Origin: Streptomyces rubradiris | GTDB lineage: Bacteria; Actinomycetota; Actinomycetes; Streptomycetales; Streptomycetaceae | Assembly (NCBI RefSeq): GCF_016860525.1 | Contig: NZ_BNEA01000015.1 | Location: 1,240,001-1,304,000 of the forward strand | Direction of reading: 5' to 3' | Length of the DNA stretch: 64,000 nucleotides | In this document: positions 1 through 64,000 of the stretch, in pieces | How positions within the stretch are numbered: the stretch's first letter is position 1 | Layout: each line of letters starts with the position of its first letter | Position numbers and translations under genes: made by a program | The notes under the pieces: model-generated | What the model saw: the letters and a program-made list of their open reading frames with translations, nothing else | Told to the model about the DNA's origin: nothing | Database searches by the model: none

Positions 1-23
1 GCCGCCCCGGCGACCTGGACCGG

Positions 24-1373
24 GTGCCCGCCCTCACCGCGGACCTGGCGGCCCGGGGCGTGCACGGCATCGTCCTGGCGTACGTGGACACGGCGGGCGT
101 CTGCCGGGTCAAGACCATCCCGACGGCACGGCTGGAGGCGGCCGTGGCGTGGGGGGTCGGCATGTCGCCGGTGTTCGACACGTTCCTCGCCGACGACTCC
201 ATCGTCACCACCGACGTCCTCGGCTCCCCCGACGGCGACCTCAGGCTCTTCCCCGACCTCGACCACCTCGTGCCGCTGGCCGGACAGCCCGGCTGGGCCT
301 GGGCGCCGGTGGACCGGATCACCCAGGAGGGTGAGCGGCACCCCGGCTGCGCCCGGACCTTCCTGCGCCGGACCGTCACGGACGCCGCCGACCGGCACGG
401 CCTCGCCTTCAAGGCGGCGATCGAGATCGAGTGGGCCGTCGGCGCCGGTTCGGCACCCGCCGACGAGTTCGTCCCGGCGGCCACCGGGCCGGCCTACGGC
501 GCCGTCCGGCAGGTGGAGCTGAGCGACTACACCGCCGATCTGCTGGCCGCGCTCGCCGCCCAGGGCGTGGACGTCGACCAGATCCATCCCGAGTACGCGC
601 CGGCGCAGTTCGAGGTGTCGGTGGGCGCGCTGGACCCGGTGGCGGCAGCCGACCGCAGCGTGCTGGTGCGGCAGACGATCCGGGCGGTGGCCCAGCGGCA
701 CGGGCTGCGGGTCTCCTTCGCGCCGGCCTACCTCCCCGAGGGGGTCGGCAACGGCGGTCACCTGCACCTGTCCTGCTGGCGGGACGGGGTGAACCTGCAC
801 TCCGGCGGCGAGGGCCGGTACGGCATGACGGCCACGGCCGAGGCGTTCCTGGCCGGGATCCTCGCCCATCTGCCCGGCCTGACCGCGGTGACCGCGCCGA
901 GCCCGGCCAGCTATCTGCGGCTCCAGCCCTCCCAGTGGGCGGGGGTGTTCACCGCCTGGGGCCGGGAGACCCGCGAGGCCGCCGTGCGGGTCGTCACCGG
1001 CACCGCGGGCCGCCGGGACCGGGACGCCAACCTGGAGGTCAAGCCCGTCGACCTGGCCGCCAACCCGTATCTGGCCCTCGGCTGTGTGATCGCCGCCGGG
1101 CTCGACGGCATCACGGCCGGCCGCCCGCTGCCCGGGGAGATCACCGGCGACCCGGTACGGTACGGCCCCGACGAGGCGGCCGCGCTGGGCGTACGACGGC
1201 TCCCGCGATCGCTGCCGCGGGCCGTGGAGGAGTTCCGCGCGGACCCGGTGCTGCGGGCCGCGCTGGGCCCGGTCCTCGCCGACGCGGTGAGCGCCGTACG
1301 GCTCGGCGAGGCGGCGGCCGTGGAAGGGCTCTCCCCCACCGCGCTGGCGGCGTTCTACCGCTGGGCGTACTGA
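24..1373 (+). CDS. Glutamine synthetase family protein (gamma-glutamyl ligase-like), possibly 5'-truncated by the window edge
   Basis: The product resembles the glutamine synthetase superfamily, which makes ATP-dependent gamma-glutamyl amides. The N-terminal beta-grasp part covers about residues 1-95. The C-terminal catalytic part carries NGGHLHLSCW (metal/glutamate site), RLQPSQWAGVFTAWGRETRE and NLEVKPVDLAANPYLALG, all typical of the family. The length of 449 aa is about right for the family. The GTG at 24 is the first usable start seen, but the frame stays open to base 1, so the true start may lie outside. A GTG-started amidohydrolase begins 2 bases after the stop, so the two are almost certainly co-transcribed. 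This pair is the split form of the fungal FluG / plant NodGS architecture. The substrate is unknown. It need not be ammonia assimilation, because housekeeping GlnA proteins look different; a polyamine, ethanolamine or other amine is possible. Confidence 0.85.
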   Translation: MPALTADLAARGVHGIVLAYVDTAGVCRVKTIPTARLEAAVAWGVGMSPVFDTFLADDSIVTTDVLGSPDGDLRLFPDLDHLVPLAGQPGWAWAPVDRITQEGERHPGCARTFLRRTVTDAADRHGLAFKAAIEIEWAVGAGSAPADEFVPAATGPAYGAVRQVELSDYTADLLAALAAQGVDVDQIHPEYAPAQFEVSVGALDPVAAADRSVLVRQTIRAVAQRHGLRVSFAPAYLPEGVGNGGHLHLSCWRDGVNLHSGGEGRYGMTATAEAFLAGILAHLPGLTAVTAPSPASYLRLQPSQWAGVFTAWGRETREAAVRVVTGTAGRRDRDANLEVKPVDLAANPYLALGCVIAAGLDGITAGRPLPGEITGDPVRYGPDEAAALGVRRLPRSLPRAVEEFRADPVLRAALGPVLADAVSAVRLGEAAAVEGLSPTALAAFYRWAY

Positions 1374-1375
1374 CC

Positions 1376-2551
1376 GTGGCCGCCCCGGGACCGGTCCACG
1401 AGGCCCTCGCCGCGCTGCCGCTGGTGGACCACCACTGCCACGGCGCGGTGACCGCCGATCTGACCGCCGCCCAGTTCGCGTCCCTGCTCACCGAGGGCGC
1501 GGCCTGGCCCGGCGTCTCCCCCTTCGACACCCCCGCCGGCGTGGCCGTGCGCCGGCACTGCGCGCCTCTGCTGGACCTGCCCCGGCACGCCCCGCCCGCC
1601 GACTACGCGGCCCGGCGCGCGGAGCTCGGCTGGCGGGAGGTCAACCGGCGGTTCCTCACGGCGGCCGGGGCCGAGGTGTTCTGCGTGGACACCGGCTTCA
1701 CCGCGCACCCGCTCACCACGCCCACCGAACTGGCGGCGGCGGCCGGCGCCACCGCCCGCGAGGTGGTACGGCTGGAGCGGGTCGCCGAGGCGGTCCTGGC
1801 GCGGGGCGTGGAAGCGGGCGAGTACGCGGCCGTGTTCCGCGCCGCCGCCGAGGAGGCCGTACGGCGGCCGGGCGTGGTGGCGGTGAAGTCGGTCGCGGCC
1901 TACCGCACGGGCTTCGCCCTGGACCCCGAGCGCCCCACGGACGCCGAGGTGACCCGGGCGGTCCGGCACCGGCCGGCGCGCGACGGACGCCTGGCCGACC
2001 CGGTGCTGGTACGGCATCTGCTGTGGACCGCCGTCGATCTGGGGCTGCCGCTGCAACTGCACACCGGGTTCGGCGACGCGGACCTGCGGCTGCACCGCGC
2101 CGACCCCACCCTGCTCACCGACTGGCTGCACCGGACGGCCGGCACGATCCCGGTCCTGCTGCTGCACTGCTGGCCGTACCACCGGCAGGCGGCGTACCTG
2201 TCGGCGGTGTTCGAGCACGTGTACCTGGACGTCGGCCTCGCCCTGCACCACACCGGCCCGGCCCGCTGCCGGGCGGTGCTGGAGGAGGCACTGGAGGTGA
2301 CCCCGTTCCGCAAACTGCTGTACAGCTCCGACGCCTACGGTGTGGCCGAGTTCCACCACCTGGGCGCCCTGTGCTTCCGCCGGGGCCTCGCCGGTCTGCT
2401 GCAGGACCGGGTGGACGCCGACGAGCTGAGCCCGGCCGACGCCCTGCGGATCGCGCACTGGACGGGCCGCGACAACGCCCGGCGGGTGTACGGGCCGCCC
2501 CTGTCCGAACCGGCCCGCGATCCCGGCGGGCTCCCCACCCGGAAAGTATGA
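1376..2551 (+). CDS. Amidohydrolase family 2 (TIM-barrel metal-dependent hydrolase)
   Basis: The 391-aa protein looks like the PF04909 amidohydrolase family. An N-terminal DHHCHG gives the metal-binding His pair. The strand motif LQLHTGFGD, the motif LLHCWPYHRQAAYL and a C-terminal YSSDAYG with the expected Asp follow in order. These enzymes hydrolyse or decarboxylate small amide or acid substrates in the cytoplasm. I chose the GTG at 1376, two bases after the upstream stop, because the family homology starts there (VAAPGPVHEALAALPLVDHH). The frame is open far upstream only because it is a shadow of the preceding gene. Context: it forms a two-gene unit with the glutamine synthetase-like gene and probably hydrolyses the amide product or a related compound. 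That pathway link is inference. Confidence 0.85.
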   Translation: MAAPGPVHEALAALPLVDHHCHGAVTADLTAAQFASLLTEGAAWPGVSPFDTPAGVAVRRHCAPLLDLPRHAPPADYAARRAELGWREVNRRFLTAAGAEVFCVDTGFTAHPLTTPTELAAAAGATAREVVRLERVAEAVLARGVEAGEYAAVFRAAAEEAVRRPGVVAVKSVAAYRTGFALDPERPTDAEVTRAVRHRPARDGRLADPVLVRHLLWTAVDLGLPLQLHTGFGDADLRLHRADPTLLTDWLHRTAGTIPVLLLHCWPYHRQAAYLSAVFEHVYLDVGLALHHTGPARCRAVLEEALEVTPFRKLLYSSDAYGVAEFHHLGALCFRRGLAGLLQDRVDADELSPADALRIAHWTGRDNARRVYGPPLSEPARDPGGLPTRKV

Positions 2552-2552
2552 T
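2547..2552 (+). promoter_or_regulatory. Candidate -10 box (TATGAT) for a leaderless NUDIX-family transcript
   Basis: TATGAT lies so that position +1 falls on or next to the A of the ATG at 2559, with six bases between. No Shine-Dalgarno sequence precedes that ATG. This is the usual layout of a leaderless transcript in actinobacteria. No convincing -35 box is visible. Confidence 0.45.
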
Positions 2553-2558
2553 CAAGCA

Positions 2559-3095
2559 ATGTCTGACATGACCGAGACCACGCCCGGCTGGCTGACCACG
2601 GACGAGCTGGAGATGGCCAGGGCCCGGATGCCGATCCTGTACGTCGAGGCCGTGCCGGTGCGCGTGGACGACAGCGGTGAGGTCACCAGCATCGGGCTGC
2701 TGCTGCGCATCGGCCCGGACGGCACGGTCAGCCGGACCCTGGTCTCCGGCCGGGTCCTGCACCACGAGCGGGTCCGCGACGCGCTGCTGCGCCACCTGGA
2801 GAAGGACCTCGGCCCGGTCGCGCTGCCCCGCGTCCCCGCCTCCCTCCAGCCGTTCACGGTCGCGGAGTACTTCCCGACGGCGGGCATCACGCCGTACCAC
2901 GACCCGCGCCAGCACGCGGTGTCCCTGGCCTACATCGTGCCGGTCACCGGTGACTGCCGGCCCCGCCAGGACGCGCTGGACCTCGTCTGGTTCACCCCGC
3001 AGGAGGCCGCCTCCCGGGCCGTGCAGAGCGAGATGCCGGGCGGCCACGGGGTGCTGCTGAAGCAGGCGCTGGCGCACGTCGGGCTGGTGTCCTGA
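2559..3095 (+). CDS. NUDIX-fold family protein (DUF4916-like)
   Basis: This 178-aa cytosolic protein resembles the actinobacterial DUF4916 group of NUDIX-like proteins. Its N-terminal segment contains the family-like PGWLTTDELEMARARMPILY. A beta-rich middle follows (TSIGLLLRIGPDGTVSRTLV), and then FPTAGITPYHDPRQHAVSLA. The C-terminal part, LDLVWFTPQEA, is typical of NUDIX folds. I do not see a canonical NUDIX box (GX5EX7REUXEEXGU), so catalytic activity is unproven. The start is the ATG at 2559, supported by the -10 box seven bases upstream. It is transcribed in the same direction as its neighbours but probably from its own promoter. Confidence 0.75.
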   Translation: MSDMTETTPGWLTTDELEMARARMPILYVEAVPVRVDDSGEVTSIGLLLRIGPDGTVSRTLVSGRVLHHERVRDALLRHLEKDLGPVALPRVPASLQPFTVAEYFPTAGITPYHDPRQHAVSLAYIVPVTGDCRPRQDALDLVWFTPQEAASRAVQSEMPGGHGVLLKQALAHVGLVS

Positions 3096-3140
3096 GCACA
3101 CGGGGTCGTGGCCGGCACATGACGGTGGCGTGTACCCGGC

Positions 3141-3722
3141 ATGACTATCGTGTGCTCCGACAGGGTGAGCCGATCGTGGCCGGGAGTGCGCGTGCGGGAG
3201 ACGGGCCGGCTGCCGCTGCCGTTGCGGAAGGACGGACCGCGGTGGAGCACGGTGGTCGCCGAGCGCAGTGTGCTCGGCGTCGTGCACAACATCACGTCCG
3301 CCACGCGGCTGCTGGATCTGCTGGCCGTCTTCGAGGGCGACGAGCGGATCCAGGTGTTCTTCACGCGCACCGGTTCCTCCGAACTCGACGGCGGGACGGA
3401 GGAATTCCTCACCTCGCGCGGAATGGCCCGGATTTCCTGGCAGGAGGCGCTGTCCCAGCCGTTCGATCTCGCCGTGGCCACGAGCCGCGGCGGGGAATTG
3501 CACAGACTTCCTTTTCCGCTCATAGGCGCGCCACACGGGGCCGGATACAATAAGGTTTTGAGCCGGGAGCCGGGAGCCGGGAGCCGGGAGCCGGGAGCCG
3601 GGAGCCGGGAGCCGGGAGCCGGGAGCCGGGAGCCGGGAGCCGGGAGCCGGGAGCCGGGAGCCGGGAGCCGGGAGCCGGGAGCCGGGAGCGTTCGGGCTGA
3701 CGTCGGAGTGGCTGGTCCATGA
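3141..3722 (+). CDS. N-terminal half of a GT-B-like protein, frame lost inside a heptanucleotide repeat
   Basis: The first ~140 residues form an alpha/beta domain (ERSVLGVVHNITSATRLLDL, VFFTRTGSS, PFDLAVATSRGG, PLIGAPHGAGYNKVL) that looks like the N-terminal half of a GT-B-type protein. After NKVL the reading frame enters the repeat and encodes six copies of SREPGAG. It then runs into out-of-frame sequence and stops at 3720-3722. Immediately after the repeat the +1 frame continues the same protein (FGLTSEWLVHEGRVVPAAIV). Removing one 7-bp unit, or adding two, would join the halves into one ~624-aa protein. The start is uncertain: the ATG at 3141 has no clear ribosome binding site, and an in-frame GTG at 3252 is an alternative. 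See the finding on phase variation. Confidence 0.6.
   Translation: MTIVCSDRVSRSWPGVRVRETGRLPLPLRKDGPRWSTVVAERSVLGVVHNITSATRLLDLLAVFEGDERIQVFFTRTGSSELDGGTEEFLTSRGMARISWQEALSQPFDLAVATSRGGELHRLPFPLIGAPHGAGYNKVLSREPGAGSREPGAGSREPGAGSREPGAGSREPGAGSREPGAGSVRADVGVAGP
3560..3689 (+). repeat. Perfect 7-bp tandem repeat, 18 full copies of GAGCCGG plus a partial GAGC
   Basis: Eighteen identical, uninterrupted GAGCCGG units occupy 3560-3685, followed by GAGC at 3686-3689. Seven is not a multiple of three, so each gain or loss of a unit shifts the frame by one. The tract has no stop in any forward frame, and every frame encodes a permutation of SREPGAG. It lies inside a coding region whose two halves are in frames differing by +1, the arrangement expected of a slipped-strand contingency tract. 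Confidence 0.97.
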
Positions 3723-3732
3723 GGGGCGGGTC

Positions 3733-5022
3733 GTGCCGGCCGCGATCGTACTGTCCCATGACGAGCAGCTGCGGCGGCTCGCGGACGGCTGCCCCGAGGC
3801 GGTTCCCCGCGCCGTCGTCGCCGGCGATCCGTGTCTCGACCAGCTCCGCGCCGGACTGCCCTTCCGGGCGGCCTACCGGCGCGCCCTCGGACTACTGCCC
3901 GGTCAGCGCCTGGTGGTCGTCTCCTCGACCTGGGGCCGTGACTCGGTGCTCGGCGCGCCCGGGGCGGATGTGCTGCGCCGCGCGCTCGCCGAACTCCCGG
4001 CCGACGAATTCCGCGTTCTCGCCGCCGTACACCCCAATGCGTGGTACGGCCACGGCGCCTGGCAGATACACCACTGGCTCGCCCCGCTGACCGAATCCGG
4101 AATGCTACTCCCGGCACCGGAGACCGAAACCTGGAAAGCCGCCCTGTGCGCGGCCGATTTCCTCATCGGCGACCACGGATCGCTCACCATGTACGGCACC
4201 GCCCTGGGAATTCCGTGTGTTCTCGGCGCCTTCAGCGATTCCGCCGTGGCCCCCGGCTCCCCCATGGACCGCCTCGGCCGACACCTCCCCCGCCTCTCCC
4301 GCGCCGTACCCCTGCTGCCCCAGCTGTTGCACGCGGCGCGCGCCCAGCCGGACGACCCGGAACTGGCCGCGCTCCGGCAGAGCGTGTCATCGGCGCCCGG
4401 CGAGTCGGCCCGGCGACTGCGCCGGCTGTTCTACACCTGGCTGAAGCTGCCGGAGCCCGCGCACCCGGCGGCCACCCGCGCGATACCCGTCCCCTCCCCC
4501 GGCCCCGCCGCGCCCCGGCTCCCGCACCTGCCGGCCGCCCTCGTCACCGCCGCTGTCGACGCCGGGCACGACGGCGGTGTCACGGTCCGGATCCGGCGCT
4601 TCCCGGCCACGGCGCAGCGCACCCAGAGCCGTCACCTCGCCGACGCGCACCTCGCCGCCGACCCCGACGATCCCGATCCCCGCTGGCCGCGCTCCGCCGA
4701 CGTGCTGCTGGTGCCCGCCGAGCGCGGGCTGCTCCCGGACGAGGTGAGCGGGTCCTTCCTCACCCGGCGCTTCCCGGGGTGCGGGGCCGTGGCCGTCGAG
4801 GAGTCCGGTCACGGCTGTACGGCGCTGTTCGACGACGGCACCCGGCTCCGGGCCCGCTGGACCGCGCGCCCCGCCTGGGCGTCGTTCGCCGTCGCGGCCT
4901 CGGCCGCGTACGCCTGGGTGCGGTCCGGCCCGGCCCCGCTCCGGCCCGGCGTCCGGGCGCGGGTGACCGTGCGGGCCGGTGACCATCCCGAGGCCGGGCT
5001 AGTCGAGTTCACCGTCCGCTGA
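3733..5022 (+). CDS. C-terminal half of the GT-B-like protein (separated by the heptamer tract)
   Basis: This frame is open from the end of the repeat (FGLTSEWLVHEGRVVPAAIV from 3691) to the stop at 5020-5022. The GTG at 3733 is only the first start codon in it and has no good ribosome binding site. The region VVSSTWGRDSVLG, VHPNAWYGHG, AADFLIGDHGSLTMYGTALG and GIPCVLGAF resembles the C-terminal Rossmann half of GT-B enzymes such as CDP-glycerol glycerophosphotransferases and UDP-GlcNAc 2-epimerases. The last ~150 residues are a separate, unrecognised domain. The tail overlaps the convergent NB-ARC gene by 24 bases (4999-5022). The substrate is unknown; a surface glycan or polymer role is inference from the fold. 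Confidence 0.6.
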   Translation: MPAAIVLSHDEQLRRLADGCPEAVPRAVVAGDPCLDQLRAGLPFRAAYRRALGLLPGQRLVVVSSTWGRDSVLGAPGADVLRRALAELPADEFRVLAAVHPNAWYGHGAWQIHHWLAPLTESGMLLPAPETETWKAALCAADFLIGDHGSLTMYGTALGIPCVLGAFSDSAVAPGSPMDRLGRHLPRLSRAVPLLPQLLHAARAQPDDPELAALRQSVSSAPGESARRLRRLFYTWLKLPEPAHPAATRAIPVPSPGPAAPRLPHLPAALVTAAVDAGHDGGVTVRIRRFPATAQRTQSRHLADAHLAADPDDPDPRWPRSADVLLVPAERGLLPDEVSGSFLTRRFPGCGAVAVEESGHGCTALFDDGTRLRARWTARPAWASFAVAASAAYAWVRSGPAPLRPGVRARVTVRAGDHPEAGLVEFTVR

Positions 5023-7377
5023 GCGGACGGGGCTGTTGCCGAGGCGGCGCCGGGCCTCCTCCGCACGGGGACTGCGGGCCTGTTCGAACAGCGTGCCGGC
5101 GGCGGCCCAGTCGGCGGCTGCCCGCCGCTCGTCCCCCAGCCGCCGGTAAACGTCGCCCCGCAGCAGGCGCGCTACCGCGAGGAAGTAGCCGGAGCCGCCC
5201 TTCTCGATGGCGGTGACCGCCTCGTCCAGCGCCCGCAGCGCCTCCTCGGGCCGGGCGCAGGCCAGCCGGTCCCGCGCGTACCGCAGCCAGGACTTGCCGA
5301 TGTTGAGCGCGATGTCCGGTCCGTCCCCCAGCCGCCGGAACCGCTCGCGGGCCTCCCGCAGGGTCCGTTCGGCGTCGTCGTGAAGGCCCAGCGCGGTGTA
5401 CGCGGCGCCCTTGTGGTAGGCGAGCAGGGCGCGCCCGCGCGGGTGGGCGAGGTCACCGAGCGCCGTCTCGGCGTCGGCGAGGAGGCCGAGGGCCTGCCGC
5501 GGGCGGTCCAGCTTCAGTTCCAGCAGCCCGAGCGCCTCCAGCGCACTGGACTCCGTACGGGCCTCGCCCTCGCCCCGGCCGGTGCCGTCGCCGCGCACCG
5601 ACTCCCGTGCGGCTTCGAGGTGTTCGCGGGCGCGGCGCGGGTCGTCCTCGGCGAGGCTCCAGCGGTCCAGGCGGGCGAAGCCCAGCTGGAAGTGCATGCG
5701 CGCCACCGCCAGCCGGTCACCGTCGGCGCGGGCCGCGGCGAGGCCGGTCTCGTGGGACTCGATCCACTCGGCGTGGCTGCCGGTGCGCAGGCAGAAGGTC
5801 CACAGCGCCTGGCACAGCCGCCACGCCTCCTCGTACCGTCCGGTGGCGTGGGCGAGGCGGACGGCGGCGAGCAACCCGTCGCGGCGCCGGGCGAGTTCGC
5901 GTTCGGCGCGGGCGCCCTGCTCGGGGGTGCGCGGTACGTCCGGGTAGGCGTGGCCGGGGTCGTAACGCCAGCGGGAGGACAGCGCCGCTTCGGCGGCCTC
6001 TGCCGTCTGCCGCAGATGGCGGACGAACCAGCCCGTCACGGCGTCGCGTTCGGCGTCGGTGTCCTCCCGCTCCGCGCGGGCCGCCGCGTGGTCGTGGACG
6101 AGGGGGTGCAGGCGGTAGGTGTCCACGCCGTCGCGCTCCAGCTGCCGCGCGGAGAGCAGTTCGTGCAGGGCGCGCCGGGCGGTGGCCGGTTCCCGGTCCG
6201 GGGTGAGCGCGTGCACGGTGTCCAGGTGGATGCCGGTCCGGGGCAGGGTGCCGAGGCGCCGGTAGAGGAGGGCGGCGTCGGCGCCGAGGCGTTCGTAGGC
6301 GAGGTCGAGTGCGCCGGGCAGGTCGTGGGTGTCGTCCACGGCGAGCAGTTCCCATCGTGTGGTCCGGTCGGCGAGCCGGGCGGTGATGTCCTCCAGGGTG
6401 CCCGGCCCCGGTGTCCTGAGCTGCCCGGCGACCAGGCGCAGGGCCAGTGGCAGCCCGCCCAGGTGCCGGACGACGGGCCGCAGCCGGTCGGGGTGTTCGG
6501 TGCTGCGGCTGACCTTCAGCAGGAGTTCCAGGGCGTGTTCGTCCTTCAGCGGGGCGATCTCCACGGGTTCGAAGTCCAGCAGGGCGTCCAGCCCGAGCGG
6601 CACCCGCTGGCCGGTCATCAGCACGACGTGCCCCGCGGAGTCCGGGAGCAGGGGCCTGACTTCGGCGGGCCTGCTCACGTTCTCCAGGACCAGCACGGCC
6701 GGCCGGGCGCGCAGTTGCCGCCGTACCAGGGCCGCCTTCGCGTCGGCGTCGGCCGGGCGGTCTTCGCGGGCCACGCCGAGCTGGGCCAGCCAGCGTTCCA
6801 GGACGGCCGCCGGGTCGGCGGGGCGTCCGCGCTCGTCCGGGGCGAGGTCGGCCTGGAGCAGCTCGCCGGGCAGGTCGTCCCGGTGGGACTGCAGCCAGCG
6901 GCGCAGGGTGGTCCGCTTGCCGACGCCGGGCAGTCCGCACAGGAACATCGCGGTGGTGGCGCGTGCCTCGGTGCAGCGTGCCCAGTGGTCGTTCATCGCC
7001 TGGAAGACGGGGACGTGGTTGACGTAGTGCAGGATGTGGCCGAGCGCGACCGGGGCGGGGCTGCGCTCGATCGTCGCCGCGACCACCTCCCGCAGCCGGT
7101 GCCCGGCCTCCGGGTGGGAGGCCAGGAGGTCCCGCAGGCGCTCGGCCCACGCTTCCTCGACGGCGTCGGCCGTGTCCTCGTCGCCGGCGCGCCGGGCGTC
7201 CAGCAACTGGCGCCGGGACCGCTCCAGTTCCTCCTCGGCCGCCGCCTCGTCCGCGGGCGCGCCCCGCCCGAGCAGCGTCGCGAAGCGTCTCCTGCCCCAT
7301 CCCCACAGATCCTGCAGCGCCAGCGTCACGAGACTGCTCGCGCCCATGCCTGCCAGGGCCAGGATTTCCGCTTCCAC
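4999..7377 (-). CDS. NB-ARC/STAND ATPase with C-terminal TPR-like repeats
   Basis: This 792-aa cytosolic protein has a short N-terminal segment (VEAEILALAGMGASSLVTLA). A P-loop GLPGVGKRTT follows at about residues 148-157, then Walker-B-like AVLVLENV, a VVLMTGQR sensor region and the GLPLALRL motif that typifies NB-ARC domains. A winged-helix region and helical TPR-like repeats fill the C-terminal half. STAND proteins act as signal-gated oligomerising switches, used as regulators or as antiphage sensors. I chose the GTG at 7377 because GGGGGA lies six bases upstream and the family N-terminus starts there; the frame is open further upstream without a plausible start. The gene overlaps the convergent GT-B-like gene by 24 bp. 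No effector domain is recognised. Confidence 0.8.
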   Translation of the reverse strand: MEAEILALAGMGASSLVTLALQDLWGWGRRRFATLLGRGAPADEAAAEEELERSRRQLLDARRAGDEDTADAVEEAWAERLRDLLASHPEAGHRLREVVAATIERSPAPVALGHILHYVNHVPVFQAMNDHWARCTEARATTAMFLCGLPGVGKRTTLRRWLQSHRDDLPGELLQADLAPDERGRPADPAAVLERWLAQLGVAREDRPADADAKAALVRRQLRARPAVLVLENVSRPAEVRPLLPDSAGHVVLMTGQRVPLGLDALLDFEPVEIAPLKDEHALELLLKVSRSTEHPDRLRPVVRHLGGLPLALRLVAGQLRTPGPGTLEDITARLADRTTRWELLAVDDTHDLPGALDLAYERLGADAALLYRRLGTLPRTGIHLDTVHALTPDREPATARRALHELLSARQLERDGVDTYRLHPLVHDHAAARAEREDTDAERDAVTGWFVRHLRQTAEAAEAALSSRWRYDPGHAYPDVPRTPEQGARAERELARRRDGLLAAVRLAHATGRYEEAWRLCQALWTFCLRTGSHAEWIESHETGLAAARADGDRLAVARMHFQLGFARLDRWSLAEDDPRRAREHLEAARESVRGDGTGRGEGEARTESSALEALGLLELKLDRPRQALGLLADAETALGDLAHPRGRALLAYHKGAAYTALGLHDDAERTLREARERFRRLGDGPDIALNIGKSWLRYARDRLACARPEEALRALDEAVTAIEKGGSGYFLAVARLLRGDVYRRLGDERRAAADWAAAGTLFEQARSPRAEEARRRLGNSPVRSADGELD

Positions 7378-7759
7378 AGCACTCCCCCACGTTCCGGACG
7401 TCTCCCGCCCACCGTAGAGATCACCGGGACCGCCGCGCAGGCGATCCCCCCGACGAGTGACGTGATCCGGCCATTTCGCGACCACGGCTGCCCCCTGGCC
7501 CTCATAGGCCCGGGCCGGGCGGGTCAGGGAGCGCCGTGGGGCCGTTTCCCCTGCGGGCCGAGTGGCGTGCCTCGTCGCCCTCCTCGGCGACAAGGCCCGC
7601 CCGAAGCCCACCTCCAGCGGCCGTGCGAGAGATCGTCCGGCATGCGAACTTGCTGATGTCGACTGCGGTACGGCGACGCTCGCAAGCCTGGCTCACCGTC
7701 GCCTGGAGGCCCGGATCGACAGAGAACGTACTTGCCAGGGACCGGACCACCGAGTCATA
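7378..7759. other. Intergenic region without a convincing gene
   Basis: About 380 bases lie between the divergent NB-ARC and MarR genes. Short open frames exist on both strands but none has a ribosome binding site or a recognisable product. It should hold the promoters of both genes; apart from the palindrome at 7760-7779 I see no clear promoter boxes. Confidence 0.5.
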
Positions 7760-7779
7760 GTTGGTTTGTCACAACCAAC
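7760..7779. promoter_or_regulatory. Palindromic operator candidate upstream of the MarR gene
   Basis: GTTGGTT (7760-7766) and AACCAAC (7773-7779) form a perfect inverted repeat around TGTCAC. The site is 21 bases upstream of the MarR start. A 20-bp dyad this close to a marR-type gene is the classical autoregulatory operator layout, so the MarR protein is the probable ligand (inference). Confidence 0.6.
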
Positions 7780-7800
7780 CAAGCGGGATCGGTGCCGGAC

Positions 7801-8286
7801 ATGGGACGCACGTCAGCCAATCCACCAGACGGACCGGACGAGCACCGCGCGGCCTCCGGTGAGGTGGCGTCGGCCCTTGCCGTGGTGGGGAACTGGATGT
7901 TCTCCACGGCGGCGCGGCGCCGCATCATGGCGGCCTCCGGTCTCGAACTGTCCATCGGGGACTACACGTTGCTCGCACAGATCTCCCAGCACGCACCCGT
8001 GCGGCTGTCGGTCCTCGCGGACCTGATGGAGGTCGACAAGTCCACGCTCACCCCGCCCGCCAAGCGGCTGGAGGCCCGCGGCTTCATCGTCCGCGAGCCC
8101 GACCCGGCGGACGCCCGCGCCCAGTTGGTGAGCGTCAGCCGGGCCGGCAAGCAGGCCGTCCGCAAGCTGTGGCAGGCCCGGGCCGCCATCGTGGCGGAGC
8201 TGATGGAGGACTGGAGCACCGCCGACATCAAGAGCCTGGCCACGCGTCTGGCGGCCTTCGCCGAAGCGATCGAGAAGAAGGGGTAG
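7801..8286 (+). CDS. MarR-family transcriptional regulator
   Basis: The 161-aa protein has the MarR winged-helix architecture. An N-terminal helix is followed by LELSIGDYTLLAQISQHAPV, the HTH LSVLADLMEVDKSTLTPPAKRLEARG, the wing FIVREPDPADARAQLVSVS and a C-terminal dimerisation helix (KQAVRKLWQ to FAEAIEKKG). The ATG at 7801 is preferred. The frame is open to a GTG at 7732, but that start would place the palindromic operator inside the coding region. Ribosome binding is weak. MarR proteins usually repress their own gene and neighbours until a phenolic or oxidant ligand binds. The quinone oxidoreductase and NmrA-like genes downstream fit that role. An IS5 remnant begins 15 bases after the stop and separates it from its probable targets. 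Confidence 0.85.
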   Translation: MGRTSANPPDGPDEHRAASGEVASALAVVGNWMFSTAARRRIMAASGLELSIGDYTLLAQISQHAPVRLSVLADLMEVDKSTLTPPAKRLEARGFIVREPDPADARAQLVSVSRAGKQAVRKLWQARAAIVAELMEDWSTADIKSLATRLAAFAEAIEKKG

Positions 8287-8300
8287 GGACCGTGACCCAC

Positions 8301-8912
8301 TTAGACGCCGCCTTGGTTGGTGAGTCGGCGGTAGCTGATGAGGGCTGCGGCGATGCCTACGAAGGCCACGGAGCGCTCGGCCTCGCGCTCGTGACGTCGG
8401 TGCAAGCGCCGGCATCCGGCCAGCCAGGAGACGGTTCTTTCGACGACCCAGCGGTGGCGGCCCAGCCGCGGGGAGGACTCGATGCACTCGCGGGCGACGC
8501 GGTGGCGGATGCGACGCTCGCGGAGCCATTTCCGAAGGTGGTCGGAGTCGTAGCCCTTGTCGGCATGGAGCTTGGCCGGACGCCGGCGGCGGGGCCCGCG
8601 GCGGGAACGGATGGGCGGGACACCCCGCACGAGCGGCTCCAGGCCGAGGCTGTCGTACAGGTTGGCGCCGGAGATCCCCAGCGACGGCGGCACGCCGTTC
8701 CGGTCGGCGATCAGGTGGATTCTCGGTCCCGGCTTGCCACGGCCGGTCGGATCCGGTCCGGTCAAGGCCCCCCTTCCGCCGCCCGGACGCCGATCGCGCA
8801 GCGCGACCAGTCCCACTCACCCCGCGCGCCGAGTCCGTCCAGGATCACCCGGTGCAGTCCGGCCCACACCCGCTCCCGGCTCCCCTGGGCAAAGCGCCGG
8901 TAGACGGTGGGC
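8301..8912 (-). pseudogene. IS5-family transposase remnant, N-terminally truncated and frame-split
   Basis: Reading leftward, one frame gives WPTVYRRFAQGSRERVWAGL to WDWSRCAIGVRAAEGG. The next frame continues LTGPDPTGRGKPGPRIHLIA, ANLYDSLGLEPLVRG, PAKLHADKGYDSDHLRKWLR and WVVERTVSWLAGCRRL. These are the DDE segments of an IS5/IS427-type transposase. The frame change falls at a run of six G near 8770. IS427 elements often use programmed frameshifting there, so that change alone is not proof of decay. The first part of the transposase is missing, however: the sequence switches to a hydrolase remnant near 8912. The element is therefore dead. The stop lies 15 bases beyond the MarR gene end. Confidence 0.8.
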
Positions 8913-9763
8913 CAGGCCGGCCCGAGACCGGCTTCATGGCGGTGTTCGCCCGGCACAGCCTCGGCTACCACGACGTACGCGGGCACCTTGTGCGGCCGTG
9001 CACCTCCGAGGACGTCGCCGGCCGGCTGAAGTTCTTCGACTGGACCGAGCGGCCGAAGGTGCTCACCGAGGTGCGCGAACGGGCGAACGCCGGCCATGTC
9101 GGGCAGGAACGGGAGTGGCCCATCACCCGCGCCGAGTACGTGCCGCGGCACCTGGACGCGGCCACGGGCACCCTGGCCGACAAGCCGCCGCCGGCCGAGG
9201 CCGAGGTGAGTTACCCGGTTAGGACGGCGACGGGATGGGCGGGACGCGTCTCAGCTACCGGTTCACCGAGCGGACCCGGCTCACCGGCCACGCCAAGCTG
9301 CGGCTGTGGCTGGCGGCGAGGGGCTCCGACGACGCCGACGTCTTCGTCGCGCCGCGCCGCGTCGCGCCGCGCCGCGCCGCGCAAGAAGGAAACCACGGAC
9401 CAGGAGGTGCCGTTCCCGTTCTTCAATGCTGTACGACAACGGCCCCGCCGCCCTCGGCCGGCTGCGGGCCGGCCACCGGGCCCTGGACGAACAGCGCTCC
9501 ACGCCGTGGCAGCCCTCGCACCGGCACGACCGCGAGGAGCTCCTCGAACCGGGCGTCCCGGTCGCCCTCGGCATCGAGATCTGGCCCACGTCGACGCTCG
9601 CCCAGCCGGGCGAAAGCCTCCAAGCCGTCGTCCAGGCGGGCCATGTGGTCACCGGCGTGCTGCCCGGACACCGCGTCACCCGCGACGCCGGCGACCACGT
9701 CATATCCGCACCGGCGGCCGGTTCGGCAGCCATCAGCTCGTCCCCGTCGTCGCGGACGAGTAA
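8913..9763 (+). pseudogene. CocE/NonD-type hydrolase (X-Pro dipeptidyl-peptidase-like), C-terminal remnant with several frameshifts
   Basis: Pieces in successive frames match the C-terminal beta-sandwich region of CocE/NonD hydrolases. They are RLKFFDWTERPKVLTEVRER and REWPITRAEYVPRHLDAATG, then (shifted) TRLSYRFTERTRLTGHAKLR, then VPFPFFNAV, then (shifted) LYDNGPAALGRLRAGHRALD and EIWPTSTLAQPGESLQ, and finally GGRFGSHQLVPVVADE. At least three frameshifts are needed, and the catalytic alpha/beta-hydrolase domain is absent. The junction with the IS5 remnant near 8912 suggests the IS inserted into or deleted the N-terminal part. A CGCCGCG-rich low-complexity stretch (9346-9385) marks one damaged point. 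The fragment reaches its original stop at 9761-9763. Confidence 0.75.
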
Positions 9764-9798
9764 TCCGTACACGATTCACCAAGAAGGAGTGAGGACAG

Positions 9799-10779
9799 GT
9801 GCGTGCCGTCCTGCTGAAAGATTTCGGTCCTCCGGACCGACTGACCGTGGCCGAGGTACCCGACCCGCGCCCCGCCCGGGGCGAGGTGACGATCCGGGTG
9901 GCCGCCGTCGGCATCCAGTTCCTGGAGACCCAGGTCCGCTCCGGCATGATGCGCGGGGCCCTGGGCGACGCGCCCCTGCCCGTGATCCTCGGCAAGGAGA
10001 TCGCGGGCGAGGTCATCGAGGCCGGGCCGGGTGTCGACACGGCGCTCGTCGGCAGCCGGGTGCTCGCCACGACCGGCGGTGTCGGCGGCTATGCCGAGCT
10101 CGCCACCGCGCCCGCCGACGAACTCGTCCCGGTGCCCGACGGGTTGGGCTTCCGCGACGCCGTCGCGCTCTACCGCTACGGTGCCACCGCCCGCGGCCTG
10201 ATCGACGCCGCACGCGTCGGCGCGGGCGACCGGGTCCTGGTGCAGGCCGCGGCCGGTGCCGTCGGCACGGTCCTCGTCCAGCTGCTCAAGCGGGCCGGCG
10301 CGACGGTGATCGGCACGGCCCGCGGCGCCGCCAAGCTCGGCCTCGTCAAGGAGCTGGGCGCCGACCACGTCATCGACTACTCGCTGCCGGGCTGGACCGA
10401 GCAGGTACGCCAGGCCGCCGGGGGCGCCGTCGAGATCGTCTACGACCACGTCGGCGGCGAACTCGGGCGCGACTCCTTCTCGTTGCTCGCCCCCGGCGCC
10501 GGCCGTCAGATCGTGTTCGGCTTCTCCAGCGGGCAGCCGCTCGACGTGAAGCCCATGGAGCTGTTCGGCCGCGGCCTGACCCTGACCGGCTTCAGCGCGG
10601 GTCTCATCTGGAACCGGCCCGCGTTCGCCCGCGAGCTGGTCACCGACGTGCTCGGCCTGGCGGTCGCCGGCGAGATCAAGCCGGTCATCGGCCAGAGCTA
10701 CCCGCTGGAGCGGGCGGCCGAGGCGCATGCCGCCGTGGAGGCGCGCAGCACCGTCGGCAAGACCCTGCTCATCCCGTGA
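9799..10779 (+). CDS. Zinc-independent quinone oxidoreductase / MDR-family NAD(P)H dehydrogenase
   Basis: This 326-aa protein is a medium-chain dehydrogenase/reductase of the quinone oxidoreductase type. The N-terminal GroES-like part runs MRAVLLKDFGPPDRLTVAEV to LGKEIAGEVIEAG. The Rossmann part holds the AAAGAVGTVLVQLLKRAGA dinucleotide-binding turn, followed by ELGADHVIDY and a C-terminal HAAVEARSTVGKTLLIP. The catalytic and structural zinc Cys clusters of alcohol dehydrogenases are absent, as in NADPH:quinone reductases. The GTG at 9799 has AAGGAGTGAGGA upstream. It likely reduces quinones or enones in the cytoplasm. It is followed at 82 bp by the NmrA-like gene, and the MarR gene further upstream is a plausible regulator. 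Confidence 0.9.
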   Translation: MRAVLLKDFGPPDRLTVAEVPDPRPARGEVTIRVAAVGIQFLETQVRSGMMRGALGDAPLPVILGKEIAGEVIEAGPGVDTALVGSRVLATTGGVGGYAELATAPADELVPVPDGLGFRDAVALYRYGATARGLIDAARVGAGDRVLVQAAAGAVGTVLVQLLKRAGATVIGTARGAAKLGLVKELGADHVIDYSLPGWTEQVRQAAGGAVEIVYDHVGGELGRDSFSLLAPGAGRQIVFGFSSGQPLDVKPMELFGRGLTLTGFSAGLIWNRPAFARELVTDVLGLAVAGEIKPVIGQSYPLERAAEAHAAVEARSTVGKTLLIP

Positions 10780-10861
10780 ACCACCTTCCGCAGCAAGCAC
10801 CTTGCGCTCATTCGTCCGGGCCGGCCGTGGCCCGGGGCTTACCGAGGAGAACTACAACACC

Positions 10862-11770
10862 ATGACCACCGCATCCAAGATCTTCGTGGCCGGCGCCACC
10901 GGCCTGCTGGGCGGCCAGATCGTCAGCAACCTGCTGGACAGGGGCGCCTCCGTGCGCGCGCTGGTCCGGCCGGGCACCGACGGCGACAAGAAGGCGGCCC
11001 TCACCGCGCTCCAGGCCCGTGGACTGGAGCTCGTCGAGGGTGACATCACCGACCCGGTGGAGAAGCTGGCCGCCGCGATCGGCGACGCCACCACCGTGGT
11101 CTCGGCCATCCAGGGCGGCCCGGACCTGATCATCGACGGGCAGGTGAACCTGGTGCGTGCCGCAGAGCAGGCCGGTGCCCGCCGTTTCATCCCGTCCGAC
11201 TTCGCGATCGACATCACCAAGCTGGACGACGAGGACAACGTCATGATCGGCTGGCGCCGGAAGGCCGCGGCCGCGTACGGCGACACCAGCCTCGACGTGA
11301 TCTCCGTGCTCAACGGCGCGTTCTACGAGGTCATGATCGGCTTCATGGGTCTCGTCGACTGGGAGGCGGGTACCGTCTCCCACTGGGGCGACCCCGACCA
11401 GCCGCTCGACATGACCTCGGTCCCCGACACCGCCGCCTTCACCGCCGCGGTCGCCCTCGACCCGGAGGCCAAGGGCACCCAGCGGTTCGCCGGTGAGGTG
11501 CTGTCGATGCGCCAGTTCCACCAGACCCTGGAGCGGGCCACCGGCCGCGGCCTGACCCTGAAGAACCTCGGCACCGCCGACGAACTGCGCGCGGAGATCA
11601 CCCGGAAGGCCGCCGCCACCCAGAACCCGTTCGAGTACGTGGGTCTGCAGTACCAGTGGTGCATGGTGACGGGCAAGGCCAAGTTCGACAACGTTGACAA
11701 CGCCAAGTACCCGCAGGTGAAGCCTGGTTCGCTGGAGGACTTCGTCCGGCAGGCCGCGCCCAAGGCGTGA
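10862..11770 (+). CDS. NmrA-like / isoflavone-reductase-like NAD(P)-binding protein
   Basis: The 302-aa protein starts with a Rossmann fingerprint, KIFVAGATGLLGGQIVSNLL (GxTGxxG type). ARRFIPSDFAIDI and the substrate-domain segment SVLNGAFYEVMIGFMG follow, which is the layout of the NmrA and isoflavone-reductase atypical SDR families. These proteins either reduce small molecules or sense the NAD(P) redox state. The ATG at 10862 has GAGGAG 13-18 bases upstream; upstream in-frame sequence is not family-like. It probably shares a transcript with the quinone oxidoreductase gene. A strong hairpin follows the stop. Confidence 0.85.
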   Translation: MTTASKIFVAGATGLLGGQIVSNLLDRGASVRALVRPGTDGDKKAALTALQARGLELVEGDITDPVEKLAAAIGDATTVVSAIQGGPDLIIDGQVNLVRAAEQAGARRFIPSDFAIDITKLDDEDNVMIGWRRKAAAAYGDTSLDVISVLNGAFYEVMIGFMGLVDWEAGTVSHWGDPDQPLDMTSVPDTAAFTAAVALDPEAKGTQRFAGEVLSMRQFHQTLERATGRGLTLKNLGTADELRAEITRKAAATQNPFEYVGLQYQWCMVTGKAKFDNVDNAKYPQVKPGSLEDFVRQAAPKA

Positions 11771-11775
11771 CCCGG

Positions 11776-11828
11776 GGACCGCCGGTACGACGTGACCGGT
11801 GCGGCGGTCGTCGCCGTACCGGCGGTCC
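11776..11828 (+). terminator. Strong hairpin after the NmrA-like gene
   Basis: GGACCGCCGGTACG (11776-11789) is perfectly complementary to CGTACCGGCGGTCC (11815-11828), with a 25-base loop that can itself pair further. It starts six bases after the stop codon, so it is most likely the transcription terminator of the 9.8-11.8 kb unit. No T-tract follows, as is common in streptomycetes. Confidence 0.7.
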
Positions 11829-12201
11829 GGTGAACTGTTCCTCCGGCGATTACCCCGCCGTTCGCCCCGGCCGGCCGCGAGGGGGACGCGGAGGTGTCGA
11901 AGCTGGTCACCTCTCGCGCGGGCCGAAGCCCTCGGCCGCCGCGTCGAAGAAGGAGACGCTCCGGGTGGCGGTGCGGCCCGCGTCCGTGGACAACATCGCC
12001 GTAAGTCCTTCCGCCTCTGGAACAACGGCAGTTGCGTTGTGAAGGGCAAACCCGGCCAATGCTCTGGTTCCGCCGGACAAGGAGTGGCGCCGGCCGTGGT
12101 GACGTCACACGTGCACGGTTTCGTAGCCGCGCCCGTCCGCCAGCATGAACCGGTCCCAGGGCGGCCCGCTTCAAGCGGGTGTCAATACGCGTTGGCAGCT
12201 G
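11829..12201. other. Intergenic stretch, no gene supported
   Basis: No open frame here has a ribosome binding site and a recognisable product. A short leftward frame ending in FFDAAAEGFGPRER looks protein-like and may be a relic. The 3' end of the region leads into the promoter of the Rrf2 gene. Confidence 0.45.
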
Positions 12202-12231
12202 TTGACGCGCGCACAAAACTGCTACTAGCGT
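12202..12231 (+). promoter_or_regulatory. Candidate promoter of the Rrf2 gene (TTGACG - 18 bp - TAGCGT)
   Basis: TTGACG at 12202-12207 and TAGCGT at 12226-12231 match actinobacterial housekeeping -35 and -10 boxes with an 18-bp spacer. Transcription would start near 12238, about 38 bases upstream of the GTG at 12276. The AT-rich GAATACAGTTTGGTTGG just downstream could be an autoregulatory site. Confidence 0.6.
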
Positions 12232-12275
12232 GAATACAGTTTGGTTGGCGGGGTGACCGGCGGGAGGAAGTCACG

Positions 12276-12722
12276 GTGAGCATCAGCAGCAGGAGTGCGG
12301 TCGCGATTCACGCACTCACCATGCTGGGGCGCTGGGACCGCTCGCTGACCTCCGCGGAGATCGCGGAGAGCCTGGCCAGCAATCCGGTCCTGGTGCGGCG
12401 GATCCTCGGCAGCCTGCGCGACGCCGGCCTGGTCCGGTCCACCGAGGGGCGCAACGGCGGCTGGTCGCTCGCCCGCCCCACCCGCGAGATCACGCTCTAC
12501 GACGCGTACACGGCGGTGGAGACGGGGCCGATCCTCTCCCGGCACCCGCATCCGCCGAGCGCCGAATGCGAGGTCGGGCGGAACATGCAGAAGCTGCTGG
12601 AGGTGGAGTTCCAGGACGCGGAGCGGGCCCTGGAGGAACGGCTCGGGCGGACGACGATCGCCCACCTCGTCCGGCAAGTGCGGGACAGCGAGCGCGAGGC
12701 AGCACAACGCGTCACCAGCTGA
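12276..12722 (+). CDS. Rrf2-family transcriptional regulator (YwnA-like)
   Basis: The 148-aa protein begins with the Rrf2 winged-helix domain. The helix SRSAVAIHALTMLGRW is followed by TSAEIAESLASNPVLVRRIL as recognition HTH and RNGGWSLARPTREITLYDAY as wing and hinge. It has only one Cys (AECEV), so it lacks the three-Cys Fe-S site of IscR or NsrR and should sense something else. GGGAGGAAG precedes the GTG at 12276. A perfect hairpin follows the stop directly, so it is monocistronic. The DHA2 efflux gene immediately downstream is a plausible target (inference). Confidence 0.85.
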   Translation: MSISSRSAVAIHALTMLGRWDRSLTSAEIAESLASNPVLVRRILGSLRDAGLVRSTEGRNGGWSLARPTREITLYDAYTAVETGPILSRHPHPPSAECEVGRNMQKLLEVEFQDAERALEERLGRTTIAHLVRQVRDSEREAAQRVTS

Positions 12723-12726
12723 ACAG

Positions 12727-12752
12727 ACGGCGGAGGCAGCACCCTCCGCCGT
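12727..12752 (+). terminator. Intrinsic terminator of the Rrf2 gene
   Basis: ACGGCGGAGG (12727-12736) pairs perfectly with CCTCCGCCGT (12743-12752) around a six-base loop and is followed by TCTTCTCCCTT. It starts four bases after the stop. Confidence 0.85.
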
Positions 12753-12764
12753 TCTTCTCCCTTA

Positions 12765-12778
12765 AATGTAACCACATT
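12765..12778. promoter_or_regulatory. AT-rich dyad upstream of the DHA2 transporter (operator candidate)
   Basis: AATGT (12765-12769) and ACATT (12774-12778) are inverted around AACC, 30 bases upstream of the transporter ATG. A short AT-rich dyad in an otherwise GC-rich gap between regulator and transporter suggests an operator. Which regulator binds is unknown. Confidence 0.4.
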
Positions 12779-12808
12779 GGTGGCAGTAAGTCACTCGAAG
12801 GGCCTCGT

Positions 12809-14287
12809 ATGACTTCCACGTCGACACCGACCGAGCGGACCGGTGCAGGATTGGGCTTACTGGCCGTGCTGACCCCGGCGATCCTGGCCACGGTCACCGC
12901 CAGCGACATGGTCAACCTGATGCTTCCCGCGATCGGGGCCGAGTTCGGGGCCTCCGAGGCGGAACTCGCCTGGGTCGTCACCGGCTTCCTGCTGATGTTC
13001 TCGGTCGGCATCCCCCTGTACGGCCGCGTTTCGGACCGCGTGAGCCTGCGCCGTCTCTTCGCCTTCGCGCTCCTCGCCTACGCCGCCGGGAGCCTGGTCT
13101 GCGCGATCTCCCCGAATCTGGCAGTGCTCGTGACCGGGCGGATCGTGACGGGTGTCGGCGCGGCCGCGATCCCGGTGCTCTCGGTCATCGCCGTCACGAC
13201 GCTGCTGCCGCCAGAGCGGCGCGGTGCCGGGATCGGCGTCGTCTCCGCCGGTGCGGGCGTCGGCACCGCCGCCGGACCGGCGTTGGGCGGCGGCATCGGG
13301 GAAGCGCTCGGCTGGCACGCGCTGTTCTGGATCACGCTCGTGGTCTCGCTGGTGCTGCTGTTCCCCGCCCTGCGCGTACTCCCGGACGAGACTCCGCAGG
13401 GCTCCGGCCGGCTCGACCTCCCCGGCGGCGCCCTCCTCGGCCTCGGAGCCGGTCTCGCACTGTTCGGTATGACCCGGGCGCAGGTCGCCGGCTTCACCGA
13501 CCCCATGTCCTGGAGCAGCTTGGTGGTCGCGATCGCGGCGCTCGTGCTCTTCGGGGTGCGCACCGTCCGTATCGACCAGCCGTTCGTTCCCCCGTCGCTG
13601 TTCGCCAACCCCGTCTACCGGACCGGCGTCCTCGTCGCGTTCCTGGTCATGGCCGTCAACCTCGGCGGCCTGGTGTTCGTCCCGCTGCTGCTGGTGGAGG
13701 TCAACGGGCTCGCCCCGGGCAGGGGCGCCTTGGTCATGATTCCGGCCGGAGTCGTGACCGCGCTCCTCTCACCGTGGATCGGACGCCTCGCCGGCCGCTT
13801 CGGCACGCGGGTCCCGGTGCTCTACGGACTGGGCGTCATGGGGCTGTTCTCGCTGTTCCTCTCGTCCTTCACCGGCGGCTCTTCGGTGATCTTCGCAGGT
13901 GCCGGGATCCTCGGGCTGAGCATCGGCTTCATGCTCGTGATGACCACCATCATCGGCGCCGCGGCGAGCGAACTGCCCCCGGAGCGGATCGGTGCCGGCC
14001 TGGGAATCCTCCAGGGGGCCCAGTTCCTGGGGGCCGGCGCCGGTCCCGCGGTGTTCGGTGTGCTGGTGTCCGCCAGGAAGCAGAGCGGCAGCGACGCCGT
14101 CAACCCCCTCTATTCCGGTCACAGCGGCTCGGCCTACTCCGACGTCTTCCTGGCCATGGCCGTGGTCGTCGCCCTCACCCTGGTCGTCGCGTCACGGATG
14201 CGCCCCACGGCCGGCTCCGGGGCCGGACCGAAGGCCGGGGAAGCCCCGGTGCCCGCCCCGGCGCGGGAAACGAACAACGCCCCGTAG
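12809..14287 (+). CDS. MFS drug efflux transporter, DHA2 (14-TMS) type
   Basis: The 492-aa membrane protein has the MFS pattern. TM1 contains ASDMVNLMLPAIGAEFGASE. A loop-2 motif YGRVSDRVSLRRLF precedes LVTGRIVTGVGAAAIPVLSV and the antiporter motif-C-like GVVSAGAGVGTAAGPALGGG. Many further hydrophobic segments follow, ending with a short cytosolic tail. The proton-driven DHA2 family exports drugs and secondary metabolites. The start is the ATG at 12809; only the weak CGAAGGG lies upstream. It has a plausible operator dyad at 12765-12778 and sits directly behind the Rrf2 regulator, separated by a terminator, so it is probably transcribed on its own. Confidence 0.88.
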   Translation: MTSTSTPTERTGAGLGLLAVLTPAILATVTASDMVNLMLPAIGAEFGASEAELAWVVTGFLLMFSVGIPLYGRVSDRVSLRRLFAFALLAYAAGSLVCAISPNLAVLVTGRIVTGVGAAAIPVLSVIAVTTLLPPERRGAGIGVVSAGAGVGTAAGPALGGGIGEALGWHALFWITLVVSLVLLFPALRVLPDETPQGSGRLDLPGGALLGLGAGLALFGMTRAQVAGFTDPMSWSSLVVAIAALVLFGVRTVRIDQPFVPPSLFANPVYRTGVLVAFLVMAVNLGGLVFVPLLLVEVNGLAPGRGALVMIPAGVVTALLSPWIGRLAGRFGTRVPVLYGLGVMGLFSLFLSSFTGGSSVIFAGAGILGLSIGFMLVMTTIIGAAASELPPERIGAGLGILQGAQFLGAGAGPAVFGVLVSARKQSGSDAVNPLYSGHSGSAYSDVFLAMAVVVALTLVVASRMRPTAGSGAGPKAGEAPVPAPARETNNAP

Positions 14288-14386
14288 GAACGCGAACGCC
14301 CCGCGTCCAGGGGTGAGTTCCGCCCGTGGGCGGGAGCTCTTCCGCCGCGCGGGATCTCACGATCCAGTGTTCCGAGGAGGATCACG

Positions 14387-15134
14387 GTGAAGACCATCGT
14401 TGTCACGGGAGGCACCTCCGGTATCGGGCAGGCGCTCGCACATACCTGTCTCGGCCGGGGACCAAGTCGTCGTCATCGCTCCGGACCTGCTGAAGGGGAA
14501 GAGATTCCTCGACACGGCACAGAAGGCGGGTGCCGCCGACCGTGCCGTGTTCATCGAGGCCGACCTCAGCCTCATCAGCGAGAACTGGCGCGTCATCGCG
14601 GAGATCGAGGACCGGTTCCCGGTGGTGGACGTACTCGCGCTGTGCGCGCGGTACTTCCGCAGCCACCGGATGGTGACCTCCGAAGGGATCGAACACAATG
14701 TGGCGCTGTACTACCTCGGCCGGTACCTGCTCGGATACGGACTGGTCGACGTCATGAACAAGGCCGGAACGCCGGTCGTGATGAACATCGCCGGCCCAGG
14801 TGTGGGGGCGCCGGGCATCCACTGGAACGACCTCGGCCTCGAACGCGGCTACGACGGCTGGACGGCCATGCTCCAGGGCGGCCGGCTCAACGACCTTCTC
14901 GGGGTCTCGTTCGCCGAGGGGGGAAGCACCCGTCGCGCCCGGTACGTACTGCTGTTCCCCGGTGGGACCCGCACCGGTTTCGCGGGCGAATTCGACGCCG
15001 CCACCGCGGCTCACGTCGACCGGATGAAGCGGGCCGCGCGGCCGGTGGAGTTCACCGTCCCGCCGATCCTGGAGATCATCGACGCTCCGCCCCGGCAACC
15101 GCTGAGCGCCGTCGTGTGTGACGCCGATCGGTAG
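14387..15134 (+). pseudogene. Short-chain dehydrogenase/reductase broken by a single +1 frameshift
   Basis: The GTG at 14387, behind GAGGAGGATCACG, begins KTIVVTGGTSGIGQALAH with the SDR nucleotide-binding motif TGGxSGIG. Between about 14430 and 14465 the frame slips by one. The rest continues in another frame as GDQVVVIAPDLLKGKRFLDT, FIEADLSLISENWRVIAEIE, DVLALCARYF and so on to the stop at 15132-15134. The slip is at a CGGGGA run. Either the gene is inactivated by a one-base indel or the base call is wrong; everything else looks intact (about 249 aa if repaired). The usual SDR YxxxK catalytic pair is not obvious, so it may be an atypical SDR. Confidence 0.7.
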
Positions 15135-15196
15135 TTGGCCATCTCGTTCGATAGCCGGCCAGTCCCCTCGCTCCGTGTCGTCTGCCACGGAGAGGT

Positions 15197-15214
15197 CAGT
15201 GGAGTCTGCCACTG
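15197..15214. repeat. Small perfect dyad CAGTGG-N6-CCACTG with a nearby direct copy
   Basis: CAGTGG (15197-15202) and CCACTG (15209-15214) form an inverted repeat, and GTCAGTGG recurs at 15218-15225. The stretch is non-coding and AT-richer than its surroundings. It could be a terminator for the SDR remnant or the end of a lost mobile element; I cannot distinguish these. Confidence 0.35.
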
Positions 15215-15242
15215 GATGTCAGTGGTTCTGCCATGAGGCGTG

Positions 15243-15790
15243 TCAGTAGGTGTTGGCGTCGTCTGCGTCGGTGAGGCGGAGGCTGTATCGGACGTCGTCG
15301 GCCAGGACGGCGGTGCCGTCAGCGGCACGGACCAGGAGGCCGGCGTCGATCAGCCCGGCGACGGTGGCCGCGGTCGGCTCCTCGGGGTCGGTGGAGACGG
15401 AGCCCTCGTAGGACGGAACAGCACGGCCGCGTCCTGGCTGCTGAGGACGTTGCGCTGGAGCGGCCGGTGGTGCTGGTCCGTCGGGTGGCGCCAGGGCTCG
15501 GTGCGGTCGGCGGGGTGGAGCCAGTTCATCTGCCGGTCGGTGAGGACGTCCAGCCGCGGGGTGAGGGTGAAGTGGGCGGGGGCCGTGCGCCGCAGGGCGT
15601 ACGGGCCAGCGAGATGGGGGTAGGCCCAGGCGCGTTCGATGGCGTCGCTGACGCGGTGGAGGTCCCAGCCGAGGGACTCGGCGAGGAAGTCGGCGGTGAG
15701 CGGGCGGCCGGCGTGGGCGAGCGCGTTGAGGAGGGCGACGGCGTCGGTGCCGGGGGCGGGTGCCCGGCCCGAGCCCCCAGGATGTGACAC
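15243..15790 (-). pseudogene. Winged-helix-like protein, frameshifted, divergent from the cofilin gene
   Basis: From the GTG at 15790 a frame encodes TDAVALLNALAHAGRPLTAD, FLAESLGWDLHRVSDAIERA and PAHFTLTPRLDVLTDRQMNW, which reads like a winged helix-turn-helix. Near 15410-15425 the frame changes. The C-terminal part continues as SYEGSVSTDPEEPTAATVAG and LLVRAADGTAVLADDVRYSL, ending at 15243. Repaired, it would be about 180 aa. Its start is only 51 bases from the divergent cofilin-like gene, so they share a promoter region. I recognise no specific family. It may be a regulator inactivated by one indel. Confidence 0.55.
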
Positions 15791-15795
15791 TCCGA

Positions 15796-15801
15796 TACGA
15801 T
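15796..15801 (+). promoter_or_regulatory. Candidate -10 box (TACGAT) for the cofilin-like gene
   Basis: TACGAT fits the TANNNT actinobacterial -10 consensus, 40 bases upstream of the ATG at 15842 and inside the 51-bp divergent intergenic gap. I see no good -35 hexamer at the right distance. Confidence 0.35.
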
Positions 15802-15841
15802 GCGACCACTGTAAGTTCCAGCCCGTCAACGGAGGAACGTC

Positions 15842-16258
15842 ATGTCATCAGGTGCCGCGGTGAACGATCGCTGCGTACAGGAATACCAGGCGTTGAAGAG
15901 CGAGAAGAAGCACAGGTACGTTCTCTTCAACCTCAACGCGGACAATACGGAGATCGTCGTCCAGAAGGTCTCCAGTTCCCCGGAGTACGACGACTTCATC
16001 GCGGACCTGCCTGAGACCGAGTGCCGGTGGGCCGTCTACGACTTCGAGTTCGAGAAGGAGGGCGCCGGGGAGCGGAGCAAGCTCGTGTTCGTTTCGTGGC
16101 TACCGGACACCGCCAAGGTCAAGCAGAAGATGCTCTTCACTGCTTCCAAGGAGGAGCTGCGCCGCTCGCTCGTAGGCATCGCAGTCGAGGTTGATTGCAG
16201 TGATTCCTCGGAGGTTGCTTACGATTCGCTCCTCGACAAGGTCAAGCGCGGGCACTGA
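15842..16258 (+). CDS. ADF/cofilin-homology protein (eukaryotic-type actin-depolymerising factor) in a bacterial genome
   Basis: The 138-aa protein matches the eukaryotic ADF/cofilin fold from end to end. It has the short N-terminus MSSGAAVND with the Ser-Gly that cofilins expose to actin, TEIVVQK (36-42), YDDFIADLPETECRWAVYDF (49-68), and GERSKLVFVSWLPDTAKVKQ (76-95) leading into the long actin-binding helix KMLFTASKEELRRSL (96-110). It ends with SSEVAYDSLLDKVKRGH. Charged positions that contact actin in yeast cofilin are kept: R78 and K80 before the W-x-P-D motif, K103/E104/R107/R108 in the long helix, and D132/K133/R136 at the C-terminus. There is no signal peptide, so it should be cytosolic. 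GGAGGA lies six bases before the ATG. G+C is 60% by hand count over 15901-16200, against 72% in a sampled core line. I infer acquisition from a eukaryote; the cellular partner is unknown. Confidence 0.9.
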   Translation: MSSGAAVNDRCVQEYQALKSEKKHRYVLFNLNADNTEIVVQKVSSSPEYDDFIADLPETECRWAVYDFEFEKEGAGERSKLVFVSWLPDTAKVKQKMLFTASKEELRRSLVGIAVEVDCSDSSEVAYDSLLDKVKRGH

Positions 16259-16264
16259 CCGAGC

Positions 16265-16439
16265 GTGATCGCTGCCCAGGTGATCAGGGTTTCGGAGTAC
16301 TGGACCACGAAGATTGCGGGAACAGGCACGGCTCACCGCGGAGCTGAATGCGGACGGCCACCTCCCGCTCGACCCGAGCAGCGACCAGGAAAAGATCGAC
16401 CGCCTGTCGGTGTTCCACGATCGGCTCACGTCTCTGTGA
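16265..16439 (+). pseudogene. Short gene fragment downstream of the cofilin gene, frame-split
   Basis: A GTG at 16265 opens VIAAQVIRVSEYWTTKIA. After a GGG run at 16318-16320 another frame continues EQARLTAELNADGHLPLDPS and EKIDRLSVFHDRLTSL to a stop at 16437-16439. The two parts read like one small protein of about 57 aa with a one-base slip, or the tail of a larger lost gene. I do not recognise the family. Confidence 0.4.
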
Positions 16440-16499
16440 CCCGAACGCGCTCAACATCCGGTGGCCGCCCCGCAGCGCATCTGCCGCAGGGGCGCGGGG

Positions 16500-16669
16500 T
16501 GGCACGCGGAGTCCAGAGCGAGGAGTTACGTCGTCCTTGGCGGCATGCGCGGCCTGCGCGCCCTGCGTAGCCTGCGTGAGCATCTCCCGGACCACGGCCG
16601 TCAGCTGCCCTGCCAGTTGCTTCTCACCGTGGTAGAGGACTCCCAGGGGGTGAGGTTGACGCCGTTCAC
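16500..16669 (-). pseudogene. Remnant of a small gene coupled to the molybdopterin oxidoreductase
   Basis: Leftward from the GTG at 16669, behind AAGGAGGCACC, the frame reads NGVNLTPWES. It then slips by one and continues HGEKQLAGQLTAVVREMLTQ and ATQGAQAAHAAKDD before losing sense. Small helical proteins beginning NLTPxES that follow molybdopterin oxidoreductase genes are familiar in streptomycetes. The start overlaps the TGA of the upstream fragment (GTGA), which supports translational coupling in the ancestor. Confidence 0.45.
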
Positions 16670-17115
16670 GGTGCCTCCTTCCGGGGGCGGTCCCCTGTGG
16701 CGTCGGGCGGACGCGGTGGTCGTCGGGGCGGGGGCGCTCGTGCCGCCGCCCCGTTCCACGAGACGCAGCCCCGCCACCGCGGCCTTGAACAGCGGCTGCT
16801 TGGAGACCCGGTCCCAGCCGGTGACAGTCGTCTCGTTCGCGGCCCGGCCGGGGCGTCGCCCACGGGTACCTGCCCGCCTTCGGTGTCCCAGTAGTCGTAG
16901 TGGAAGGAGACGAAGAGCAGTCCCCGGCGGATGCCGGTGATCCTCAGCCGTCCGCACCGGGTCCCGCGAGGAGTGCCTACGCCCACCAAGTCTCCATCAC
17001 CGAGCCCCAGCGCGGTCGCGTCGGAAGCGGACGCCTCGCCCCATACATCGGGGGCGGCCGCGTTCAGTTGGGGTGCCCGGGCGGTCTTGGTGCGGGTGCA
17101 GAAGCGGCGCCTGTA
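16666..17115 (-). pseudogene. Molybdopterin oxidoreductase, C-terminal remnant
   Basis: The leftward frame CTRTKTARAPQLNAAAPDVW, LGLGDGDLVGVGTPRGTRCG and LLFVSFHYDYWDT is the molydopterin-dinucleotide-binding C-terminal domain of nitrate/formate-dehydrogenase-like enzymes. Near 16880 the frame shifts to NETTVTGWDRVSKQPLFKAA and VAGLRLVERGGGTSAPAPTT, which is the conserved end of the same family. The large catalytic part is missing to the right, where only non-homologous sequence is found. The gene is dead. Confidence 0.7.
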
Positions 17116-17181
17116 CGAGGCGGGGGCCAGCCGCACCGCTGCCCTACTGGCAGGGAACGGACGCCGATGGCCGGACGCTCC

Positions 17182-17217
17182 CTCTCGCCATGAGCCATGC
17201 TCTCGCCATGAGCCATG
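17182..17217. repeat. Perfect 18-bp tandem duplication
   Basis: CTCTCGCCATGAGCCATG occurs twice in immediate succession (17182-17199 and 17200-17217). It lies in non-coding sequence between the molybdopterin oxidoreductase remnant and the small gene at 17328. It looks like a replication-slippage scar. Confidence 0.85.
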
Positions 17218-17327
17218 CAGATGGCATCCCTCTACCACCTGTGGGAGGCAAGCGCCCTTTTCTCTCGAACGGTTCTTTGCCCGAGCAAGATCAAAGGCGA
17301 CGGCCGGGCGGGAACTGGGCTTCTTCT

Positions 17328-17726
17328 TCATCTTCCGTCCGCGCGATGGGGCGGGGAGGGACGGTTCCAGACGGTGTCTGACCGGCTGACGATCCTTCGA
17401 AGTTCGCGGGCGCTTCGTGGCGATACGGCCTGCATCACGGTGTCGAGGAGGGCTCGGGCTTCGAGAGGGTTGCCGCAGCAGTGCCAGTGCACGTTGCCCC
17501 ACTCGTAGTCGTGCCACAGATCACGCTCGGGTTGCTGGACGTAGTCCTTCCACAGGCGCACAGCCGCGCTGACGTCGCCTGGCTGCAGATAGTTGCGGGT
17601 GTGCTCGAGACGGGTGATCTCGGACAGTGCGCGCGAAGACAGGCCGTCGATGACTGGCCTTGCACCCGTGGTCCGGTGGCCGCCGGGGGCGCCGGCACGG
17701 ATCTGTCCTGGCCGACTACGAGGCAT
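17328..17726 (-). CDS. Hypothetical protein, small, unrecognised family
   Basis: The 132-aa frame contains a coherent protein-like segment: IDGLSSRALSEITRLEHTRN, YLQPGDVSAAVRLWKDYVQQ, DLWHDYEWGNVHWHCCGNPL and EARALLDTVMQAVSPRSARE. It is Trp/His-rich and has no signal peptide or membrane segment. The first ~25 residues after the ATG at 17726 look like low-complexity non-coding sequence, so the true start may be missing and the gene truncated at its 5' end. I recognise no family. The surrounding DNA consists of gene fragments. Confidence 0.45.
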   Translation of the reverse strand: MPRSRPGQIRAGAPGGHRTTGARPVIDGLSSRALSEITRLEHTRNYLQPGDVSAAVRLWKDYVQQPERDLWHDYEWGNVHWHCCGNPLEARALLDTVMQAVSPRSARELRRIVSRSDTVWNRPSPPHRADGR

Positions 17727-17855
17727 GGACCTTTCGGTTCGTCGTCATGCGGTACATGGTGCCACGGCCTCGAATGGGGTCTCGACCGGATTCGCTCGCA
17801 TGGGGATTCACCGGACGTGGCGGCGGCCTTCGTCTGATCACGTGCTCCGCCCAAG

Positions 17856-18130
17856 GTGCACGTGCCCACGACGAAGACCGTGAGGGTGAGTCTGCTGCCT
17901 GATGCTGCCCGCAGGGAAGCGTTCGCGGAAGCGGCACGCCTCCGGGGAGAGTTCTACGAGTGTCTGACCGCTCGGCGTGACGAGTTGTTCGAGCCGGCGG
18001 ACGTGGTGCTGTGTGCGGACGGTGCGGTGAGGTCCCCGGTGGACGTGACGCTGTTGCCCGGGCACCGTCGTGGGCACGGAGCGATGTACGGCGGCCTGGA
18101 GCACGGCCGGATCGACGTCAACCCTCTGAA
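17856..18130 (+). pseudogene. Transposase fragment, N-terminal part only
   Basis: The frame RREAFAEAARLRGEFYECLT, ARRDELFEPADVVLCADGAV, RSPVDVTLLPGHRRGHGAMY and GGLEHGRIDV resembles the N-terminal region of a DDE transposase type common in Streptomyces (the NF041680-like group). Homology ends at IDV near 18120. None of the catalytic DDE region follows, so this is an inactive fragment. Confidence 0.6.
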
Positions 18131-18681
18131 CTCCGGTCGTGCGGCCGCACCTTACGCAAGATCCGACTCCGCCCGGAGAACACGAGATCCCGGCAGCGAG
18201 ACGCCACCGGGAAGGTCGTCCCGACTCCAGAGCAACCCGAAGATCGTGTGCCGCAGACGCACCAACAGCCACCCGGCAGAACCGCCGCGCCGGTGCGCGA
18301 ACCGGAACCCCTGCTACCGCCTACCGCTGTCCCATCCATTACCGCAGCCGTGCCGCGCCCGGAGCAGACGGCCACCAAGAGAACGCGCCTTACCTGGACG
18401 AGGCTCCGGACGACACTCCCGCCCCGACCGGCAGCGGTCCGCTGAACACCCGGCTGGCCACCACCCGCGCACTGTGCGACGAAGGCGCGCACGGACGTCT
18501 GCTCGCCGTCATGCCCAGCATCATCGGCGACGGCACGCCGCTGCCTGTGTCACTGACGCCGGCGTCGGCCGCTACCGAGGGGACCGACGGAGGGCTGGAC
18601 ACACGTGCGACGGAACCTGAATATGATGAATCCCGCGGGAGATAATGCACACGCCGGTACGGGCGACGCCATTGTCTTGGC
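18131..18681. other. Degenerate region with no assignable gene
   Basis: Open frames exist, for example one ending at 18645 that includes GPLNTRLATTRALCDEGAHG and LLAVMPSIIGDGTPLPVSLT. None has a ribosome binding site or a recognised family. I interpret the stretch as decayed mobile-element DNA leading into the next gene's upstream region. Confidence 0.4.
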
Positions 18682-19125
18682 ATGAGGAAGCTCACGGCAT
18701 TCACATCACCCGTCGCCGTAGCGGCGCTCTTCCTCAGCGGTGCCGCCTTCCCCGCGCACGCGGGCCCCTACTGGAACAAGCACATCAAGTGTGAGGCGAC
18801 CGACCCGGACGGCCGCCGGATCCCCACCCGTCTGGGCAACGGCGTGCTGGGCTGGACCCATTTCTCCGGCAAGCACAACATCAAGAAGTGCGCGCTCGTC
18901 ACCATTCCTCTCCGGGACAAGGTTGACAAGGTGGACGGGCACAACCTCCTGTACTGGGGATGGGCCTCGGACCGGGCTCACGGTCGCGTCAAAATCATCG
19001 TCAAGGCCCGCTACGCTCGCAGGACGGACGACAGGCGCTACGACGCCGGAGAAAGGCAGGTGATCGGCGTGATCACCGCGTACTGCAAGGGCATGCGGAA
19101 GTGTCCGAACTGGGTGAATGGGTAA
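18682..19125 (+). CDS. Small secreted protein with four cysteines, unknown function
   Basis: The 147-aa product starts MRKLTAFTSPVAVAALFLSG, then AAFPAHA, a classical Sec signal peptide with a likely cut after AHA. The mature ~120 residues hold four Cys (IKCEA, KKCAL, AYCKG, RKCPN), suggesting two disulphides, and many basic residues. No lipobox, cell-wall anchor or catalytic motif is visible. The ATG at 18682 lacks a clear ribosome binding site. Its end overlaps the start of the following gene by 8 bases, so the two are probably translated together. I do not recognise the family. Confidence 0.65.
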   Translation: MRKLTAFTSPVAVAALFLSGAAFPAHAGPYWNKHIKCEATDPDGRRIPTRLGNGVLGWTHFSGKHNIKKCALVTIPLRDKVDKVDGHNLLYWGWASDRAHGRVKIIVKARYARRTDDRRYDAGERQVIGVITAYCKGMRKCPNWVNG

Positions 19126-19783
19126 CCCGGTGAACGAAGACGAGCGTGAGATCGCAGACCTCCAGGTCGAGGTGGCCGCCCTCCTGTCGGACCACGTCTA
19201 CGCCCCGCTCCTGGAGGACCAGCACGTACGCGGAGTCCTGCCCGCCCCGTCGCAGGCGCCGGCCGTCCGGGGAGTGCTGGGCGACCGGGGCGAGACCAGG
19301 CCGGAACGGCTGACCGCATACGAGATCCCCCTCCGGGACGGCGAGGATCTGCGCACGCCGCACGATGTCGTCGCACTGCTCCGGGCCGCGCACACCGGCA
19401 CCCACATCTACCCGCGCAGCCGGGTCACCTCGGTCATGGGCATGGACCTCTACCTGGTCGACCCGGCGGAGGTGACGGAGGCCCCGTTCACCACGGACGA
19501 CTGGTCCGCCACACTCCTGCGCTGCCTGGCCCGTCCGACTGATCCGGCCGAGGACCGGCACGGGGCGCGACTGCGCGGCTTCCTGTTCCGCGAGGAGGGT
19601 CTGTTGCGCCTGTACATGGACAGCGACGAGGTTCCCGGAGTGATCGCCGCCGACGTACGCCCGGGTGGTGCGCTGACCGCTGTGCTGGCGGCTCTGCCGT
19701 CCCTGCTCGATGAGGAGTACCGGATCTCGAAGGACACGATCGACCCCCACTGTCGGTACGTGGTGGACATCACCGACTGGTGA
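19118..19783 (+). CDS. Hypothetical cytosolic protein, 221 aa
   Basis: The predicted product is acidic, with no signal peptide or membrane segment. Segments such as ADLQVEVAALLSDHVYAPLL, PHDVVALLRAAHTGTHIYPR, GMDLYLVDPAEVTEAPFTTD and RLYMDSDEVPGVIAADVRPG read as a normal folded protein. The ATG at 19118 overlaps the upstream secreted-protein gene by 8 bp. A GTG at 19130 is an alternative start. I recognise no family. Coupling to a secreted four-Cys protein could mean a chaperone, immunity or regulatory partner, but this is speculation. Confidence 0.6.
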   Translation: MGNPVNEDEREIADLQVEVAALLSDHVYAPLLEDQHVRGVLPAPSQAPAVRGVLGDRGETRPERLTAYEIPLRDGEDLRTPHDVVALLRAAHTGTHIYPRSRVTSVMGMDLYLVDPAEVTEAPFTTDDWSATLLRCLARPTDPAEDRHGARLRGFLFREEGLLRLYMDSDEVPGVIAADVRPGGALTAVLAALPSLLDEEYRISKDTIDPHCRYVVDITDW

Positions 19784-20139
19784 CCGCACCGCACTTGGCC
19801 CTGTCGGACCGGCTGGCAGTCCAGCCGGTAGGTCAGCCGCTAGGGTCGGTGCCTTCAGTGGTGACGGACAGGGTCGGGACACTGGCCGGCCACTCCTTGA
19901 GCATGCCCCCAATGCTCCGAGCTGTCCTGGCCTGCTCGGCGCTCACGGCTCGGTTCTCTGTCAAAAGCCTGGGTTGAGCGACCACGGACAACTGCGATCC
20001 GGGGCCAGGGCGAAGCAGTCGTGCGCGAGTCCGCAGACAGACGGCCGAAGACAGGGCGAGGCCGGGTGGGGTGTGCCGAAGCGGATTCCAGCGCGCGGTG
20101 CGAGTGAGGTGCGAGTGGAGGTGGAGGTGTGCCCCTGAC
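19784..20139. other. Intergenic/degenerate stretch, no gene supported
   Basis: A leftward frame (TENRAVSAEQARTARSIGGM, LKEWPASVPTLSVTTEGTDP, ending at 19833) has some protein character but no start signal or family. Otherwise I see nothing to annotate. Confidence 0.4.
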
Positions 20140-20855
20140 CCCACCCATCGAGCCGATGCTCGCTGAGGCTCGATGGCACCTGCCGCCGCGGCCGATGCCC
20201 TGCCCGGAGGCATCGTCGCCGAACAGAAGCCCGACGGGTCCGTGCCATCATCTTCGCCCGCAGTGACCTGGTGATGGTTCAGTCCCGCCAGGGCACGGAC
20301 CTGACCTCGGCATTCCCCGATATCGCCCGCGCGGCCAGACCCCTCGGTGACAACCTCCTCGCCCGGCTCGATTCCCTCTTCGCCACTGGAGCCCTCGACA
20401 CGCCTTTCCCGCTTTGTCCAGCCACGGCTGACCGGGCGACGGCACAGGACTTGGCTCGACCCGGCCTGGGGAAGCGCAGGCATCGAAGGTGTGGTGCAAG
20501 GGCCTGGACCAGCCATACCTGCCACGCAAGAGGGCGTGGATCAAGGTGCGCGCCCGAGTCACCACGGAAGCGTTGACCGGCGGGGTCACCGGCTCTCTGA
20601 CGGCGCCGCTGACCCTATTGCTGGCACGGTACGACGCCCTCGACGGCCTCCGACCGGTCCCACGAACCACCCCGCTGGCCGCCGGCGTCGGCGGAAGCTG
20701 GCCGAGCATCCGACGCCGGCCACACCGGATCACCCATGGGCCGACCGCGGTTTCTCTGCCGGCTGGGGGACACACGCAGAGCTGACATACCATCCCGTGA
20801 AGCCTGAGCTGGTGGCGGAGTTCATCGCGGCCACATCGCTGGACGCGGGCCGCTA
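20140..20855 (+). pseudogene. ATP-dependent DNA ligase, multiply frameshifted and internally deleted
   Basis: Successive frames give PPIEPMLAEARWHLPP, ALPGGIVAEQKPDG (the nucleotidyl-lysine KPDG motif), SRQGTDLTSAFPDIARAARP, WCKGLDQPYLPRKRAWIKVR (motif V-like), TGSLTAPLTLLLARYDALDG and HPVKPELVAEFIAATSLDAG. These are in the order of actinobacterial ATP-dependent DNA ligases (LigC/LigD type). The central part between the PDIARAA region and the WCKGL region is shorter than in intact enzymes. At least three frame changes are required. The remnant ends near 20855 at a junction with an unrelated leftward ORF. Confidence 0.75.
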
Positions 20856-21115
20856 CCGGGGGGATGCGGATCTTCTGCCTCAAGTGCGCGCAGCTCGTCA
20901 ACGTCGTCGTTCAGCTCGGCGCGGCGGTCGGCGAGTGCGGTACGGACGTCGCGGCGAGCGGCGTGGATCAGGGCCTCGTCGGTGGGCGGGTCCTGGTTCT
21001 TGCGGTACCGCTCGACGCAGCAGCCCTCGGGGTGGGCGATGCCGTCGGAGTTGGCTGTCGGGTCGGCGGCGAGTTCGCGGGCGATCGTGAGCCAGTCCAC
21101 GCCGGCGAGTCGTAG
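20822..21115 (-). pseudogene. Phage/ICE-type small protein, truncated at both ends
   Basis: The leftward frame DAIDLRLAGVDWLTIARELA, GCCVERYRKNQDPPTDEALI and RRDVRTALADRRAELNDDVD, ending RALEAEDPHP, looks like a small helical protein of a type I associate with actinobacterial prophages and integrative elements. An in-frame TGA at about 21127 (after AIARRR) cuts off its N-terminal part. The C-terminal end runs into the DNA ligase remnant. Family assignment is tentative. Confidence 0.4.
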
Positions 21116-21573
21116 GTCGATGGCGTCTCAGCGGCGGCGCGCGATGGCCGCACGAGCGGCTTTGTCGGGGCGTCCCACGGCGGGGGTCCGCCACAGCTCG
21201 GGTGCGCCCCCCCCCGCGCCCGGGTCCATGATTGCACCGTCGGCAGGAACCGACACTCCGCCACTTCACCTGTTCCGCAGACAGCGACTCTGCGGCCCAG
21301 TACCATTTCCGCTGGAAGTCCGGGCATCGCCCCCGCAGTTCAAGGGCGTGCGCTAACCGGGTGCTCCGGGAAGTCCGGGCGGATCCAGCGACCTGCCTGA
21401 CTCTCCACGGTGCACGGACGAGCGACCACTTTCGCAAAACACACAGAGCCGGAAAAGTCTGAAGGTCCTGAGTTTCGATCGCTGGTACGGAACTCAGTTC
21501 AGCCACGAGTTGTGGCCGAGCTGAGTAGGCGTGCCCGCATTCAGTTCGGCCCTGTACAGAAAGGGACCGAACG

Positions 21574-21879
21574 GTGGACTCGTCTGCGATTCTTTGGATT
21601 CTCGCTTGGTCAGGCGTGATCTCTGTTTTGATCTTCGTCCTGACTGGAATCCTGGGGCAGCTCATCCCCTTGGTCAGGGCATGGCGCAAGCTGCGCAGCA
21701 CTTTTCGCGACGACAGCGAGCAGAACCAGACGGCGGACGGCGAGGCTCCGCCCGCGCAGAAGAGTACAGACGCGCAGACCGCCGACCCGGTGCGGTCCGA
21801 AGCCGGCGGATCAGCGGTCGGCTCGGAGCGGCTCGGCGAGGCGGATTCCGCCGCGCCAGCGCCGCCGTCACATCAGTGA
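21574..21879 (+). CDS. Small single-pass membrane protein, 101 aa
   Basis: The GTG at 21574, with AAAGGGA upstream, begins MDSSAILWILAWSGVISVLI then FVLTGILG, one strong transmembrane helix over about residues 6-30. A short basic stretch (RAWRKLRSTFRDD) follows, then a ~60-residue low-complexity, acidic and Ser/Ala-rich tail. The tail is therefore cytosolic if the N-terminus is outside. No family is recognised. The 5' part is lower in G+C than most of the window. The gene stands alone between the degenerate region and the defence island. Confidence 0.55.
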   Translation: MDSSAILWILAWSGVISVLIFVLTGILGQLIPLVRAWRKLRSTFRDDSEQNQTADGEAPPAQKSTDAQTADPVRSEAGGSAVGSERLGEADSAAPAPPSHQ

Positions 21880-22307
21880 CATCTGCTCGCCTGCACCTGA
21901 CCTCCTGGGCGGGATGAACTCCGGCGGCGCAACCGGCGCACTGCGGTGGCCCCGCAGCCACCAGGTGAACTGGTAGTTACGACAGGTGCGGTAGCGCACG
22001 GAGTTCCGGCGCGGCTCTGTCGGCCGATGTTGTGCTCGCCCCATCCGGTGATGGGGCGAGCATTGTCCGGGTGCACGAAGGGGCCGGGTACGGGGGCGAG
22101 TCCTTCCCGCTCTTCGCCCGGTGCGCCCTCGAAGGCCAGGTGGGCGTTCCGGCTCCAGTTCCAGGGGTTGGGCAGAGCGCACAGGTACCAGGCCAGCGGC
22201 AGGCTTTCTTGCGGGAGTTCGAGGGCCTGGTGCCGACAACGGACGTCCACTCAGCACGCCCAGTTCAGTGAACGCGCCTCAAACCAGACGCATTCACCAG
22301 CTCAGCT
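21880..22307. other. Left edge of the defence island; only a doubtful leftward ORF
   Basis: A leftward frame at 21873-22250 contains RHQALELPQESLPLAWYLCA, LPNPWNWSRNAHLAFEGAPG and HPDNARPITGWGEHNIGRQS, which has protein-like composition but no ribosome binding site or known family. I would not call it a gene without homologues. Nothing else is visible before the methylase stop codon. Confidence 0.35.
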
Positions 22308-25300
22308 CTAGGCCTGGGTCGTGTATGGGATTGTCAACTCGTGCTCCTCCAGGCTGCGCAGAACTGCCGTGCCATTCGAAATCTTATTAAGCAGGAACAG
22401 TTCCCGCGTGCGGCAGTCCGGGCACAGGCTGACCACGGCCAATGGCCATAGATCGATCGGGACGCCTGGCGGGGTGCCGTCGACATATATCCTGTCCGGC
22501 CGCAGAGGGTGGTCGATCGGCCGGCTAAACGGCTCCCAGCTCGGGTGGCTCCCTCGTAGCCTCAGGCCCACAGCCTGGAAGGAGGAATCATCGAGGTACT
22601 CACAGCGCTCCACCCAGAACCAGTCAGTGCTCGACAGCCAGTTGACTGAGTTGAGCGCCGAGACCACATACGGTTCGAGCTTTTCGACGTCCTCGTCGAG
22701 TTCGTGACTCCTGCGCACCCCGTGAGCGTGGTGGGAATTATTACGGAGATCCTTGATTTCCTTCAGCAGCGATAGCGTGACGCCGTGTTCACGGAGCGCG
22801 ACGAGTTCCGGCAGCTGAGGCGTTGGGACCTCATCAATGAATCTCTTGATGAGTGTGGTCCAGGTGCCAAAGGTCGCCCCTTGACCGAAAGATTTGCGGA
22901 GAGAGCTGGAGAAGCTCCCGCGGTGCGCAATGAGTTCCTGCAAGGCAAGGACGCCCAGCGTGCGTGCCGTTCCTTCACCAAGCTTGAGCAGTCCGTCCTT
23001 CTTCTCGGCCGGGTGGGTGCTTACGCGGTAACGCCGCGCGAGAGCGGCTACGTGAAATGGATAGCTCGCCTCCGCACGCCACACGGGGTCGTCGAAAGGG
23101 CGCACCAATTGTCCGGCGAGGCGTGCCTCGCGGGCGATGAACCGGATGGACTGACGGATCTCCGCAACGCGTGTCTCGGGGCCGGCGAAGACGTTCGGCA
23201 AGATGCCGTCCGTCGCCATTCGCAGCGCATGACGGCCCTCCTGCACCTCTGCCAGTAGATCCTCGACCTCCGGGGCTGCGACCAACTCCACTGGTACGGG
23301 CGTGTCGAGCAGCTCTCGGGCTTGCGGGTAAGCCGCGTTGCCCTTACGGGAGTTGAGCCATTCACATAGCCCGCGACCGCTCCCCGGGGCGGGGTGCAGC
23401 ACGAACAGCCGAGTGACTGCGTCACCGAACCCCGCAGGCAGAAGGCGCCAGTTACCAGAGCGCCCGACCAAGTCGCCGCCCGTGCACGGTGTCAGTTCGG
23501 AGTCATCCAGTTCCGCATCCGGCAGTTCCAAGGCCGAGTCGACACTATGCAGGTAGGACGCCGTGAGGTGCTTGGGCGGGATGGACTCTGCCTCACCACG
23601 TCGCGGACGGCGCAGCTTGACACGCACTGTCTCCAGCTGTGCGAAGGCACGCAGCGGCCTGAACTCCCCGTCAAGCTCCGCGACATAGAAGAGCGAAGAC
23701 CGGATGGCGCACCCGATCCGGGTCTTCGCATGATCGAGCCAGGCATCTGGAGCGTAGGGCAACACCTCTTTGCGGAAGTATTCCTCAGGATCGTCCCGCA
23801 ACGGCACGACGACCAGGTCACGCAACTCCGGATCAGGTTCCGTCACACCCCGGCGCTGCTGCACTTCTCCTTGGTCATCACGCACCCCGATAGCGTTTCG
23901 GACGCTCCTTTCGAAGGCGGCACCTCGCGGCCAGGTCTGGCCCACGGTCGCGACCGCGTGCTGCAGTGCCGAGAAGGCGTCTGAGCTGGTGGTCCAGGAC
24001 GTTCCGACGAGCCCACGCAGCGCGTCAACCAGCTTCTCGGGGTGGTCCCCTCGTTGGATCGGCCGCAGGGAGGAGAGCTGCTGCAAGCCGTCGGCGGTGA
24101 GTTCGAAGCGCAAGCGCAGCGGGCGCTCGATGACAATCTGCCGGTACAGCAGGTCCTCGTTCCGCACGACACTCACCTGGTCGCGGGGAGACCCGCCGAC
24201 CGGAGCCGACAGCGCCTCTTCGTAGAGCCGGACGATCTTGTCGAGTTGATCGGGGCCGAGGTACTTCCGCTTGCTGCCGGATGACTGCCGCGTCTTCTGC
24301 CAGTGGTCCTGCGCCTTGACCAGGGCCACCCTGCCCCTATGCGCCGACTTCTTGCGATTACTCAGGACCCATAGGTACGTACTGACGCCGGTGTTGTAGA
24401 AGAGTTGGTCAGGCAAGGCGACGATGCCCTCGAGCCAGTCGTTCTCGACAATCCATCGCCGGACGTCGGACTCACCCAGGCCAGTGGCTCCCCCCTGCAT
24501 GGGAGAGCCACTGAAGAGGACCACGACACGACTGCCACCACCACCGGAAGCGTCCACCGGCTTCATCTTCGCCAGCATGTGCTGAAGGAAGAGCAGCGAT
24601 CCGTCGCTGACACGCGGCAGTCCCGCACCGAACCGTCCTGCATGGCCCAGCCCATGCTCGTCGCGGACCTGTTGCTCAACGTGCTTCCAGCTGAGGCCGA
24701 ACGGAGGGTGCGCCAACAGGTAGTCGAAGCTCTGGTCCTTGAAGAGGTCCTCCCGCAGGACGTTCCCGAAGAGGATCTGTCCCGGATCACGTCCGCTCAT
24801 TAGCATGTTGGAGCCAGCGACAGCCCAGGTCTCGGCGTTGATCTCCTGGCCGTACAGGGACACGTGCGCCAAGGGGTTGGCGGTCTCGATGCGCTCGGCC
24901 ACCTCCTCAAGGAGTCCGCCCGTCCCGCAGGCCGGGTCGTGGACCGTGCGGAGCACGCCGGAAAGCGTGAGCTCATGCTGATCGGGCCGCAGCAACAGTG
25001 CAGACATCAGCCGGCCGACGTCACGTGGGGTGACGTGCTCGTCGGTGCCAGTCCCTCCTGCCTGGTCGACAGAGCGCCGTACGAGGTCCTCGAACACAAA
25101 CCCCATGTCGCCGGCGGAGAGGGGTGCCCCCAGGTGCATGGAGACGAATCGGCTGACGACGGCATACAGCAGCCCAGCGTGGTGCAGCCGTTCGACGGTG
25201 CGGTCGAACTCGAAGCGCCGGAACACGTCCCTGACGTTCTCGGAGTAACCGAGCACGTACTCACGCAGCAACGCCACCGAGTTACTCGGGTCGGCGACGA

Positions 25301-25577
25301 CAGCATCCAGGGCGTAGCGACTGGTGTTGAAAAAGGGATGGCCAGAGGCGCGGCGCAGCGCAAAATCCCGGAACGAGTCCGAATGTACACCCTTGTCCGC
25401 CAATTCAGCCGAGGTGGCCAGCACCTCCTGGCGCGTGGGTCCGAGCAGGCAATCCAAGCGCCGCAGTACGGTGAACGGCAATACAACGCTGCCATACTCA
25501 GATGTCTTGAAGTCCCCGCGAAGAAGATCCGTGAGCGACCAGATATGCCTGGAAAGCTGCGTCCTTGAATCGCTCAT
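22308..25577 (-). CDS. HsdM-like N6-adenine DNA methylase with a large C-terminal extension containing a HEPN-like motif
   Basis: The 1089-aa protein has an HsdM-type N-terminal helical domain (QLSRHIWSLTDLLRGDFKTS). The methylase core follows: FVFEDLVRR, SAM-binding motif I DPACGTGG at 214-221, and motif IV. Motif IV reads AHPPFG (His290) where HsdM has NPPF; the codon is CAC, one base from AAC. After the core (GIVALPDQLFYNTGVSTYLW) comes a ~550-residue extension of unknown fold. It includes LLKEIKDLRNNSHHAHGVRR, an Rx4H motif (R945-H950) like that of HEPN RNases, and a CPDC pair at 1052-1055. The ATG at 25577 is preferred because GAGGGGG precedes it. It is divergent from the Pgl operon, and no HsdS or HsdR is present. 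It is probably an accessory of the BREX locus; whether it methylates DNA is doubtful. Confidence 0.8.
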   Translation of the reverse strand: MSDSRTQLSRHIWSLTDLLRGDFKTSEYGSVVLPFTVLRRLDCLLGPTRQEVLATSAELADKGVHSDSFRDFALRRASGHPFFNTSRYALDAVVADPSNSVALLREYVLGYSENVRDVFRRFEFDRTVERLHHAGLLYAVVSRFVSMHLGAPLSAGDMGFVFEDLVRRSVDQAGGTGTDEHVTPRDVGRLMSALLLRPDQHELTLSGVLRTVHDPACGTGGLLEEVAERIETANPLAHVSLYGQEINAETWAVAGSNMLMSGRDPGQILFGNVLREDLFKDQSFDYLLAHPPFGLSWKHVEQQVRDEHGLGHAGRFGAGLPRVSDGSLLFLQHMLAKMKPVDASGGGGSRVVVLFSGSPMQGGATGLGESDVRRWIVENDWLEGIVALPDQLFYNTGVSTYLWVLSNRKKSAHRGRVALVKAQDHWQKTRQSSGSKRKYLGPDQLDKIVRLYEEALSAPVGGSPRDQVSVVRNEDLLYRQIVIERPLRLRFELTADGLQQLSSLRPIQRGDHPEKLVDALRGLVGTSWTTSSDAFSALQHAVATVGQTWPRGAAFERSVRNAIGVRDDQGEVQQRRGVTEPDPELRDLVVVPLRDDPEEYFRKEVLPYAPDAWLDHAKTRIGCAIRSSLFYVAELDGEFRPLRAFAQLETVRVKLRRPRRGEAESIPPKHLTASYLHSVDSALELPDAELDDSELTPCTGGDLVGRSGNWRLLPAGFGDAVTRLFVLHPAPGSGRGLCEWLNSRKGNAAYPQARELLDTPVPVELVAAPEVEDLLAEVQEGRHALRMATDGILPNVFAGPETRVAEIRQSIRFIAREARLAGQLVRPFDDPVWRAEASYPFHVAALARRYRVSTHPAEKKDGLLKLGEGTARTLGVLALQELIAHRGSFSSSLRKSFGQGATFGTWTTLIKRFIDEVPTPQLPELVALREHGVTLSLLKEIKDLRNNSHHAHGVRRSHELDEDVEKLEPYVVSALNSVNWLSSTDWFWVERCEYLDDSSFQAVGLRLRGSHPSWEPFSRPIDHPLRPDRIYVDGTPPGVPIDLWPLAVVSLCPDCRTRELFLLNKISNGTAVLRSLEEHELTIPYTTQA

Positions 25578-26071
25578 GGCATCCCCCTCGGGCCACCCGG
25601 CCCCTCCTGCACTCAAGGCCGATCTTCACACAGTCATGGGATCTTACGCAGGGGGCATCACCGTGACGGCCCGCGCCCGCCAATCAGCCACTGCCGCTCC
25701 CTCGGCAGCAACCGGCAGAACATGGAGCCGACCTGGCATGGCCGCGTCAGCAAGGGCTACGACGCAAAGCCATGCTGTCACCGGGCACGGCGTGATCGCC
25801 CACCCGACACCCACCGCTTCATCCGCACACGCATCGACTCGGCGCTGCTGCGGCTTGAATCGCCATGGTCCGCCCGGCCGAATCCGCTCACGGTGCGCAC
25901 TGCCCCGTTCCATCGCCAGCAGGTCTGGGTCACAGGGCCTCTGTCGCAGCACGCTCAGGCCGCTCTTCGTGTCAGTGTCACCCTTTAGGATTCGGTCCGA
26001 GGGTTGAGCTGTGCTTCCTGAACGCGTCGGCAGGAACTACGGCAGGCATACAGACACGGACGGGGAGCCGC
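25578..26071. promoter_or_regulatory. Divergent promoter region between the methylase and pglW
   Basis: No supported gene lies in these ~494 bases. TAAGAT read leftward (25641-25646 on the plus strand as ATCTTA) is 64 bases upstream of the methylase ATG. TAGGAT read rightward (25986-25991) is 80 bases upstream of pglW. Both fit the TANNNT -10 consensus, but neither has a good -35. A leftward frame at 25644-25952 has mixed composition and no ribosome binding site and is probably not a gene. Confidence 0.4.
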
Positions 26072-29000
26072 ATGCTGGAAGACCGGTGGACGACGGTCAC
26101 CGTGTCCGAGTATGAGCACGAGCGTCGTGGTCTTGAGGCGATCCGCCGCCGTCTGCCGGACGAGGAGCCGTGGCGCGCCTGGGCGAACTTCATGTTCACC
26201 GCGAACAGCGGGCACGTCCGTGAGGTCGATCTTCTGGTGGTAGCGCCGGCCGGAGTGTTCCTGGTCGAGTTGAAAGACTGGCACGGCTCGGTCCACGGCG
26301 GCGGCAACGACTGGGTGCAGACCACACCCAGTGGGACCAGCCGTCGGCACGGCAACCCGCTGCACCTGGCGAACCGGAAGGCCAAAGAGCTGTCGGGCCT
26401 GATCAACGGCGTCTCCGGTCGGCCCGCGCACCGAACGAAGATCTGGGTGGGCGAGGCTGTCTGCTTCACCGACGACAAGCTCCAGGTGAAGCTACCGGCT
26501 GCCGACATGAACGGCGTGTTCACGGTCAAGCAGCTGGTGGAGATGCTGGCCGTTCCGCCGGGAGACGCCCGCTACCAAATCACAGCCGAGGCATCCCGCT
26601 TTGTCGATGCAGCCCTGAAAAAGCTCCGTATCGCACCGATCCGCCGCCAGCACGAGGTGGGCTCCTACCTCCTCGATGCGAAGGCGTTCGACTCCGGGCC
26701 GACCTGGGCCGACTATCTGGGACGCCATTCCCAGCTGCACGACCTGGCACGGGTGCGGGTCTTCCTCAGCGAACGCGGTGCCTCGGACGACGAGCGGCGC
26801 TCGGTGGAGCGAGCCGCCGCCCGCGAGGCGTCGGTACTCAGCCGTTTTCGTCATCCCGGTGCGGTACGGCTGAAGAACTATCTGCCGTCGGGGCATCCCG
26901 CCGGGCCCGCCATCCTCTTCGACTACCACCCGGAGACGCTACGCCTGGACGACTACCTGGTCCAGCACGGTGAGGGTCTCGACCTGCGGGGGCGCCTCGC
27001 GCTGGTGCGGCAGCTTGCCGAGACGGTGCGCTCCGCGCACTCCCGGCGGGTCCACCACCGTACGCTGTCGGCGCACGCGGTGCATGTGATTCCGCGCGAC
27101 CGCGGCCCACGCGGGCGGGAGCTCGGCGAAGAGCAGCGCTGGCTGCGTCCGTGGACACAGATCGCGGACTGGCAGATCGGCACTGGACAAAGCTCCAGCC
27201 GCGGCCGCCCACTGACCCTGGCCCCAACCAACGTGACGAGGCTCCATGTCGCGGACCAGGCCGATCCATATCTGGCTCCGGAGCTGAGGATTCCGAAGGC
27301 CGATCCAGTGCGCCTCGATGTGTACGGGCTCGGCGTGCTCACGTATCTGCTGGTGACCGGGCAAGCGCCTGGCGCGAGCCAGAGCGAGGTCATGGCACGT
27401 CTGGAGGCCGGCGAGAGTCTGCGTCCAAGCGCGCTCGTCGACGGTCTCAATCCGGACATCGACGATCTGGTGGAGGCATCCACCGCGTACGAACCAGGTC
27501 GGCGTCTGTCCACGGTCGACGACTTTCTGGAAATGCTGGAGTACGTCGAGCAGGCATTCGTCGAGGAAGTCCCGGGCGGCGGAGACGCGGCTGCGGTCGC
27601 GGGCGGAGACGGCGGTTCAGCCGCAGGCGCGGGCGAGGAAAGATCCGAGCCGGAGAAGGACCCGCTGGAGGCCGTGGCCGGGGACGTACTGGCCGGACGC
27701 TGGGAGGTCGTGCGCCGCCTCGGTACAGGCTCGACCGCGCGGGCCTTCCTGGTGCGGGATCTGGAGGGCGAGCCTCGGCGCAGCGGCGGCCTGCCGGTGG
27801 CAGTGCTGAAGGTCGCGCTGAGCGAGGCCAAGCATGCTGTCCTGGATCGTGAGGCGGAGGTCCTGGGCCGTATCCACAGGGACTCCAGCATCATTTCGCT
27901 GTACGAGCCGCAGCCTCTGACATTGGCTGGGCGCCGGGTCCTGGTCCTGGAGTACGTGGGCGACAGCCGGGAGCTGAAGGACCAGGACGGCAGTGCGAGT
28001 AAGGGGCCGCGCCGCAGGGAGGACACCGTTGCCCGCCAGCTGCGGGACAACGGCCGTTTGGGCATGGACCAGCTGGAGGCGTACGGGAAGTACCTCTTCG
28101 GTGCTGTGGAGCACTTGGAGGCGGAGGGGATCTGGCACCGGGACCTGAAGCCGGACAACATCGCGATCCGGGTCCGCCCCAACGGCACCCGTCAGTTGGT
28201 ACTGATCGACTTCTCGCTCGCCGGGTACCCGGCGAAGGAGATCGAGGCGGGCACCGAGGGCTATCTCGACCCGTTCGTGGGCGTCATCACGCGCGGCTCG
28301 TACGACGGGTACGCCGAGCGGTACGCGCTGGCCGTGACGCTGCATGAGATGGCGTCGAACGAGCTGCCCCGCTGGGGTGACGGATCGGTCACGGCCCGGC
28401 AGACGGACGCGAAGGAGTGGCCGTACCCGCAGCTCGCGGCCGATGCCTTCGAACCGGCTGTCCGGGACGGCCTGGTGGCGTTCTTCCGGAAGGCGCTGGC
28501 CCGGGATGTGAAGGACCGCTTCCCGGACCTCAAGCCGATGGAGCGTGCCTGGCAGCGGATCTTCCTGGACGCACAGCAGACGACGGCGCCGAGCACCGGT
28601 CACGGTGAGAAGTCGGGGCGCGGAGCGAAGGGCGGCACAGACACGGTCGCCGGGTCGGCGGCGCAGCCGCGGATCGGGCGGGAGGACGACGACGTCTCCG
28701 CCGAGCAGGTCCGCGACCAGCAGGCCGAGCGCGCCGACCGGAAGACGCCGCTGTCGGTGGCGGGTCTGACGGTCGCTGCGCAGTCGCAGCTGTTCGCGAT
28801 GGGGCTGAACACCGTCGGGGACGTCCTGGAATACTCGGCGAGGAAGTTCCTCACCGCGCCGGGCATGGGCTCGCGCACCCGGGAGGAGATCCAGCGCCGG
28901 CAGAAGGAGTGGAACGCGCGCCTGGGCAAGGCGGCTCCCGCGCCGCTCAGCGCGGAGGCCCGCAAGGCGGCGGGGCAGGAGCTCTCCGACCTGGAGCGGG

Positions 29001-30760
29001 CGGTCGCGGAGTCGGCCGCCGCCGACGGGGACGGCGCCGACCCGCAGGTGCTGGGCGGCCTGAGCCTGGACGCGCTCGCCGCCCGTCTCGTACCGAAGCC
29101 ATCCAGCGGTAGTGCCCGCTCCAATGCCAAGGAGCGCGAAGCAATCCGGCTGCTGCTGCGGCTGCCCGACGAGACAGGGACGCTGCCCGGGGGCCTGGCC
29201 TGGGTCCGGCAGCGGGACGTCGCCGATGCGGTGGGCCTGACCGCGGGCCGGATTCCGCAGATCGTGAAGAAGGCGCGCGAGCGCTGGTACAAGGACGCGG
29301 CTCTGGGGCTGCTGCGTGAGCAGGTGGTGAAACTTCTGGCTGAGCGCGGCCGGGTGGCCCCGGTGATCGAGCTCGCCGACGCCCTCATCGCCCGGCGCGG
29401 CACCCAGCACGTGGAGCGGCGCGACCGGCGTGCACTCGCCCTGTCGCTGCTGCGTGCGGTGGTCGAAAGAGAGAACTACGACAACGAGTCCCCGCCGCTC
29501 TTCCGCTACTTCCACGCCCGCATGCCCAAGGGCGCCGATCCGGTACTCGGCCTGCTCGCCCTGGATGTCCGGGAGGACGTGGACGGTCCGGACACCCCGG
29601 CGCTGCCCGCCCTGCAGGAGTACGCGCTGAACCTGGGCGTGCGGGCCGACCGGCTCGCGGCGCTTGAGTCCCTGCCGACAGCGAGCACGGTCCTCACCGA
29701 GCTGGACGCGGTGCGACGGCCACCGGGCAGCCTGGGCTGGGACGAGCGGCGGACGGCCGAGATCGCGGTCGCCGCCTCCACCCGGGCCGCGCTCACCCCG
29801 CGGTTGGAGATCTACCCGCGCGACCTGGACCTTGTGCGTGCGCTGCGGATCACCCAGGCCGGCGTGGTCGCCCTGCAGCCGGGTGTCGAGGAGGAGCGGC
29901 AGCCGGGCCTGACGGTGGACGCGCTGCACAAGCGGGTCGCGACCCGCTTCCCCGACCTGGGCACCGATCCGCTGGCGCCGCGCGAGCTGCCCACGGGCAG
30001 CGCCCTGGTCCGCGCCCTGAAGCAGGCGGGCTTCGAGCTGAAACTGGCCACCCGCTACGACAAGGTGCTCCGGCTCGTCCCGGACCGCCCCTCCGGGGAC
30101 GCCACTGCCGGGCTGACCTCGGCGAGCTGGGGTGCCTCGGCTGCGCGCCGCTCGGCCCCCACCCAGTACGACGCGGACGCTGCCGTCGCCGCTGCCGTCA
30201 AGGCTGAACAGCGGCTTACGCACTCGGCACGGCAGGACGGCTTCCGGGTCCTGACCGTGCCCCAGCGGCGCGCCGAGGACGCGGTGCGGCGGCTGGCCGG
30301 CGAGCCATACGGGGCTCGGCCGGTGTCGGTGACCGCACTGTTCGTGGCCGAACTGCGCGGCGTGGTCGGCGAGGCTGCCCGGCCGACCTGGGAGACCGTC
30401 CTCAAGGCGGACGCCGCCGAGCCGGGTAGTCGGGCTCACCAACAGCTGCGCATACGCACCGACAAGGCGTGGGGGCGGGTCGAGCCGCAGCTGCGGGAGC
30501 TGCTGGCGGAGGCCGCTGGTCCGCTGTTGCTCACCGACACTGCGGTGCTGGCTCGCTATGACGCGTTCGATCTGATCGGGCGGCTCGCGGAGGGGGCTCG
30601 GCAGGGCGGCAGCCCGCTGTGGCTGCTCGTCGCCCAGTCCGATCCGGCACGGGCGCCACGGTTGGCCGGGCAGAGTGTCCCGTACCAGGCGGGATTCGAC
30701 GAGTGGATCGTCGTGCCTGACGCCTGGGTGGCACGCAAACACCTTGAGCCGGACGCCTGA
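26072..30760 (+). CDS. pglW: PglW: NERD domain plus tandem protein kinase of BREX type 2
   Basis: This 1562-aa protein starts with a NERD nuclease-like domain (EVDLLVVAPAGVFLVELKDW at 51-70, with the D53/E66-x-K68 pattern). A first kinase-like domain follows in which the catalytic loop reads VHHRTLSAHA instead of HRDxxxxN, so it is a pseudokinase. A second, canonical Ser/Thr kinase follows, with GTGSTARAF as glycine loop, VAVLKV with the lysine, WHRDLKPDN (H689, D691) and DFS. The C-terminal half has a helix-hairpin-helix-like segment (SQLFAMGLNTVGDVLEYSAR) and a sigma-region-4-like HTH (DVADAVGLTAGRIPQIVKKA). PglW is the Pgl-system kinase. The ATG at 26072 with GGGGAG upstream is chosen because the NERD domain starts there. 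It heads the operon and is followed by pglX after 62 bp. Confidence 0.92.
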   Translation: MLEDRWTTVTVSEYEHERRGLEAIRRRLPDEEPWRAWANFMFTANSGHVREVDLLVVAPAGVFLVELKDWHGSVHGGGNDWVQTTPSGTSRRHGNPLHLANRKAKELSGLINGVSGRPAHRTKIWVGEAVCFTDDKLQVKLPAADMNGVFTVKQLVEMLAVPPGDARYQITAEASRFVDAALKKLRIAPIRRQHEVGSYLLDAKAFDSGPTWADYLGRHSQLHDLARVRVFLSERGASDDERRSVERAAAREASVLSRFRHPGAVRLKNYLPSGHPAGPAILFDYHPETLRLDDYLVQHGEGLDLRGRLALVRQLAETVRSAHSRRVHHRTLSAHAVHVIPRDRGPRGRELGEEQRWLRPWTQIADWQIGTGQSSSRGRPLTLAPTNVTRLHVADQADPYLAPELRIPKADPVRLDVYGLGVLTYLLVTGQAPGASQSEVMARLEAGESLRPSALVDGLNPDIDDLVEASTAYEPGRRLSTVDDFLEMLEYVEQAFVEEVPGGGDAAAVAGGDGGSAAGAGEERSEPEKDPLEAVAGDVLAGRWEVVRRLGTGSTARAFLVRDLEGEPRRSGGLPVAVLKVALSEAKHAVLDREAEVLGRIHRDSSIISLYEPQPLTLAGRRVLVLEYVGDSRELKDQDGSASKGPRRREDTVARQLRDNGRLGMDQLEAYGKYLFGAVEHLEAEGIWHRDLKPDNIAIRVRPNGTRQLVLIDFSLAGYPAKEIEAGTEGYLDPFVGVITRGSYDGYAERYALAVTLHEMASNELPRWGDGSVTARQTDAKEWPYPQLAADAFEPAVRDGLVAFFRKALARDVKDRFPDLKPMERAWQRIFLDAQQTTAPSTGHGEKSGRGAKGGTDTVAGSAAQPRIGREDDDVSAEQVRDQQAERADRKTPLSVAGLTVAAQSQLFAMGLNTVGDVLEYSARKFLTAPGMGSRTREEIQRRQKEWNARLGKAAPAPLSAEARKAAGQELSDLERAVAESAAADGDGADPQVLGGLSLDALAARLVPKPSSGSARSNAKEREAIRLLLRLPDETGTLPGGLAWVRQRDVADAVGLTAGRIPQIVKKARERWYKDAALGLLREQVVKLLAERGRVAPVIELADALIARRGTQHVERRDRRALALSLLRAVVERENYDNESPPLFRYFHARMPKGADPVLGLLALDVREDVDGPDTPALPALQEYALNLGVRADRLAALESLPTASTVLTELDAVRRPPGSLGWDERRTAEIAVAASTRAALTPRLEIYPRDLDLVRALRITQAGVVALQPGVEEERQPGLTVDALHKRVATRFPDLGTDPLAPRELPTGSALVRALKQAGFELKLATRYDKVLRLVPDRPSGDATAGLTSASWGASAARRSAPTQYDADAAVAAAVKAEQRLTHSARQDGFRVLTVPQRRAEDAVRRLAGEPYGARPVSVTALFVAELRGVVGEAARPTWETVLKADAAEPGSRAHQQLRIRTDKAWGRVEPQLRELLAEAAGPLLLTDTAVLARYDAFDLIGRLAEGARQGGSPLWLLVAQSDPARAPRLAGQSVPYQAGFDEWIVVPDAWVARKHLEPDA

Positions 30761-30822
30761 CCCACCCCTTCTCCTGACCTGGCCTTCTTCCATCCTCTCG
30801 CTTTTCTCCACAGGAGCCGTTG

Positions 30823-33800
30823 GTGATCGACCGCAAGATCCTCCTCGCCGATCTACAGAAGCAGGTCAAGGCGGCAGAGATCGATCTGGAACAGCAGGTC
30901 AAAGCCATCCCCGAGGTCGGGACGCGGCTGCGCGGCGAGTATGAGCAGGCCCGGAAGCTGGGCCGTACGTCGGCAACATGGAGCGCCTGGCTCGGCGAGC
31001 GGATCACCCAGGTCGCGGTGGCCTGGGTCCTCGGCACGGTCTTCGTGCGGTTCAGCGAGGACAACCGGCTGATCGCCGAGCCTTACATCACCTCCCCCGA
31101 CGTGGCAGGGCGGGAGATCGCCCAGGCTCGGTTCGAGGAGTATCTGGAGAAGGACGCCGACCCGACATACCGAGGGTGGCTGGAGACAGCGTTCGCCGAG
31201 TTGGGCGCCGGACAGGCCGGGCGGCTGCTCTTCGACCGCGACCACAACCCGCTCTACCAGATCCCGCTCTCGCACGACGGCGCCGGCGCGCTGCTCGCCT
31301 TCTGGCGGGAGCAGCGCGCCGGTGAGGTCAACGGGGGCGAAGGGGCGAACGGTCCGGTCCTCGTACACGACTTCAGTGACCCGCTGGGCGAGGACGGCAC
31401 CGAGGGCTGGGACACCCGGTTCCTGGGCGACCTGTACCAAGACTTGAGCGAGGCGGCCCGCAAGACGTACGCGCTGCTGCAGACGCCGGAGTTCGTGGAG
31501 GAGTTCATCCTCGACCGGACGATGACCCCGGCAGTGCGGGAGTTCGGCTTCGAAGAGCTGAAGATGATCGATCCGACCTGCGGGTCCGGCCACTTCGTGC
31601 TCGGTGCGTTCCGGCGACTGGTGCGAATGTGGGCTGAGCAGCGGCCCGAGGTTGGCGCTTACGAGCGGGTACGAGCGGCCCTGCACTCGGTGCATGGGGT
31701 GGACCTCAACCCGTTCGCGGTCGCAGTGGCCCGTTTCCGGCTCCTGGTCGCGGCGATGGCCGCGAGCGGCATGCGGACCTTCGAGGAGGCGCGGCGCTAC
31801 GAGTGGCCCATCCAGCTCGCGGTCGGCGACTCGCTCATCAAGGACCGGCAGCTGGAGCTGCAGTTGGGGCTCGCCCTTGAGGAGGAGGGCGGCAGCGCGG
31901 CCGGTGACCCGCTGGCCGACTTCTCGTACGCGACGGAGGACGTGCACGAGCACCCCGGAATCCTGGAGCAGGGGCGCTATCACGTGGTCGTGGGCAACCC
32001 GCCTTACATCACGGTCAAGGACAAGCAGCTCAACCAGCTGTACCGGGAGCTGTACGACGCGTGCGCGGGGACGTACGCGCTGTCCGTCCCCTTCGCCCAG
32101 CGGTTCTTCGAACTGGCCAAGCGAGGCGGAGCCGATGGAGACGGTTACGGCATGGTCGGCCAGATCACGGCGAACTCCTTCATGAAGCGAGAGTTCGGCA
32201 CGAAGCTCATCGAGGAGTACTTCGCGCACAAGGTCGAACTCACCGAGGTCATCGACACGTCGGGGGCGTACATCCCGGGGCACGGGACACCGACGGTTAT
32301 CCTCGTGGGCCGGCCGAGGGACGGATCGAAGCGACAGATGACGGTCCGGACGGTGCGCAGCGTGCAGGGAGAGCCTGCGGCGCCGGCGAAGCCCGAGGAA
32401 GGGCAGGTCTGGACGGCGATCGTGGAACAGGTCGACCGGCCGGGAAGTGGGGGGCATTGGGTTTCGGTGGACGACCTGACGCGGGATCGGTACTTTGGGA
32501 AACAGCCGTGGATCTTGGCGGACGGCGGCCTGGAGATGATCGAGCAGTTGGGGAAAAGTGCCGCACTGACCCTGACTCAGGTAATTCAGTCAGCAGGTCG
32601 CACAACCAAGTCCGGAGGAGACGACGTCTACTTCTTGCCCGATAACACGGCAGCCGCTCGACTAGGAATCCAGGAGAATGTTCGACCTCTGGCCACAGGC
32701 AACGCAGTCCGAGATTATGTGATTTGGGATCTCGTAACGGTTGTGAACCCTTACGAGGATTCAACCAACTCACATTCCGTCGCCGACACCACTCCTCTCG
32801 TGGCGCGCTACCTGTGGCCGCACCGTCGGGTCCTGAGTCAGCGTCTCCTGTTCGGCAAGACCATCGTTGAGCACGGAAAGCCCTGGCATGCCCACCTAGA
32901 GAGCTACCCCGAAAAGCTCAGGAATCCCAAGGGGATCACTTTCGCGTTCGTTGCGACTCACAATCACTTCGCTTTTGATCGTGACGGAACCCTCTTCGGC
33001 AGCACGGCCCCTGTTATCAAGTTGCGGGAGGGGGCGACGGAGGAGGAGCATGTGCAGCTGCTTGGTCTGCTCAATAGCTCCACGGCCGGGTTCTGGCTCA
33101 AGATGGTGAGCCAGGCGAAGGGTGGTAGTGGCCTGGGGCGCGGGATTCAGAGTGAAGCCTGGGAGGAGCGCTACGAGTTCACGGGGACCAATCTGGAAGA
33201 TTTCCCCCTCCCCGCCGAATTCCCGACTGCCCTCGCCACCGAGCTTGACGCCCTCGCCCAGCAGCTCTCCGCCACAACCCCCGCCGCCCTCGCCACCGAG
33301 GCCACCCCCACCGCCACCGCCCTCCGCGAAGCTCAGGCCCGCTACAACTCCACCCGCGCTCGCATGATCGCCCTCCAGGAGGAGCTGGACTGGCAGGTGT
33401 ACTCCCTCTACGACCTTCACTCCGAGGATCTGCGCCTGCCCGACACCTCCGCCGTGCCCGAACTCGCCCTCGGCGAGCGTGCCTTCGAGATTGTGCTCGC
33501 TCGACGGGTCGCGGCCGGTGAAGCCAGTGGCGAGTGGTTCAAGCGACACGGCTCGACGCCCGTCACGGACATCCCCACGCACTGGCCCGCCGACTATCAG
33601 ACGCTCGTACGGAGGCGAATCGAGGTCATCGAGTCGAACCGTGCCATCGGGATGGTCGAGCGCCCGGAGTACAAGAGGCGCTGGGCCACGGAGGGCTGGG
33701 ACACGATGCGGCAGAAGGCGCTGAGGTCCTGGATGCTCGACCGGGTCGAGGACCGCGCGCACTGGTTCGACGCCAGCGGCAATCCCACCGTCACCACCCT

Positions 33801-34581
33801 CGCCCGCCTTGCCGAGAACCTCTCCGCCGACGAGGACTTCACGTCCGTTGCCGAGCTGTACGCACCCCGGCAGGACCTCGTGCAGATCGTGCGGGAGTTG
33901 CTGTCCGAGGAGCATGTGCCGTTCGTGTCCGCGCTGCGGTACAAGCCGACCGGGCTGAAGAAGCGTGCCGACTGGGAGCAGGTCTGGGAGTTGCAGCGGG
34001 AGGAGGACGCGGCGCCCGACGAGCCCGCCAAGCGGAAGGTCCGTGAGCGGACGCCCGTGCCGCCGAAGTACACCTCGGCGGACTTCCTGAAGCCGAGCTA
34101 CTGGCGTGCGCGCGGCAAGCTGGATGTGCCCAAGGAGCGGTTCGTGTCCTATGGCACGGTCAACGCGCAGTCGCCGGAGCTGTACGGATGGGCCGGCTGG
34201 GATCACCTGGAGCAGGCCCTCGCACTCGCCTCGTACATCCAGCAGGCCGGGCTCAGCGACGACGACCTCGTGCCTTACCTGGCCGGACTGCTTGAGCTGC
34301 AGCCGTGGTTGGAGCAGTGGCATGGCGAGTATGACCCGGAGTTCGGGGCGTCACCGGCCGCCGAGATCCTGGCGTTCAGGCAGCAGAAGCAGGGCGAGCT
34401 CGGGCTGACCGACGATGCACTGCGGGCCTGGCGTCCGTCGGCCGCCAGCCGTGGACGCGGCGCGTCGAAGGCCGCCGCATCGAGAACGCGCACGGGCACG
34501 AAGGCCGCCGTCCAGACGTCCGTCATCGACGCCGGCAACGACACCGGCACCGAGGCCGTAAGCGGCGCAGAGTACGCCTGA
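30823..34581 (+). CDS. pglX: PglX: class I N6-adenine DNA methyltransferase of BREX type 2
   Basis: The 1252-aa protein begins IDRKILLADLQKQVKAAEID, the usual PglX N-terminus. It has SAM-binding motif I DPTCGSGHF (from D250) and catalytic motif IV NPPY (N392-Y395, in VVGNPPYITVKDK). A long C-terminal recognition region contains ENVRPLATGNAVRDYVIWDL and a coiled stretch around 820-900. PglX marks self DNA by adenine methylation, and in the Pgl phenotype modifies phage DNA so that the next infected host is attacked. I prefer the GTG at 30823, with AGGAG six bases upstream, over the TTG one codon earlier. G+C is visibly lower around 32560-33000, in the region likely to determine target specificity. 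It follows pglW and precedes pglY by 23 bp. Confidence 0.95.
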   Translation: MIDRKILLADLQKQVKAAEIDLEQQVKAIPEVGTRLRGEYEQARKLGRTSATWSAWLGERITQVAVAWVLGTVFVRFSEDNRLIAEPYITSPDVAGREIAQARFEEYLEKDADPTYRGWLETAFAELGAGQAGRLLFDRDHNPLYQIPLSHDGAGALLAFWREQRAGEVNGGEGANGPVLVHDFSDPLGEDGTEGWDTRFLGDLYQDLSEAARKTYALLQTPEFVEEFILDRTMTPAVREFGFEELKMIDPTCGSGHFVLGAFRRLVRMWAEQRPEVGAYERVRAALHSVHGVDLNPFAVAVARFRLLVAAMAASGMRTFEEARRYEWPIQLAVGDSLIKDRQLELQLGLALEEEGGSAAGDPLADFSYATEDVHEHPGILEQGRYHVVVGNPPYITVKDKQLNQLYRELYDACAGTYALSVPFAQRFFELAKRGGADGDGYGMVGQITANSFMKREFGTKLIEEYFAHKVELTEVIDTSGAYIPGHGTPTVILVGRPRDGSKRQMTVRTVRSVQGEPAAPAKPEEGQVWTAIVEQVDRPGSGGHWVSVDDLTRDRYFGKQPWILADGGLEMIEQLGKSAALTLTQVIQSAGRTTKSGGDDVYFLPDNTAAARLGIQENVRPLATGNAVRDYVIWDLVTVVNPYEDSTNSHSVADTTPLVARYLWPHRRVLSQRLLFGKTIVEHGKPWHAHLESYPEKLRNPKGITFAFVATHNHFAFDRDGTLFGSTAPVIKLREGATEEEHVQLLGLLNSSTAGFWLKMVSQAKGGSGLGRGIQSEAWEERYEFTGTNLEDFPLPAEFPTALATELDALAQQLSATTPAALATEATPTATALREAQARYNSTRARMIALQEELDWQVYSLYDLHSEDLRLPDTSAVPELALGERAFEIVLARRVAAGEASGEWFKRHGSTPVTDIPTHWPADYQTLVRRRIEVIESNRAIGMVERPEYKRRWATEGWDTMRQKALRSWMLDRVEDRAHWFDASGNPTVTTLARLAENLSADEDFTSVAELYAPRQDLVQIVRELLSEEHVPFVSALRYKPTGLKKRADWEQVWELQREEDAAPDEPAKRKVRERTPVPPKYTSADFLKPSYWRARGKLDVPKERFVSYGTVNAQSPELYGWAGWDHLEQALALASYIQQAGLSDDDLVPYLAGLLELQPWLEQWHGEYDPEFGASPAAEILAFRQQKQGELGLTDDALRAWRPSAASRGRGASKAAASRTRTGTKAAVQTSVIDAGNDTGTEAVSGAEYA

Positions 34582-34604
34582 GCAGGGCGAGGAGCAGACA
34601 CACC

Positions 34605-37600
34605 ATGGCGTTCATGAACAGGAACAATCCTCGTCCCGAGGACCGGCCGCTGCTTCGGGAGCTGATCGACATCCCGGAGTCGGTGTCCACCTCCGACTTC
34701 GTGTTGAAGCTGAACGAAGCGGTCATGCCCGAGGGGGCCGAAGCGGCGCTGAGGGACTACGTCGTCACCGACCGGCTGCTCGGGAACTTCGACGAAGCCC
34801 TCGACCTGATCAAGTCCGCGCTGGACAGCCGCTCGTCGAAGGCTGCCTATCTACATGGCTCGTTCGGTTCCGGTAAGTCGCACTTCATGGCCGTGCTCTA
34901 CGCGCTGTTGTCGCACAACCAGGCCGCTCGGGCGCGCGGCGACCTCGACCCAGTACGGGCCCGGCACGCCTGGCTGGATGAGGACGACCGGAAGTTCCTG
35001 CTGGTGCCTTACCACATGCTGGGCTCCAAGTCGCTGGAGCAGCGCGTGCTCGGCAAGTACGTGGAGCACGTACGGAAACTCCACCCTGGCTGCGCGCTGC
35101 CGCAGGTCTACCGGACCGACGGGCTCTTCGAGGACTTCGCCGAGCAGCGTCGTCGTCACGGTGACGAGCGGGTGATTGAGCAGCTCGCCGATGCCGGCGA
35201 CGGCCAGGAGGACGAGTGGGGTGACTCCTTCGCCTGGACATCCGAGCTGCTGGACCAGGCGGTGAACGCGCCGGAGGAGCACGAGAACACCAAGGACCTC
35301 GATCTGGAGAACCCTTCCACGCCGCGGGAACTGCGGGCCCGTCTCGTGCAGGACCTCACTCAGACTCTGTTCCCGTCGTTCTCGCGTAACGCCTCCGAGG
35401 ATGCCGACGGGTTCGTCTCGCTGGACAAGGGTCTCGGCATCATCGCCGCGCACGCCAAGTCCCTTGGCTACGACGGTCTCGTCCTCTTCATGGACGAGCT
35501 GATCCTGTGGCTGGCCTCCCGTATCCACGACCAGAAGTTCGTCTCCCGCGAGGCCGACAAGATCACGAACTTCGTGGAGGGCGGTGACGAACGGCGCGCC
35601 ATCCCGGTGGTGTCGTTCATCGCCCGCCAGCGCGACTTGCGTGAGCTGGTCGGCGAGGAGATGTCAGGGGCCGCCGAGGCCGCGGTCCAGGACAGTCTGA
35701 AGCTCAGCGGCGGGCGCTTCGACAAGATCGTCCTGGAGGACCGCAACCTCCCGCAGATCGCGCAGGCCCGCCTGCTCAAGCCCACCAGTCCGGAGGCCGA
35801 GGCGAAGGTGGAGGCGGCGTTCGCCGAGGCCAAGAGGCTCGGTCCGGACGTGTGGGACACCCTGCTCGGCCATGACAAGTCCACCACCGGCGCGGACGAG
35901 AGCGCGTTCAGGAGGACGTACCCGTTCCCGCCGGCGTTCATGGATACCCTGGTACACATCTCCGCGGCCCTGCAGCGCTCCCGTACTGGCCTGAAGCTGA
36001 TGAGCCAGCTGCTCGTCGATCATCGCGACGACTGGCGGCTCGGACAGCTTGTGCCGTTGGGCGATCTGTACCCGGCGATCGCGGGCGGCGGCGACAAGGC
36101 GTTCAGCGGGGAGACCAGTGTTCACTTCGAGGCCGCCGACAAGCTGTACCGGGACAAGCTGCGACCGTATCTGCTGAAGACCAACCAGGTCACCGAGGAC
36201 CAAGTCGAGGCGTACCGGCGCCGCCCCGAGACCCTCGGCGACCCGCAACTCGCGGCCCGCTGCCGCGACTTCACCGGTGACAATCGACTGCTCCAGACCC
36301 TGCTGCTGTCTGCGCTCGCGCCCAGTGTGCCCGCGCTGGCGGACCTCACCCTGGCACGGCTGCATGCCCTCAACCACGGCTCCATCACCACCCGCATCGC
36401 GGGGACCGAGGTCGGCCGGCTGGAGCAGAAGGCGAAGGAGTGGGCGGCGACCTTCCCCGAGATAAAGGTGACCGGTACCGGGCCGGGTGCTGTGGTGCGC
36501 CTGGAGCTCACCGGTGTCGACCTGGACGCGGTCCTCGCCAACGCCCAGGTCCACAACAACCAGAACAACCGGCGTGCCAAGATGCGCGGCCTGCTCAAGG
36601 AGGCGCTCGGCGTCAGCGACGGGCCTGGCGGCTTCGACGCGTACGACGTGCTCAACCTGGTGTGGAAGGGCACCGAACGGCAGGTCGAGGTTGTCTTCGG
36701 TAACGTCGCCGACGTCGACTCGCTGCCCGAGGCGACCCTGCGGCCCAGCCAGGAGGACGCCTGGCGGCTTGTCGTCGACTTCCCCTACGACGAGGGCGAG
36801 TTCGGGCCGATGGATGACCTGCAGCGGCTGCGTGCCCTACGGGAGAAGCCGGGTGGTGACTCGCGCACGCTGGCCTGGTTGCCCACTCACCTGACCGATG
36901 CTTCCCGCGGCGACTTCGAGCGCCTCGTCGTCATCGACAAAGCCCTCGCTGACGAGACCCGCTTCGACTCCGACTTCGCGCGCAGCCTCAACGCGGACGA
37001 CAAGGAGCGCGCCAAGGGCATGCTCCAGTCGCAGCTCCTCATCCTCACCGAGCGCGTCAGCCAGGCGTTGCGGCAGGCGTACGGGCTCGCGCAGAAGCAG
37101 GAAGGGGTCGTCGACCTCAGCTTCGACACCCACCTGGTCGCCCAGCAGGACGTGCCCGACCTGCGGCTTCCGCTCGGCGCGACCTTGGATGCCGCCGCCC
37201 GCGACCTGGCCGGCAAGCTGCTCGCCCACCAGTACCCCGCCCACCCCGACCTGGACCCGGACGGCACGGGCAGGCCGGTGAAGCCTGCCGAGATCAAGAC
37301 CGTCTTCGAGTATGTCCGCAAGGCCGCCGAGAACCGTGACGGCCAGACCGAGGTCGACGGCAAGGACCGCAAGACCATGGCGCGGATCGCGGGCGGCCTC
37401 GGGCTCGGCGCGATGCGGGAGGCGTACTACCGGCAGTCCACCGCCTGGCCCGATCACTTCAACGACCGAGCCCGCCGGAACGGCACCGCCGAGCCGACCC
37501 TGGTCAAGCTCTCCGACTGGAGCGACCTTCCCGAGCCGCGCGGACTGCCCGAGCCGCTGCGCCGGCTGCTCGCCGCCGCATACGCGGAGATGACCGACCG

Positions 37601-38504
37601 GGTGTGGGTGCGCGGCGGCGTCCCCGTCGAACCCGCGCCCGCACCGCACGAGCTGAAGGGCGACTACGCCCTGCGCGAGCAGCAACTGCCCACCGAGAGC
37701 GACTGGGCGGAGGCGCGCAAACGGTTCGAGACCATGCTCGGCGAGCAGGCGCCGCAACTGCGGCGCGGCCGGATCGTCAACCAGTTCGCCGCACAGATCA
37801 AGCAGGCCGCCGACTCACTCGGCCAGGACGCCGGACGGCTCGTCGGGGAACTGGAGAAGCACCGCGACTTCCTCCAGTTGAACGACGACTCCCCCCGGCT
37901 CGTCCTTGCCCGGCGGGCGCAGGAGCTGGTCAAGGAGGTGACGGAAGCGGGCATCGAGGCGAAGACCGTCGTGGACCGGCTCGCCCGCTTCCCTCTCGGC
38001 GACTTCTCCGCACACCGGTACGGCATGTCGTTGAAGAGCGCCGGGAAGGTCGCCAGCGCGCTGCAGAACACCAGCTGGGACCAGCTGGGTCTGGCCGACA
38101 CCCTCGGCGTGGACGGCGCGGCCGTCCTGGAGCGGGTACGGGATGCTGCTGCTGGCGACCCGGGTGATTACCCCGACCTACCGGGCGTGCTGCACACCAG
38201 CTGCCGGGAAGTGCTGTCCCTGCTGAGGTTTCGCCAGAGCACGGCCGAGCGACCCCAGCCGTCGCCCACTCCGCCGCCGAGTTCCGACAGCGTGGACCTG
38301 AACGGCGGCTCCGCCCACCCGCAGGTGCTGCCGGAGCCGCCGCAGCAGCCGGGGCCGCGCACACCGTCCCGGTCCGTGGCCCGCTCCGGCGGCGGGCGGA
38401 CTACCGCCGCCCGGGCCGCCGCCGAACTGCAGGCGGAGATCGCGGCGCTCGCGGCCGAGCACCCGAACGCCACCGTCGAGGTCATCTGGAAGGTCGTCGA
38501 CTGA
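34605..38504 (+). CDS. pglY: PglY: large P-loop ATPase of BREX type 2
   Basis: The 1299-aa ATPase has a Walker A motif GSFGSGKS (85-92) and a Walker-B-like GYDGLVLFMDELILWLASR around residue 290. A long helical middle and C-terminal region end in a Ser/Pro-rich linker and a terminal helix (AELQAEIAALAAEHPNATVE). PglY is the BrxC-like AAA-type ATPase thought to assemble with PglX and PglZ. The ATG at 34605 has GAGGAG upstream. The stop TGA overlaps the pglZ ATG by one base (TGATG), a sign of translational coupling. Confidence 0.93.
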   Translation: MAFMNRNNPRPEDRPLLRELIDIPESVSTSDFVLKLNEAVMPEGAEAALRDYVVTDRLLGNFDEALDLIKSALDSRSSKAAYLHGSFGSGKSHFMAVLYALLSHNQAARARGDLDPVRARHAWLDEDDRKFLLVPYHMLGSKSLEQRVLGKYVEHVRKLHPGCALPQVYRTDGLFEDFAEQRRRHGDERVIEQLADAGDGQEDEWGDSFAWTSELLDQAVNAPEEHENTKDLDLENPSTPRELRARLVQDLTQTLFPSFSRNASEDADGFVSLDKGLGIIAAHAKSLGYDGLVLFMDELILWLASRIHDQKFVSREADKITNFVEGGDERRAIPVVSFIARQRDLRELVGEEMSGAAEAAVQDSLKLSGGRFDKIVLEDRNLPQIAQARLLKPTSPEAEAKVEAAFAEAKRLGPDVWDTLLGHDKSTTGADESAFRRTYPFPPAFMDTLVHISAALQRSRTGLKLMSQLLVDHRDDWRLGQLVPLGDLYPAIAGGGDKAFSGETSVHFEAADKLYRDKLRPYLLKTNQVTEDQVEAYRRRPETLGDPQLAARCRDFTGDNRLLQTLLLSALAPSVPALADLTLARLHALNHGSITTRIAGTEVGRLEQKAKEWAATFPEIKVTGTGPGAVVRLELTGVDLDAVLANAQVHNNQNNRRAKMRGLLKEALGVSDGPGGFDAYDVLNLVWKGTERQVEVVFGNVADVDSLPEATLRPSQEDAWRLVVDFPYDEGEFGPMDDLQRLRALREKPGGDSRTLAWLPTHLTDASRGDFERLVVIDKALADETRFDSDFARSLNADDKERAKGMLQSQLLILTERVSQALRQAYGLAQKQEGVVDLSFDTHLVAQQDVPDLRLPLGATLDAAARDLAGKLLAHQYPAHPDLDPDGTGRPVKPAEIKTVFEYVRKAAENRDGQTEVDGKDRKTMARIAGGLGLGAMREAYYRQSTAWPDHFNDRARRNGTAEPTLVKLSDWSDLPEPRGLPEPLRRLLAAAYAEMTDRVWVRGGVPVEPAPAPHELKGDYALREQQLPTESDWAEARKRFETMLGEQAPQLRRGRIVNQFAAQIKQAADSLGQDAGRLVGELEKHRDFLQLNDDSPRLVLARRAQELVKEVTEAGIEAKTVVDRLARFPLGDFSAHRYGMSLKSAGKVASALQNTSWDQLGLADTLGVDGAAVLERVRDAAAGDPGDYPDLPGVLHTSCREVLSLLRFRQSTAERPQPSPTPPPSSDSVDLNGGSAHPQVLPEPPQQPGPRTPSRSVARSGGGRTTAARAAAELQAEIAALAAEHPNATVEVIWKVVD

Positions 38505-41422
38505 TGTCCGACACGGTCACCACAGCCCCCGCGACCGTCGGCCCCGCCCGGCTGTCGGCAGGAACCGTCCGTCAGTACCTCGCCGCCCGCAGTCGGCTCG
38601 GTGACGGCACGGTCCGCGTACTGCTGCTGCGAGCCGCTCCCGTCTGGGACGGGCCCGCCGTGCAGCGTACGGCGGGCGGGCTGCAGGCACGGGTGGTCGT
38701 CGCACCCTCGGTGCTGGCCGTGCACGAGCAGATCCTGGGCCACCTGGACGCGCCGACTCCTCCCGACCCCAAAGTGCTGGTCGTCCTCACCGACCGCGAG
38801 GACACCGACCTCGACCCCGGGCTGCTCGCCCGCGTCTACGGCGGAAGGATCCGGTCCGTCGACAACTGGGAGGTCGTGCAGGAGGCGTTCGACGCGCGCC
38901 GCCTCGACGGGCGGCTGCGCAAGGAGACCTGGGCGGCCGAAGCGCTCCTTGACGCGGCGGCCAGCCGCGGTTGGCCCTCCCTCGGCAAAGGACTGCTGTC
39001 CCGAGACGAAGCCCTCACCCGACTGGCCCGGCGTCGGCTCCGGCTCGGCCGCCGTGACACGGACGCGCTGGGCGGGCCGGCCGCACACGACGACGGAGAC
39101 CGCATCGACCCCATCACCCTGTTCCGGTGGACCCACATCCCAGGCGGCCCCGACCTCCTGCGCGACCTGCGCGGACCGGAACGGGCCGGCCTGGCCCGCT
39201 TCCTCGCCGAACCCGAACAGGCCGGCGCCGCCGGAAAGATCATCACCGCCCTGGTGGACGCCGACCACGGGGCGGACGCAGCCGCCTACGCGGTCGTCTG
39301 CGCGGCTCTGTGGGGGCACGCGGAGGCCGACCACGACCTGTACCGGGCGCGTGGGCGCGCCGAGCGATGGCTCGGCGACCAGCCCCCCGCCCAGGGCGAC
39401 GACCTCGACCGACTCCTTACCTCCTTCGGGCAAAGCGGTGAGGCGTACGTCCGCGGTCTCATCGACCGGGGCGAACACCGGCTCGCCGACCCGGTCCTGA
39501 GCAGGGCCGCACAGCTCGTCACACAGTTCGGGGCGCAGACCGCCGCCGCTGCCAGTCCGCTGCTCGCCGCCGGACTCGATGCCCGCTTCACCGCCGCGGG
39601 TCGCGCCCTCGCCGACGGCGGTCCCGAGACGGTCACGGCTGCCATCACCGCGCTGGCCGAACACGCCCTGGCCGTCGACGGCGCCACCCAGGCCCGTATC
39701 GAACGGGTACGGATGGCAGCGCGGCTGCGGCGGTGGCTGGCGTCCCAGCCTGAAGTCGACATCGCCTCGGTGGCCGACGGCATCGCCCGCCAGATCCGCG
39801 AACTCGGCTGGGTGGACCGAGCCTTGGAACACCTGGACGCGGGCGGCGACGCAGATGACGCACTCGCCTACGCCTACAGCCGGATCGGCGAGCAGGTGCG
39901 CAGCAAACGTCGTGAGCTGGACCGCGCGTTCTCCGAGCGGCTCGCGGTGTGGACCGCAGATGGCACCGCCCCCGGCGCCATGCTCACCGTCGAGAGCTTC
40001 CTGGACCGGGTCGTCGCGCCCGTCGTGGACTGTCCCGGCCGGCGGCTTCTGCTCCTCCTCATCGACGGAATGAGTGCGGCCATCGCAGCCGAACTGGGTG
40101 AGGAACTGCACGCACACTGGTCCGAGTTCGACCCGCTGCCGGGAGCGGTCGGAGCACCGGTGAGGCGGGCCGTGGCGGCTGCGCTGCCCACTCTCACGAC
40201 CGTTTCCCGCACCTCGCTGTTCGCCGGCACCCTGATGAAGGGCGACCAGAACGACGAGAAGCGGCTCTTCCCCCAGCACCCGTGCTGGAAGGGGGCCCCT
40301 GCGGCTGTCTTCCACAAGGACGATCTGCGCAGCCCCGACACCGGCTCGCCCTTCTCCACCGCCCTGGCTGAAGCGCTCGCCGACGAGCGCACCCATGTCG
40401 CGGTCGTCCTCAATACCGTCGACGACCGGCTCGCCAAGGAGCAGAAGCTCGGCGACGGCGCTTGGGAGATCAAGGAGATCGGCGGCCTGGAACCGCTGCT
40501 GCGGGCCGCCCGCGCCAACGGCATGACGGTGCTCCTCACCTCCGACCACGGCCATGTGGTCGAGCGACGCGGCAGCAAGATCGACTCGGCCGTCGGCGCC
40601 ATGGGGTCGGCCCGTCACCGCGCCCCCGGCGGACCCCTCGCACCGGCCGAAATCGAGCTGTCCGGACCACGGGTGGTCTGGCCGGAGCCCGGATCGCGGA
40701 TCGTCGCGCTGCGGGACCACGACGTCCGGTACACCGCGCTGAAGGCGGGCCACCACGGCGGGGCAACCCTCGCCGAGTTCACCATCCCCCTCCTCGCCCT
40801 ACTGCCGTTCGGCGCGGAGCCACCTACGGGGTGGCGGGAGCTGGGCGACCTTACACCCGCATGGTGGGAGCAGGACAACGACGCCACCACCGGACTCGAG
40901 GCCGAGATTGAGACTGGAACCGATGCAGTCGCGGCACCCGAGGCCACCGCTGCACGCCCGAGCCGCAAGCGGGCTGGGAAGGCAGCCCCGCCCGTGACAG
41001 AGGGCGCTATCAGTCTCTTCGGCGAGGACGAGGTCGCACCCTCCGGATCACAGGAACCTGTCGCCCCTGTGGTGGAGCCTGCGGCCGTACCCGTCTCCGA
41101 CCGAACGGAGGATCCTGCCACCGCACTGGTGGAACGCCTCCTGGCCACCGAGCTGTACCAGGCGCAGCTGGAACTGCTCGCCCGTGTGCCACGCGACAAG
41201 GCGGTCCTGCCGAAGGCTCTGGCCGCGCTGGTCGAAGCGGGCACCCTGCCCATGACCGCCCTGGCCGAACGCGCCGGCCAGCCCGCCACCCGTGCCCCCG
41301 GCCTGGCCGCGACCCTGGCCCAGCTTCTCAACTACGACGGGGCCCAGATCCTGGAGATTCTCCCCGACAACCGTACCCTGCGCCTGCACCGGGGCCGGCT
41401 GATCGAGCAGTTCGGACTGTGA
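38504..41422 (+). CDS. pglZ: PglZ: alkaline-phosphatase-superfamily protein of BREX type 2
   Basis: The 972-aa protein carries the PglZ domain in its second half. LLLLIDGMSAAIAAELGEEL has the first metal-site Asp (D521), LPTLTTVSRTSLFAG has the Thr/Ser nucleophile region, and LLTSDHGHVVERRG has the metal-binding D681-H682. The N-terminal ~500 residues are helical and typical of PglZ. A C-terminal winged-helix-like tail follows (ALAALVEAGTLPMTALAERA). PglZ is the signature protein of all BREX systems and counteracts PglX toxicity in S. coelicolor. It is co-translated with pglY. Confidence 0.95.
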   Translation: MSDTVTTAPATVGPARLSAGTVRQYLAARSRLGDGTVRVLLLRAAPVWDGPAVQRTAGGLQARVVVAPSVLAVHEQILGHLDAPTPPDPKVLVVLTDREDTDLDPGLLARVYGGRIRSVDNWEVVQEAFDARRLDGRLRKETWAAEALLDAAASRGWPSLGKGLLSRDEALTRLARRRLRLGRRDTDALGGPAAHDDGDRIDPITLFRWTHIPGGPDLLRDLRGPERAGLARFLAEPEQAGAAGKIITALVDADHGADAAAYAVVCAALWGHAEADHDLYRARGRAERWLGDQPPAQGDDLDRLLTSFGQSGEAYVRGLIDRGEHRLADPVLSRAAQLVTQFGAQTAAAASPLLAAGLDARFTAAGRALADGGPETVTAAITALAEHALAVDGATQARIERVRMAARLRRWLASQPEVDIASVADGIARQIRELGWVDRALEHLDAGGDADDALAYAYSRIGEQVRSKRRELDRAFSERLAVWTADGTAPGAMLTVESFLDRVVAPVVDCPGRRLLLLLIDGMSAAIAAELGEELHAHWSEFDPLPGAVGAPVRRAVAAALPTLTTVSRTSLFAGTLMKGDQNDEKRLFPQHPCWKGAPAAVFHKDDLRSPDTGSPFSTALAEALADERTHVAVVLNTVDDRLAKEQKLGDGAWEIKEIGGLEPLLRAARANGMTVLLTSDHGHVVERRGSKIDSAVGAMGSARHRAPGGPLAPAEIELSGPRVVWPEPGSRIVALRDHDVRYTALKAGHHGGATLAEFTIPLLALLPFGAEPPTGWRELGDLTPAWWEQDNDATTGLEAEIETGTDAVAAPEATAARPSRKRAGKAAPPVTEGAISLFGEDEVAPSGSQEPVAPVVEPAAVPVSDRTEDPATALVERLLATELYQAQLELLARVPRDKAVLPKALAALVEAGTLPMTALAERAGQPATRAPGLAATLAQLLNYDGAQILEILPDNRTLRLHRGRLIEQFGL

Positions 41423-41543
41423 ACCGGGTGTCTGCGGCCATGCCGGGCGGTGTAGTCGGCCCGCCCGGCCGCTCCGGGCACCGGCAGCGCGGTGCAGGGC
41501 CGGGTGTCCGGCCAGGTGGCCGGCCGGATGCGAGACTATTCGG

Positions 41544-42896
41544 GTGAACGCGTTTGGATCTTCGGCATCCGGGGCTACCACTCCGGTCAGCGCGGTGCGG
41601 CGGCGTGCTGTCGTGGACGCCCTGCGGCGCGGCGCCGTCCCCGAGAGCGGCCTCGACCTGCTCGCCACCGGACTAGGCCGCTTCGAGCGGGCCGTCGATG
41701 AGGAACTGGACACTGCCGCCGCCGGCGGTTCGGTGTTCAAGGCCGTGCGCGGCGAGTACGGATCCGGCAAGACCTTCTTCGCCCGCTGGCTCGGCGAGCG
41801 CGCCAAACGGCGCACATTCGCCGTGGCCGAGGTGCAGGTGTCAGAGACCGAGACCCCGCTGCACAAGCTGGAGACGGTCTACCGGCGACTCACTGAGCGC
41901 CTGGCCACCGCGAGCTTCCCGCCCAGCGCCCTGCGGCCGGTCGTAGACGCCTGGTTCTACGCACTCGAGGAGGACGCACTCGCCGACGGCGCTTGCGAGA
42001 GCGAGCTGCCACAGGCCGTGGACCGGCTGCTCACTGCCCGCCTGGCCGAGGTGTCCCGACACGCCCCCGCGTTCGCCACCGCCCTGCGCGGATACAAGCA
42101 GTCACTGGATGCCGGCGACGAGGCCACCGCCGCTGCGGTGATGGCCTGGCTCGGCGGCCAGCCACACGTCGCCGCAGCCGCCCGGCGCAGCGCAGGCGTC
42201 CGCGGCGACCTCGACCACTTCGGCGCCTACGGCTTCCTGCAGGGCCTGCTCGCCGTGCTGAGGGACGCCGGGCACGCCGGACTCGTCCTCGTCCTGGACG
42301 AAGTGGAAACCCTGCAACGGGTCCGCTCCGACGCCCGCGACAAGGCACTCAACGCGCTGCGGCAGCTCATCGACGAGGTCCACTCCGGCCGCTTCCCCGG
42401 CCTGTATCTCATCATCACCGGCACGCCCGCCTTCTACGACGGGCAGCAGGGCGTCCAGCGACTCGCACCGCTCGCCCAGCGCCTCGCCACCGACTTCACC
42501 ACCGACCCCCGCTTCGACAACCCGCGGGCCGTCCAGATCCGGCTGCCCGGATTCACCGAGGCATCACTGACCGGCCTGGGCGCCGCCATCCGCGACCTGT
42601 ATGCCGAAGGCTCCCTGTCCCCCGACCGGATCAAGCAGCTCGCCGACGACGCCTACCTCACCGACCTGGCCCGGGCTGTGAGCGGGGCACTGGGCGGGAA
42701 GGTCGGAGTAGCACCACGGCTGTACCTGAAGAAGCTGGTCGGCGACGTACTCGATCGGATCGACCAGTTCCCCGACTTCGACCCGCGCACGCACTACAAG
42801 CTGACCGTGGGCAGCAGTGAGCTCACCGCCACCGAACGGAACTTCGCCGCGCCCGCACCGGCCGTCTCGGCTGACGACCTCGACATCGACCTCTGA
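41544..42896 (+). CDS. brxD: BrxD: BREX type 2 ATP-binding protein
   Basis: The 450-aa protein has a P-loop GEYGSGKT (70-77), Walker B GLVLVLDEVETLQ and a sensor-type LIITGTPAFYDG. The N-terminal segment VRRRAVVDALRRGAVPESGL DLLATG (written here with a break) fits the BrxD family. BrxD accompanies BrxHI in BREX type 2. The GTG at 41544 has no Shine-Dalgarno. GACTAT sits five bases before it, so this gene may have its own promoter and be leaderless; the gap from pglZ is 121 bp. Confidence 0.92.
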   Translation: MNAFGSSASGATTPVSAVRRRAVVDALRRGAVPESGLDLLATGLGRFERAVDEELDTAAAGGSVFKAVRGEYGSGKTFFARWLGERAKRRTFAVAEVQVSETETPLHKLETVYRRLTERLATASFPPSALRPVVDAWFYALEEDALADGACESELPQAVDRLLTARLAEVSRHAPAFATALRGYKQSLDAGDEATAAAVMAWLGGQPHVAAAARRSAGVRGDLDHFGAYGFLQGLLAVLRDAGHAGLVLVLDEVETLQRVRSDARDKALNALRQLIDEVHSGRFPGLYLIITGTPAFYDGQQGVQRLAPLAQRLATDFTTDPRFDNPRAVQIRLPGFTEASLTGLGAAIRDLYAEGSLSPDRIKQLADDAYLTDLARAVSGALGGKVGVAPRLYLKKLVGDVLDRIDQFPDFDPRTHYKLTVGSSELTATERNFAAPAPAVSADDLDIDL

Positions 42897-42949
42897 CGAC
42901 CCAGTTCCCGAAGTCCCGAACGCTGACGAACAGCCCTGGAGTTGCAGAC

Positions 42950-45097
42950 GTGCAGGAGCAGCCACGCGGCACCGACCCGCTGGAGCGCCTCGACCCGGTA
43001 GTCCTGCACCACATCGTCAACACGCTCGGGTGGCCCGATCTGCGCCCCCTGCAGAAGGCGGCCGTGCATCCGCTGATGAACCGTGAGGACGCGGTCCTGC
43101 TCGCGCCGACGGCGGGCGGGAAGACGGAGGCCGCCACCTTCCCCCTGCTGTCCGCCATGCGGGAGCAGCGCTGGACCGGCACCTCCGTCCTCTACCTGGC
43201 CCCGCTCAAGGCGCTCCTGAACAACCTGGTGCACCGGATCGACAGCTACGCCCAGTGGCTGGGGCGCCGAGCCGCCCTCTGGCACGGCGACACCCCCGAG
43301 TCCGTACGCCGTCGCATCCGCACCGAATCCCCCGACTTCCTGCTCACCACGCCCGAGTCCCTCGAAGCGATGCTCATCAGCGTCAAGACCGACCACGCAC
43401 ACATGCTGGGCCGGGTGCATGCCGTCGTCGTGGATGAAGTGCACGCCTTCGCCGGGGACGACCGCGGCTGGCACCTGCTCGCCGTACTCGAACGTTTGGA
43501 ACGGCTCGCCGGCCACCGCATCCAGCGCATCGGCCTGTCCGCCACGGTCGGCAATCCCCACGCCCTGCTCACCTGGCTCCAGGGCGCACGCCCCGCCGAC
43601 CGCCCCGGCCGGGTCGTAGCCCCCGGCGTCACTCTGCCTGCCACAACCGGCACCACCAAACTCCCGCGCCCGGCGGGAGAGGTGGAGCTCGACTACGTCG
43701 GCTCGCTCCCCAACGCTGCCAAGGTGATCTCCGCCCTGCACCGGGGCGAGAAACGGCTTGTGTTCTGCGACTCCCGCAAGCAGGTGGAAGAACTCGGTGC
43801 GGCACTGCGCGCCCGCGACGTCACCGTGTTCCTCTCCCACGCCTCGCTGTCCACCGACGAACGCGCACGCTCCGAGCAGGCATTCGCCGAAGCTCGCGAC
43901 TGCGTCATCGTCTCCACCTCCACCCTGGAACTCGGCATCGACGTCGGCGACCTCGACCGGGTCATCCAGATCGACTCCCCCAGCACAGTGGCCTCGTTCC
44001 TGCAGCGCATCGGCCGCACCGGGCGTCGCGCTGGCACCTCCCGCAACTGCCTGTTCCTCGCCACCCGGCCCGACGCCCTGCTCCAAGCCGCCGGCCTGCT
44101 CACTCTGTGGGCCCGTGGCTGGGTGGAACCCGTCACGCCGCCTCCCTCACCCCGCCATCTCGTCGCCCAGCAGCTCCTCGCCGTCACCCTGCAGGAACAC
44201 CGTGTCGGCGACCGGCTGTGGCCCGAGCAGTGGAACGGCCTGGCGCCCTTCGACCAGTCCGCCGCGCCCCTCCTGTCACACCTGGTCGCGGAAGGCTTCC
44301 TCAACAGCGACGGCGGCATGCTGTTCATCGGCTCCGAAGCCGAGAAGCACTTCGGCCGCCGGCACTTCATGGAGCTGACCGCCTCCTTCACCGCACCCCC
44401 CGAGTTCACGGTGCTCGCTGGACGCACCGAGATCGGCACCACCGACCCCACCGTCCTCACCGAAGAACGACCGGGCCCGCGCCGCCTGCTGCTGGCCGGC
44501 CGCAGCTGGCAGGTCACGTTCATCGACTGGGCCCGACGCCGTGCCTTCGTGGAACCCGTCGAGGACGGCGGCATCGCCAAATGGCAGGGCAGCGAAGCCC
44601 GCGGGCTGTCCTACATCCTCACCCGCGCCATGCGCGACGTCCTGCTCGGCACCGACCCCGACGTCCGCCTCACCCGCCGCGCCGTCGCGGCCCTCGCTGA
44701 ACTCCGCATGGACCGCGCACCTCACGAAGTCCACCCGGCGGGCACCCTGCTGGTCCGCGACGCCGACGCCACCCGCTGGTGGACCTGGGCCGGATACCGC
44801 GCCAACGCCACCCTCACCGCCTCCCTCGGCAACCTCGCCGACCCCGTACAGCGCCCCACGGACACTCATATCCGGCTTCGCCAGGACCTCTCCCCCACCG
44901 ACTGGAAGACCGCCCGCGCCGAACTCCCCGACTCCCTCACGCTGCCCACTGTTGATCCGCGAGCAGTCCGCGGCCTGAAGTTCTCGGCGGCCCTCCCGCC
45001 CCGCATCGCCACCACCACCCTCGCCGAACGCCTCGCCGACTTCGACGGCGCCCTCGCCGCAGCCCGCGAGCCCGTACGGATGGAATGGGGCATCTGA
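42950..45097 (+). CDS. brxHI: BrxHI: Lhr-like DEAD/DEAH-box helicase of BREX type 2
   Basis: The 715-aa superfamily 2 helicase shows motif I PTAGGKT (K58), Ia [17 protein letters not shown] (D162), [10 protein letters not shown], motif V-like [16 protein letters not shown] and [15 protein letters not shown]-terminal Lhr-like extension follows. It is the last gene of the BREX type 2 set, 53 bp after brxD. The GTG at 42950 has a modest TGGAG upstream. Together the six genes form a complete, apparently intact system, with no frameshifts seen in any of them. Confidence 0.93.
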
Positions 45098-45146
45098 ACA
45101 ACCCGGTACACAGGCGATTTGCTGCCGTTGCGGTTCTTTCCCTCTG

Positions 45147-45905
45147 GGGCCTGTTGTGAGAGTGCTGGTGACAGCCACTCGTTGATGGCTGCGACCAGCA
45201 CGGTCGCTTCGTAGCGGACGGCGAGTTCGTCGTAGCGGGTGGCGGCGGCCCGGTGACGCTTGAGCCGGTTGGTCCCGCACTCGATCGCGTGCCGCTGCTT
45301 GTAGTCGTCCTTGTCGAACTTCGGCGGCCGCCCGCCACGCGATCCGCGCCTGAGGCGGTTGCGGACCCGGTCCGCCGGAACCGGGTTGGTGGCCTTGGTT
45401 CCGCGCCTGCGCAGGTAGGAGCGGTTGCCACGGGAGGCGTACGCCTTGTCGGCCCGGACCCGGTCCGGGCGCTTGCGCGGCCTTCCGAGCCCCAGCCGGG
45501 GAACCCGGATGGCTTCCAGGACCGGCTCGAACTACGGGGAGTCGCCTCGTTGCCCGGCCGTGATCACGACAGACGGTGATCAGGCCCTTCTCATCGGCCT
45601 CGGCCTGGAGCTGGGTGAGGATCTCCCCCCTCGCCCAGGTGCCGTCCCGCTGCCAGCACCGGGACAGGTCATAGAACCGGCCCCACGGCCCGTGACGTTC
45701 GGGGCACGACCCGCCAGGGAGCACCGGTCCGGGTCCGCTACCGTATGCCGTCTGTCAACTACCGCCGCGTCCACACCCGCTGCCGGCCCGGCTTGATGCC
45801 CGTCGGCAGCAGGGGCTCAAGCCGGGCCCACTGGCCGTTCGTCACATCCCCACGTCCCACAGGACGGGATCATCAACGAACAAGATCCACTTTCGCTACA
45901 GGCCC
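45147..45905 (-). mobile_element. Degenerate IS5-family element downstream of brxHI
   Basis: Imperfect terminal inverted repeats are visible. GGGCCTGTTGTGAGAGTG begins at 45147, and the complement of the right end at 45905 reads GGGCCTGTAGCGAAAGTG. Leftward frames between them hold WARLEPLLPTGIKPGRQRVW, GRFYDLSRCWQRDGTWARGE, ILTQLQAEADEKGLITV and (after frame changes) [12 protein letters not shown], which are pieces of an IS5-type transposase. The DDE core between the ILTQLQAEADEKG part and the C-terminus is shortened and frameshifted. The element is inactive. Confidence 0.7.
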
Positions 45906-45916
45906 TAGCCGATCTG

Positions 45917-46984
45917 CTACTGGCCTCCGTCAGGAGACGGTCGCAACTCGCCCGGCTCGTAGCTGAGTCGATAAGCGCGGACACTGCTCGGGTTCATGCG
46001 GTAGATCGTGATGCTCGACAGAAACTGCTGCTTGATGTCCAGGATGCGTTGCCGCTCCTTCTCTTCAATCCCGCTGATCCACACCTCGATGTGTTCCGGC
46101 AGCTTGAAGGCCAGACGATAAGCGTCCTCGTCTTCTCGTGGGGAAAGCGTCCACTCAGCAGTTGCGGCTTGCCCAGACCTGCGCAGCCGCACAGCGTGGT
46201 CGGGGCACTGTTCGGCGTAGGAGAGGAACTGCTCCTGATCCTCGGCGACCAGCGGCAGGATGAACGGGGCCGCGGGGAAGCCCAGCAGCAGCTCGGCCGC
46301 AGCATGCTGTTCCAGGGTGTCGACAAACTTCGCAAGGATCACAGAGGCAGCAGCCTTGAACTGCTCGGCACTGGTATCGACCGGCAGCGGCGGCACCCCT
46401 GTCGGCCATGTACCGAGAGCCTCGCGGAGCACCTTGCGCATCCACGTCACAGGGAAGGGCACGACGGCGTGGGCGTTCTGCGCCGAATAAAGGCTGGCCG
46501 CAGCGATCCGGATCGCATTGCGCAGCCACGTGAAGGACTCGCCGGACAAGTCCACCAAGGAAATCTGGTGGGCGAGGGCATACTGCTGGGCGCTCTGAGT
46601 GAACCCGTTGGCCGAAAAGAGCGCGTAGGTGTACTGGTAGCGCCGCCGGGGCCGGGTACCGGCATGACTCATGAAGTTCTCGTTGACGTCGTGCAGGACG
46701 CCGTGCGCATTGCGCACGACCTCCAGTTCGCACGGGGTCGAGTAGTGCTTGGCTTCCAGGAACAGTCGAACTGGGAGGGAGAAAGCGGGGGTGAAAGCGA
46801 ACTCACCGAGCACGTCCACCTGATGGAGCGCCCCGCGGCCACGGACACGCAGAGCGCCACCTGATCCGATGAGTTCGGCATCGTCCTGTCGATAGTCGAC
46901 TATCAGACGGTAGCCGCTGTGCCGGAGCAACCAGGCCAGGGCCTCCTCAAGCAAGTACCCCCGCAACGTGGACCTCTTCGCCAT
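45917..46984 (-). CDS. PD-(D/E)XK restriction-endonuclease-like protein
   Basis: The 355-aa protein starts RSTLRGYLLEEALAWLLRHS, the helix that often precedes a PD-(D/E)XK core. Then come HQVDVLGEFAF with the Asp and LPVRLFLEAKHYS with E-x-K, the canonical spacing of Mrr/RE-like nucleases. A further helix (YTYALFSANGFTQSAQQYAL) completes the core at about residue 150. The C-terminal 200 residues are unrecognised. The ATG at 46984 has AGGGGC upstream. It lies 11 bases from an IS5 remnant, at the right edge of the BREX island. A role as a restriction-type effector is plausible but unproven. Confidence 0.7.
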   Translation of the reverse strand: MAKRSTLRGYLLEEALAWLLRHSGYRLIVDYRQDDAELIGSGGALRVRGRGALHQVDVLGEFAFTPAFSLPVRLFLEAKHYSTPCELEVVRNAHGVLHDVNENFMSHAGTRPRRRYQYTYALFSANGFTQSAQQYALAHQISLVDLSGESFTWLRNAIRIAAASLYSAQNAHAVVPFPVTWMRKVLREALGTWPTGVPPLPVDTSAEQFKAAASVILAKFVDTLEQHAAAELLLGFPAAPFILPLVAEDQEQFLSYAEQCPDHAVRLRRSGQAATAEWTLSPREDEDAYRLAFKLPEHIEVWISGIEEKERQRILDIKQQFLSSITIYRMNPSSVRAYRLSYEPGELRPSPDGGQ

Positions 46985-46993
46985 GCCCCTGCC

Positions 46994-47254
46994 CTACCCC
47001 TGCCGTTCACCGGACTTACCCAAAGGTGATCTTCTCACCCGCTGCTGGACCCGACCGGCCCTGTCCCGTGCGGCCGGGCCCGGCAGGTCAAAAGGTGGAT
47101 CACCGAGCAGCGCGGCGCCGTCGAGTGCCCCCGGCTCGTTCACAACCGCGTCACGCGTCTGCTGGACAGAAGCCTCCGTGAGTCGCGTGGTCTGCTGATC
47201 TCCGTCAGATTCGCGGATCAGGCGGAGGCCGTTTCGCTGAGCCACGCGGCGCAC
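46994..47254 (-). other. Small leftward ORF, possible gene relic
   Basis: The 86-aa frame has a protein-like start (MRRVAQRNGLRLIRESDGDQ, QTTRLTEASVQQTRDAVVNE) and ends within low-complexity sequence. No ribosome binding site or family is seen. It may be a relic of a small DNA-binding protein encoded near the integrase. Confidence 0.3.
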
Positions 47255-47286
47255 GGCGGAGATGCATCGCCGGGCACGGCTCTCTC

Positions 47287-47382
47287 ATGGCCATCCAGCG
47301 CTACCTCCACCCGGACAACCCCGAGATCACGACCGCCGGCACAGCACCGCGTCCCGCTCGCTCCCGGGCCCGATCGTCATGA
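47287..47382 (+). pseudogene. C-terminal tail of a tyrosine recombinase / phage integrase
   Basis: The frame MAIQRYLHPDNPEITTAGTA corresponds to the end of actinobacterial phage-type integrases, where the catalytic Tyr sits in QRYLHPD. The rest of the integrase is missing. Its position ~110 bp from the 3' end of tRNA-Pro is what an element integrated into that tRNA would leave. Confidence 0.6.
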
Positions 47383-47437
47383 CCCGCTGACACCGGTCGA
47401 GGGAGCACTGGTCCCCGACTGGTCCCCAAAAAGATCA

Positions 47438-47471
47438 AGGGCCGGTTTCGGATTGCTCCGAAACCGGCCCT
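47438..47471. terminator. Perfect 14-bp hairpin between the integrase relic and tRNA-Pro
   Basis: AGGGCCGGTTTCGG (47438-47451) and CCGAAACCGGCCCT (47458-47471) pair perfectly around a six-base loop. It lies 20 bases beyond the 3' end of the leftward tRNA gene and would terminate it; it can also act on rightward transcripts. Confidence 0.85.
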
Positions 47472-47490
47472 CATCTGCGACTCTCACGAG

Positions 47491-47564
<74 letters not shown>

Positions 47565-47652
47565 TCGCACGCTCTGACCTGGGGTTTCCCCGGGCGAACG
47601 CGCAGGAAAACCATACCGCACTCGGGTGGGTGGTCGCGCGCCCCTTTCCCCC

Positions 47653-47683
47653 TTGACCTCAAGTTTGGTTGAGGTTGCACGAT
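47653..47683 (+). promoter_or_regulatory. MerR/SoxR-type promoter: TTGACC - 19 bp - CACGAT with a dyad in the spacer
   Basis: TTGACC (47653-47658) and CACGAT (47678-47683) are separated by 19 bp, the overlong spacer typical of MerR-activated promoters. CCTCAA (47657-47662) and TTGAGG (47669-47674) form an inverted repeat overlapping the -35 and spacer, close to the SoxR box CCTCAAG-N4-CTTGAGG. The predicted start falls at or next to the ATG at 47691, implying a leaderless transcript. Confidence 0.65.
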
Positions 47684-47690
47684 CAACCAC

Positions 47691-48398
47691 ATGACGACCG
47701 CAACGGATCTGGGCCGTACGCACGGCTACGACGACCTGCCCCGGCTGATGGGGCTGATGACCGGTGACGAGAAGCACGGCCCCGCCGCCACCTCCACCCT
47801 CGACGTGCTGTGGGTGCTCTACGACCGGGTGCTCCGCGTGACCCCTGAGCGGCGCGCCGACCCCGACCGGGACCGCTTCCTGCTCAGCAAGGGGCACGGA
47901 CCCATGGCGTACTACGCCGTGCTCGCCGCGAAGGGCTTCCTTCCCGCGGAGTGGCTGCCGGGGTTCGGCACGTACGACTCCCCGCTCGGGCACCACCCGG
48001 ACCGGGTGCTGGTGCCGGGCGCCGAGATCGGCAGCGGGTCGCTCGGGCACGGGCTGCCGATCGCCGTGGGCACCGCGCTGGGCCTGCGTGCCCAGGGCCG
48101 GACCGACCCGGCGGTCTGGGTGCTGATCGGGGACGCCGAACTGGACGAGGGCAGCAACCACGAGGCGATCGCCTTCGCCGGGCCCGCCGGACTGGACCGG
48201 CTGCACACCGTCGTGATCGACAACTCCTCCGCCAGCCACGCGCTGCCCGGCGGGATCGCGGCCCGGTTCGAGGCCGCCGGCTGGTCCGCCGTCACCGTGG
48301 ACGGCCGCGACCACGCGGCGCTGTACGCGGCGTTCACCGCGCCGCACCCGGGCCGGCCGCATGTCGTCGTCGCCCGTGTCGAGCCGAAGAACGCCTGA
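47691..48398 (+). CDS. Transketolase-like, N-terminal (thiamine pyrophosphate-binding) subunit
   Basis: The 235-aa protein corresponds to the first half of a transketolase. It has RFLLSKGHGPMAYYAVLAAK, then GSLGHGLPIAVGTALGLRAQ, and the TPP/Mg motif GDAELDEGSNHEAI to VVIDNS. It pairs with the next gene (32 bp gap) to form the complete enzyme. Such split transketolases occur in actinobacteria, often in secondary or sugar metabolism rather than the central pentose phosphate pathway. The ATG at 47691 is supported by the promoter geometry (leaderless). A SoxR/MerR-type site upstream suggests induction by a redox-active or other small ligand. Confidence 0.9.
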   Translation: MTTATDLGRTHGYDDLPRLMGLMTGDEKHGPAATSTLDVLWVLYDRVLRVTPERRADPDRDRFLLSKGHGPMAYYAVLAAKGFLPAEWLPGFGTYDSPLGHHPDRVLVPGAEIGSGSLGHGLPIAVGTALGLRAQGRTDPAVWVLIGDAELDEGSNHEAIAFAGPAGLDRLHTVVIDNSSASHALPGGIAARFEAAGWSAVTVDGRDHAALYAAFTAPHPGRPHVVVARVEPKNA

Positions 48399-48430
48399 CC
48401 CTCCCCCGCTCCCCGAAAGGGCACACCTCC

Positions 48431-49375
48431 ATGGACACCATGCGTGACCGCTTCGCACCCGTCGTCTCCCGGCTGCTGGACGAGGACCCCCGCCTCGCCG
48501 TCGTCCTCGCCGAGATCGGCCTCGACGGCTTCCAGGACGCCATGCGCCGCCACCCCGACCGGGTGATCAACGTCGGCATCCGCGAACAGCTCCTGGTCGG
48601 GGCGGCGGCGGGGCTGGCGCTCACCGGGCTGCGGCCCGTCGTGCACACCTTCGCCAGCTTTCTCGTGGAGCGGCCGTTCGAGCAGGTCAAACTGGACCTG
48701 GGGCACCAGGACACGGGCGCGGTGCTGGTGAGCGCCGCCGCCTCCTTCGACTGGCCGGCCGGCGGCTTCACCCACATGGCTCCGGGCGATGTGGCCCTCC
48801 TGGACACGCTGGACGGCTGGACCGTGCATGTGCCCGGGCATCCGGACGAGGCGGAGACCCTGCTGCGGCACGCGGTCGCCGCGGGCGACGACAAGGTGTA
48901 CGTACGGCTGTCCGTGCAGTCCAACCGGCAGGGGCGGCTGGTCGACGGGCAGCGCTTCGTCACCGTCCGCGAGGGCCGCTCGGGTGTCGTGGTCGCCGTC
49001 GGCCCACTGCTGGACACGGTCCTCGCCGCCACGGAGGGCCTGGACGTGACCGTGCTGTACGCGACGACGGTGCGGCCGTTCGACGCGGCCGGGCTGCGCC
49101 GGGCCACGGAAACCGCCGGTACGGACGTCGTGCTGGTCGAGCCGTACCTGGCGGGGACCTCCACGACCGCGGTCAGCGAGGCACTGTCCGACGTGCCGCA
49201 CCGGGTGCTCGGCCTCGGCGTCGGCCGGCGGGAGCTGCGCCGCTACGGCACGATCGACGAGCACGTGGCCGCGCACGGCCTGGACGCGGCGAGCCTGCGG
49301 GAACGGATCGGCGGCTTCGTGGAAGCCGGACGAGTGCCGGTGGGCGGACGCGGTCCGGTCTCCGTGGGCGGGTGA
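48431..49375 (+). CDS. Transketolase-like, C-terminal (pyrimidine-binding) subunit
   Basis: The 314-aa protein matches the second half of transketolase. It has VVLAEIGLDGFQDAMRRHPD and RVINVGIREQLLVGAAAGLA (with the conserved catalytic Glu), PVVHTFASFLVERPFEQVKL, and a C-terminal regulatory-type domain (VVVAVGPLLDTVLAATEGLD). The ATG at 48431 has GAAAGGG upstream. It is co-transcribed with the N-terminal subunit. The physiological substrate is not deducible. Confidence 0.9.
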   Translation: MDTMRDRFAPVVSRLLDEDPRLAVVLAEIGLDGFQDAMRRHPDRVINVGIREQLLVGAAAGLALTGLRPVVHTFASFLVERPFEQVKLDLGHQDTGAVLVSAAASFDWPAGGFTHMAPGDVALLDTLDGWTVHVPGHPDEAETLLRHAVAAGDDKVYVRLSVQSNRQGRLVDGQRFVTVREGRSGVVVAVGPLLDTVLAATEGLDVTVLYATTVRPFDAAGLRRATETAGTDVVLVEPYLAGTSTTAVSEALSDVPHRVLGLGVGRRELRRYGTIDEHVAAHGLDAASLRERIGGFVEAGRVPVGGRGPVSVGG

Positions 49376-49444
49376 ACCACCGGCCCCAGCGGGCGGAGGG
49401 TCAGGGCCCCACCGGACGGATCGGCCAGGCGGGAGGCCGGGGCC

Positions 49445-50761
49445 TCAGCGGGCCGGCGTGGCCGGGGTCCCGGGGGCGGGTGTGGCCGGTTCGGCTCGGG
49501 CCAGGTCGCGTATCGCCGGTATCGCCAGCAGGACCACCGCCACGAGCAGGCTCACGGCCGCGGCGGTCAGCAGGACGCGGCCGGCGCCCAGTGCCCCGGC
49601 CGCCGGTCCGGCCAGGGCCTGGCCGACGGGCAGCATCGCGAGCGAGCCGGCGACGTCGTAGGCGTGGATGCGGTTGAGGACGTCGGACGGGACCTGCGTC
49701 TGCACGGTGGTCGCCCACATCACCCCCCAGAACGACATGCCGGCACCGGCGAGAGCGGCCCCCGCCGCCATGGCCGGCACCCCGAGGCCCGCCCCGACGG
49801 CCGCCGGGAAGCCGAAGAAGGCGAAGAGGGACAGCGCCCCGGCGCGGAGCATGCGGCGCGGGCGCAGCCGCAGGGCGAGCAGGCCGCCGATCACCGTGCC
49901 CGCGCCGAGGGCCGAGTTGACCAGGCCGTAGGCGCCCGGGCCGTGCCGCTGGACGACCTCGGTCGCGACCAGCGGGACGGTCGGGCCCCATACGGCGATC
50001 ATGTAGAGGCACCAGACGGCGATCACGCCCCACAGCCAGGCACGGGAGCGGAACTCCCGCCAGCCGACGGCGAGGTCGGCGCGGAAGGCGCGCAGGGCGG
50101 AGCCGGTGGCGGCCCGGTGCCCCGCGGGGAGCGGGGGCAGCCGGAGCAGCAGCAGGCACAGGGCGCTGAGCGCGTAGGTGGCGGCGTGCGCGGCGAAGAC
50201 GCCCCCGGCCGAGGCGAGGCCGACCAGGACGCCGGCCACGGCGGGGCCGGCGAGCTGGGCGGCGGACTCCGCGATCCGTATCGCGCCGTTGGCGCCCTGG
50301 ACGTCCGCGGCGAGGCGGGGGACGGTGCTGGCCACGCCGGGCTGGAAGACCGCGCCGGCCACGCCGTTGACGATGCCGATGGCGCAGATCTGCCACAGCA
50401 CCACCTGCCCGGCGAAGAACAGGCCGGCGGCGAGGGACTGGGTGACGAGCCGGACCAGGTCCGCGCCGATCATCAGCCTGCGGGTGCTGAACCGGTCGGC
50501 GACGACCCCGCCGAAGACGACCAGCCCGGCGAACGCGGCGGCGGTGGCGGCCATGGCGAGACCGACCGCGCCCGCGCCGTACCCGTGTTCCAGCAGGCCG
50601 GCGGCGAGGGCGACGGGCAGCATGGTGTCACCGAGCCGGGCGACGGCCCGGGCTACGAAGAACAGCGCGAAGTCCCGCGACCACACGGCCGGGGCACCGG
50701 CCGCGGCCCCCCGCGCCCGCCGCGCGCCGAGGGCGTGCCGCGCGTCCGTTCTTCCGGTCAT
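49445..50761 (-). CDS. MFS transporter (EntS/MFS_3-like exporter)
   Basis: The 438-aa protein has 12 predicted membrane segments. TM1 is in DFALFFVARAVARLGDTMLP, the loop GGVVADRFSTRRLMIGADLV is the MFS motif-A region, and later helices include QGANGAIRIAESAAQLAGPA and WGVIAVWCLYMIAVWGPTVP. The shape resembles the enterobactin-exporter-like MFS_3 group, which exports siderophores or drugs. The ATG at 50761 is chosen because upstream sequence is low-complexity. The gene stands convergent to the transketolase pair. Confidence 0.85.
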   Translation of the reverse strand: MTGRTDARHALGARRARGAAAGAPAVWSRDFALFFVARAVARLGDTMLPVALAAGLLEHGYGAGAVGLAMAATAAAFAGLVVFGGVVADRFSTRRLMIGADLVRLVTQSLAAGLFFAGQVVLWQICAIGIVNGVAGAVFQPGVASTVPRLAADVQGANGAIRIAESAAQLAGPAVAGVLVGLASAGGVFAAHAATYALSALCLLLLRLPPLPAGHRAATGSALRAFRADLAVGWREFRSRAWLWGVIAVWCLYMIAVWGPTVPLVATEVVQRHGPGAYGLVNSALGAGTVIGGLLALRLRPRRMLRAGALSLFAFFGFPAAVGAGLGVPAMAAGAALAGAGMSFWGVMWATTVQTQVPSDVLNRIHAYDVAGSLAMLPVGQALAGPAAGALGAGRVLLTAAAVSLLVAVVLLAIPAIRDLARAEPATPAPGTPATPAR

Positions 50762-50907
50762 CCGAGTGCTCCCCTCCCTGTCGACGGCGCGTCCGGCGGC
50801 TCGGGCCGCGGTGTCTCCGCCGCTGCCGTCACCCGCGGGCCCGCGCCTCCCCGTACCGCCCCCGTCGCGGGATGATGCCACCCCGCCGGCCGCCCCCACC
50901 AGGCTTT

Positions 50908-51267
50908 TCAGCCCCCGGCCGGGAGCCCCAACTCGGGGTGAGCGTCCAGGAGTCGGGGCGGGGCGGCCTGGCGCCAGGAGTCGGCCAGGATGTCCCGCAG
51001 TTCCTCCTCGTCCTCCAGGGCGGCCAGTCTCGCGCGCACCCAGGCGAACTGGGCCTCGTGGCCGGCGACCCAGAACTTGTCCGGCTCGGCCAGCACCAGT
51101 TCCTCGCGCTCCTCCTTGGGGCAGCGCACGGCGATGGACGTCTCGTCCTCGGGCAGGGTCGCGAACATCTTCCCGGCCACCCGGAACGTGGGCATGCTCC
51201 AGGCCACCTTCTCCGTGGTGTCCGGCAGGGACAGGGCGATTCGGCGTACGTCTTCTGCGTCCGGCAT
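50908..51267 (-). CDS. MmcQ/YjbR-family protein
   Basis: The 119-aa protein begins MPDAEDVRRIALSLPDTTEK and continues VAWSMPTFRVAGKMFATLPE, SIAVRCPKEEREELVLAEPD and FWVAGHEAQFAWVRARLAAL. This is the YjbR/MmcQ fold, which resembles the CyaY/double-wing DNA-binding fold. The cellular role is unknown. The ATG at 51267 matches the usual family start. It is on the same strand as its neighbours. Confidence 0.85.
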   Translation of the reverse strand: MPDAEDVRRIALSLPDTTEKVAWSMPTFRVAGKMFATLPEDETSIAVRCPKEEREELVLAEPDKFWVAGHEAQFAWVRARLAALEDEEELRDILADSWRQAAPPRLLDAHPELGLPAGG

Positions 51268-51297
51268 GACTCGCAAGGTAGCCCCTGCCACTGACAA

Positions 51298-51831
51298 TCA
51301 GCCTCCGGGCCTGCCACCGAGCCGCTTGTAGTACAGCGTCGTCGGCCGCAGTTCGCCCGCCGGGCTCGCCGCGTAGTCGGGGAGGGTGCCGGCCTCGGTC
51401 CAGCCGGCCGAGCGGTACAGCCGCTCGGCGGGGCTGCCGGTCTCGGTGTCGAGGTGGAGCAGGGTGCGCCCGTCGGCCGCGGCGGCCCGCTCGGCGGTGG
51501 TCAGCAGCCGGCGGCCGAGCCCCCGCCCGCGCGCGCACCGGTGCACCATCAGCTTGACCAGCTCGGCCCGGTGCCGGCTGTTCGGCTTGCCCGGGAAGTC
51601 CAGGCTGACGGTGCCCGTCACCCGGTCCGTGGCGTCCAGGGCCGCCCAGACGGCGAGCCGGCCGGCCGCCGCGGCGGCGGCCCGTTCCCGCCACCAGGCG
51701 ACCGCCTCGGTGTGGCCGAGCGGTGCGAGGAAGCCGACGGAGGCGCCCGCGGCCACGGTGTCGGTGAGCAGTGCCGCCAGGCCGTCGGCCCGCGCGCGTA
51801 TCCGGTCGCCGTTCCAGCGCTCGATCCTCAC
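51298..51831 (-). CDS. GNAT-family N-acetyltransferase
   Basis: The 177-aa protein shows the GNAT core. RVTGTVSLDFPGKPN is beta4, AELVKLMVHRCARGRGLGRR has the acetyl-CoA pyrophosphate-binding RxxGxG/R loop, and LDTETGSPAERLYRSAGWTE is the C-terminal beta5-alpha4. The GTG at 51831 overlaps the TGA of the upstream regulator (GTGA), so the two are translationally coupled. The substrate is unknown; many GNAT enzymes coupled to XRE-cupin regulators acetylate amines or antibiotics (inference). Confidence 0.87.
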   Translation of the reverse strand: MRIERWNGDRIRARADGLAALLTDTVAAGASVGFLAPLGHTEAVAWWRERAAAAAAGRLAVWAALDATDRVTGTVSLDFPGKPNSRHRAELVKLMVHRCARGRGLGRRLLTTAERAAAADGRTLLHLDTETGSPAERLYRSAGWTEAGTLPDYAASPAGELRPTTLYYKRLGGRPGG

Positions 51832-52394
51832 GGCCGTACCACCGCCAGGACGTAGCGCGCCGGGTCCGGGCCGGCGCAGCGGAACCGGGTGGCTCCGGTC
51901 ACCCGCATCCGCAGGCAGTCCCCCGCGTCGAGCCGGTGGGCCTGTTCGCCGACGGTGACCTCCAGTGCCCCCGCGAGCAGCCACAGGTGCTGTTCCAGGC
52001 CGGGCACGGGCGGGCGGTCGTAGGCGAGGTCCGCGCCCGGGGCGAGCCGGCCCTCGACCAGTTCGCCGCGCAGTCCGGTGTGCGGCGGGGACACGGACCG
52101 GCGTACGAAGCCGGCGGCGCGGTCCTCCCACACCTGCTGCTCGGCGGCGCGGACCAGCGGGGCCGGGGCCGCCTCGACCTCGCCGAGCAGCTGGGACATG
52201 GTGCGGCCGTAGACGTGGCAGAGCCGGTTCAGGACGGCGGCGGTGGGGCTGGTCTCGGCGCGTTCGGCGCGGGACAGGGTGGACCGGCTGACTCCGCTGC
52301 GCTCCGCCAGCTCGCCCAGGGACCAGCCGTGCTCGGCGCGCAGCTCGGCCAGCCGGGCGCCGATGAGGAGATCGACAGGATCCTCGCTTCTCAT
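51828..52394 (-). CDS. XRE-type helix-turn-helix regulator with C-terminal cupin domain
   Basis: The 188-aa protein has an N-terminal HTH (LAELRAEHGWSLGELAERSG, VSRSTLSRAERAETSPTAAV) and a C-terminal cupin (PGLEQHLWLLAGALEVTVGE, HRLDAGDCLRMRVTGATRFR) that usually binds a small ligand. The ATG at 52394 sits inside a large palindrome, and a TAGCGT -10 box seven bases upstream predicts a leaderless transcript. It should repress itself and the coupled acetyltransferase. Confidence 0.87.
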   Translation of the reverse strand: MRSEDPVDLLIGARLAELRAEHGWSLGELAERSGVSRSTLSRAERAETSPTAAVLNRLCHVYGRTMSQLLGEVEAAPAPLVRAAEQQVWEDRAAGFVRRSVSPPHTGLRGELVEGRLAPGADLAYDRPPVPGLEQHLWLLAGALEVTVGEQAHRLDAGDCLRMRVTGATRFRCAGPDPARYVLAVVRP

Positions 52395-52421
52395 ATCCGG
52401 GACGCTATCCCTGATATGAGA
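52389..52421. promoter_or_regulatory. 33-bp near-perfect palindromic operator over the start of the XRE-cupin gene
   Basis: TCTCATATC (52389-52397) and GATATGAGA (52413-52421) are perfectly inverted. Pairing extends inward with one mismatch to 14-bp arms around a five-base centre. It covers the start codon (52392-52394) and the leftward -10 TAGCGT (52402-52407). This is an obvious autorepression site. Confidence 0.8.
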
Positions 52422-52440
52422 CGGCCGTGTTACGGACGGC

Positions 52441-53343
52441 TCACGTCCGGGCCGCCTCGCCGAGCGCCTCCAGCACCGGGCGGATCAGCGGATGTCCCTC
52501 GGCTCCCCGGCGTACGGCGGCGAAGACCCGGCGGGTCGGGGCGACGCCGTCGACGGGGCGTACGACCACGCCGGCGAGGTCCATGCCGCACAGCGCGGAG
52601 CGCGGTACGAGGGCGACGCCCGCGTCGGCGGCGGCGAGCGCGACGACGGCCCGGAAGTCGTCGGAGGAGTGTTCCAGACGGGGCTGGAAGCCGGCGCTCT
52701 CGCAGGCGAGGACGACCACGTCGTGGCAGGGGTTGCCCGGGTAGGGCCCGATCCAGGCGTCCTTGGCCAGTTCGGCGAGGGGCACCTCGGGGGTGTCGGC
52801 CAGCCGGTGTCCGAGGGGGACGACCGCGTCGAACGGCTCGGCGTAGAGCGGGACATGGGTCAGGCGGGGGTCGTCGGCCGGCGGGGCGCCCCGGTACTCG
52901 ACGGCGACCGCCACGTCCACCTGGCGGTCCAAGACCATGGGCAGGCTGGCGTCCCCCTCCGCGTCCCGCACCCGGATCCGGATGCCGGGTGCCTTGGCGG
53001 CGAGGCGGGCCACGGCCGGGGCCACGACCTGGGCGATGCCGGTCGCGAAGGCGGCCACGGTGACCGTGCCCGCCTCGCCCGAGCCGTAGGCGGCCAGCTC
53101 GGCCTCGGCCCGCTCCAGCTGGGCGAGGACCGCGTTGGTGTGGCTGAGCAGGATCTCGCCGGCCGGGGTGAGCCGTACGCCCTTGGCGCCGCGTTCCACC
53201 AGGCGGTGGCCGGTCTCCTGCTCCAGGGCCGTCAGCTGCTGGGAGACGGCGGAGGGCGTGAGGTAGAGCGCGGCGGCCGCCGCGGTGACCGTGCGGTGGT
53301 CGGCCACCGCACGGAGGATGTGGAGCCGCCGCGCCTCGATCAT
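52441..53343 (-). CDS. LysR-family transcriptional regulator
   Basis: The 300-aa protein starts MIEARRLHILRAVADHRTVT with the LysR winged HTH (AAAAALYLTPSAVSQQLTAL, EQETGHRLVERGAKGVRLTP), a linker helix and a two-lobed periplasmic-binding-protein-like effector domain (VTVAAFATGIAQVVAPAVAR onward). It begins 31 bp after the kbl stop on the same strand. It is therefore probably read from the tdh-kbl transcript and may regulate it. Confidence 0.88.
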   Translation of the reverse strand: MIEARRLHILRAVADHRTVTAAAAALYLTPSAVSQQLTALEQETGHRLVERGAKGVRLTPAGEILLSHTNAVLAQLERAEAELAAYGSGEAGTVTVAAFATGIAQVVAPAVARLAAKAPGIRIRVRDAEGDASLPMVLDRQVDVAVAVEYRGAPPADDPRLTHVPLYAEPFDAVVPLGHRLADTPEVPLAELAKDAWIGPYPGNPCHDVVVLACESAGFQPRLEHSSDDFRAVVALAAADAGVALVPRSALCGMDLAGVVVRPVDGVAPTRRVFAAVRRGAEGHPLIRPVLEALGEAART

Positions 53344-53374
53344 GTCCCTGATTATCCCAGCTCGTCCGGCCCGG

Positions 53375-54568
53375 TCAGGCCGCCAGTTCGGCGCGCGCCG
53401 CGACGAACGCGCCGACCGCGCGGTGGACGTCGTCCGTGGAGTGCGCGGCGGACAGCTGGACCCGGATGCGGGCCTGGCCCTGGGGGACGACCGGGTAGGA
53501 GAAGCCGATCACGTACACCCCGCGCTCCAGCAGCAGTTCGGCCATGCGGGCCGCCTTCGCCGCGTCACCGATCATGACGGGGGCGATGGCGTGGTCCCCG
53601 GGGAGGATGTCGAAGCCCTCCTCGGTCATCCGGCGGCGGAACAGCGCCGTGTTCTCGGCCAGCCGGACGCGCAGGTCGTCGGCGGACTCCAGCAGGTCGA
53701 GGACCTTCAGGGAGGCGGCGGCGATCACCGGGGCGAGGGTGTTGGAGAACAGGTAGGGGCGGGAGCGCTGGCGCAGCAGGGCGACGATCTCGGCACGGGC
53801 GGCGACGTAACCGCCGGACGCGCCACCGAGGGCCTTGCCGAGGGTGCCGGTGACGATGTCGACGCGGTCCATGACGCCGTGCAGTTCGGGGGTGCCCCGG
53901 CCGGTCGGGCCGACGAAGCCGACGGCGTGCGAGTCGTCGACCATGACCATCGCGTCGTAGCGGTCGGCGAGGTCGCAGATCTCGCGCAGGGGCGCCACGT
54001 AGCCGTCCATGGAGAAGACGCCGTCGGTGACGATCAGCCGGCGGCGGGCGTCGGACGCCTCCTTCAGCCTGGCCTCCAGGTCCGCGAGGTCGCGGTTGGC
54101 GTAGCGGTACCGGCGGGCCTTGGACAGCCGGATGCCGTCGATGATGGAGGCGTGGTTGAGGGCGTCGGAGATCACCGCGTCCTGTTCGCCGAGCAGGGTC
54201 TCGAAGACACCGCCGTTGGCGTCGAAGCAGGAGGAGTACAGGATGGTGTCCTCCTGGCCGAGGAACGCCGACAGCCTGGCCTCCAGCTCCTTGTGCACCT
54301 CCTGGGTGCCGCAGATGAAGCGGACGGAGGCCATTCCGTAGCCCCAGCGGTCCAGGGCCTCGTGGGCGGCGGCGATCACCTCGGGGTGGTCGGCGAGGCC
54401 GAGGTAGTTGTTGGCGCAGAAGTTGAGGACCTCGCCGGGACGGCCGCCGGCGGTGACGTTGACGGTCGCGGACTGCGGGGTGCCGATGACCCGCTCGGGC
54501 TTGTGCAGGCCGGCGGCGCGGATCTCGTCGAGGGTGGCGCGCAGCTCGTCGCGGACGGTGTCGAACAT
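53375..54568 (-). CDS. kbl: Glycine C-acetyltransferase (2-amino-3-ketobutyrate CoA ligase)
   Basis: The 397-aa PLP enzyme converts 2-amino-3-ketobutyrate and CoA to glycine and acetyl-CoA. Family motifs include [80 protein letters not shown] and [12 protein letters not shown] with the PLP lysine. The length equals that of E. coli Kbl (398 aa). CAGGAG precedes the ATG at 54568. It follows tdh by 35 bp, forming the two-step threonine degradation pathway. Confidence 0.96.
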
Positions 54569-54603
54569 GGGGGGCTCCTGAAGGTGCTCGCGGTTGCAGG
54601 GGG

Positions 54604-55632
54604 TCAGGCGGTCCAGTCGAGGATGACCTTGCCGCCCTTGCCGCTCGCGGCGTCGGCGAAGGCGGCCTCGAAGTCGCGGTAGCCGTACCGGCCGGTGATC
54701 ACGGGGGCGAGGTCGAGTCCGCCCTCCAGCAGCACCGACATCGCGTACCAGGTCTCGAACATCTCGCGGCCGTAGATGCCCTTGACGGTGATCATCGAGG
54801 TGACGATCCGGGCCCAGTCGACGGGGAACTCCTCGGCGGGCAGGCCGAGCATGGCGATCCGGCCGCCGTGGGTCATGTTGGCGATCATGTCGCGCATGGC
54901 CTCGGGGCGGCCGGACATCTCCAGACCGATGTCGAAGCCCTCGCGCAGACCCAGTGCGCGCTGGCCGTCGGCGATGGTGGTCCCGGCGACGTTCAGGGCG
55001 AGGCTCACCCCGATCTTGCGGGCCAGGTCCAGGCGCTCCTCGCTGACGTCGGTGATGACGACGTTGCGGGCGCCCGCGTGCCGGGCGACGGCGGCGGCCA
55101 TCAGGCCGATCGGTCCGGCGCCGGTGATCAGGACGTCCTCGCCGACCAGCGGGAAGGAGAGCGCGGTGTGCACCGCGTTGCCGAACGGGTCGAAGATCGC
55201 GGCCACGTCGAGGTCGACGGGGACCCGGTGCACCCAGACGTTGGACGCGGGCAGGGCCACGTACTCGGCGAACGCGCCGTCGCGGCCGACGCCGAGGCCG
55301 ACGGTGGCCCGGCACAGGTGGCGGCGGCCGGCCAGGCAGTTGCGGCACTTGCCGCACACCAGGTGGCCCTCGCCGCTGACCCGGTCGCCGACGCGGACGT
55401 CGGTCACGTCCCGGCCGGTCTCCACGACCTGCCCGACGAACTCGTGGCCGACCACGAGCGGGGTGCGGATGGTCTGCCGGGCCCAGCCGTCCCAGGCCCG
55501 GATGTGCAGGTCGGTGCCGCAGATACCGGTCCGCATGACCTTGATGAGGACGTCACCGGGGCCGATGGCGGGCTCCGGTACGTCCGTCAGCCACAGACCC
55601 GGCTCCGCCTTCTCCTTGACCAGCGCCTTCAA
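54604..55632 (-). CDS. tdh: L-threonine 3-dehydrogenase
   Basis: The 342-aa zinc MDR enzyme oxidises threonine to 2-amino-3-ketobutyrate with NAD. It carries [10 protein letters not shown] with the catalytic zinc Cys, [10 protein letters not shown], the four-Cys structural zinc loop [15 protein letters not shown], and the Rossmann motif [19 protein letters not shown] chose a TTG start at 55632, with CAGGAG 9-14 bases upstream, because it gives [20 protein letters not shown], the usual family N-terminus. It is the first gene of the tdh-kbl-(lysR) unit. Confidence 0.95.
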
Positions 55633-55853
55633 CGCTACGGCTCCTGTGGGTGAGGCCCGGCCCGCGGGCATGCCGAAGGAGCCCGCACCGGGTCAGAGGG
55701 GTGGAATCACCCCGCAATCTGCCCTATGCGCGCCGCCGGGGTCCATCGAGCTTTTCTTAACCGGCGCCTCAGCTTTCCTTCAGGCCCCGCGAGTGTCCCT
55801 CGTCTCCCTTGCCCGGAGCCGTTCTTGAGCCCGGTTCCGGCGAGGCGGCGCCT

Positions 55854-56426
55854 TCAGAGGGGCAGGCCGTCCCGCGCGCTCCGTTCGAGGCGTACGACGA
55901 GGTCGGCGGCCAGCGCCTTGATGGTGTCCAGGCCCGTCCTGCCCCAGGCGCGCGGGGATGTGTCGGCGGCACACACCGTGCCGAGCGCCATGCCGGAGCC
56001 GTCGATGAGCGGGGCACCGAGATAGGAGCGGATGCCGAACTCGTCGACGACCGGGTTGCCCGCGAACCGCGGGAAGTCACGGACGTCGTCCAGGACCAGC
56101 GCCTTGTGTCGTACCACCACATGGGGGCAGAACCCATGGTCGCGCGGCAGCACCCGGCCCATCTCGGCCCTGCTGCCGTCCTCGCGGACGACCGGGGCGG
56201 CGGGGGTGCTCAGGCCCGCGAAGAACTGGTGGTCCTCGCCGATGAAGTTGACCATGGCGTAGCTCGCTCCGGTGAGCCGGGCGAGGTGGCCGGCGAAGGC
56301 GTCGAGCGCGGGGTCGGGCCGGTCCGCCAGACCCAGCCGGCGCAGCCGCTGGACGCGCGCGGGGGCCTCCTTGTCCTCGGGGGTGAGCAGCAGACCCCGG
56401 ACCGGCCGGGGCGGCTCGTAGCTCAT
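55854..56426 (-). CDS. GAF-domain protein downstream of the conservon
   Basis: The 190-aa protein is a single GAF domain. It shows LARLTGASYAMVNFIGEDHQ, FFAGLSTPAAPVVREDG, HGFCPHVVVRHKALVLDDVR, RSYLGAPLIDGSGMALGTVC and IKALAADLVVRLERSA. GAF domains bind small ligands or act as redox sensors. It follows cvnD by 61 bp on the same strand and is probably the last gene of the conservon transcript, perhaps as an input module. Confidence 0.85.
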   Translation of the reverse strand: MSYEPPRPVRGLLLTPEDKEAPARVQRLRRLGLADRPDPALDAFAGHLARLTGASYAMVNFIGEDHQFFAGLSTPAAPVVREDGSRAEMGRVLPRDHGFCPHVVVRHKALVLDDVRDFPRFAGNPVVDEFGIRSYLGAPLIDGSGMALGTVCAADTSPRAWGRTGLDTIKALAADLVVRLERSARDGLPL

Positions 56427-56487
56427 CGCCGGGCTCCGGCGCTGTGGGTGTACCGCATAGGGGAACTCCGTGGACGGTGTGTCTGGA

Positions 56488-57087
56488 TCACCTGTGGGCG
56501 CCCTGGCTGGGCGTGGCCGCCGGGGCGAGGGCCAGCAGATGGCGTACGAGGGTGAGCAGGGTCTGGACGCCGGAGCTGGAGATCCGCGCGTCGCAGCGCA
56601 CCACCGGGATCTCCGGGCCGAGGTCGATGGCGGCCCGCACCTCGTCGGGTGCGTAGCGGTGGGCGCCGTCGAACTCGTTGACGGCGACGATGAAGGCGAG
56701 GCCGCGCTCCTCGAAGAAGTCGACGGCGGCGAAGCAGTCCTGGAGGCGCCGGGTGTCGGCGAGGATCACCGCGCCGAGCGCGCCCTCGGACAGTTCGTCC
56801 CACATGAACCAGAACCGCTCCTGCCCCGGCGTGCCGAACAGGTACAGCACGTGTTCCGCGTCGAGGGTGATCCGGCCGAAGTCCATGGCGACGGTGGTCT
56901 CCATTTTGTTCTCGACGCCGTCGAGACTGTCCGTGCCGACGCCGACCGTGGTGAGCAGCTCCTCCGTGCTGAGCGGCGCGATCTCGCTGACCGCGCCCAC
57001 GAAGGTCGTCTTGCCGACCCCGAACCCGCCCGCGACCAGGATCTTGAGCGCGGTGGGGAACGGGTCAGAGCTGTCGTCGTAGTCCAT
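56488..57087 (-). CDS. cvnD: CvnD: conservon Ras-like small GTPase
   Basis: The 199-aa GTPase has G1 GGFGVGKTTF, a G3-like FGTPGQERFWFMWDEL, and a G4-type NEFD in place of NKxD, as usual for the MglA-like Cvn group. It overlaps cvnC by 23 bases. Conservons are putative G-protein-like signalling complexes at the membrane (CvnA sensor, CvnB roadblock, CvnC DUF742, CvnD GTPase). Confidence 0.92.
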   Translation of the reverse strand: MDYDDSSDPFPTALKILVAGGFGVGKTTFVGAVSEIAPLSTEELLTTVGVGTDSLDGVENKMETTVAMDFGRITLDAEHVLYLFGTPGQERFWFMWDELSEGALGAVILADTRRLQDCFAAVDFFEERGLAFIVAVNEFDGAHRYAPDEVRAAIDLGPEIPVVRCDARISSSGVQTLLTLVRHLLALAPAATPSQGAHR

Positions 57088-57436
57088 CGAGCACTGCCTC
57101 CAGCAGAGACCGGTCAGTGGGAGTGTGGTGGTAGGCGGGCGGCTTGGTGGTCAGCGCGCCGCAGTCGACCAGGTCCGACAGCAGCACCTTGGTGACCACC
57201 GCGGGCAGCTTCAGCTGGGCGGCGACCTCGGCGACGGGGACGGGCGCGCGGCACAGGTCGAGCGCCTGCGCGTGCTCGGGGCCGAGGTAGCCGAGCGGAG
57301 TGACACCGGTGGCCATCACCTGCGACATCAGGTCGAGGGCGATGCTGGGTTCGGTGCGGCCGTCGCTGACCGTGAACGGCCGCACCAGCCGCCCGGCCGC
57401 CTCGTCCAGCCAGGGCCCGTCGCCGGCTGCGGCCAC
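57065..57436 (-). CDS. cvnC: CvnC: DUF742 protein
   Basis: The 123-aa protein has the DUF742 pattern: GPWLDEAAGRLVRPFTVSDG, ALDLMSQVMATGVTPLGYLG, HAQALDLCRAPVPVAEVAAQ and LPAVVTKVLLSDLVDCGALT, a winged-helix-like fold. The GTG at 57436 starts two bases after the cvnB stop. It overlaps cvnD by 23 bases. Confidence 0.92.
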   Translation of the reverse strand: MAAAGDGPWLDEAAGRLVRPFTVSDGRTEPSIALDLMSQVMATGVTPLGYLGPEHAQALDLCRAPVPVAEVAAQLKLPAVVTKVLLSDLVDCGALTTKPPAYHHTPTDRSLLEAVLDGLRRQL

Positions 57437-57438
57437 GC

Positions 57439-57873
57439 TCAAGGCCTCGTCGCCGCGGGGTCCGCGGTCTGCTGCCGGGGGGCGGTCACCAGGTAGGGGC
57501 GCACGCTCTTGACCAGCATCGCCATCTCGTAGCCGAGCACGGCGGCGTCGGCCTCGCGGCCGGCCAGCACGGCGAGGCAGGTGCCGGAGCCGGCGGTGGT
57601 GACGAAGAGCAGGGTGGTGTCGAGTTCGACCACGACCTGGCGCACGTCCCCGCCGTCGCCGAACCGGACGCCCGCGCTGCGGCCGAGGGAGTACAGGCCG
57701 CAGGCCAGGGCCGCCATGTGGTCGGCGCTGTCGGCGTCCAGGCCGTGTACGGACTTCACCAGTCCGTCGGAGGAGAGGAGCACCGCGCTGGTGGTGTGCG
57801 GTACGCGCTGCACAAGGCCGCTCAGCAGCCAGTCGAGGTCGGATGCGGGGATGGTCGGCGCATCGCTCGCCAT
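57439..57873 (-). CDS. cvnB: CvnB: roadblock/LC7-domain protein
   Basis: The 144-aa protein has a roadblock/LC7 fold: DLDWLLSGLVQRVPHTTSAV, LLSSDGLVKSVHGLDADSAD, VVVELDTTLLFVTTAGSGTC and AMLVKSVRPYL. These proteins bind the partner GTPase and may act as its GAP. AAGGAG precedes the ATG at 57873, and upstream in-frame sequence is low complexity. Confidence 0.92.
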   Translation of the reverse strand: MASDAPTIPASDLDWLLSGLVQRVPHTTSAVLLSSDGLVKSVHGLDADSADHMAALACGLYSLGRSAGVRFGDGGDVRQVVVELDTTLLFVTTAGSGTCLAVLAGREADAAVLGYEMAMLVKSVRPYLVTAPRQQTADPAATRP

Positions 57874-57962
57874 GGTGGATCGACTCCTTGGGGTACGAAG
57901 CTCTGCGGGAGCGCTGGGGGTGGGGGTACGACGTGCGGGGGCGGGGGCGCGAGCGGGCACGG

Positions 57963-60410
57963 TCATCCGGCCGGGGCACTCCCGTCGGCTCGGCCGGTAC
58001 CGCGGGCGCCGTCCGGCAGGGGCGCCGCGTGGGTGCGTGCCTGGGGTATGGCGGCCGGGGCCGGTGGTTGCTCGGGGGTGGTGTGGTCCGGGCCCATGTG
58101 CTCTGAGCCCATGTCGGGTGTGTCCGTGTGGGCGGAGGCTGTGTGGGCGGAGGCTGTGTGGGGCGAGGCCATGTGTTCGGGAGCCATGTGCGCGGAGCCC
58201 GTGTGGGCGGAGGCTGTGTGCTCGGGAGCCATGTGCGCGGAAGCTGTGTGGTGAGCCCCCATGTGCGGGGCGTCCATGTGGGGCGAACGCATGTGGCCGT
58301 AGGGGGTGTTCGCGTACGCCTCTTCGCCGTAGGCCCCGTACGTCCTCCCCTCCCCCGTCGTCCCCCCGTACTCCGGCTCTTCCTGCCCCGGCTCCCCGTA
58401 CCCGGACTCCAGGTGCCGCTGGGCCTCGGCGAGTCCGAAGCCACGCTGGAAGGCGGCCATCAGGCCGGGGTCGTGGCCGGCGACGGTGCCCGCGTCCTGG
58501 CGGGGCACCGGGCCGCCGCGCAGTTGGGGCGCGATGTGTTCCTGGGCGCGCCTGCGGGGCAGTGCGGGCTTGTCCATGGTGTCGCGGGTGTCGCGCACCA
58601 TGTCGACGCGCGAGGTGGACACGCGCGGGGTGGGCGGCAGACCCGTGTGTGACTCCACCACCGGCCGGTCCTCGGCGCTGACGCCGGGCACGGCGTCGGC
58701 GGGGTTGGGCCGTGTTCCACGGGCGCCGCGGACCGGCAACGGGGGCGGGGCGCCCGCTCCCTGGCGTTCGCGCGTACCGTTCCCGGCGTCGCGTCGCCCG
58801 GAGCCGCGCTGCGCGTGCCGCCGCCGCCCGGTGCCCGGCGCCTGTCCGGCACCGGCGCCGGTCCCGTCCTCGGCCGCTGTGCCGCCGGTCCCGATGTCGC
58901 CGGTTCCGGTCCCTCCGCCCTCGGTCTCCGTGCCGGTGGCCGGCGCGGAACCGTTTCCCGCGCGTTCCCCGGCACCCTGCCCGTCCGTGCCCGGGTTCGC
59001 GCCCCGGGACGAGGACGCCGACGTGGACGACGGCACGCGCGGCTGCGGCACGGCGGCGACGACCTCGGTGCCCAGACCCGCGCCCACGTTCACGCCCGCG
59101 CGCTCACCCGATCCCGATCCCGGCACCGACACCGGCGCCGGCACCGGTCCCGAACCCTCATCCGGCCCCGCACCGGCGTCCGTGTCCGCGTCCGGCACCG
59201 CCCGTGCCTGGCCCAACAGCGCCTGGGGGACGACGAGCACGGCCTGGACACCGCCGTAGATGTTGGTCTGGAGCCGCACCTGGATGCCGTGCCGGCGGGC
59301 GAGCTGGGAGACGACGTAGAGGCCGATGCGGCCGTCGGCCAGCAGGCTGGCGACGTTGACCTGGTCGGGGTCGGCGAGCAGGGCGTTCATCCGGTTCTGC
59401 TCGGTGACGGGCATGCCCAGCCCGCGGTCCTCGACCTCCACGGCGAGCCCGGAGGTGACGAGGCCGGCGCGGAGCAGCACCTGGGTGTGCGGGGCGGAGA
59501 ACACCGTGGCGTTCTCGATGAGTTCGGCGAGCAGGTGGATGACGTCGGCGACGGCGTGGCCGCGCAGCTCGCCGTCGACGGGCGGCACCAGCCTGACCCG
59601 GGAGTACTGCTCGACCTCGGCGATGGCGGAGCGCAGCACCTCGGTCATGCTGACCGGGTTGCTCCACTGGCGGCGGGAGACGGCACCGCCGAGCACGGCG
59701 AGGTTCTCCGCGTGCCGCCGGATCCGGGTGGCCAGGTGATCGACGTGGAAGAGGCCCTTGAGCAGCCCGGGGTCCTCGATGTCGTTCTCCAGGTCGTCGA
59801 GGATCGAGATCTCCCGGTGCACGAGGGACTGAAGCCGACGCGCGAGGTTGACGAAGACCTCCAGTTTCTGTTCGCTGCCCGTCTGGCTGGAGAGCTGGGC
59901 GGCCCGGACGACGGCGGTGACGGCGCCGTCGTACGCGCGGGCCAGGTCGGCGGCGAGCAGCTCGAAGTCGTCGGCGTCCGGAGGTGGCCCGCGGCGCCGG
60001 CCGCGCTGGGGCGGGGCCTCGCCCTGCCGGAGCGCGTCGACCAGGGCGTGCAGGTCGGCCTCGACGCGCGCGGCGGTGCGCCGGAGCGCGTCGACGCGGT
60101 CGGCGATCGAGCGGGCGGCGCGGTCGGCGGCCACGGCGGCGATCAGGATGCCGGCGACGGTCACGCCCGCCGCTCCGGCGACCATGGCCCACAGCAGGGG
60201 GCCGGTGTGCGTCCCGGCGGAGCGGACGCTGAACAGCACCGCGGCGCCGGCGCCGAGCGCGACCGCGAGGGGCGGCAGGACGGCGAGCCGCATCAACTGG
60301 GGCCGTATGTGCGTCTCGGGCGGTGCGGGAGCGGGTCGGGCGACCGGCCGCCCGTGCCGGCCGCCCTCGCGACGGTCGGCGCGGGCGGCCGGCGCTCGGA
60401 GGTGAGACAT
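57963..60410 (-). CDS. cvnA: CvnA: membrane histidine-kinase-like sensor of the conservon
   Basis: The 815-aa protein has an N-terminal arginine-rich stretch and two membrane helices (about 41-62 and 72-94). A HAMP-like linker follows (AADRAARSIADRVDALRRTA), then a dimerisation region around 170-260 and a HATPase domain (AELIENATVFSAPHTQVLLR, VEDRGLGMPVTEQNRMNALL, GRIGLYVVSQLARRHGIQVR). The last ~380 residues are low complexity. They are rich in Gly/Ala/Thr and end in a His-rich repeat of the type SAHMAPEHTASAHTGSAHM (about 725-775). The ATG at 60410 is used. CvnA perceives an unknown signal and controls the CvnBCD complex. Confidence 0.9.
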   Translation of the reverse strand: MSHLRAPAARADRREGGRHGRPVARPAPAPPETHIRPQLMRLAVLPPLAVALGAGAAVLFSVRSAGTHTGPLLWAMVAGAAGVTVAGILIAAVAADRAARSIADRVDALRRTAARVEADLHALVDALRQGEAPPQRGRRRGPPPDADDFELLAADLARAYDGAVTAVVRAAQLSSQTGSEQKLEVFVNLARRLQSLVHREISILDDLENDIEDPGLLKGLFHVDHLATRIRRHAENLAVLGGAVSRRQWSNPVSMTEVLRSAIAEVEQYSRVRLVPPVDGELRGHAVADVIHLLAELIENATVFSAPHTQVLLRAGLVTSGLAVEVEDRGLGMPVTEQNRMNALLADPDQVNVASLLADGRIGLYVVSQLARRHGIQVRLQTNIYGGVQAVLVVPQALLGQARAVPDADTDAGAGPDEGSGPVPAPVSVPGSGSGERAGVNVGAGLGTEVVAAVPQPRVPSSTSASSSRGANPGTDGQGAGERAGNGSAPATGTETEGGGTGTGDIGTGGTAAEDGTGAGAGQAPGTGRRRHAQRGSGRRDAGNGTRERQGAGAPPPLPVRGARGTRPNPADAVPGVSAEDRPVVESHTGLPPTPRVSTSRVDMVRDTRDTMDKPALPRRRAQEHIAPQLRGGPVPRQDAGTVAGHDPGLMAAFQRGFGLAEAQRHLESGYGEPGQEEPEYGGTTGEGRTYGAYGEEAYANTPYGHMRSPHMDAPHMGAHHTASAHMAPEHTASAHTGSAHMAPEHMASPHTASAHTASAHTDTPDMGSEHMGPDHTTPEQPPAPAAIPQARTHAAPLPDGARGTGRADGSAPAG

Positions 60411-60719
60411 CTGCGTCCTCGTACTGGTCCGTCGGGCTTGTGGTCCTCGTGCGGTGCGCGCTGCGGGCATGCGTCGATGCGGGCGCGCGTCATCGCGGCG
60501 TCGGCCGACGGGACCGGGGAATCCGGCCGCATGCCACCCGACGGACACTCACAGTAGTTGTCCGCGCATCCTGTGTGGTGGGCAGTTGACAAAGTCCCCC
60601 GCGGAGCGTCCCGCTCTGGTATGAGGAGCCGTACGACAGACCGATAACCCGGCCGAATGTCCCCCGGACGGCGCGAAAGATACCGGTGCGACCTGGTCGG
60701 AAGCGATCAGAAAGCGAGA
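60411..60719. other. Upstream region of the conservon
   Basis: No gene is seen. The region must carry the leftward promoter of cvnA; I find only isolated -10-like hexamers and no convincing promoter pair. Confidence 0.4.
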
Positions 60720-60756
60720 CCGGGGGTGGCGGGCCGGATCGGCCCGCCACCCCCGG
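60720..60756. terminator. Perfect 17-bp hairpin downstream of the MBL-fold gene
   Basis: CCGGGGGTGGCGGGCCG (60720-60736) and CGGCCCGCCACCCCCGG (60740-60756) pair perfectly around a three-base loop. It lies about 140 bases beyond the stop of the leftward MBL gene and upstream of cvnA, so it probably insulates the conservon from readthrough. Confidence 0.8.
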
Positions 60757-60892
60757 TCGGGTGTGAACGTGCGAATATCAGTGCGCCTCGATCACCCGCC
60801 GGACCGCCTCCCCCACGGGGTGCGGCCCTGGCAGATGTCACCGAGAGTAGTTGCCTTGGCCTGGAATCGTCGGCGCCGAAACCCCGGTCCGC

Positions 60893-62059
60893 TCAGCCCC
60901 GTACGGGCGGTTCCGCCACGAGCGCGCCGGCCGAGCGCCAGGTGCGCCGGACGTCACCCGAGACGTGTCGCCACCAGGCCTCCGCCGGCAGCTTGCCGGC
61001 GGGTTCGAAGGGCTCGCCGGGACGGGGCAGGGCCACCGCCTGCCCGGCCTCCTCGGCGACCTCCTTGGTCCACTCCCCCGGCTCCGCCCAGGGGTGCGGA
61101 GCGAGGTTGAAGGTGCCCCAGTGGATGGGCAGCAGCACGCCGTGCGGTGCCCCGCCCTGGAGGTCGAGGTGGGCGCGCAGGCCCTCCTCCGGGGTCATGT
61201 GGATATCGGTCCAGAACTCGCTGTACGCACCGATCTGGATCATCGTGGCGTCGAACGGGCCGTGCGCGGCGCCGATCTCCCGGAAGCCGTCGAAGTAGCC
61301 GGTGTCACCGCTGTGGTAGATCCGGTGCTCCTCGCCTGCGACGACCCAGGACGCCCAGAGGGTGTGCTGGGTGTTGCGCAGGCCCCGGCCGCAGAAGTGG
61401 CGGGCCGGGGTGGCGGTGAGGGTGAGTCCGCCGATCCGGGTGGACTCGTGCCAGTCCAGTTCGCGCAGCCGGTCCGGGGCGACGCCCCAGTGCTCCAGGT
61501 GGGCGCCGACGCCGAGCGGCACGGCGAACAGGGTGTCCGTGCCGGCCAGCGCCTTGACGGTGGGCAGGTCCAGGTGGTCGTAGTGATCGTGCGAGATGAC
61601 GACGACGTCGACCGGGCCGAGCGCGGCCAGCGGCAGCGGAACCGGGTGCAGCCGCTTGGGGCCGGCGAAGGGGAACGGGGAGCAGCGCTCGCCCCAGACG
61701 GGGTCGAACAGCACGCGGTGGCCGTCGATCTCGGCGAGCACGCTGGAGTGGCCCATCCAGGTCAGCCGCAGTGCGGTGGCGGGCGGCTCGGCCAGGTCGG
61801 CGAAGGTGGTGGGGTGTACCGGGACGGTGCCCCGGGGTGAGCGCAGCGGCCGGGTGTCCTTGTCCAGGAACACCTTGGCGAGGTCCAGTGGCGAGGCGCT
61901 CGGCCGGGTACGGGCGGGGCCGCCGGGGTTCTGGAAGACACCGTCCTCGAAGTGCGGCGAGCGGCGGATGCGGGCCAGGCGGGCGCCGCCCGGTTCCGCT
62001 CCGAACGCGGCGGGCCGCAGGGCGCGCGGCCCGGAGCCCGGAGAACGCAGACCGGTCAC
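60893..62059 (-). CDS. MBL-fold metallo-hydrolase (UlaG/NAPE-PLD-like)
   Basis: The 388-aa protein has the metallo-beta-lactamase signature ISHDHYDHLDL (HxHxDH), then TPARHFCGRG, YHSGDTGYFDGFREIGAAHG and LLPIHWGTFNLAPHPW with the final metal His. The N-terminal FEDGVFQNPGGPARTRPSAS and LRLTWMGHSSVLAEIDGHRV match the NAPE-PLD/UlaG-like group, which cleaves phospholipid-like or lactone substrates. The GTG at 62059 has GGGAGG upstream. Confidence 0.88.
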   Translation of the reverse strand: MTGLRSPGSGPRALRPAAFGAEPGGARLARIRRSPHFEDGVFQNPGGPARTRPSASPLDLAKVFLDKDTRPLRSPRGTVPVHPTTFADLAEPPATALRLTWMGHSSVLAEIDGHRVLFDPVWGERCSPFPFAGPKRLHPVPLPLAALGPVDVVVISHDHYDHLDLPTVKALAGTDTLFAVPLGVGAHLEHWGVAPDRLRELDWHESTRIGGLTLTATPARHFCGRGLRNTQHTLWASWVVAGEEHRIYHSGDTGYFDGFREIGAAHGPFDATMIQIGAYSEFWTDIHMTPEEGLRAHLDLQGGAPHGVLLPIHWGTFNLAPHPWAEPGEWTKEVAEEAGQAVALPRPGEPFEPAGKLPAEAWWRHVSGDVRRTWRSAGALVAEPPVRG

Positions 62060-62338
62060 GGTACCTCCCGGTGGAGTGGGGTGAGGCCCACCATTATGGT
62101 CGGCACCTCCGACAGCCCGGGCGGGCCGGGGCACTTCGTGCACCCTGCCGTCTCCGAAGGGCCGTTGACGACGGCCCTTCGCCTCCTGCGGTTTCGGCGG
62201 ACGAACCGGCGGTGCGGCAGGCGTCCCGCCCGGACGGTGGGCCCGGCACGGCGTGCGGAGTGGGCGGACGATGCCCTGGCCGGCGCTGACCGGGCTCGTC
62301 ACGGCGGGCGTTGTCCTGAACGGCGAGAGGGACGCGCG

Positions 62339-62383
62339 GGCCGCGTCCCGGACCGCCCCTCGCGAGCGGTCCGGGACGCGGCC
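62339..62383. terminator. Perfect 18-bp hairpin after the SGNH hydrolase gene
   Basis: GGCCGCGTCCCGGACCGC (62339-62356) pairs perfectly with GCGGTCCGGGACGCGGCC (62366-62383) around a nine-base loop. It lies 54 bases downstream of the leftward hydrolase stop. The remaining sequence from 62060 to 62338 holds no supported gene and must include the MBL gene promoter. Confidence 0.8.
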
Positions 62384-62386
62384 GGC

Positions 62387-62446
62387 GGCGTCAGGCCACG
62401 AAGGCAAGCACCGTCAGGCCCCGGAAGCGAACGGCGTCAGGCCACG
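62387..62446. repeat. Imperfect direct repeats of GGCGTCAGGCCACG
   Basis: GGCGTCAGGCCACG occurs at 62387-62400 and again at 62433-62446, with a diverged copy (ACCGTCAGGCCCCG) starting near 62410. The last copy overlaps the final codons and stop of the SGNH hydrolase gene, so the gene's 3' end appears to have been duplicated. Confidence 0.7.
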
Positions 62447-63255
62447 GAGGCGATGCGCATCTTGATGTCGTCCGGCGAGAGCGTGCCCTTGGCGGTCACG
62501 TGGTCGCCGGAGGACTCGCCGCGCAGCCGGCGCCCGATCCAGGGCACGAGGAACTCCCGCGCCCAGTGGACGTCGTCGCGGCGGACCTCCAGGGTGCCCC
62601 GGGGCGGCAGCGGCGGCCACGGCTGCTCGGGGTCGGCCGGCACCTCCAGGCCGAGGACCTGTCCGGCCCGCAGCGCCACGCGCGTGTGCCCCTCGGGCGA
62701 CAGGTGCAGGCGGTCGCTGTCCCAGGCCCGGCGGTCCTGCACGGACTTCAGGGACCACAGGTCGAGCACGGGGCAGCCGTAGCGGTCGGCGATGGCCCGG
62801 ACGTGTCCGTTGTACGTGGCGATCTTGCCGCGCAGGTGCTTGAGCAGGGGCACGCCACGGGTGTCGAAGCCGGTCGTCACCATCACCGTGCCGGCGGCCG
62901 CGGTCAGCCGGGCAACGGCCCGCTCGAAGCGCTCGGCCACCTCGTCGGGGTCGGTGCCCGGACGGATGATGTCGTTGCCCCCGGCGCAGAAGGAGACCAG
63001 GTCGGGTGCCAGGTCGACGGCCTGCGGGACCTGGTCGGCCACGATCTGGTCGAGCAGCTTCCCGCGCACGGCGAGGTTGGTGTACTGGAAGTCGCCCTCG
63101 GGACGCCGGTCGGCGAGCAGCACCGCGAACCGGTCGGCCCAGCCCACGAACGCCCCGTCGGGCCCGGGGTCGCCGACGCCCTCGGTGAAGCTGTCCCCCA
63201 CCGCCACGTACGACCCGATCACTGATCTGCTGTCACTCTTCGAATCGTCTGCCAC
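62437..63255 (-). CDS. SGNH/GDSL-type hydrolase, cytosolic
   Basis: The 272-aa protein starts with the GDS motif block SYVAVGDSFTEGVGD (Ser nucleophile). Block II follows as NLAVRGKLLDQIVADQ, then SFCAGGNDII with the oxyanion-hole Asn, and WDSDRLHLSPEGHTRVAL with the D-x-x-H catalytic pair. There is no signal peptide. It would be an esterase or lipase-type enzyme on an unknown ester. The ATG at 63255 matches the family start. Confidence 0.9.
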   Translation of the reverse strand: MADDSKSDSRSVIGSYVAVGDSFTEGVGDPGPDGAFVGWADRFAVLLADRRPEGDFQYTNLAVRGKLLDQIVADQVPQAVDLAPDLVSFCAGGNDIIRPGTDPDEVAERFERAVARLTAAAGTVMVTTGFDTRGVPLLKHLRGKIATYNGHVRAIADRYGCPVLDLWSLKSVQDRRAWDSDRLHLSPEGHTRVALRAGQVLGLEVPADPEQPWPPLPPRGTLEVRRDDVHWAREFLVPWIGRRLRGESSGDHVTAKGTLSPDDIKMRIASVA

Positions 63256-63380
63256 GACGGACCATGATTCACCTTCGGATGTGACCTACGCGACCGTAGG
63301 CAGGGGTTGACTAGCGGTGAGATGAGCCACTCTTAAAGTCTTTGCAATACAGGAATAAAGGCGGCTTGAACCGGTGGGTC

Positions 63381-63416
63381 CGACTTCCCCGACTTCCCCG
63401 ACTTCCCCGACTTCCT
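63381..63416. repeat. Four tandem copies of the 9-bp unit CGACTTCCC
   Basis: Three perfect copies and a fourth (CGACTTCCT) lie directly in line at 63381-63416, between the GH36 gene stop and the SGNH gene. The unit is a multiple of three, and the region is non-coding. It may be part of a decayed terminator or a slippage tract. Confidence 0.9.
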
Positions 63417-63425
63417 CCGGGTGCT

Positions 63426-64000
63426 TCATATGCGGCGCAGCCGGAGAACCGTCGCGTCCAGGTCGCCCTTGAGTCCGGTGCGCAGCCCGTGGTGCAGCAG
63501 GACCGCACCGCGGTGCACTTCGCCCGTTTCGCGGCATTCGTAGGATGCCGACGGGTCGAGTCCGCGCAGCCGCACCGTCGGCACCGGCTCCCCGTAGTGC
63601 TGCGCCTGGAGCCAGGCGAGGACGACGGTCTGCTCGCCCCTGAGGTACTGGACGGCGCTCAGGCCGCCCGTCGGGGGCCGCAGCCGGTACAGCTCGCCGT
63701 GCTGCACGAGCGGCCGGATCTCTTTGTAGAGTTCCACCCACCGCCGGGCCTCGGTCCGTTCCCGCGGGCTCCATCGCGTCAGGTCGCCGCCGACCCCGAG
63801 CACGCCCGCCATGGCGCTGACGAACCGGAAGCGCAGCGAGCTGGCTCGCCCGTTGAGCTGGGTGTTGGGGCTGTCGGTGACCCAGGCCGCCATCACGCGC
63901 GCGGGGTGGAGCTGGGTGAAGCCGTGCTGGATGGCGAGCCGGTCCAGCGGGTCGGTGTTGTCGGAGGTCCACACCTGGTCGGTGCGGCCGAGCATCCCGA
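63426..64000 (-). CDS. Alpha-galactosidase (GH36), C-terminal part, cut by the window edge
   Basis: The visible part matches the C-terminal part of GH36 alpha-galactosidases. It includes GRTDQVWTSDNTDPLDRLAI (the Asp in SDN is the acid/base), QLHPARVMAAWVTDSPNTQL, SLRFRFVSAMAGVLGVGGDL and WSPRERTEARRWVELYKEIR. A beta-sandwich tail ends at 63426. The frame is open to base 64000, so the gene continues outside. It would hydrolyse terminal alpha-galactosides of plant oligosaccharides. Confidence 0.85.
   Translation of the reverse strand, partial: GMLGRTDQVWTSDNTDPLDRLAIQHGFTQLHPARVMAAWVTDSPNTQLNGRASSLRFRFVSAMAGVLGVGGDLTRWSPRERTEARRWVELYKEIRPLVQHGELYRLRPPTGGLSAVQYLRGEQTVVLAWLQAQHYGEPVPTVRLRGLDPSASYECRETGEVHRGAVLLHHGLRTGLKGDLDATVLRLRRI

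Follow-up and report, generated by a model that had tools for sequence, protein, structure and literature searches.

A full-length fungal-type cofilin gene in a Streptomyces genome, its relatives and its possible targets

We focus here on a cofilin of 138 amino acids, P0001, encoded at positions 15842-16258 (+) of the window, the whole 64,000-nucleotide stretch that was analysed (G000:C15:1240001-1304000), in a 9.05-Mb Streptomyces genome, G000. This is a further case, not the first, of a cofilin in Streptomyces. We tentatively read it as a true fungal-type cofilin that was derived from an Agaricomycete, has been passed on patchily and may act on foreign eukaryotic actin outside the cell. It would be unusual for a fungus to have passed a cytoskeletal regulator, still intact, to a bacterium, and this recipient lacks eukaryotic-type actin. 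The question is whether the cofilin is turned on foreign actin or has switched to MreB, and it can be tested directly with standard biochemistry and the Streptomyces structure already solved.

First of all, the gene is complete. Its frame is free of internal stops over all 138 codons, and the product, which an earlier note on this DNA had called a full-length intact cofilin, matches PF00241 (Cofilin_ADF) over the entire domain (E 4e-39, 133.6 bits against a cut-off of 22.4, profile positions 1-125 of 125), this being the single PF00241 match in the genome. The motifs recognized in that note (MSSG, V65-YDFEF, W86-L-P-D-T90, K96-M97, S102-K103 and R107-R108) are in place, as are the residues that it assigned to the F-actin site (R78/K80 and D132/K133/R136). 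The bacterial ribosome binding site that it described, GGAGGA, lies at 15831-15836 (+), five bases 5' of the ATG, and its hand count of 60% G+C is close to the computed 59.0%, which is below both flanks (70.8% in 13000-15800 and 68.9% in 16259-18600). The gene contains no intron and has a GC3 of 0.83. P0001 matched no NCBIfam model at E up to 1 and nothing in PADLOC, and no signal peptide was seen in it by eye. Between 15600 and 16600 there were neither sigma-70-type promoter-like sites (0, with 0.1 expected) nor terminator-like sites (0, with 0.7 expected).

The predicted structure is that of a cofilin. The best of five AlphaFold2 models reached a pLDDT of 83.1 and a pTM of 0.78 (pLDDT 83.1 to 47.9 across the five), and it places the long actin-inserting helix of the ADF-H fold at residues 93-109. 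Foldseek ranks cofilins, actophorin and ADFs as its closest structural matches, with 5ivu_B nearest of all. PDB entry 5IVU, 'Crystal Structure of Streptomyces griseoflavus Cofilin', released on 2017-03-29, is at once the best sequence match (phmmer 1.4e-53, residues 3-138) and the best fold match (Foldseek E 3.8e-18, 59% identity, TM 0.87/0.91), although it comes from another species and differs at about 40% of residues. Because this entry was deposited earlier, a Streptomyces cofilin is an already known kind of protein. NCBI relatives from Streptomyces, Embleya and Kitasatospora, which form part of P0002 to P0077, are likewise named 'actin-binding ADF family protein' or 'actin depolymerization factor/cofilin-like domain-containing protein', names that give predicted function only; with 5IVU, they dispose of the idea that the gene is a lone oddity. 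We found no paper for 5IVU or the Streptomyces griseoflavus cofilin in the open-access collection that was searched, and the titles and abstract openings among the matches listed describe no Streptomyces cofilin. The comparison of predicted structures that the earlier note had called for gives the same picture, since P0001 shares its fold with yeast cofilin (1CFY) and with the thermostable actophorin 7SOG, which we take to be an amoebal cofilin (TM 0.87-0.90, 47-49% identity to P0001 in structural alignment). Both of these proteins come from organisms that possess actin.

Second, the residues expected to touch actin are retained. We compared 12 contact positions, which we take to be the G- or F-actin-binding positions of yeast cofilin, and scored a position as kept if the charge or hydroxyl type was the same. 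For the plant protein AtADF1, published work gives S6 and R98/K100 as actin-contact residues (PMC4944973). P0001 keeps the type at 12/12 positions, as does 5IVU, and the yeast cofilin chain has the same residue types there. Among the fungal-like bacterial ADF-H proteins, a class assigned by sequence that we call class A (21 rows, P0001 included), all 12 contacts are kept in 13 rows, 11 in five and 6-8 in three, members with lost contacts including P0020, P0077 and L006; the corresponding numbers for 55 eukaryotic rows are 12 in 45, 11 in seven, 10 in two and 9 in one. K96 is identical in 21/21 class A rows, and every other contact position is type-kept in at least 16/21. Judged from alignment entropy, however, the contact positions of class A do not clearly appear to be under extra constraint relative to the remaining sites (mean 0.59 versus 0.75, p 0.29), unlike those of the Agaricomycetes (0.21 versus 0.83, p 0.001).

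Third, relatives exist in bacteria but are scattered. Of 306 candidates in the protein search with P0001, 281 matched at E 0.001 or better, and 120 of these were listed. Among these 120, 18 besides P0001 carry bacterial names, from Streptomyces, Embleya and Kitasatospora, at 62-93% identity, the closest being P0002 of S. achromogenes (93%); the remaining named matches listed are mostly Agaricomycete cofilins, led by Lyophyllum at 68%, and many of those listed are unnamed metagenome proteins. A PF00241 domain is present in 18/392 genomes of the genus sample, 13/297 of the family sample and 2/394 of the class sample, samples that overlap and each count G000. Class A accounts for three of the 18 genus-sample carriers (G000, G299 and G024), and thus for 3/392 genomes, and for two of the 13 family-sample carriers (G000 and G420), the other carriers in these two samples being divergent or grouping elsewhere. 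The survey proposed in the earlier note thus finds a gene that is patchy in Streptomyces, Embleya and Kitasatospora. A contig search with P0001 alone confirmed no relative; a scan with an alignment gave three. At the DNA level, four class A genes were examined, each with an open frame across the whole domain; the remaining class A proteins have the full length of 136-142 amino acids. Carriage by phages or plasmids was also considered and set aside, as 50,697 phage records contained no cofilin match and only 2 of 72,556 plasmid records matched, at 37.0% and 27.5% identity.

The phylogeny points to a fungal donor. For the main tree, 72 rows were chosen out of 288 proteins and four solved chains (138 columns); it excludes the divergent class B described below, the bactX rows, plants, Capsaspora, other distant eukaryotes and Modicella, as well as P0022 and the long-branched class A rows P0057, P0040 and L006. 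In this tree, a branch supported at 96/61, a value by which a single class A clade with 5IVU counts as neither established nor rejected, sets 18 bacterial rows (5IVU included) and four metagenome rows together among 31 Agaricomycete rows; a further 19 rows (other fungi, actophorin, P0121 and P0122) split off with 99/83. The Agaricomycete cofilins (Lyophyllum, Termitomyces, Mycena and others), whose branches surround the bacterial rows, are equal in length to P0001, share its motifs and reach up to 69% identity; they differ in that the host fungus has its own actin. Agaricomycete cofilin genes usually have introns. Bacterial class A is on average most similar to Agaricomycetes (mean identity 0.68), then to other basidiomycetes (0.60), ascomycetes (0.52) and non-fungal eukaryotes (0.42). 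Since cofilin is general in eukaryotes, the direction of transfer would be from fungus to bacterium, and transfer from a basidiomycete, an Agaricomycete, into Streptomycetaceae is our best reading of the tree, although it is not proven. The earlier impression that P0001 is closest to fungal cofilins thus holds in that its nearest relatives outside bacteria are basidiomycete; its exact placement is less firm, for although Agaricomycetes were separate from the bacteria in 0/200 bootstrap trees, an AU test did not reject placement outside the Agaricomycetes (p 0.20 on the 138 columns).

One further protein, P0121, the cofilin of Streptomyces sp. WAC05374 (G251; L004:1486-1896, -), falls elsewhere. 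In the main tree its nearest neighbours are a metagenome protein and Dipsacomyces (support 100/94 and 99/88), and four of its 12 contact positions are changed. This position suggests a second fungal transfer into Streptomyces, independent of class A, although a single clade for P0121 and class A was not rejected (p 0.13, in a tree that contained one mislabelled row).

It had also been argued from the intact frame amid decayed neighbours that the transferred gene was kept by selection. Transfer from a eukaryote fits the tree; the argument from frame against decay is, on the other hand, thin as evidence of selection. dN/dS is 0.30, 0.37 and 0.52 for P0001 against three other bacterial class A genes, and 0.53, 0.58 and 0.95 for the pairs among those three. 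The mreB-like genes, recovered in three of the four class A genomes (G299 was missed), gave 0.03, 0.12 and 0.14; these 332-residue genes are presumably MreB, judging by a motif in their sequence. The ratios indicate that constraint on the class A genes is present but weak.

What, then, does the protein act on? In our proposal, Streptomycetaceae would have acquired a single-domain cofilin from a basidiomycete (Agaricomycete) donor and passed it on patchily as a stand-alone gene. The protein may still bind eukaryotic actin and lower filament stability, its putative target being the actin of eukaryotes that the hyphae meet, such as fungi or amoebae. To reach it, the protein would need to be released by lysis or exported by a system that is not encoded next to the gene. 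No export route is indicated, since there is no signal peptide by eye and no shared neighbour at the five ADF loci compared. Six of six ADF-H-carrying genomes examined, G000 included, yielded no eukaryotic-type actin in a PF00022 search; their matches are weak and of MreB strength (28 bits at best for a single stretch, at most 51 with neighbouring stretches), and PF00022 gives matches in control genomes as well, among them E. coli and B. subtilis. We favour foreign actin, with modest confidence, because the contacts are conserved and the host has no eukaryotic-type actin. Against it stand the three of 21 class A rows that keep just 6-8 contacts, the p of 0.29 for contact constraint, dN/dS of up to 0.95 and the AU p of 0.20. 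The search for a link to contractile injection systems was uninformative, as phage-sheath genes occur in 4/4 class A genomes and also in 22/34 others.

The main alternative, which we consider unlikely, is that the captured cofilin now acts within the bacterial cell on an actin homologue (MreB, Mbl or another filament) and tunes wall synthesis or sporulation. An actin-family match of MreB strength in 6/6 genomes and the lack of any sign of export would suit such a partner, as would contacts for eukaryotic actin that are less constrained than in fungi, which is to be expected after a partner change. A core role in morphogenesis would, however, be less patchy than 3/392 genomes of the genus sample, and an MreB partner leaves unexplained why K96 is retained throughout class A and the other contacts nearly so widely (21/21 and at least 16/21 rows).

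It is less probable still that the ADF-H fold serves a non-actin role here, for example as a stress-linked or lipid-binding scaffold, as it may do in a second, divergent Streptomyces ADF-H family, class B, which carries an NLTHDEL-like motif. A class B member is predicted to fold as an ADF-H domain (pLDDT 91.8; TM 0.90/0.91 to yeast cofilin, 1cfy), while only 2-7 of the 12 contacts survive in the 14 class B sequences compared; bacteria can therefore retain the fold without the actin contacts, and a protein related to class B is fused to a STAS domain. P0001, on the other hand, keeps 12/12 contacts, has no NLTHDEL motif, averages 25% identity to class B and lies outside its branch with support 100/100. 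A search with an early-branching class B member gave 78 matches, 77 of which (unnamed metagenome proteins included) precede a single plant protein. Class A, with its conserved contacts, and class B, largely without them, would together offer a natural series for an actin-binding fold losing its partner. We regard as possible, though doubtful, a broader scheme of repeated fungal cofilin uptake (class A from Agaricomycetes, and the WAC05374 gene beside Dipsacomyces), in which an older capture diversified into class B, a bacterial family that shed its actin contacts, acquired fusions such as STAS-ADF-H and functions without actin, and P0001 represents a recent, actin-competent stage.

Class B was observed at L005, L007-L010, L012-L018, L020, L021, L048, L049, L051, L052 and L054, some of these loci lying, by eye, near STAS-like genes. 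The STAS-ADF-H fusion is one open reading frame at L042:9756-10550 (-), and no second such combination was present among the proteins scanned with Pfam. At five of 20 contexts compared there is a small neighbour resembling CBM48/AMPK glycogen-binding modules, one copy of which matched the AMPK glycogen-binding module at E 0.002, below the Pfam cut-off. Two proteins with tandem ADF-H domains in a twinfilin-like layout (L055:1276-2493 and L056:1414-2559; frames of 406 and 382 amino acids) come from one genome (G883) of another family of the same class. Another ADF-H protein, at L045:1483-1875 (G403, genus g13; PF00241 3.7e-28), is by eye nearer to coactosin or Abp1 than to cofilin and is perhaps a separate acquisition.

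A further alternative, that the gene is a recent or repeatedly re-acquired passenger of little function and heading for loss, also seems improbable to us. It would account for the patchy occurrence and the lack of a conserved context, for dN/dS of 0.30-0.95 among class A genes, for the contacts lost in P0020, P0077 and L006, and for a terminal branch that is longer in P0001 (0.072) than in P0002 (0.019). It sits poorly with the four class A genes that are open over the domain, the full length (136-142 amino acids) of the other class A proteins, dN/dS below 1 in every pair and the 18/21 class A rows that keep at least 11 contacts.

The surroundings of the gene resemble, we infer, those of an inserted gene. 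Neighbouring genes were called by simple scoring, which served for viewing them. To the left lies a decayed, SDR-like coding region (SDR by eye) split over two frames at 14387..15134 (+), with open reading frames at 14387-15121 and 14400-15134; 14400-15131 gave no Pfam match, and 14365-15116 matches G079 at 81%, a genome in which the left flank (an MFS gene and the frame-split region) is present at 81-83%. A second left-flank segment (15175..15760), which stops some 80 bases short of the cofilin gene, is found at 88% in G025, and up to 45 bases directly after the stop (16261..16305) recur at 86-92% in seven other genomes among the matches listed; the latter may be the margin of some common gene, now decayed. 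PF00241 is absent from G079, G025 and six of these seven genomes, and the seventh, G046, has its own match on another contig. Since the flanking segments recur in genomes without PF00241, the cofilin gene sits between unrelated fragments. The region had been described as gene debris, which is borne out by the split SDR-like region and by the five of 10 neighbouring open reading frames tested that had no Pfam match, but not by the zinc-dehydrogenase, NmrA and MFS genes farther left or the Pgl/BREX-type genes on the right, which match known families. An operon or conserved partner was sought and rejected: across five ADF loci (class A in G000, G299, G024 and G420, plus G251), the cofilin alone recurs in all, other pairwise matches being scattered and, by eye, mainly transposase-like and dehydrogenase-like pieces.

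Eukaryotic contamination or misassembly, which the fungal-like sequence and a G+C of 59%, below the flanks, might suggest, is extremely improbable because the gene, as the earlier note held, is joined to bacterial DNA, within a 5.8-Mb bacterial contig of a genome that is 100% complete and 0.89% contaminated, and it is further opposed by the lack of an intron, the bacterial ribosome site, the GC3 of 0.83, relatives that lie on long contigs from strains with names, such as Embleya hyalina NBRC 13850 and Streptomyces sp. CB02980, and the solved Streptomyces homologue.

Elsewhere in the window, segments of 17352-18124 occur in many Streptomyces genomes at about 65-95% identity and perhaps represent a widespread mobile or subtelomeric gene, decayed here, and a second copy of 18187-19800, 96% identical, lies on this contig some 161 kb upstream (G000:C15:1095483-1097096). 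The Pgl/BREX-type gene region spans 22308-42896 and holds, by family match, an N6-methyltransferase (22308-25577, -), a PglW kinase with NERD (26072-30760), BrxC/PglY (34605-38504), PglZ (38504-41422) and BrxD (41838-42896), with an open reading frame of 1252 amino acids at 30823-34581.
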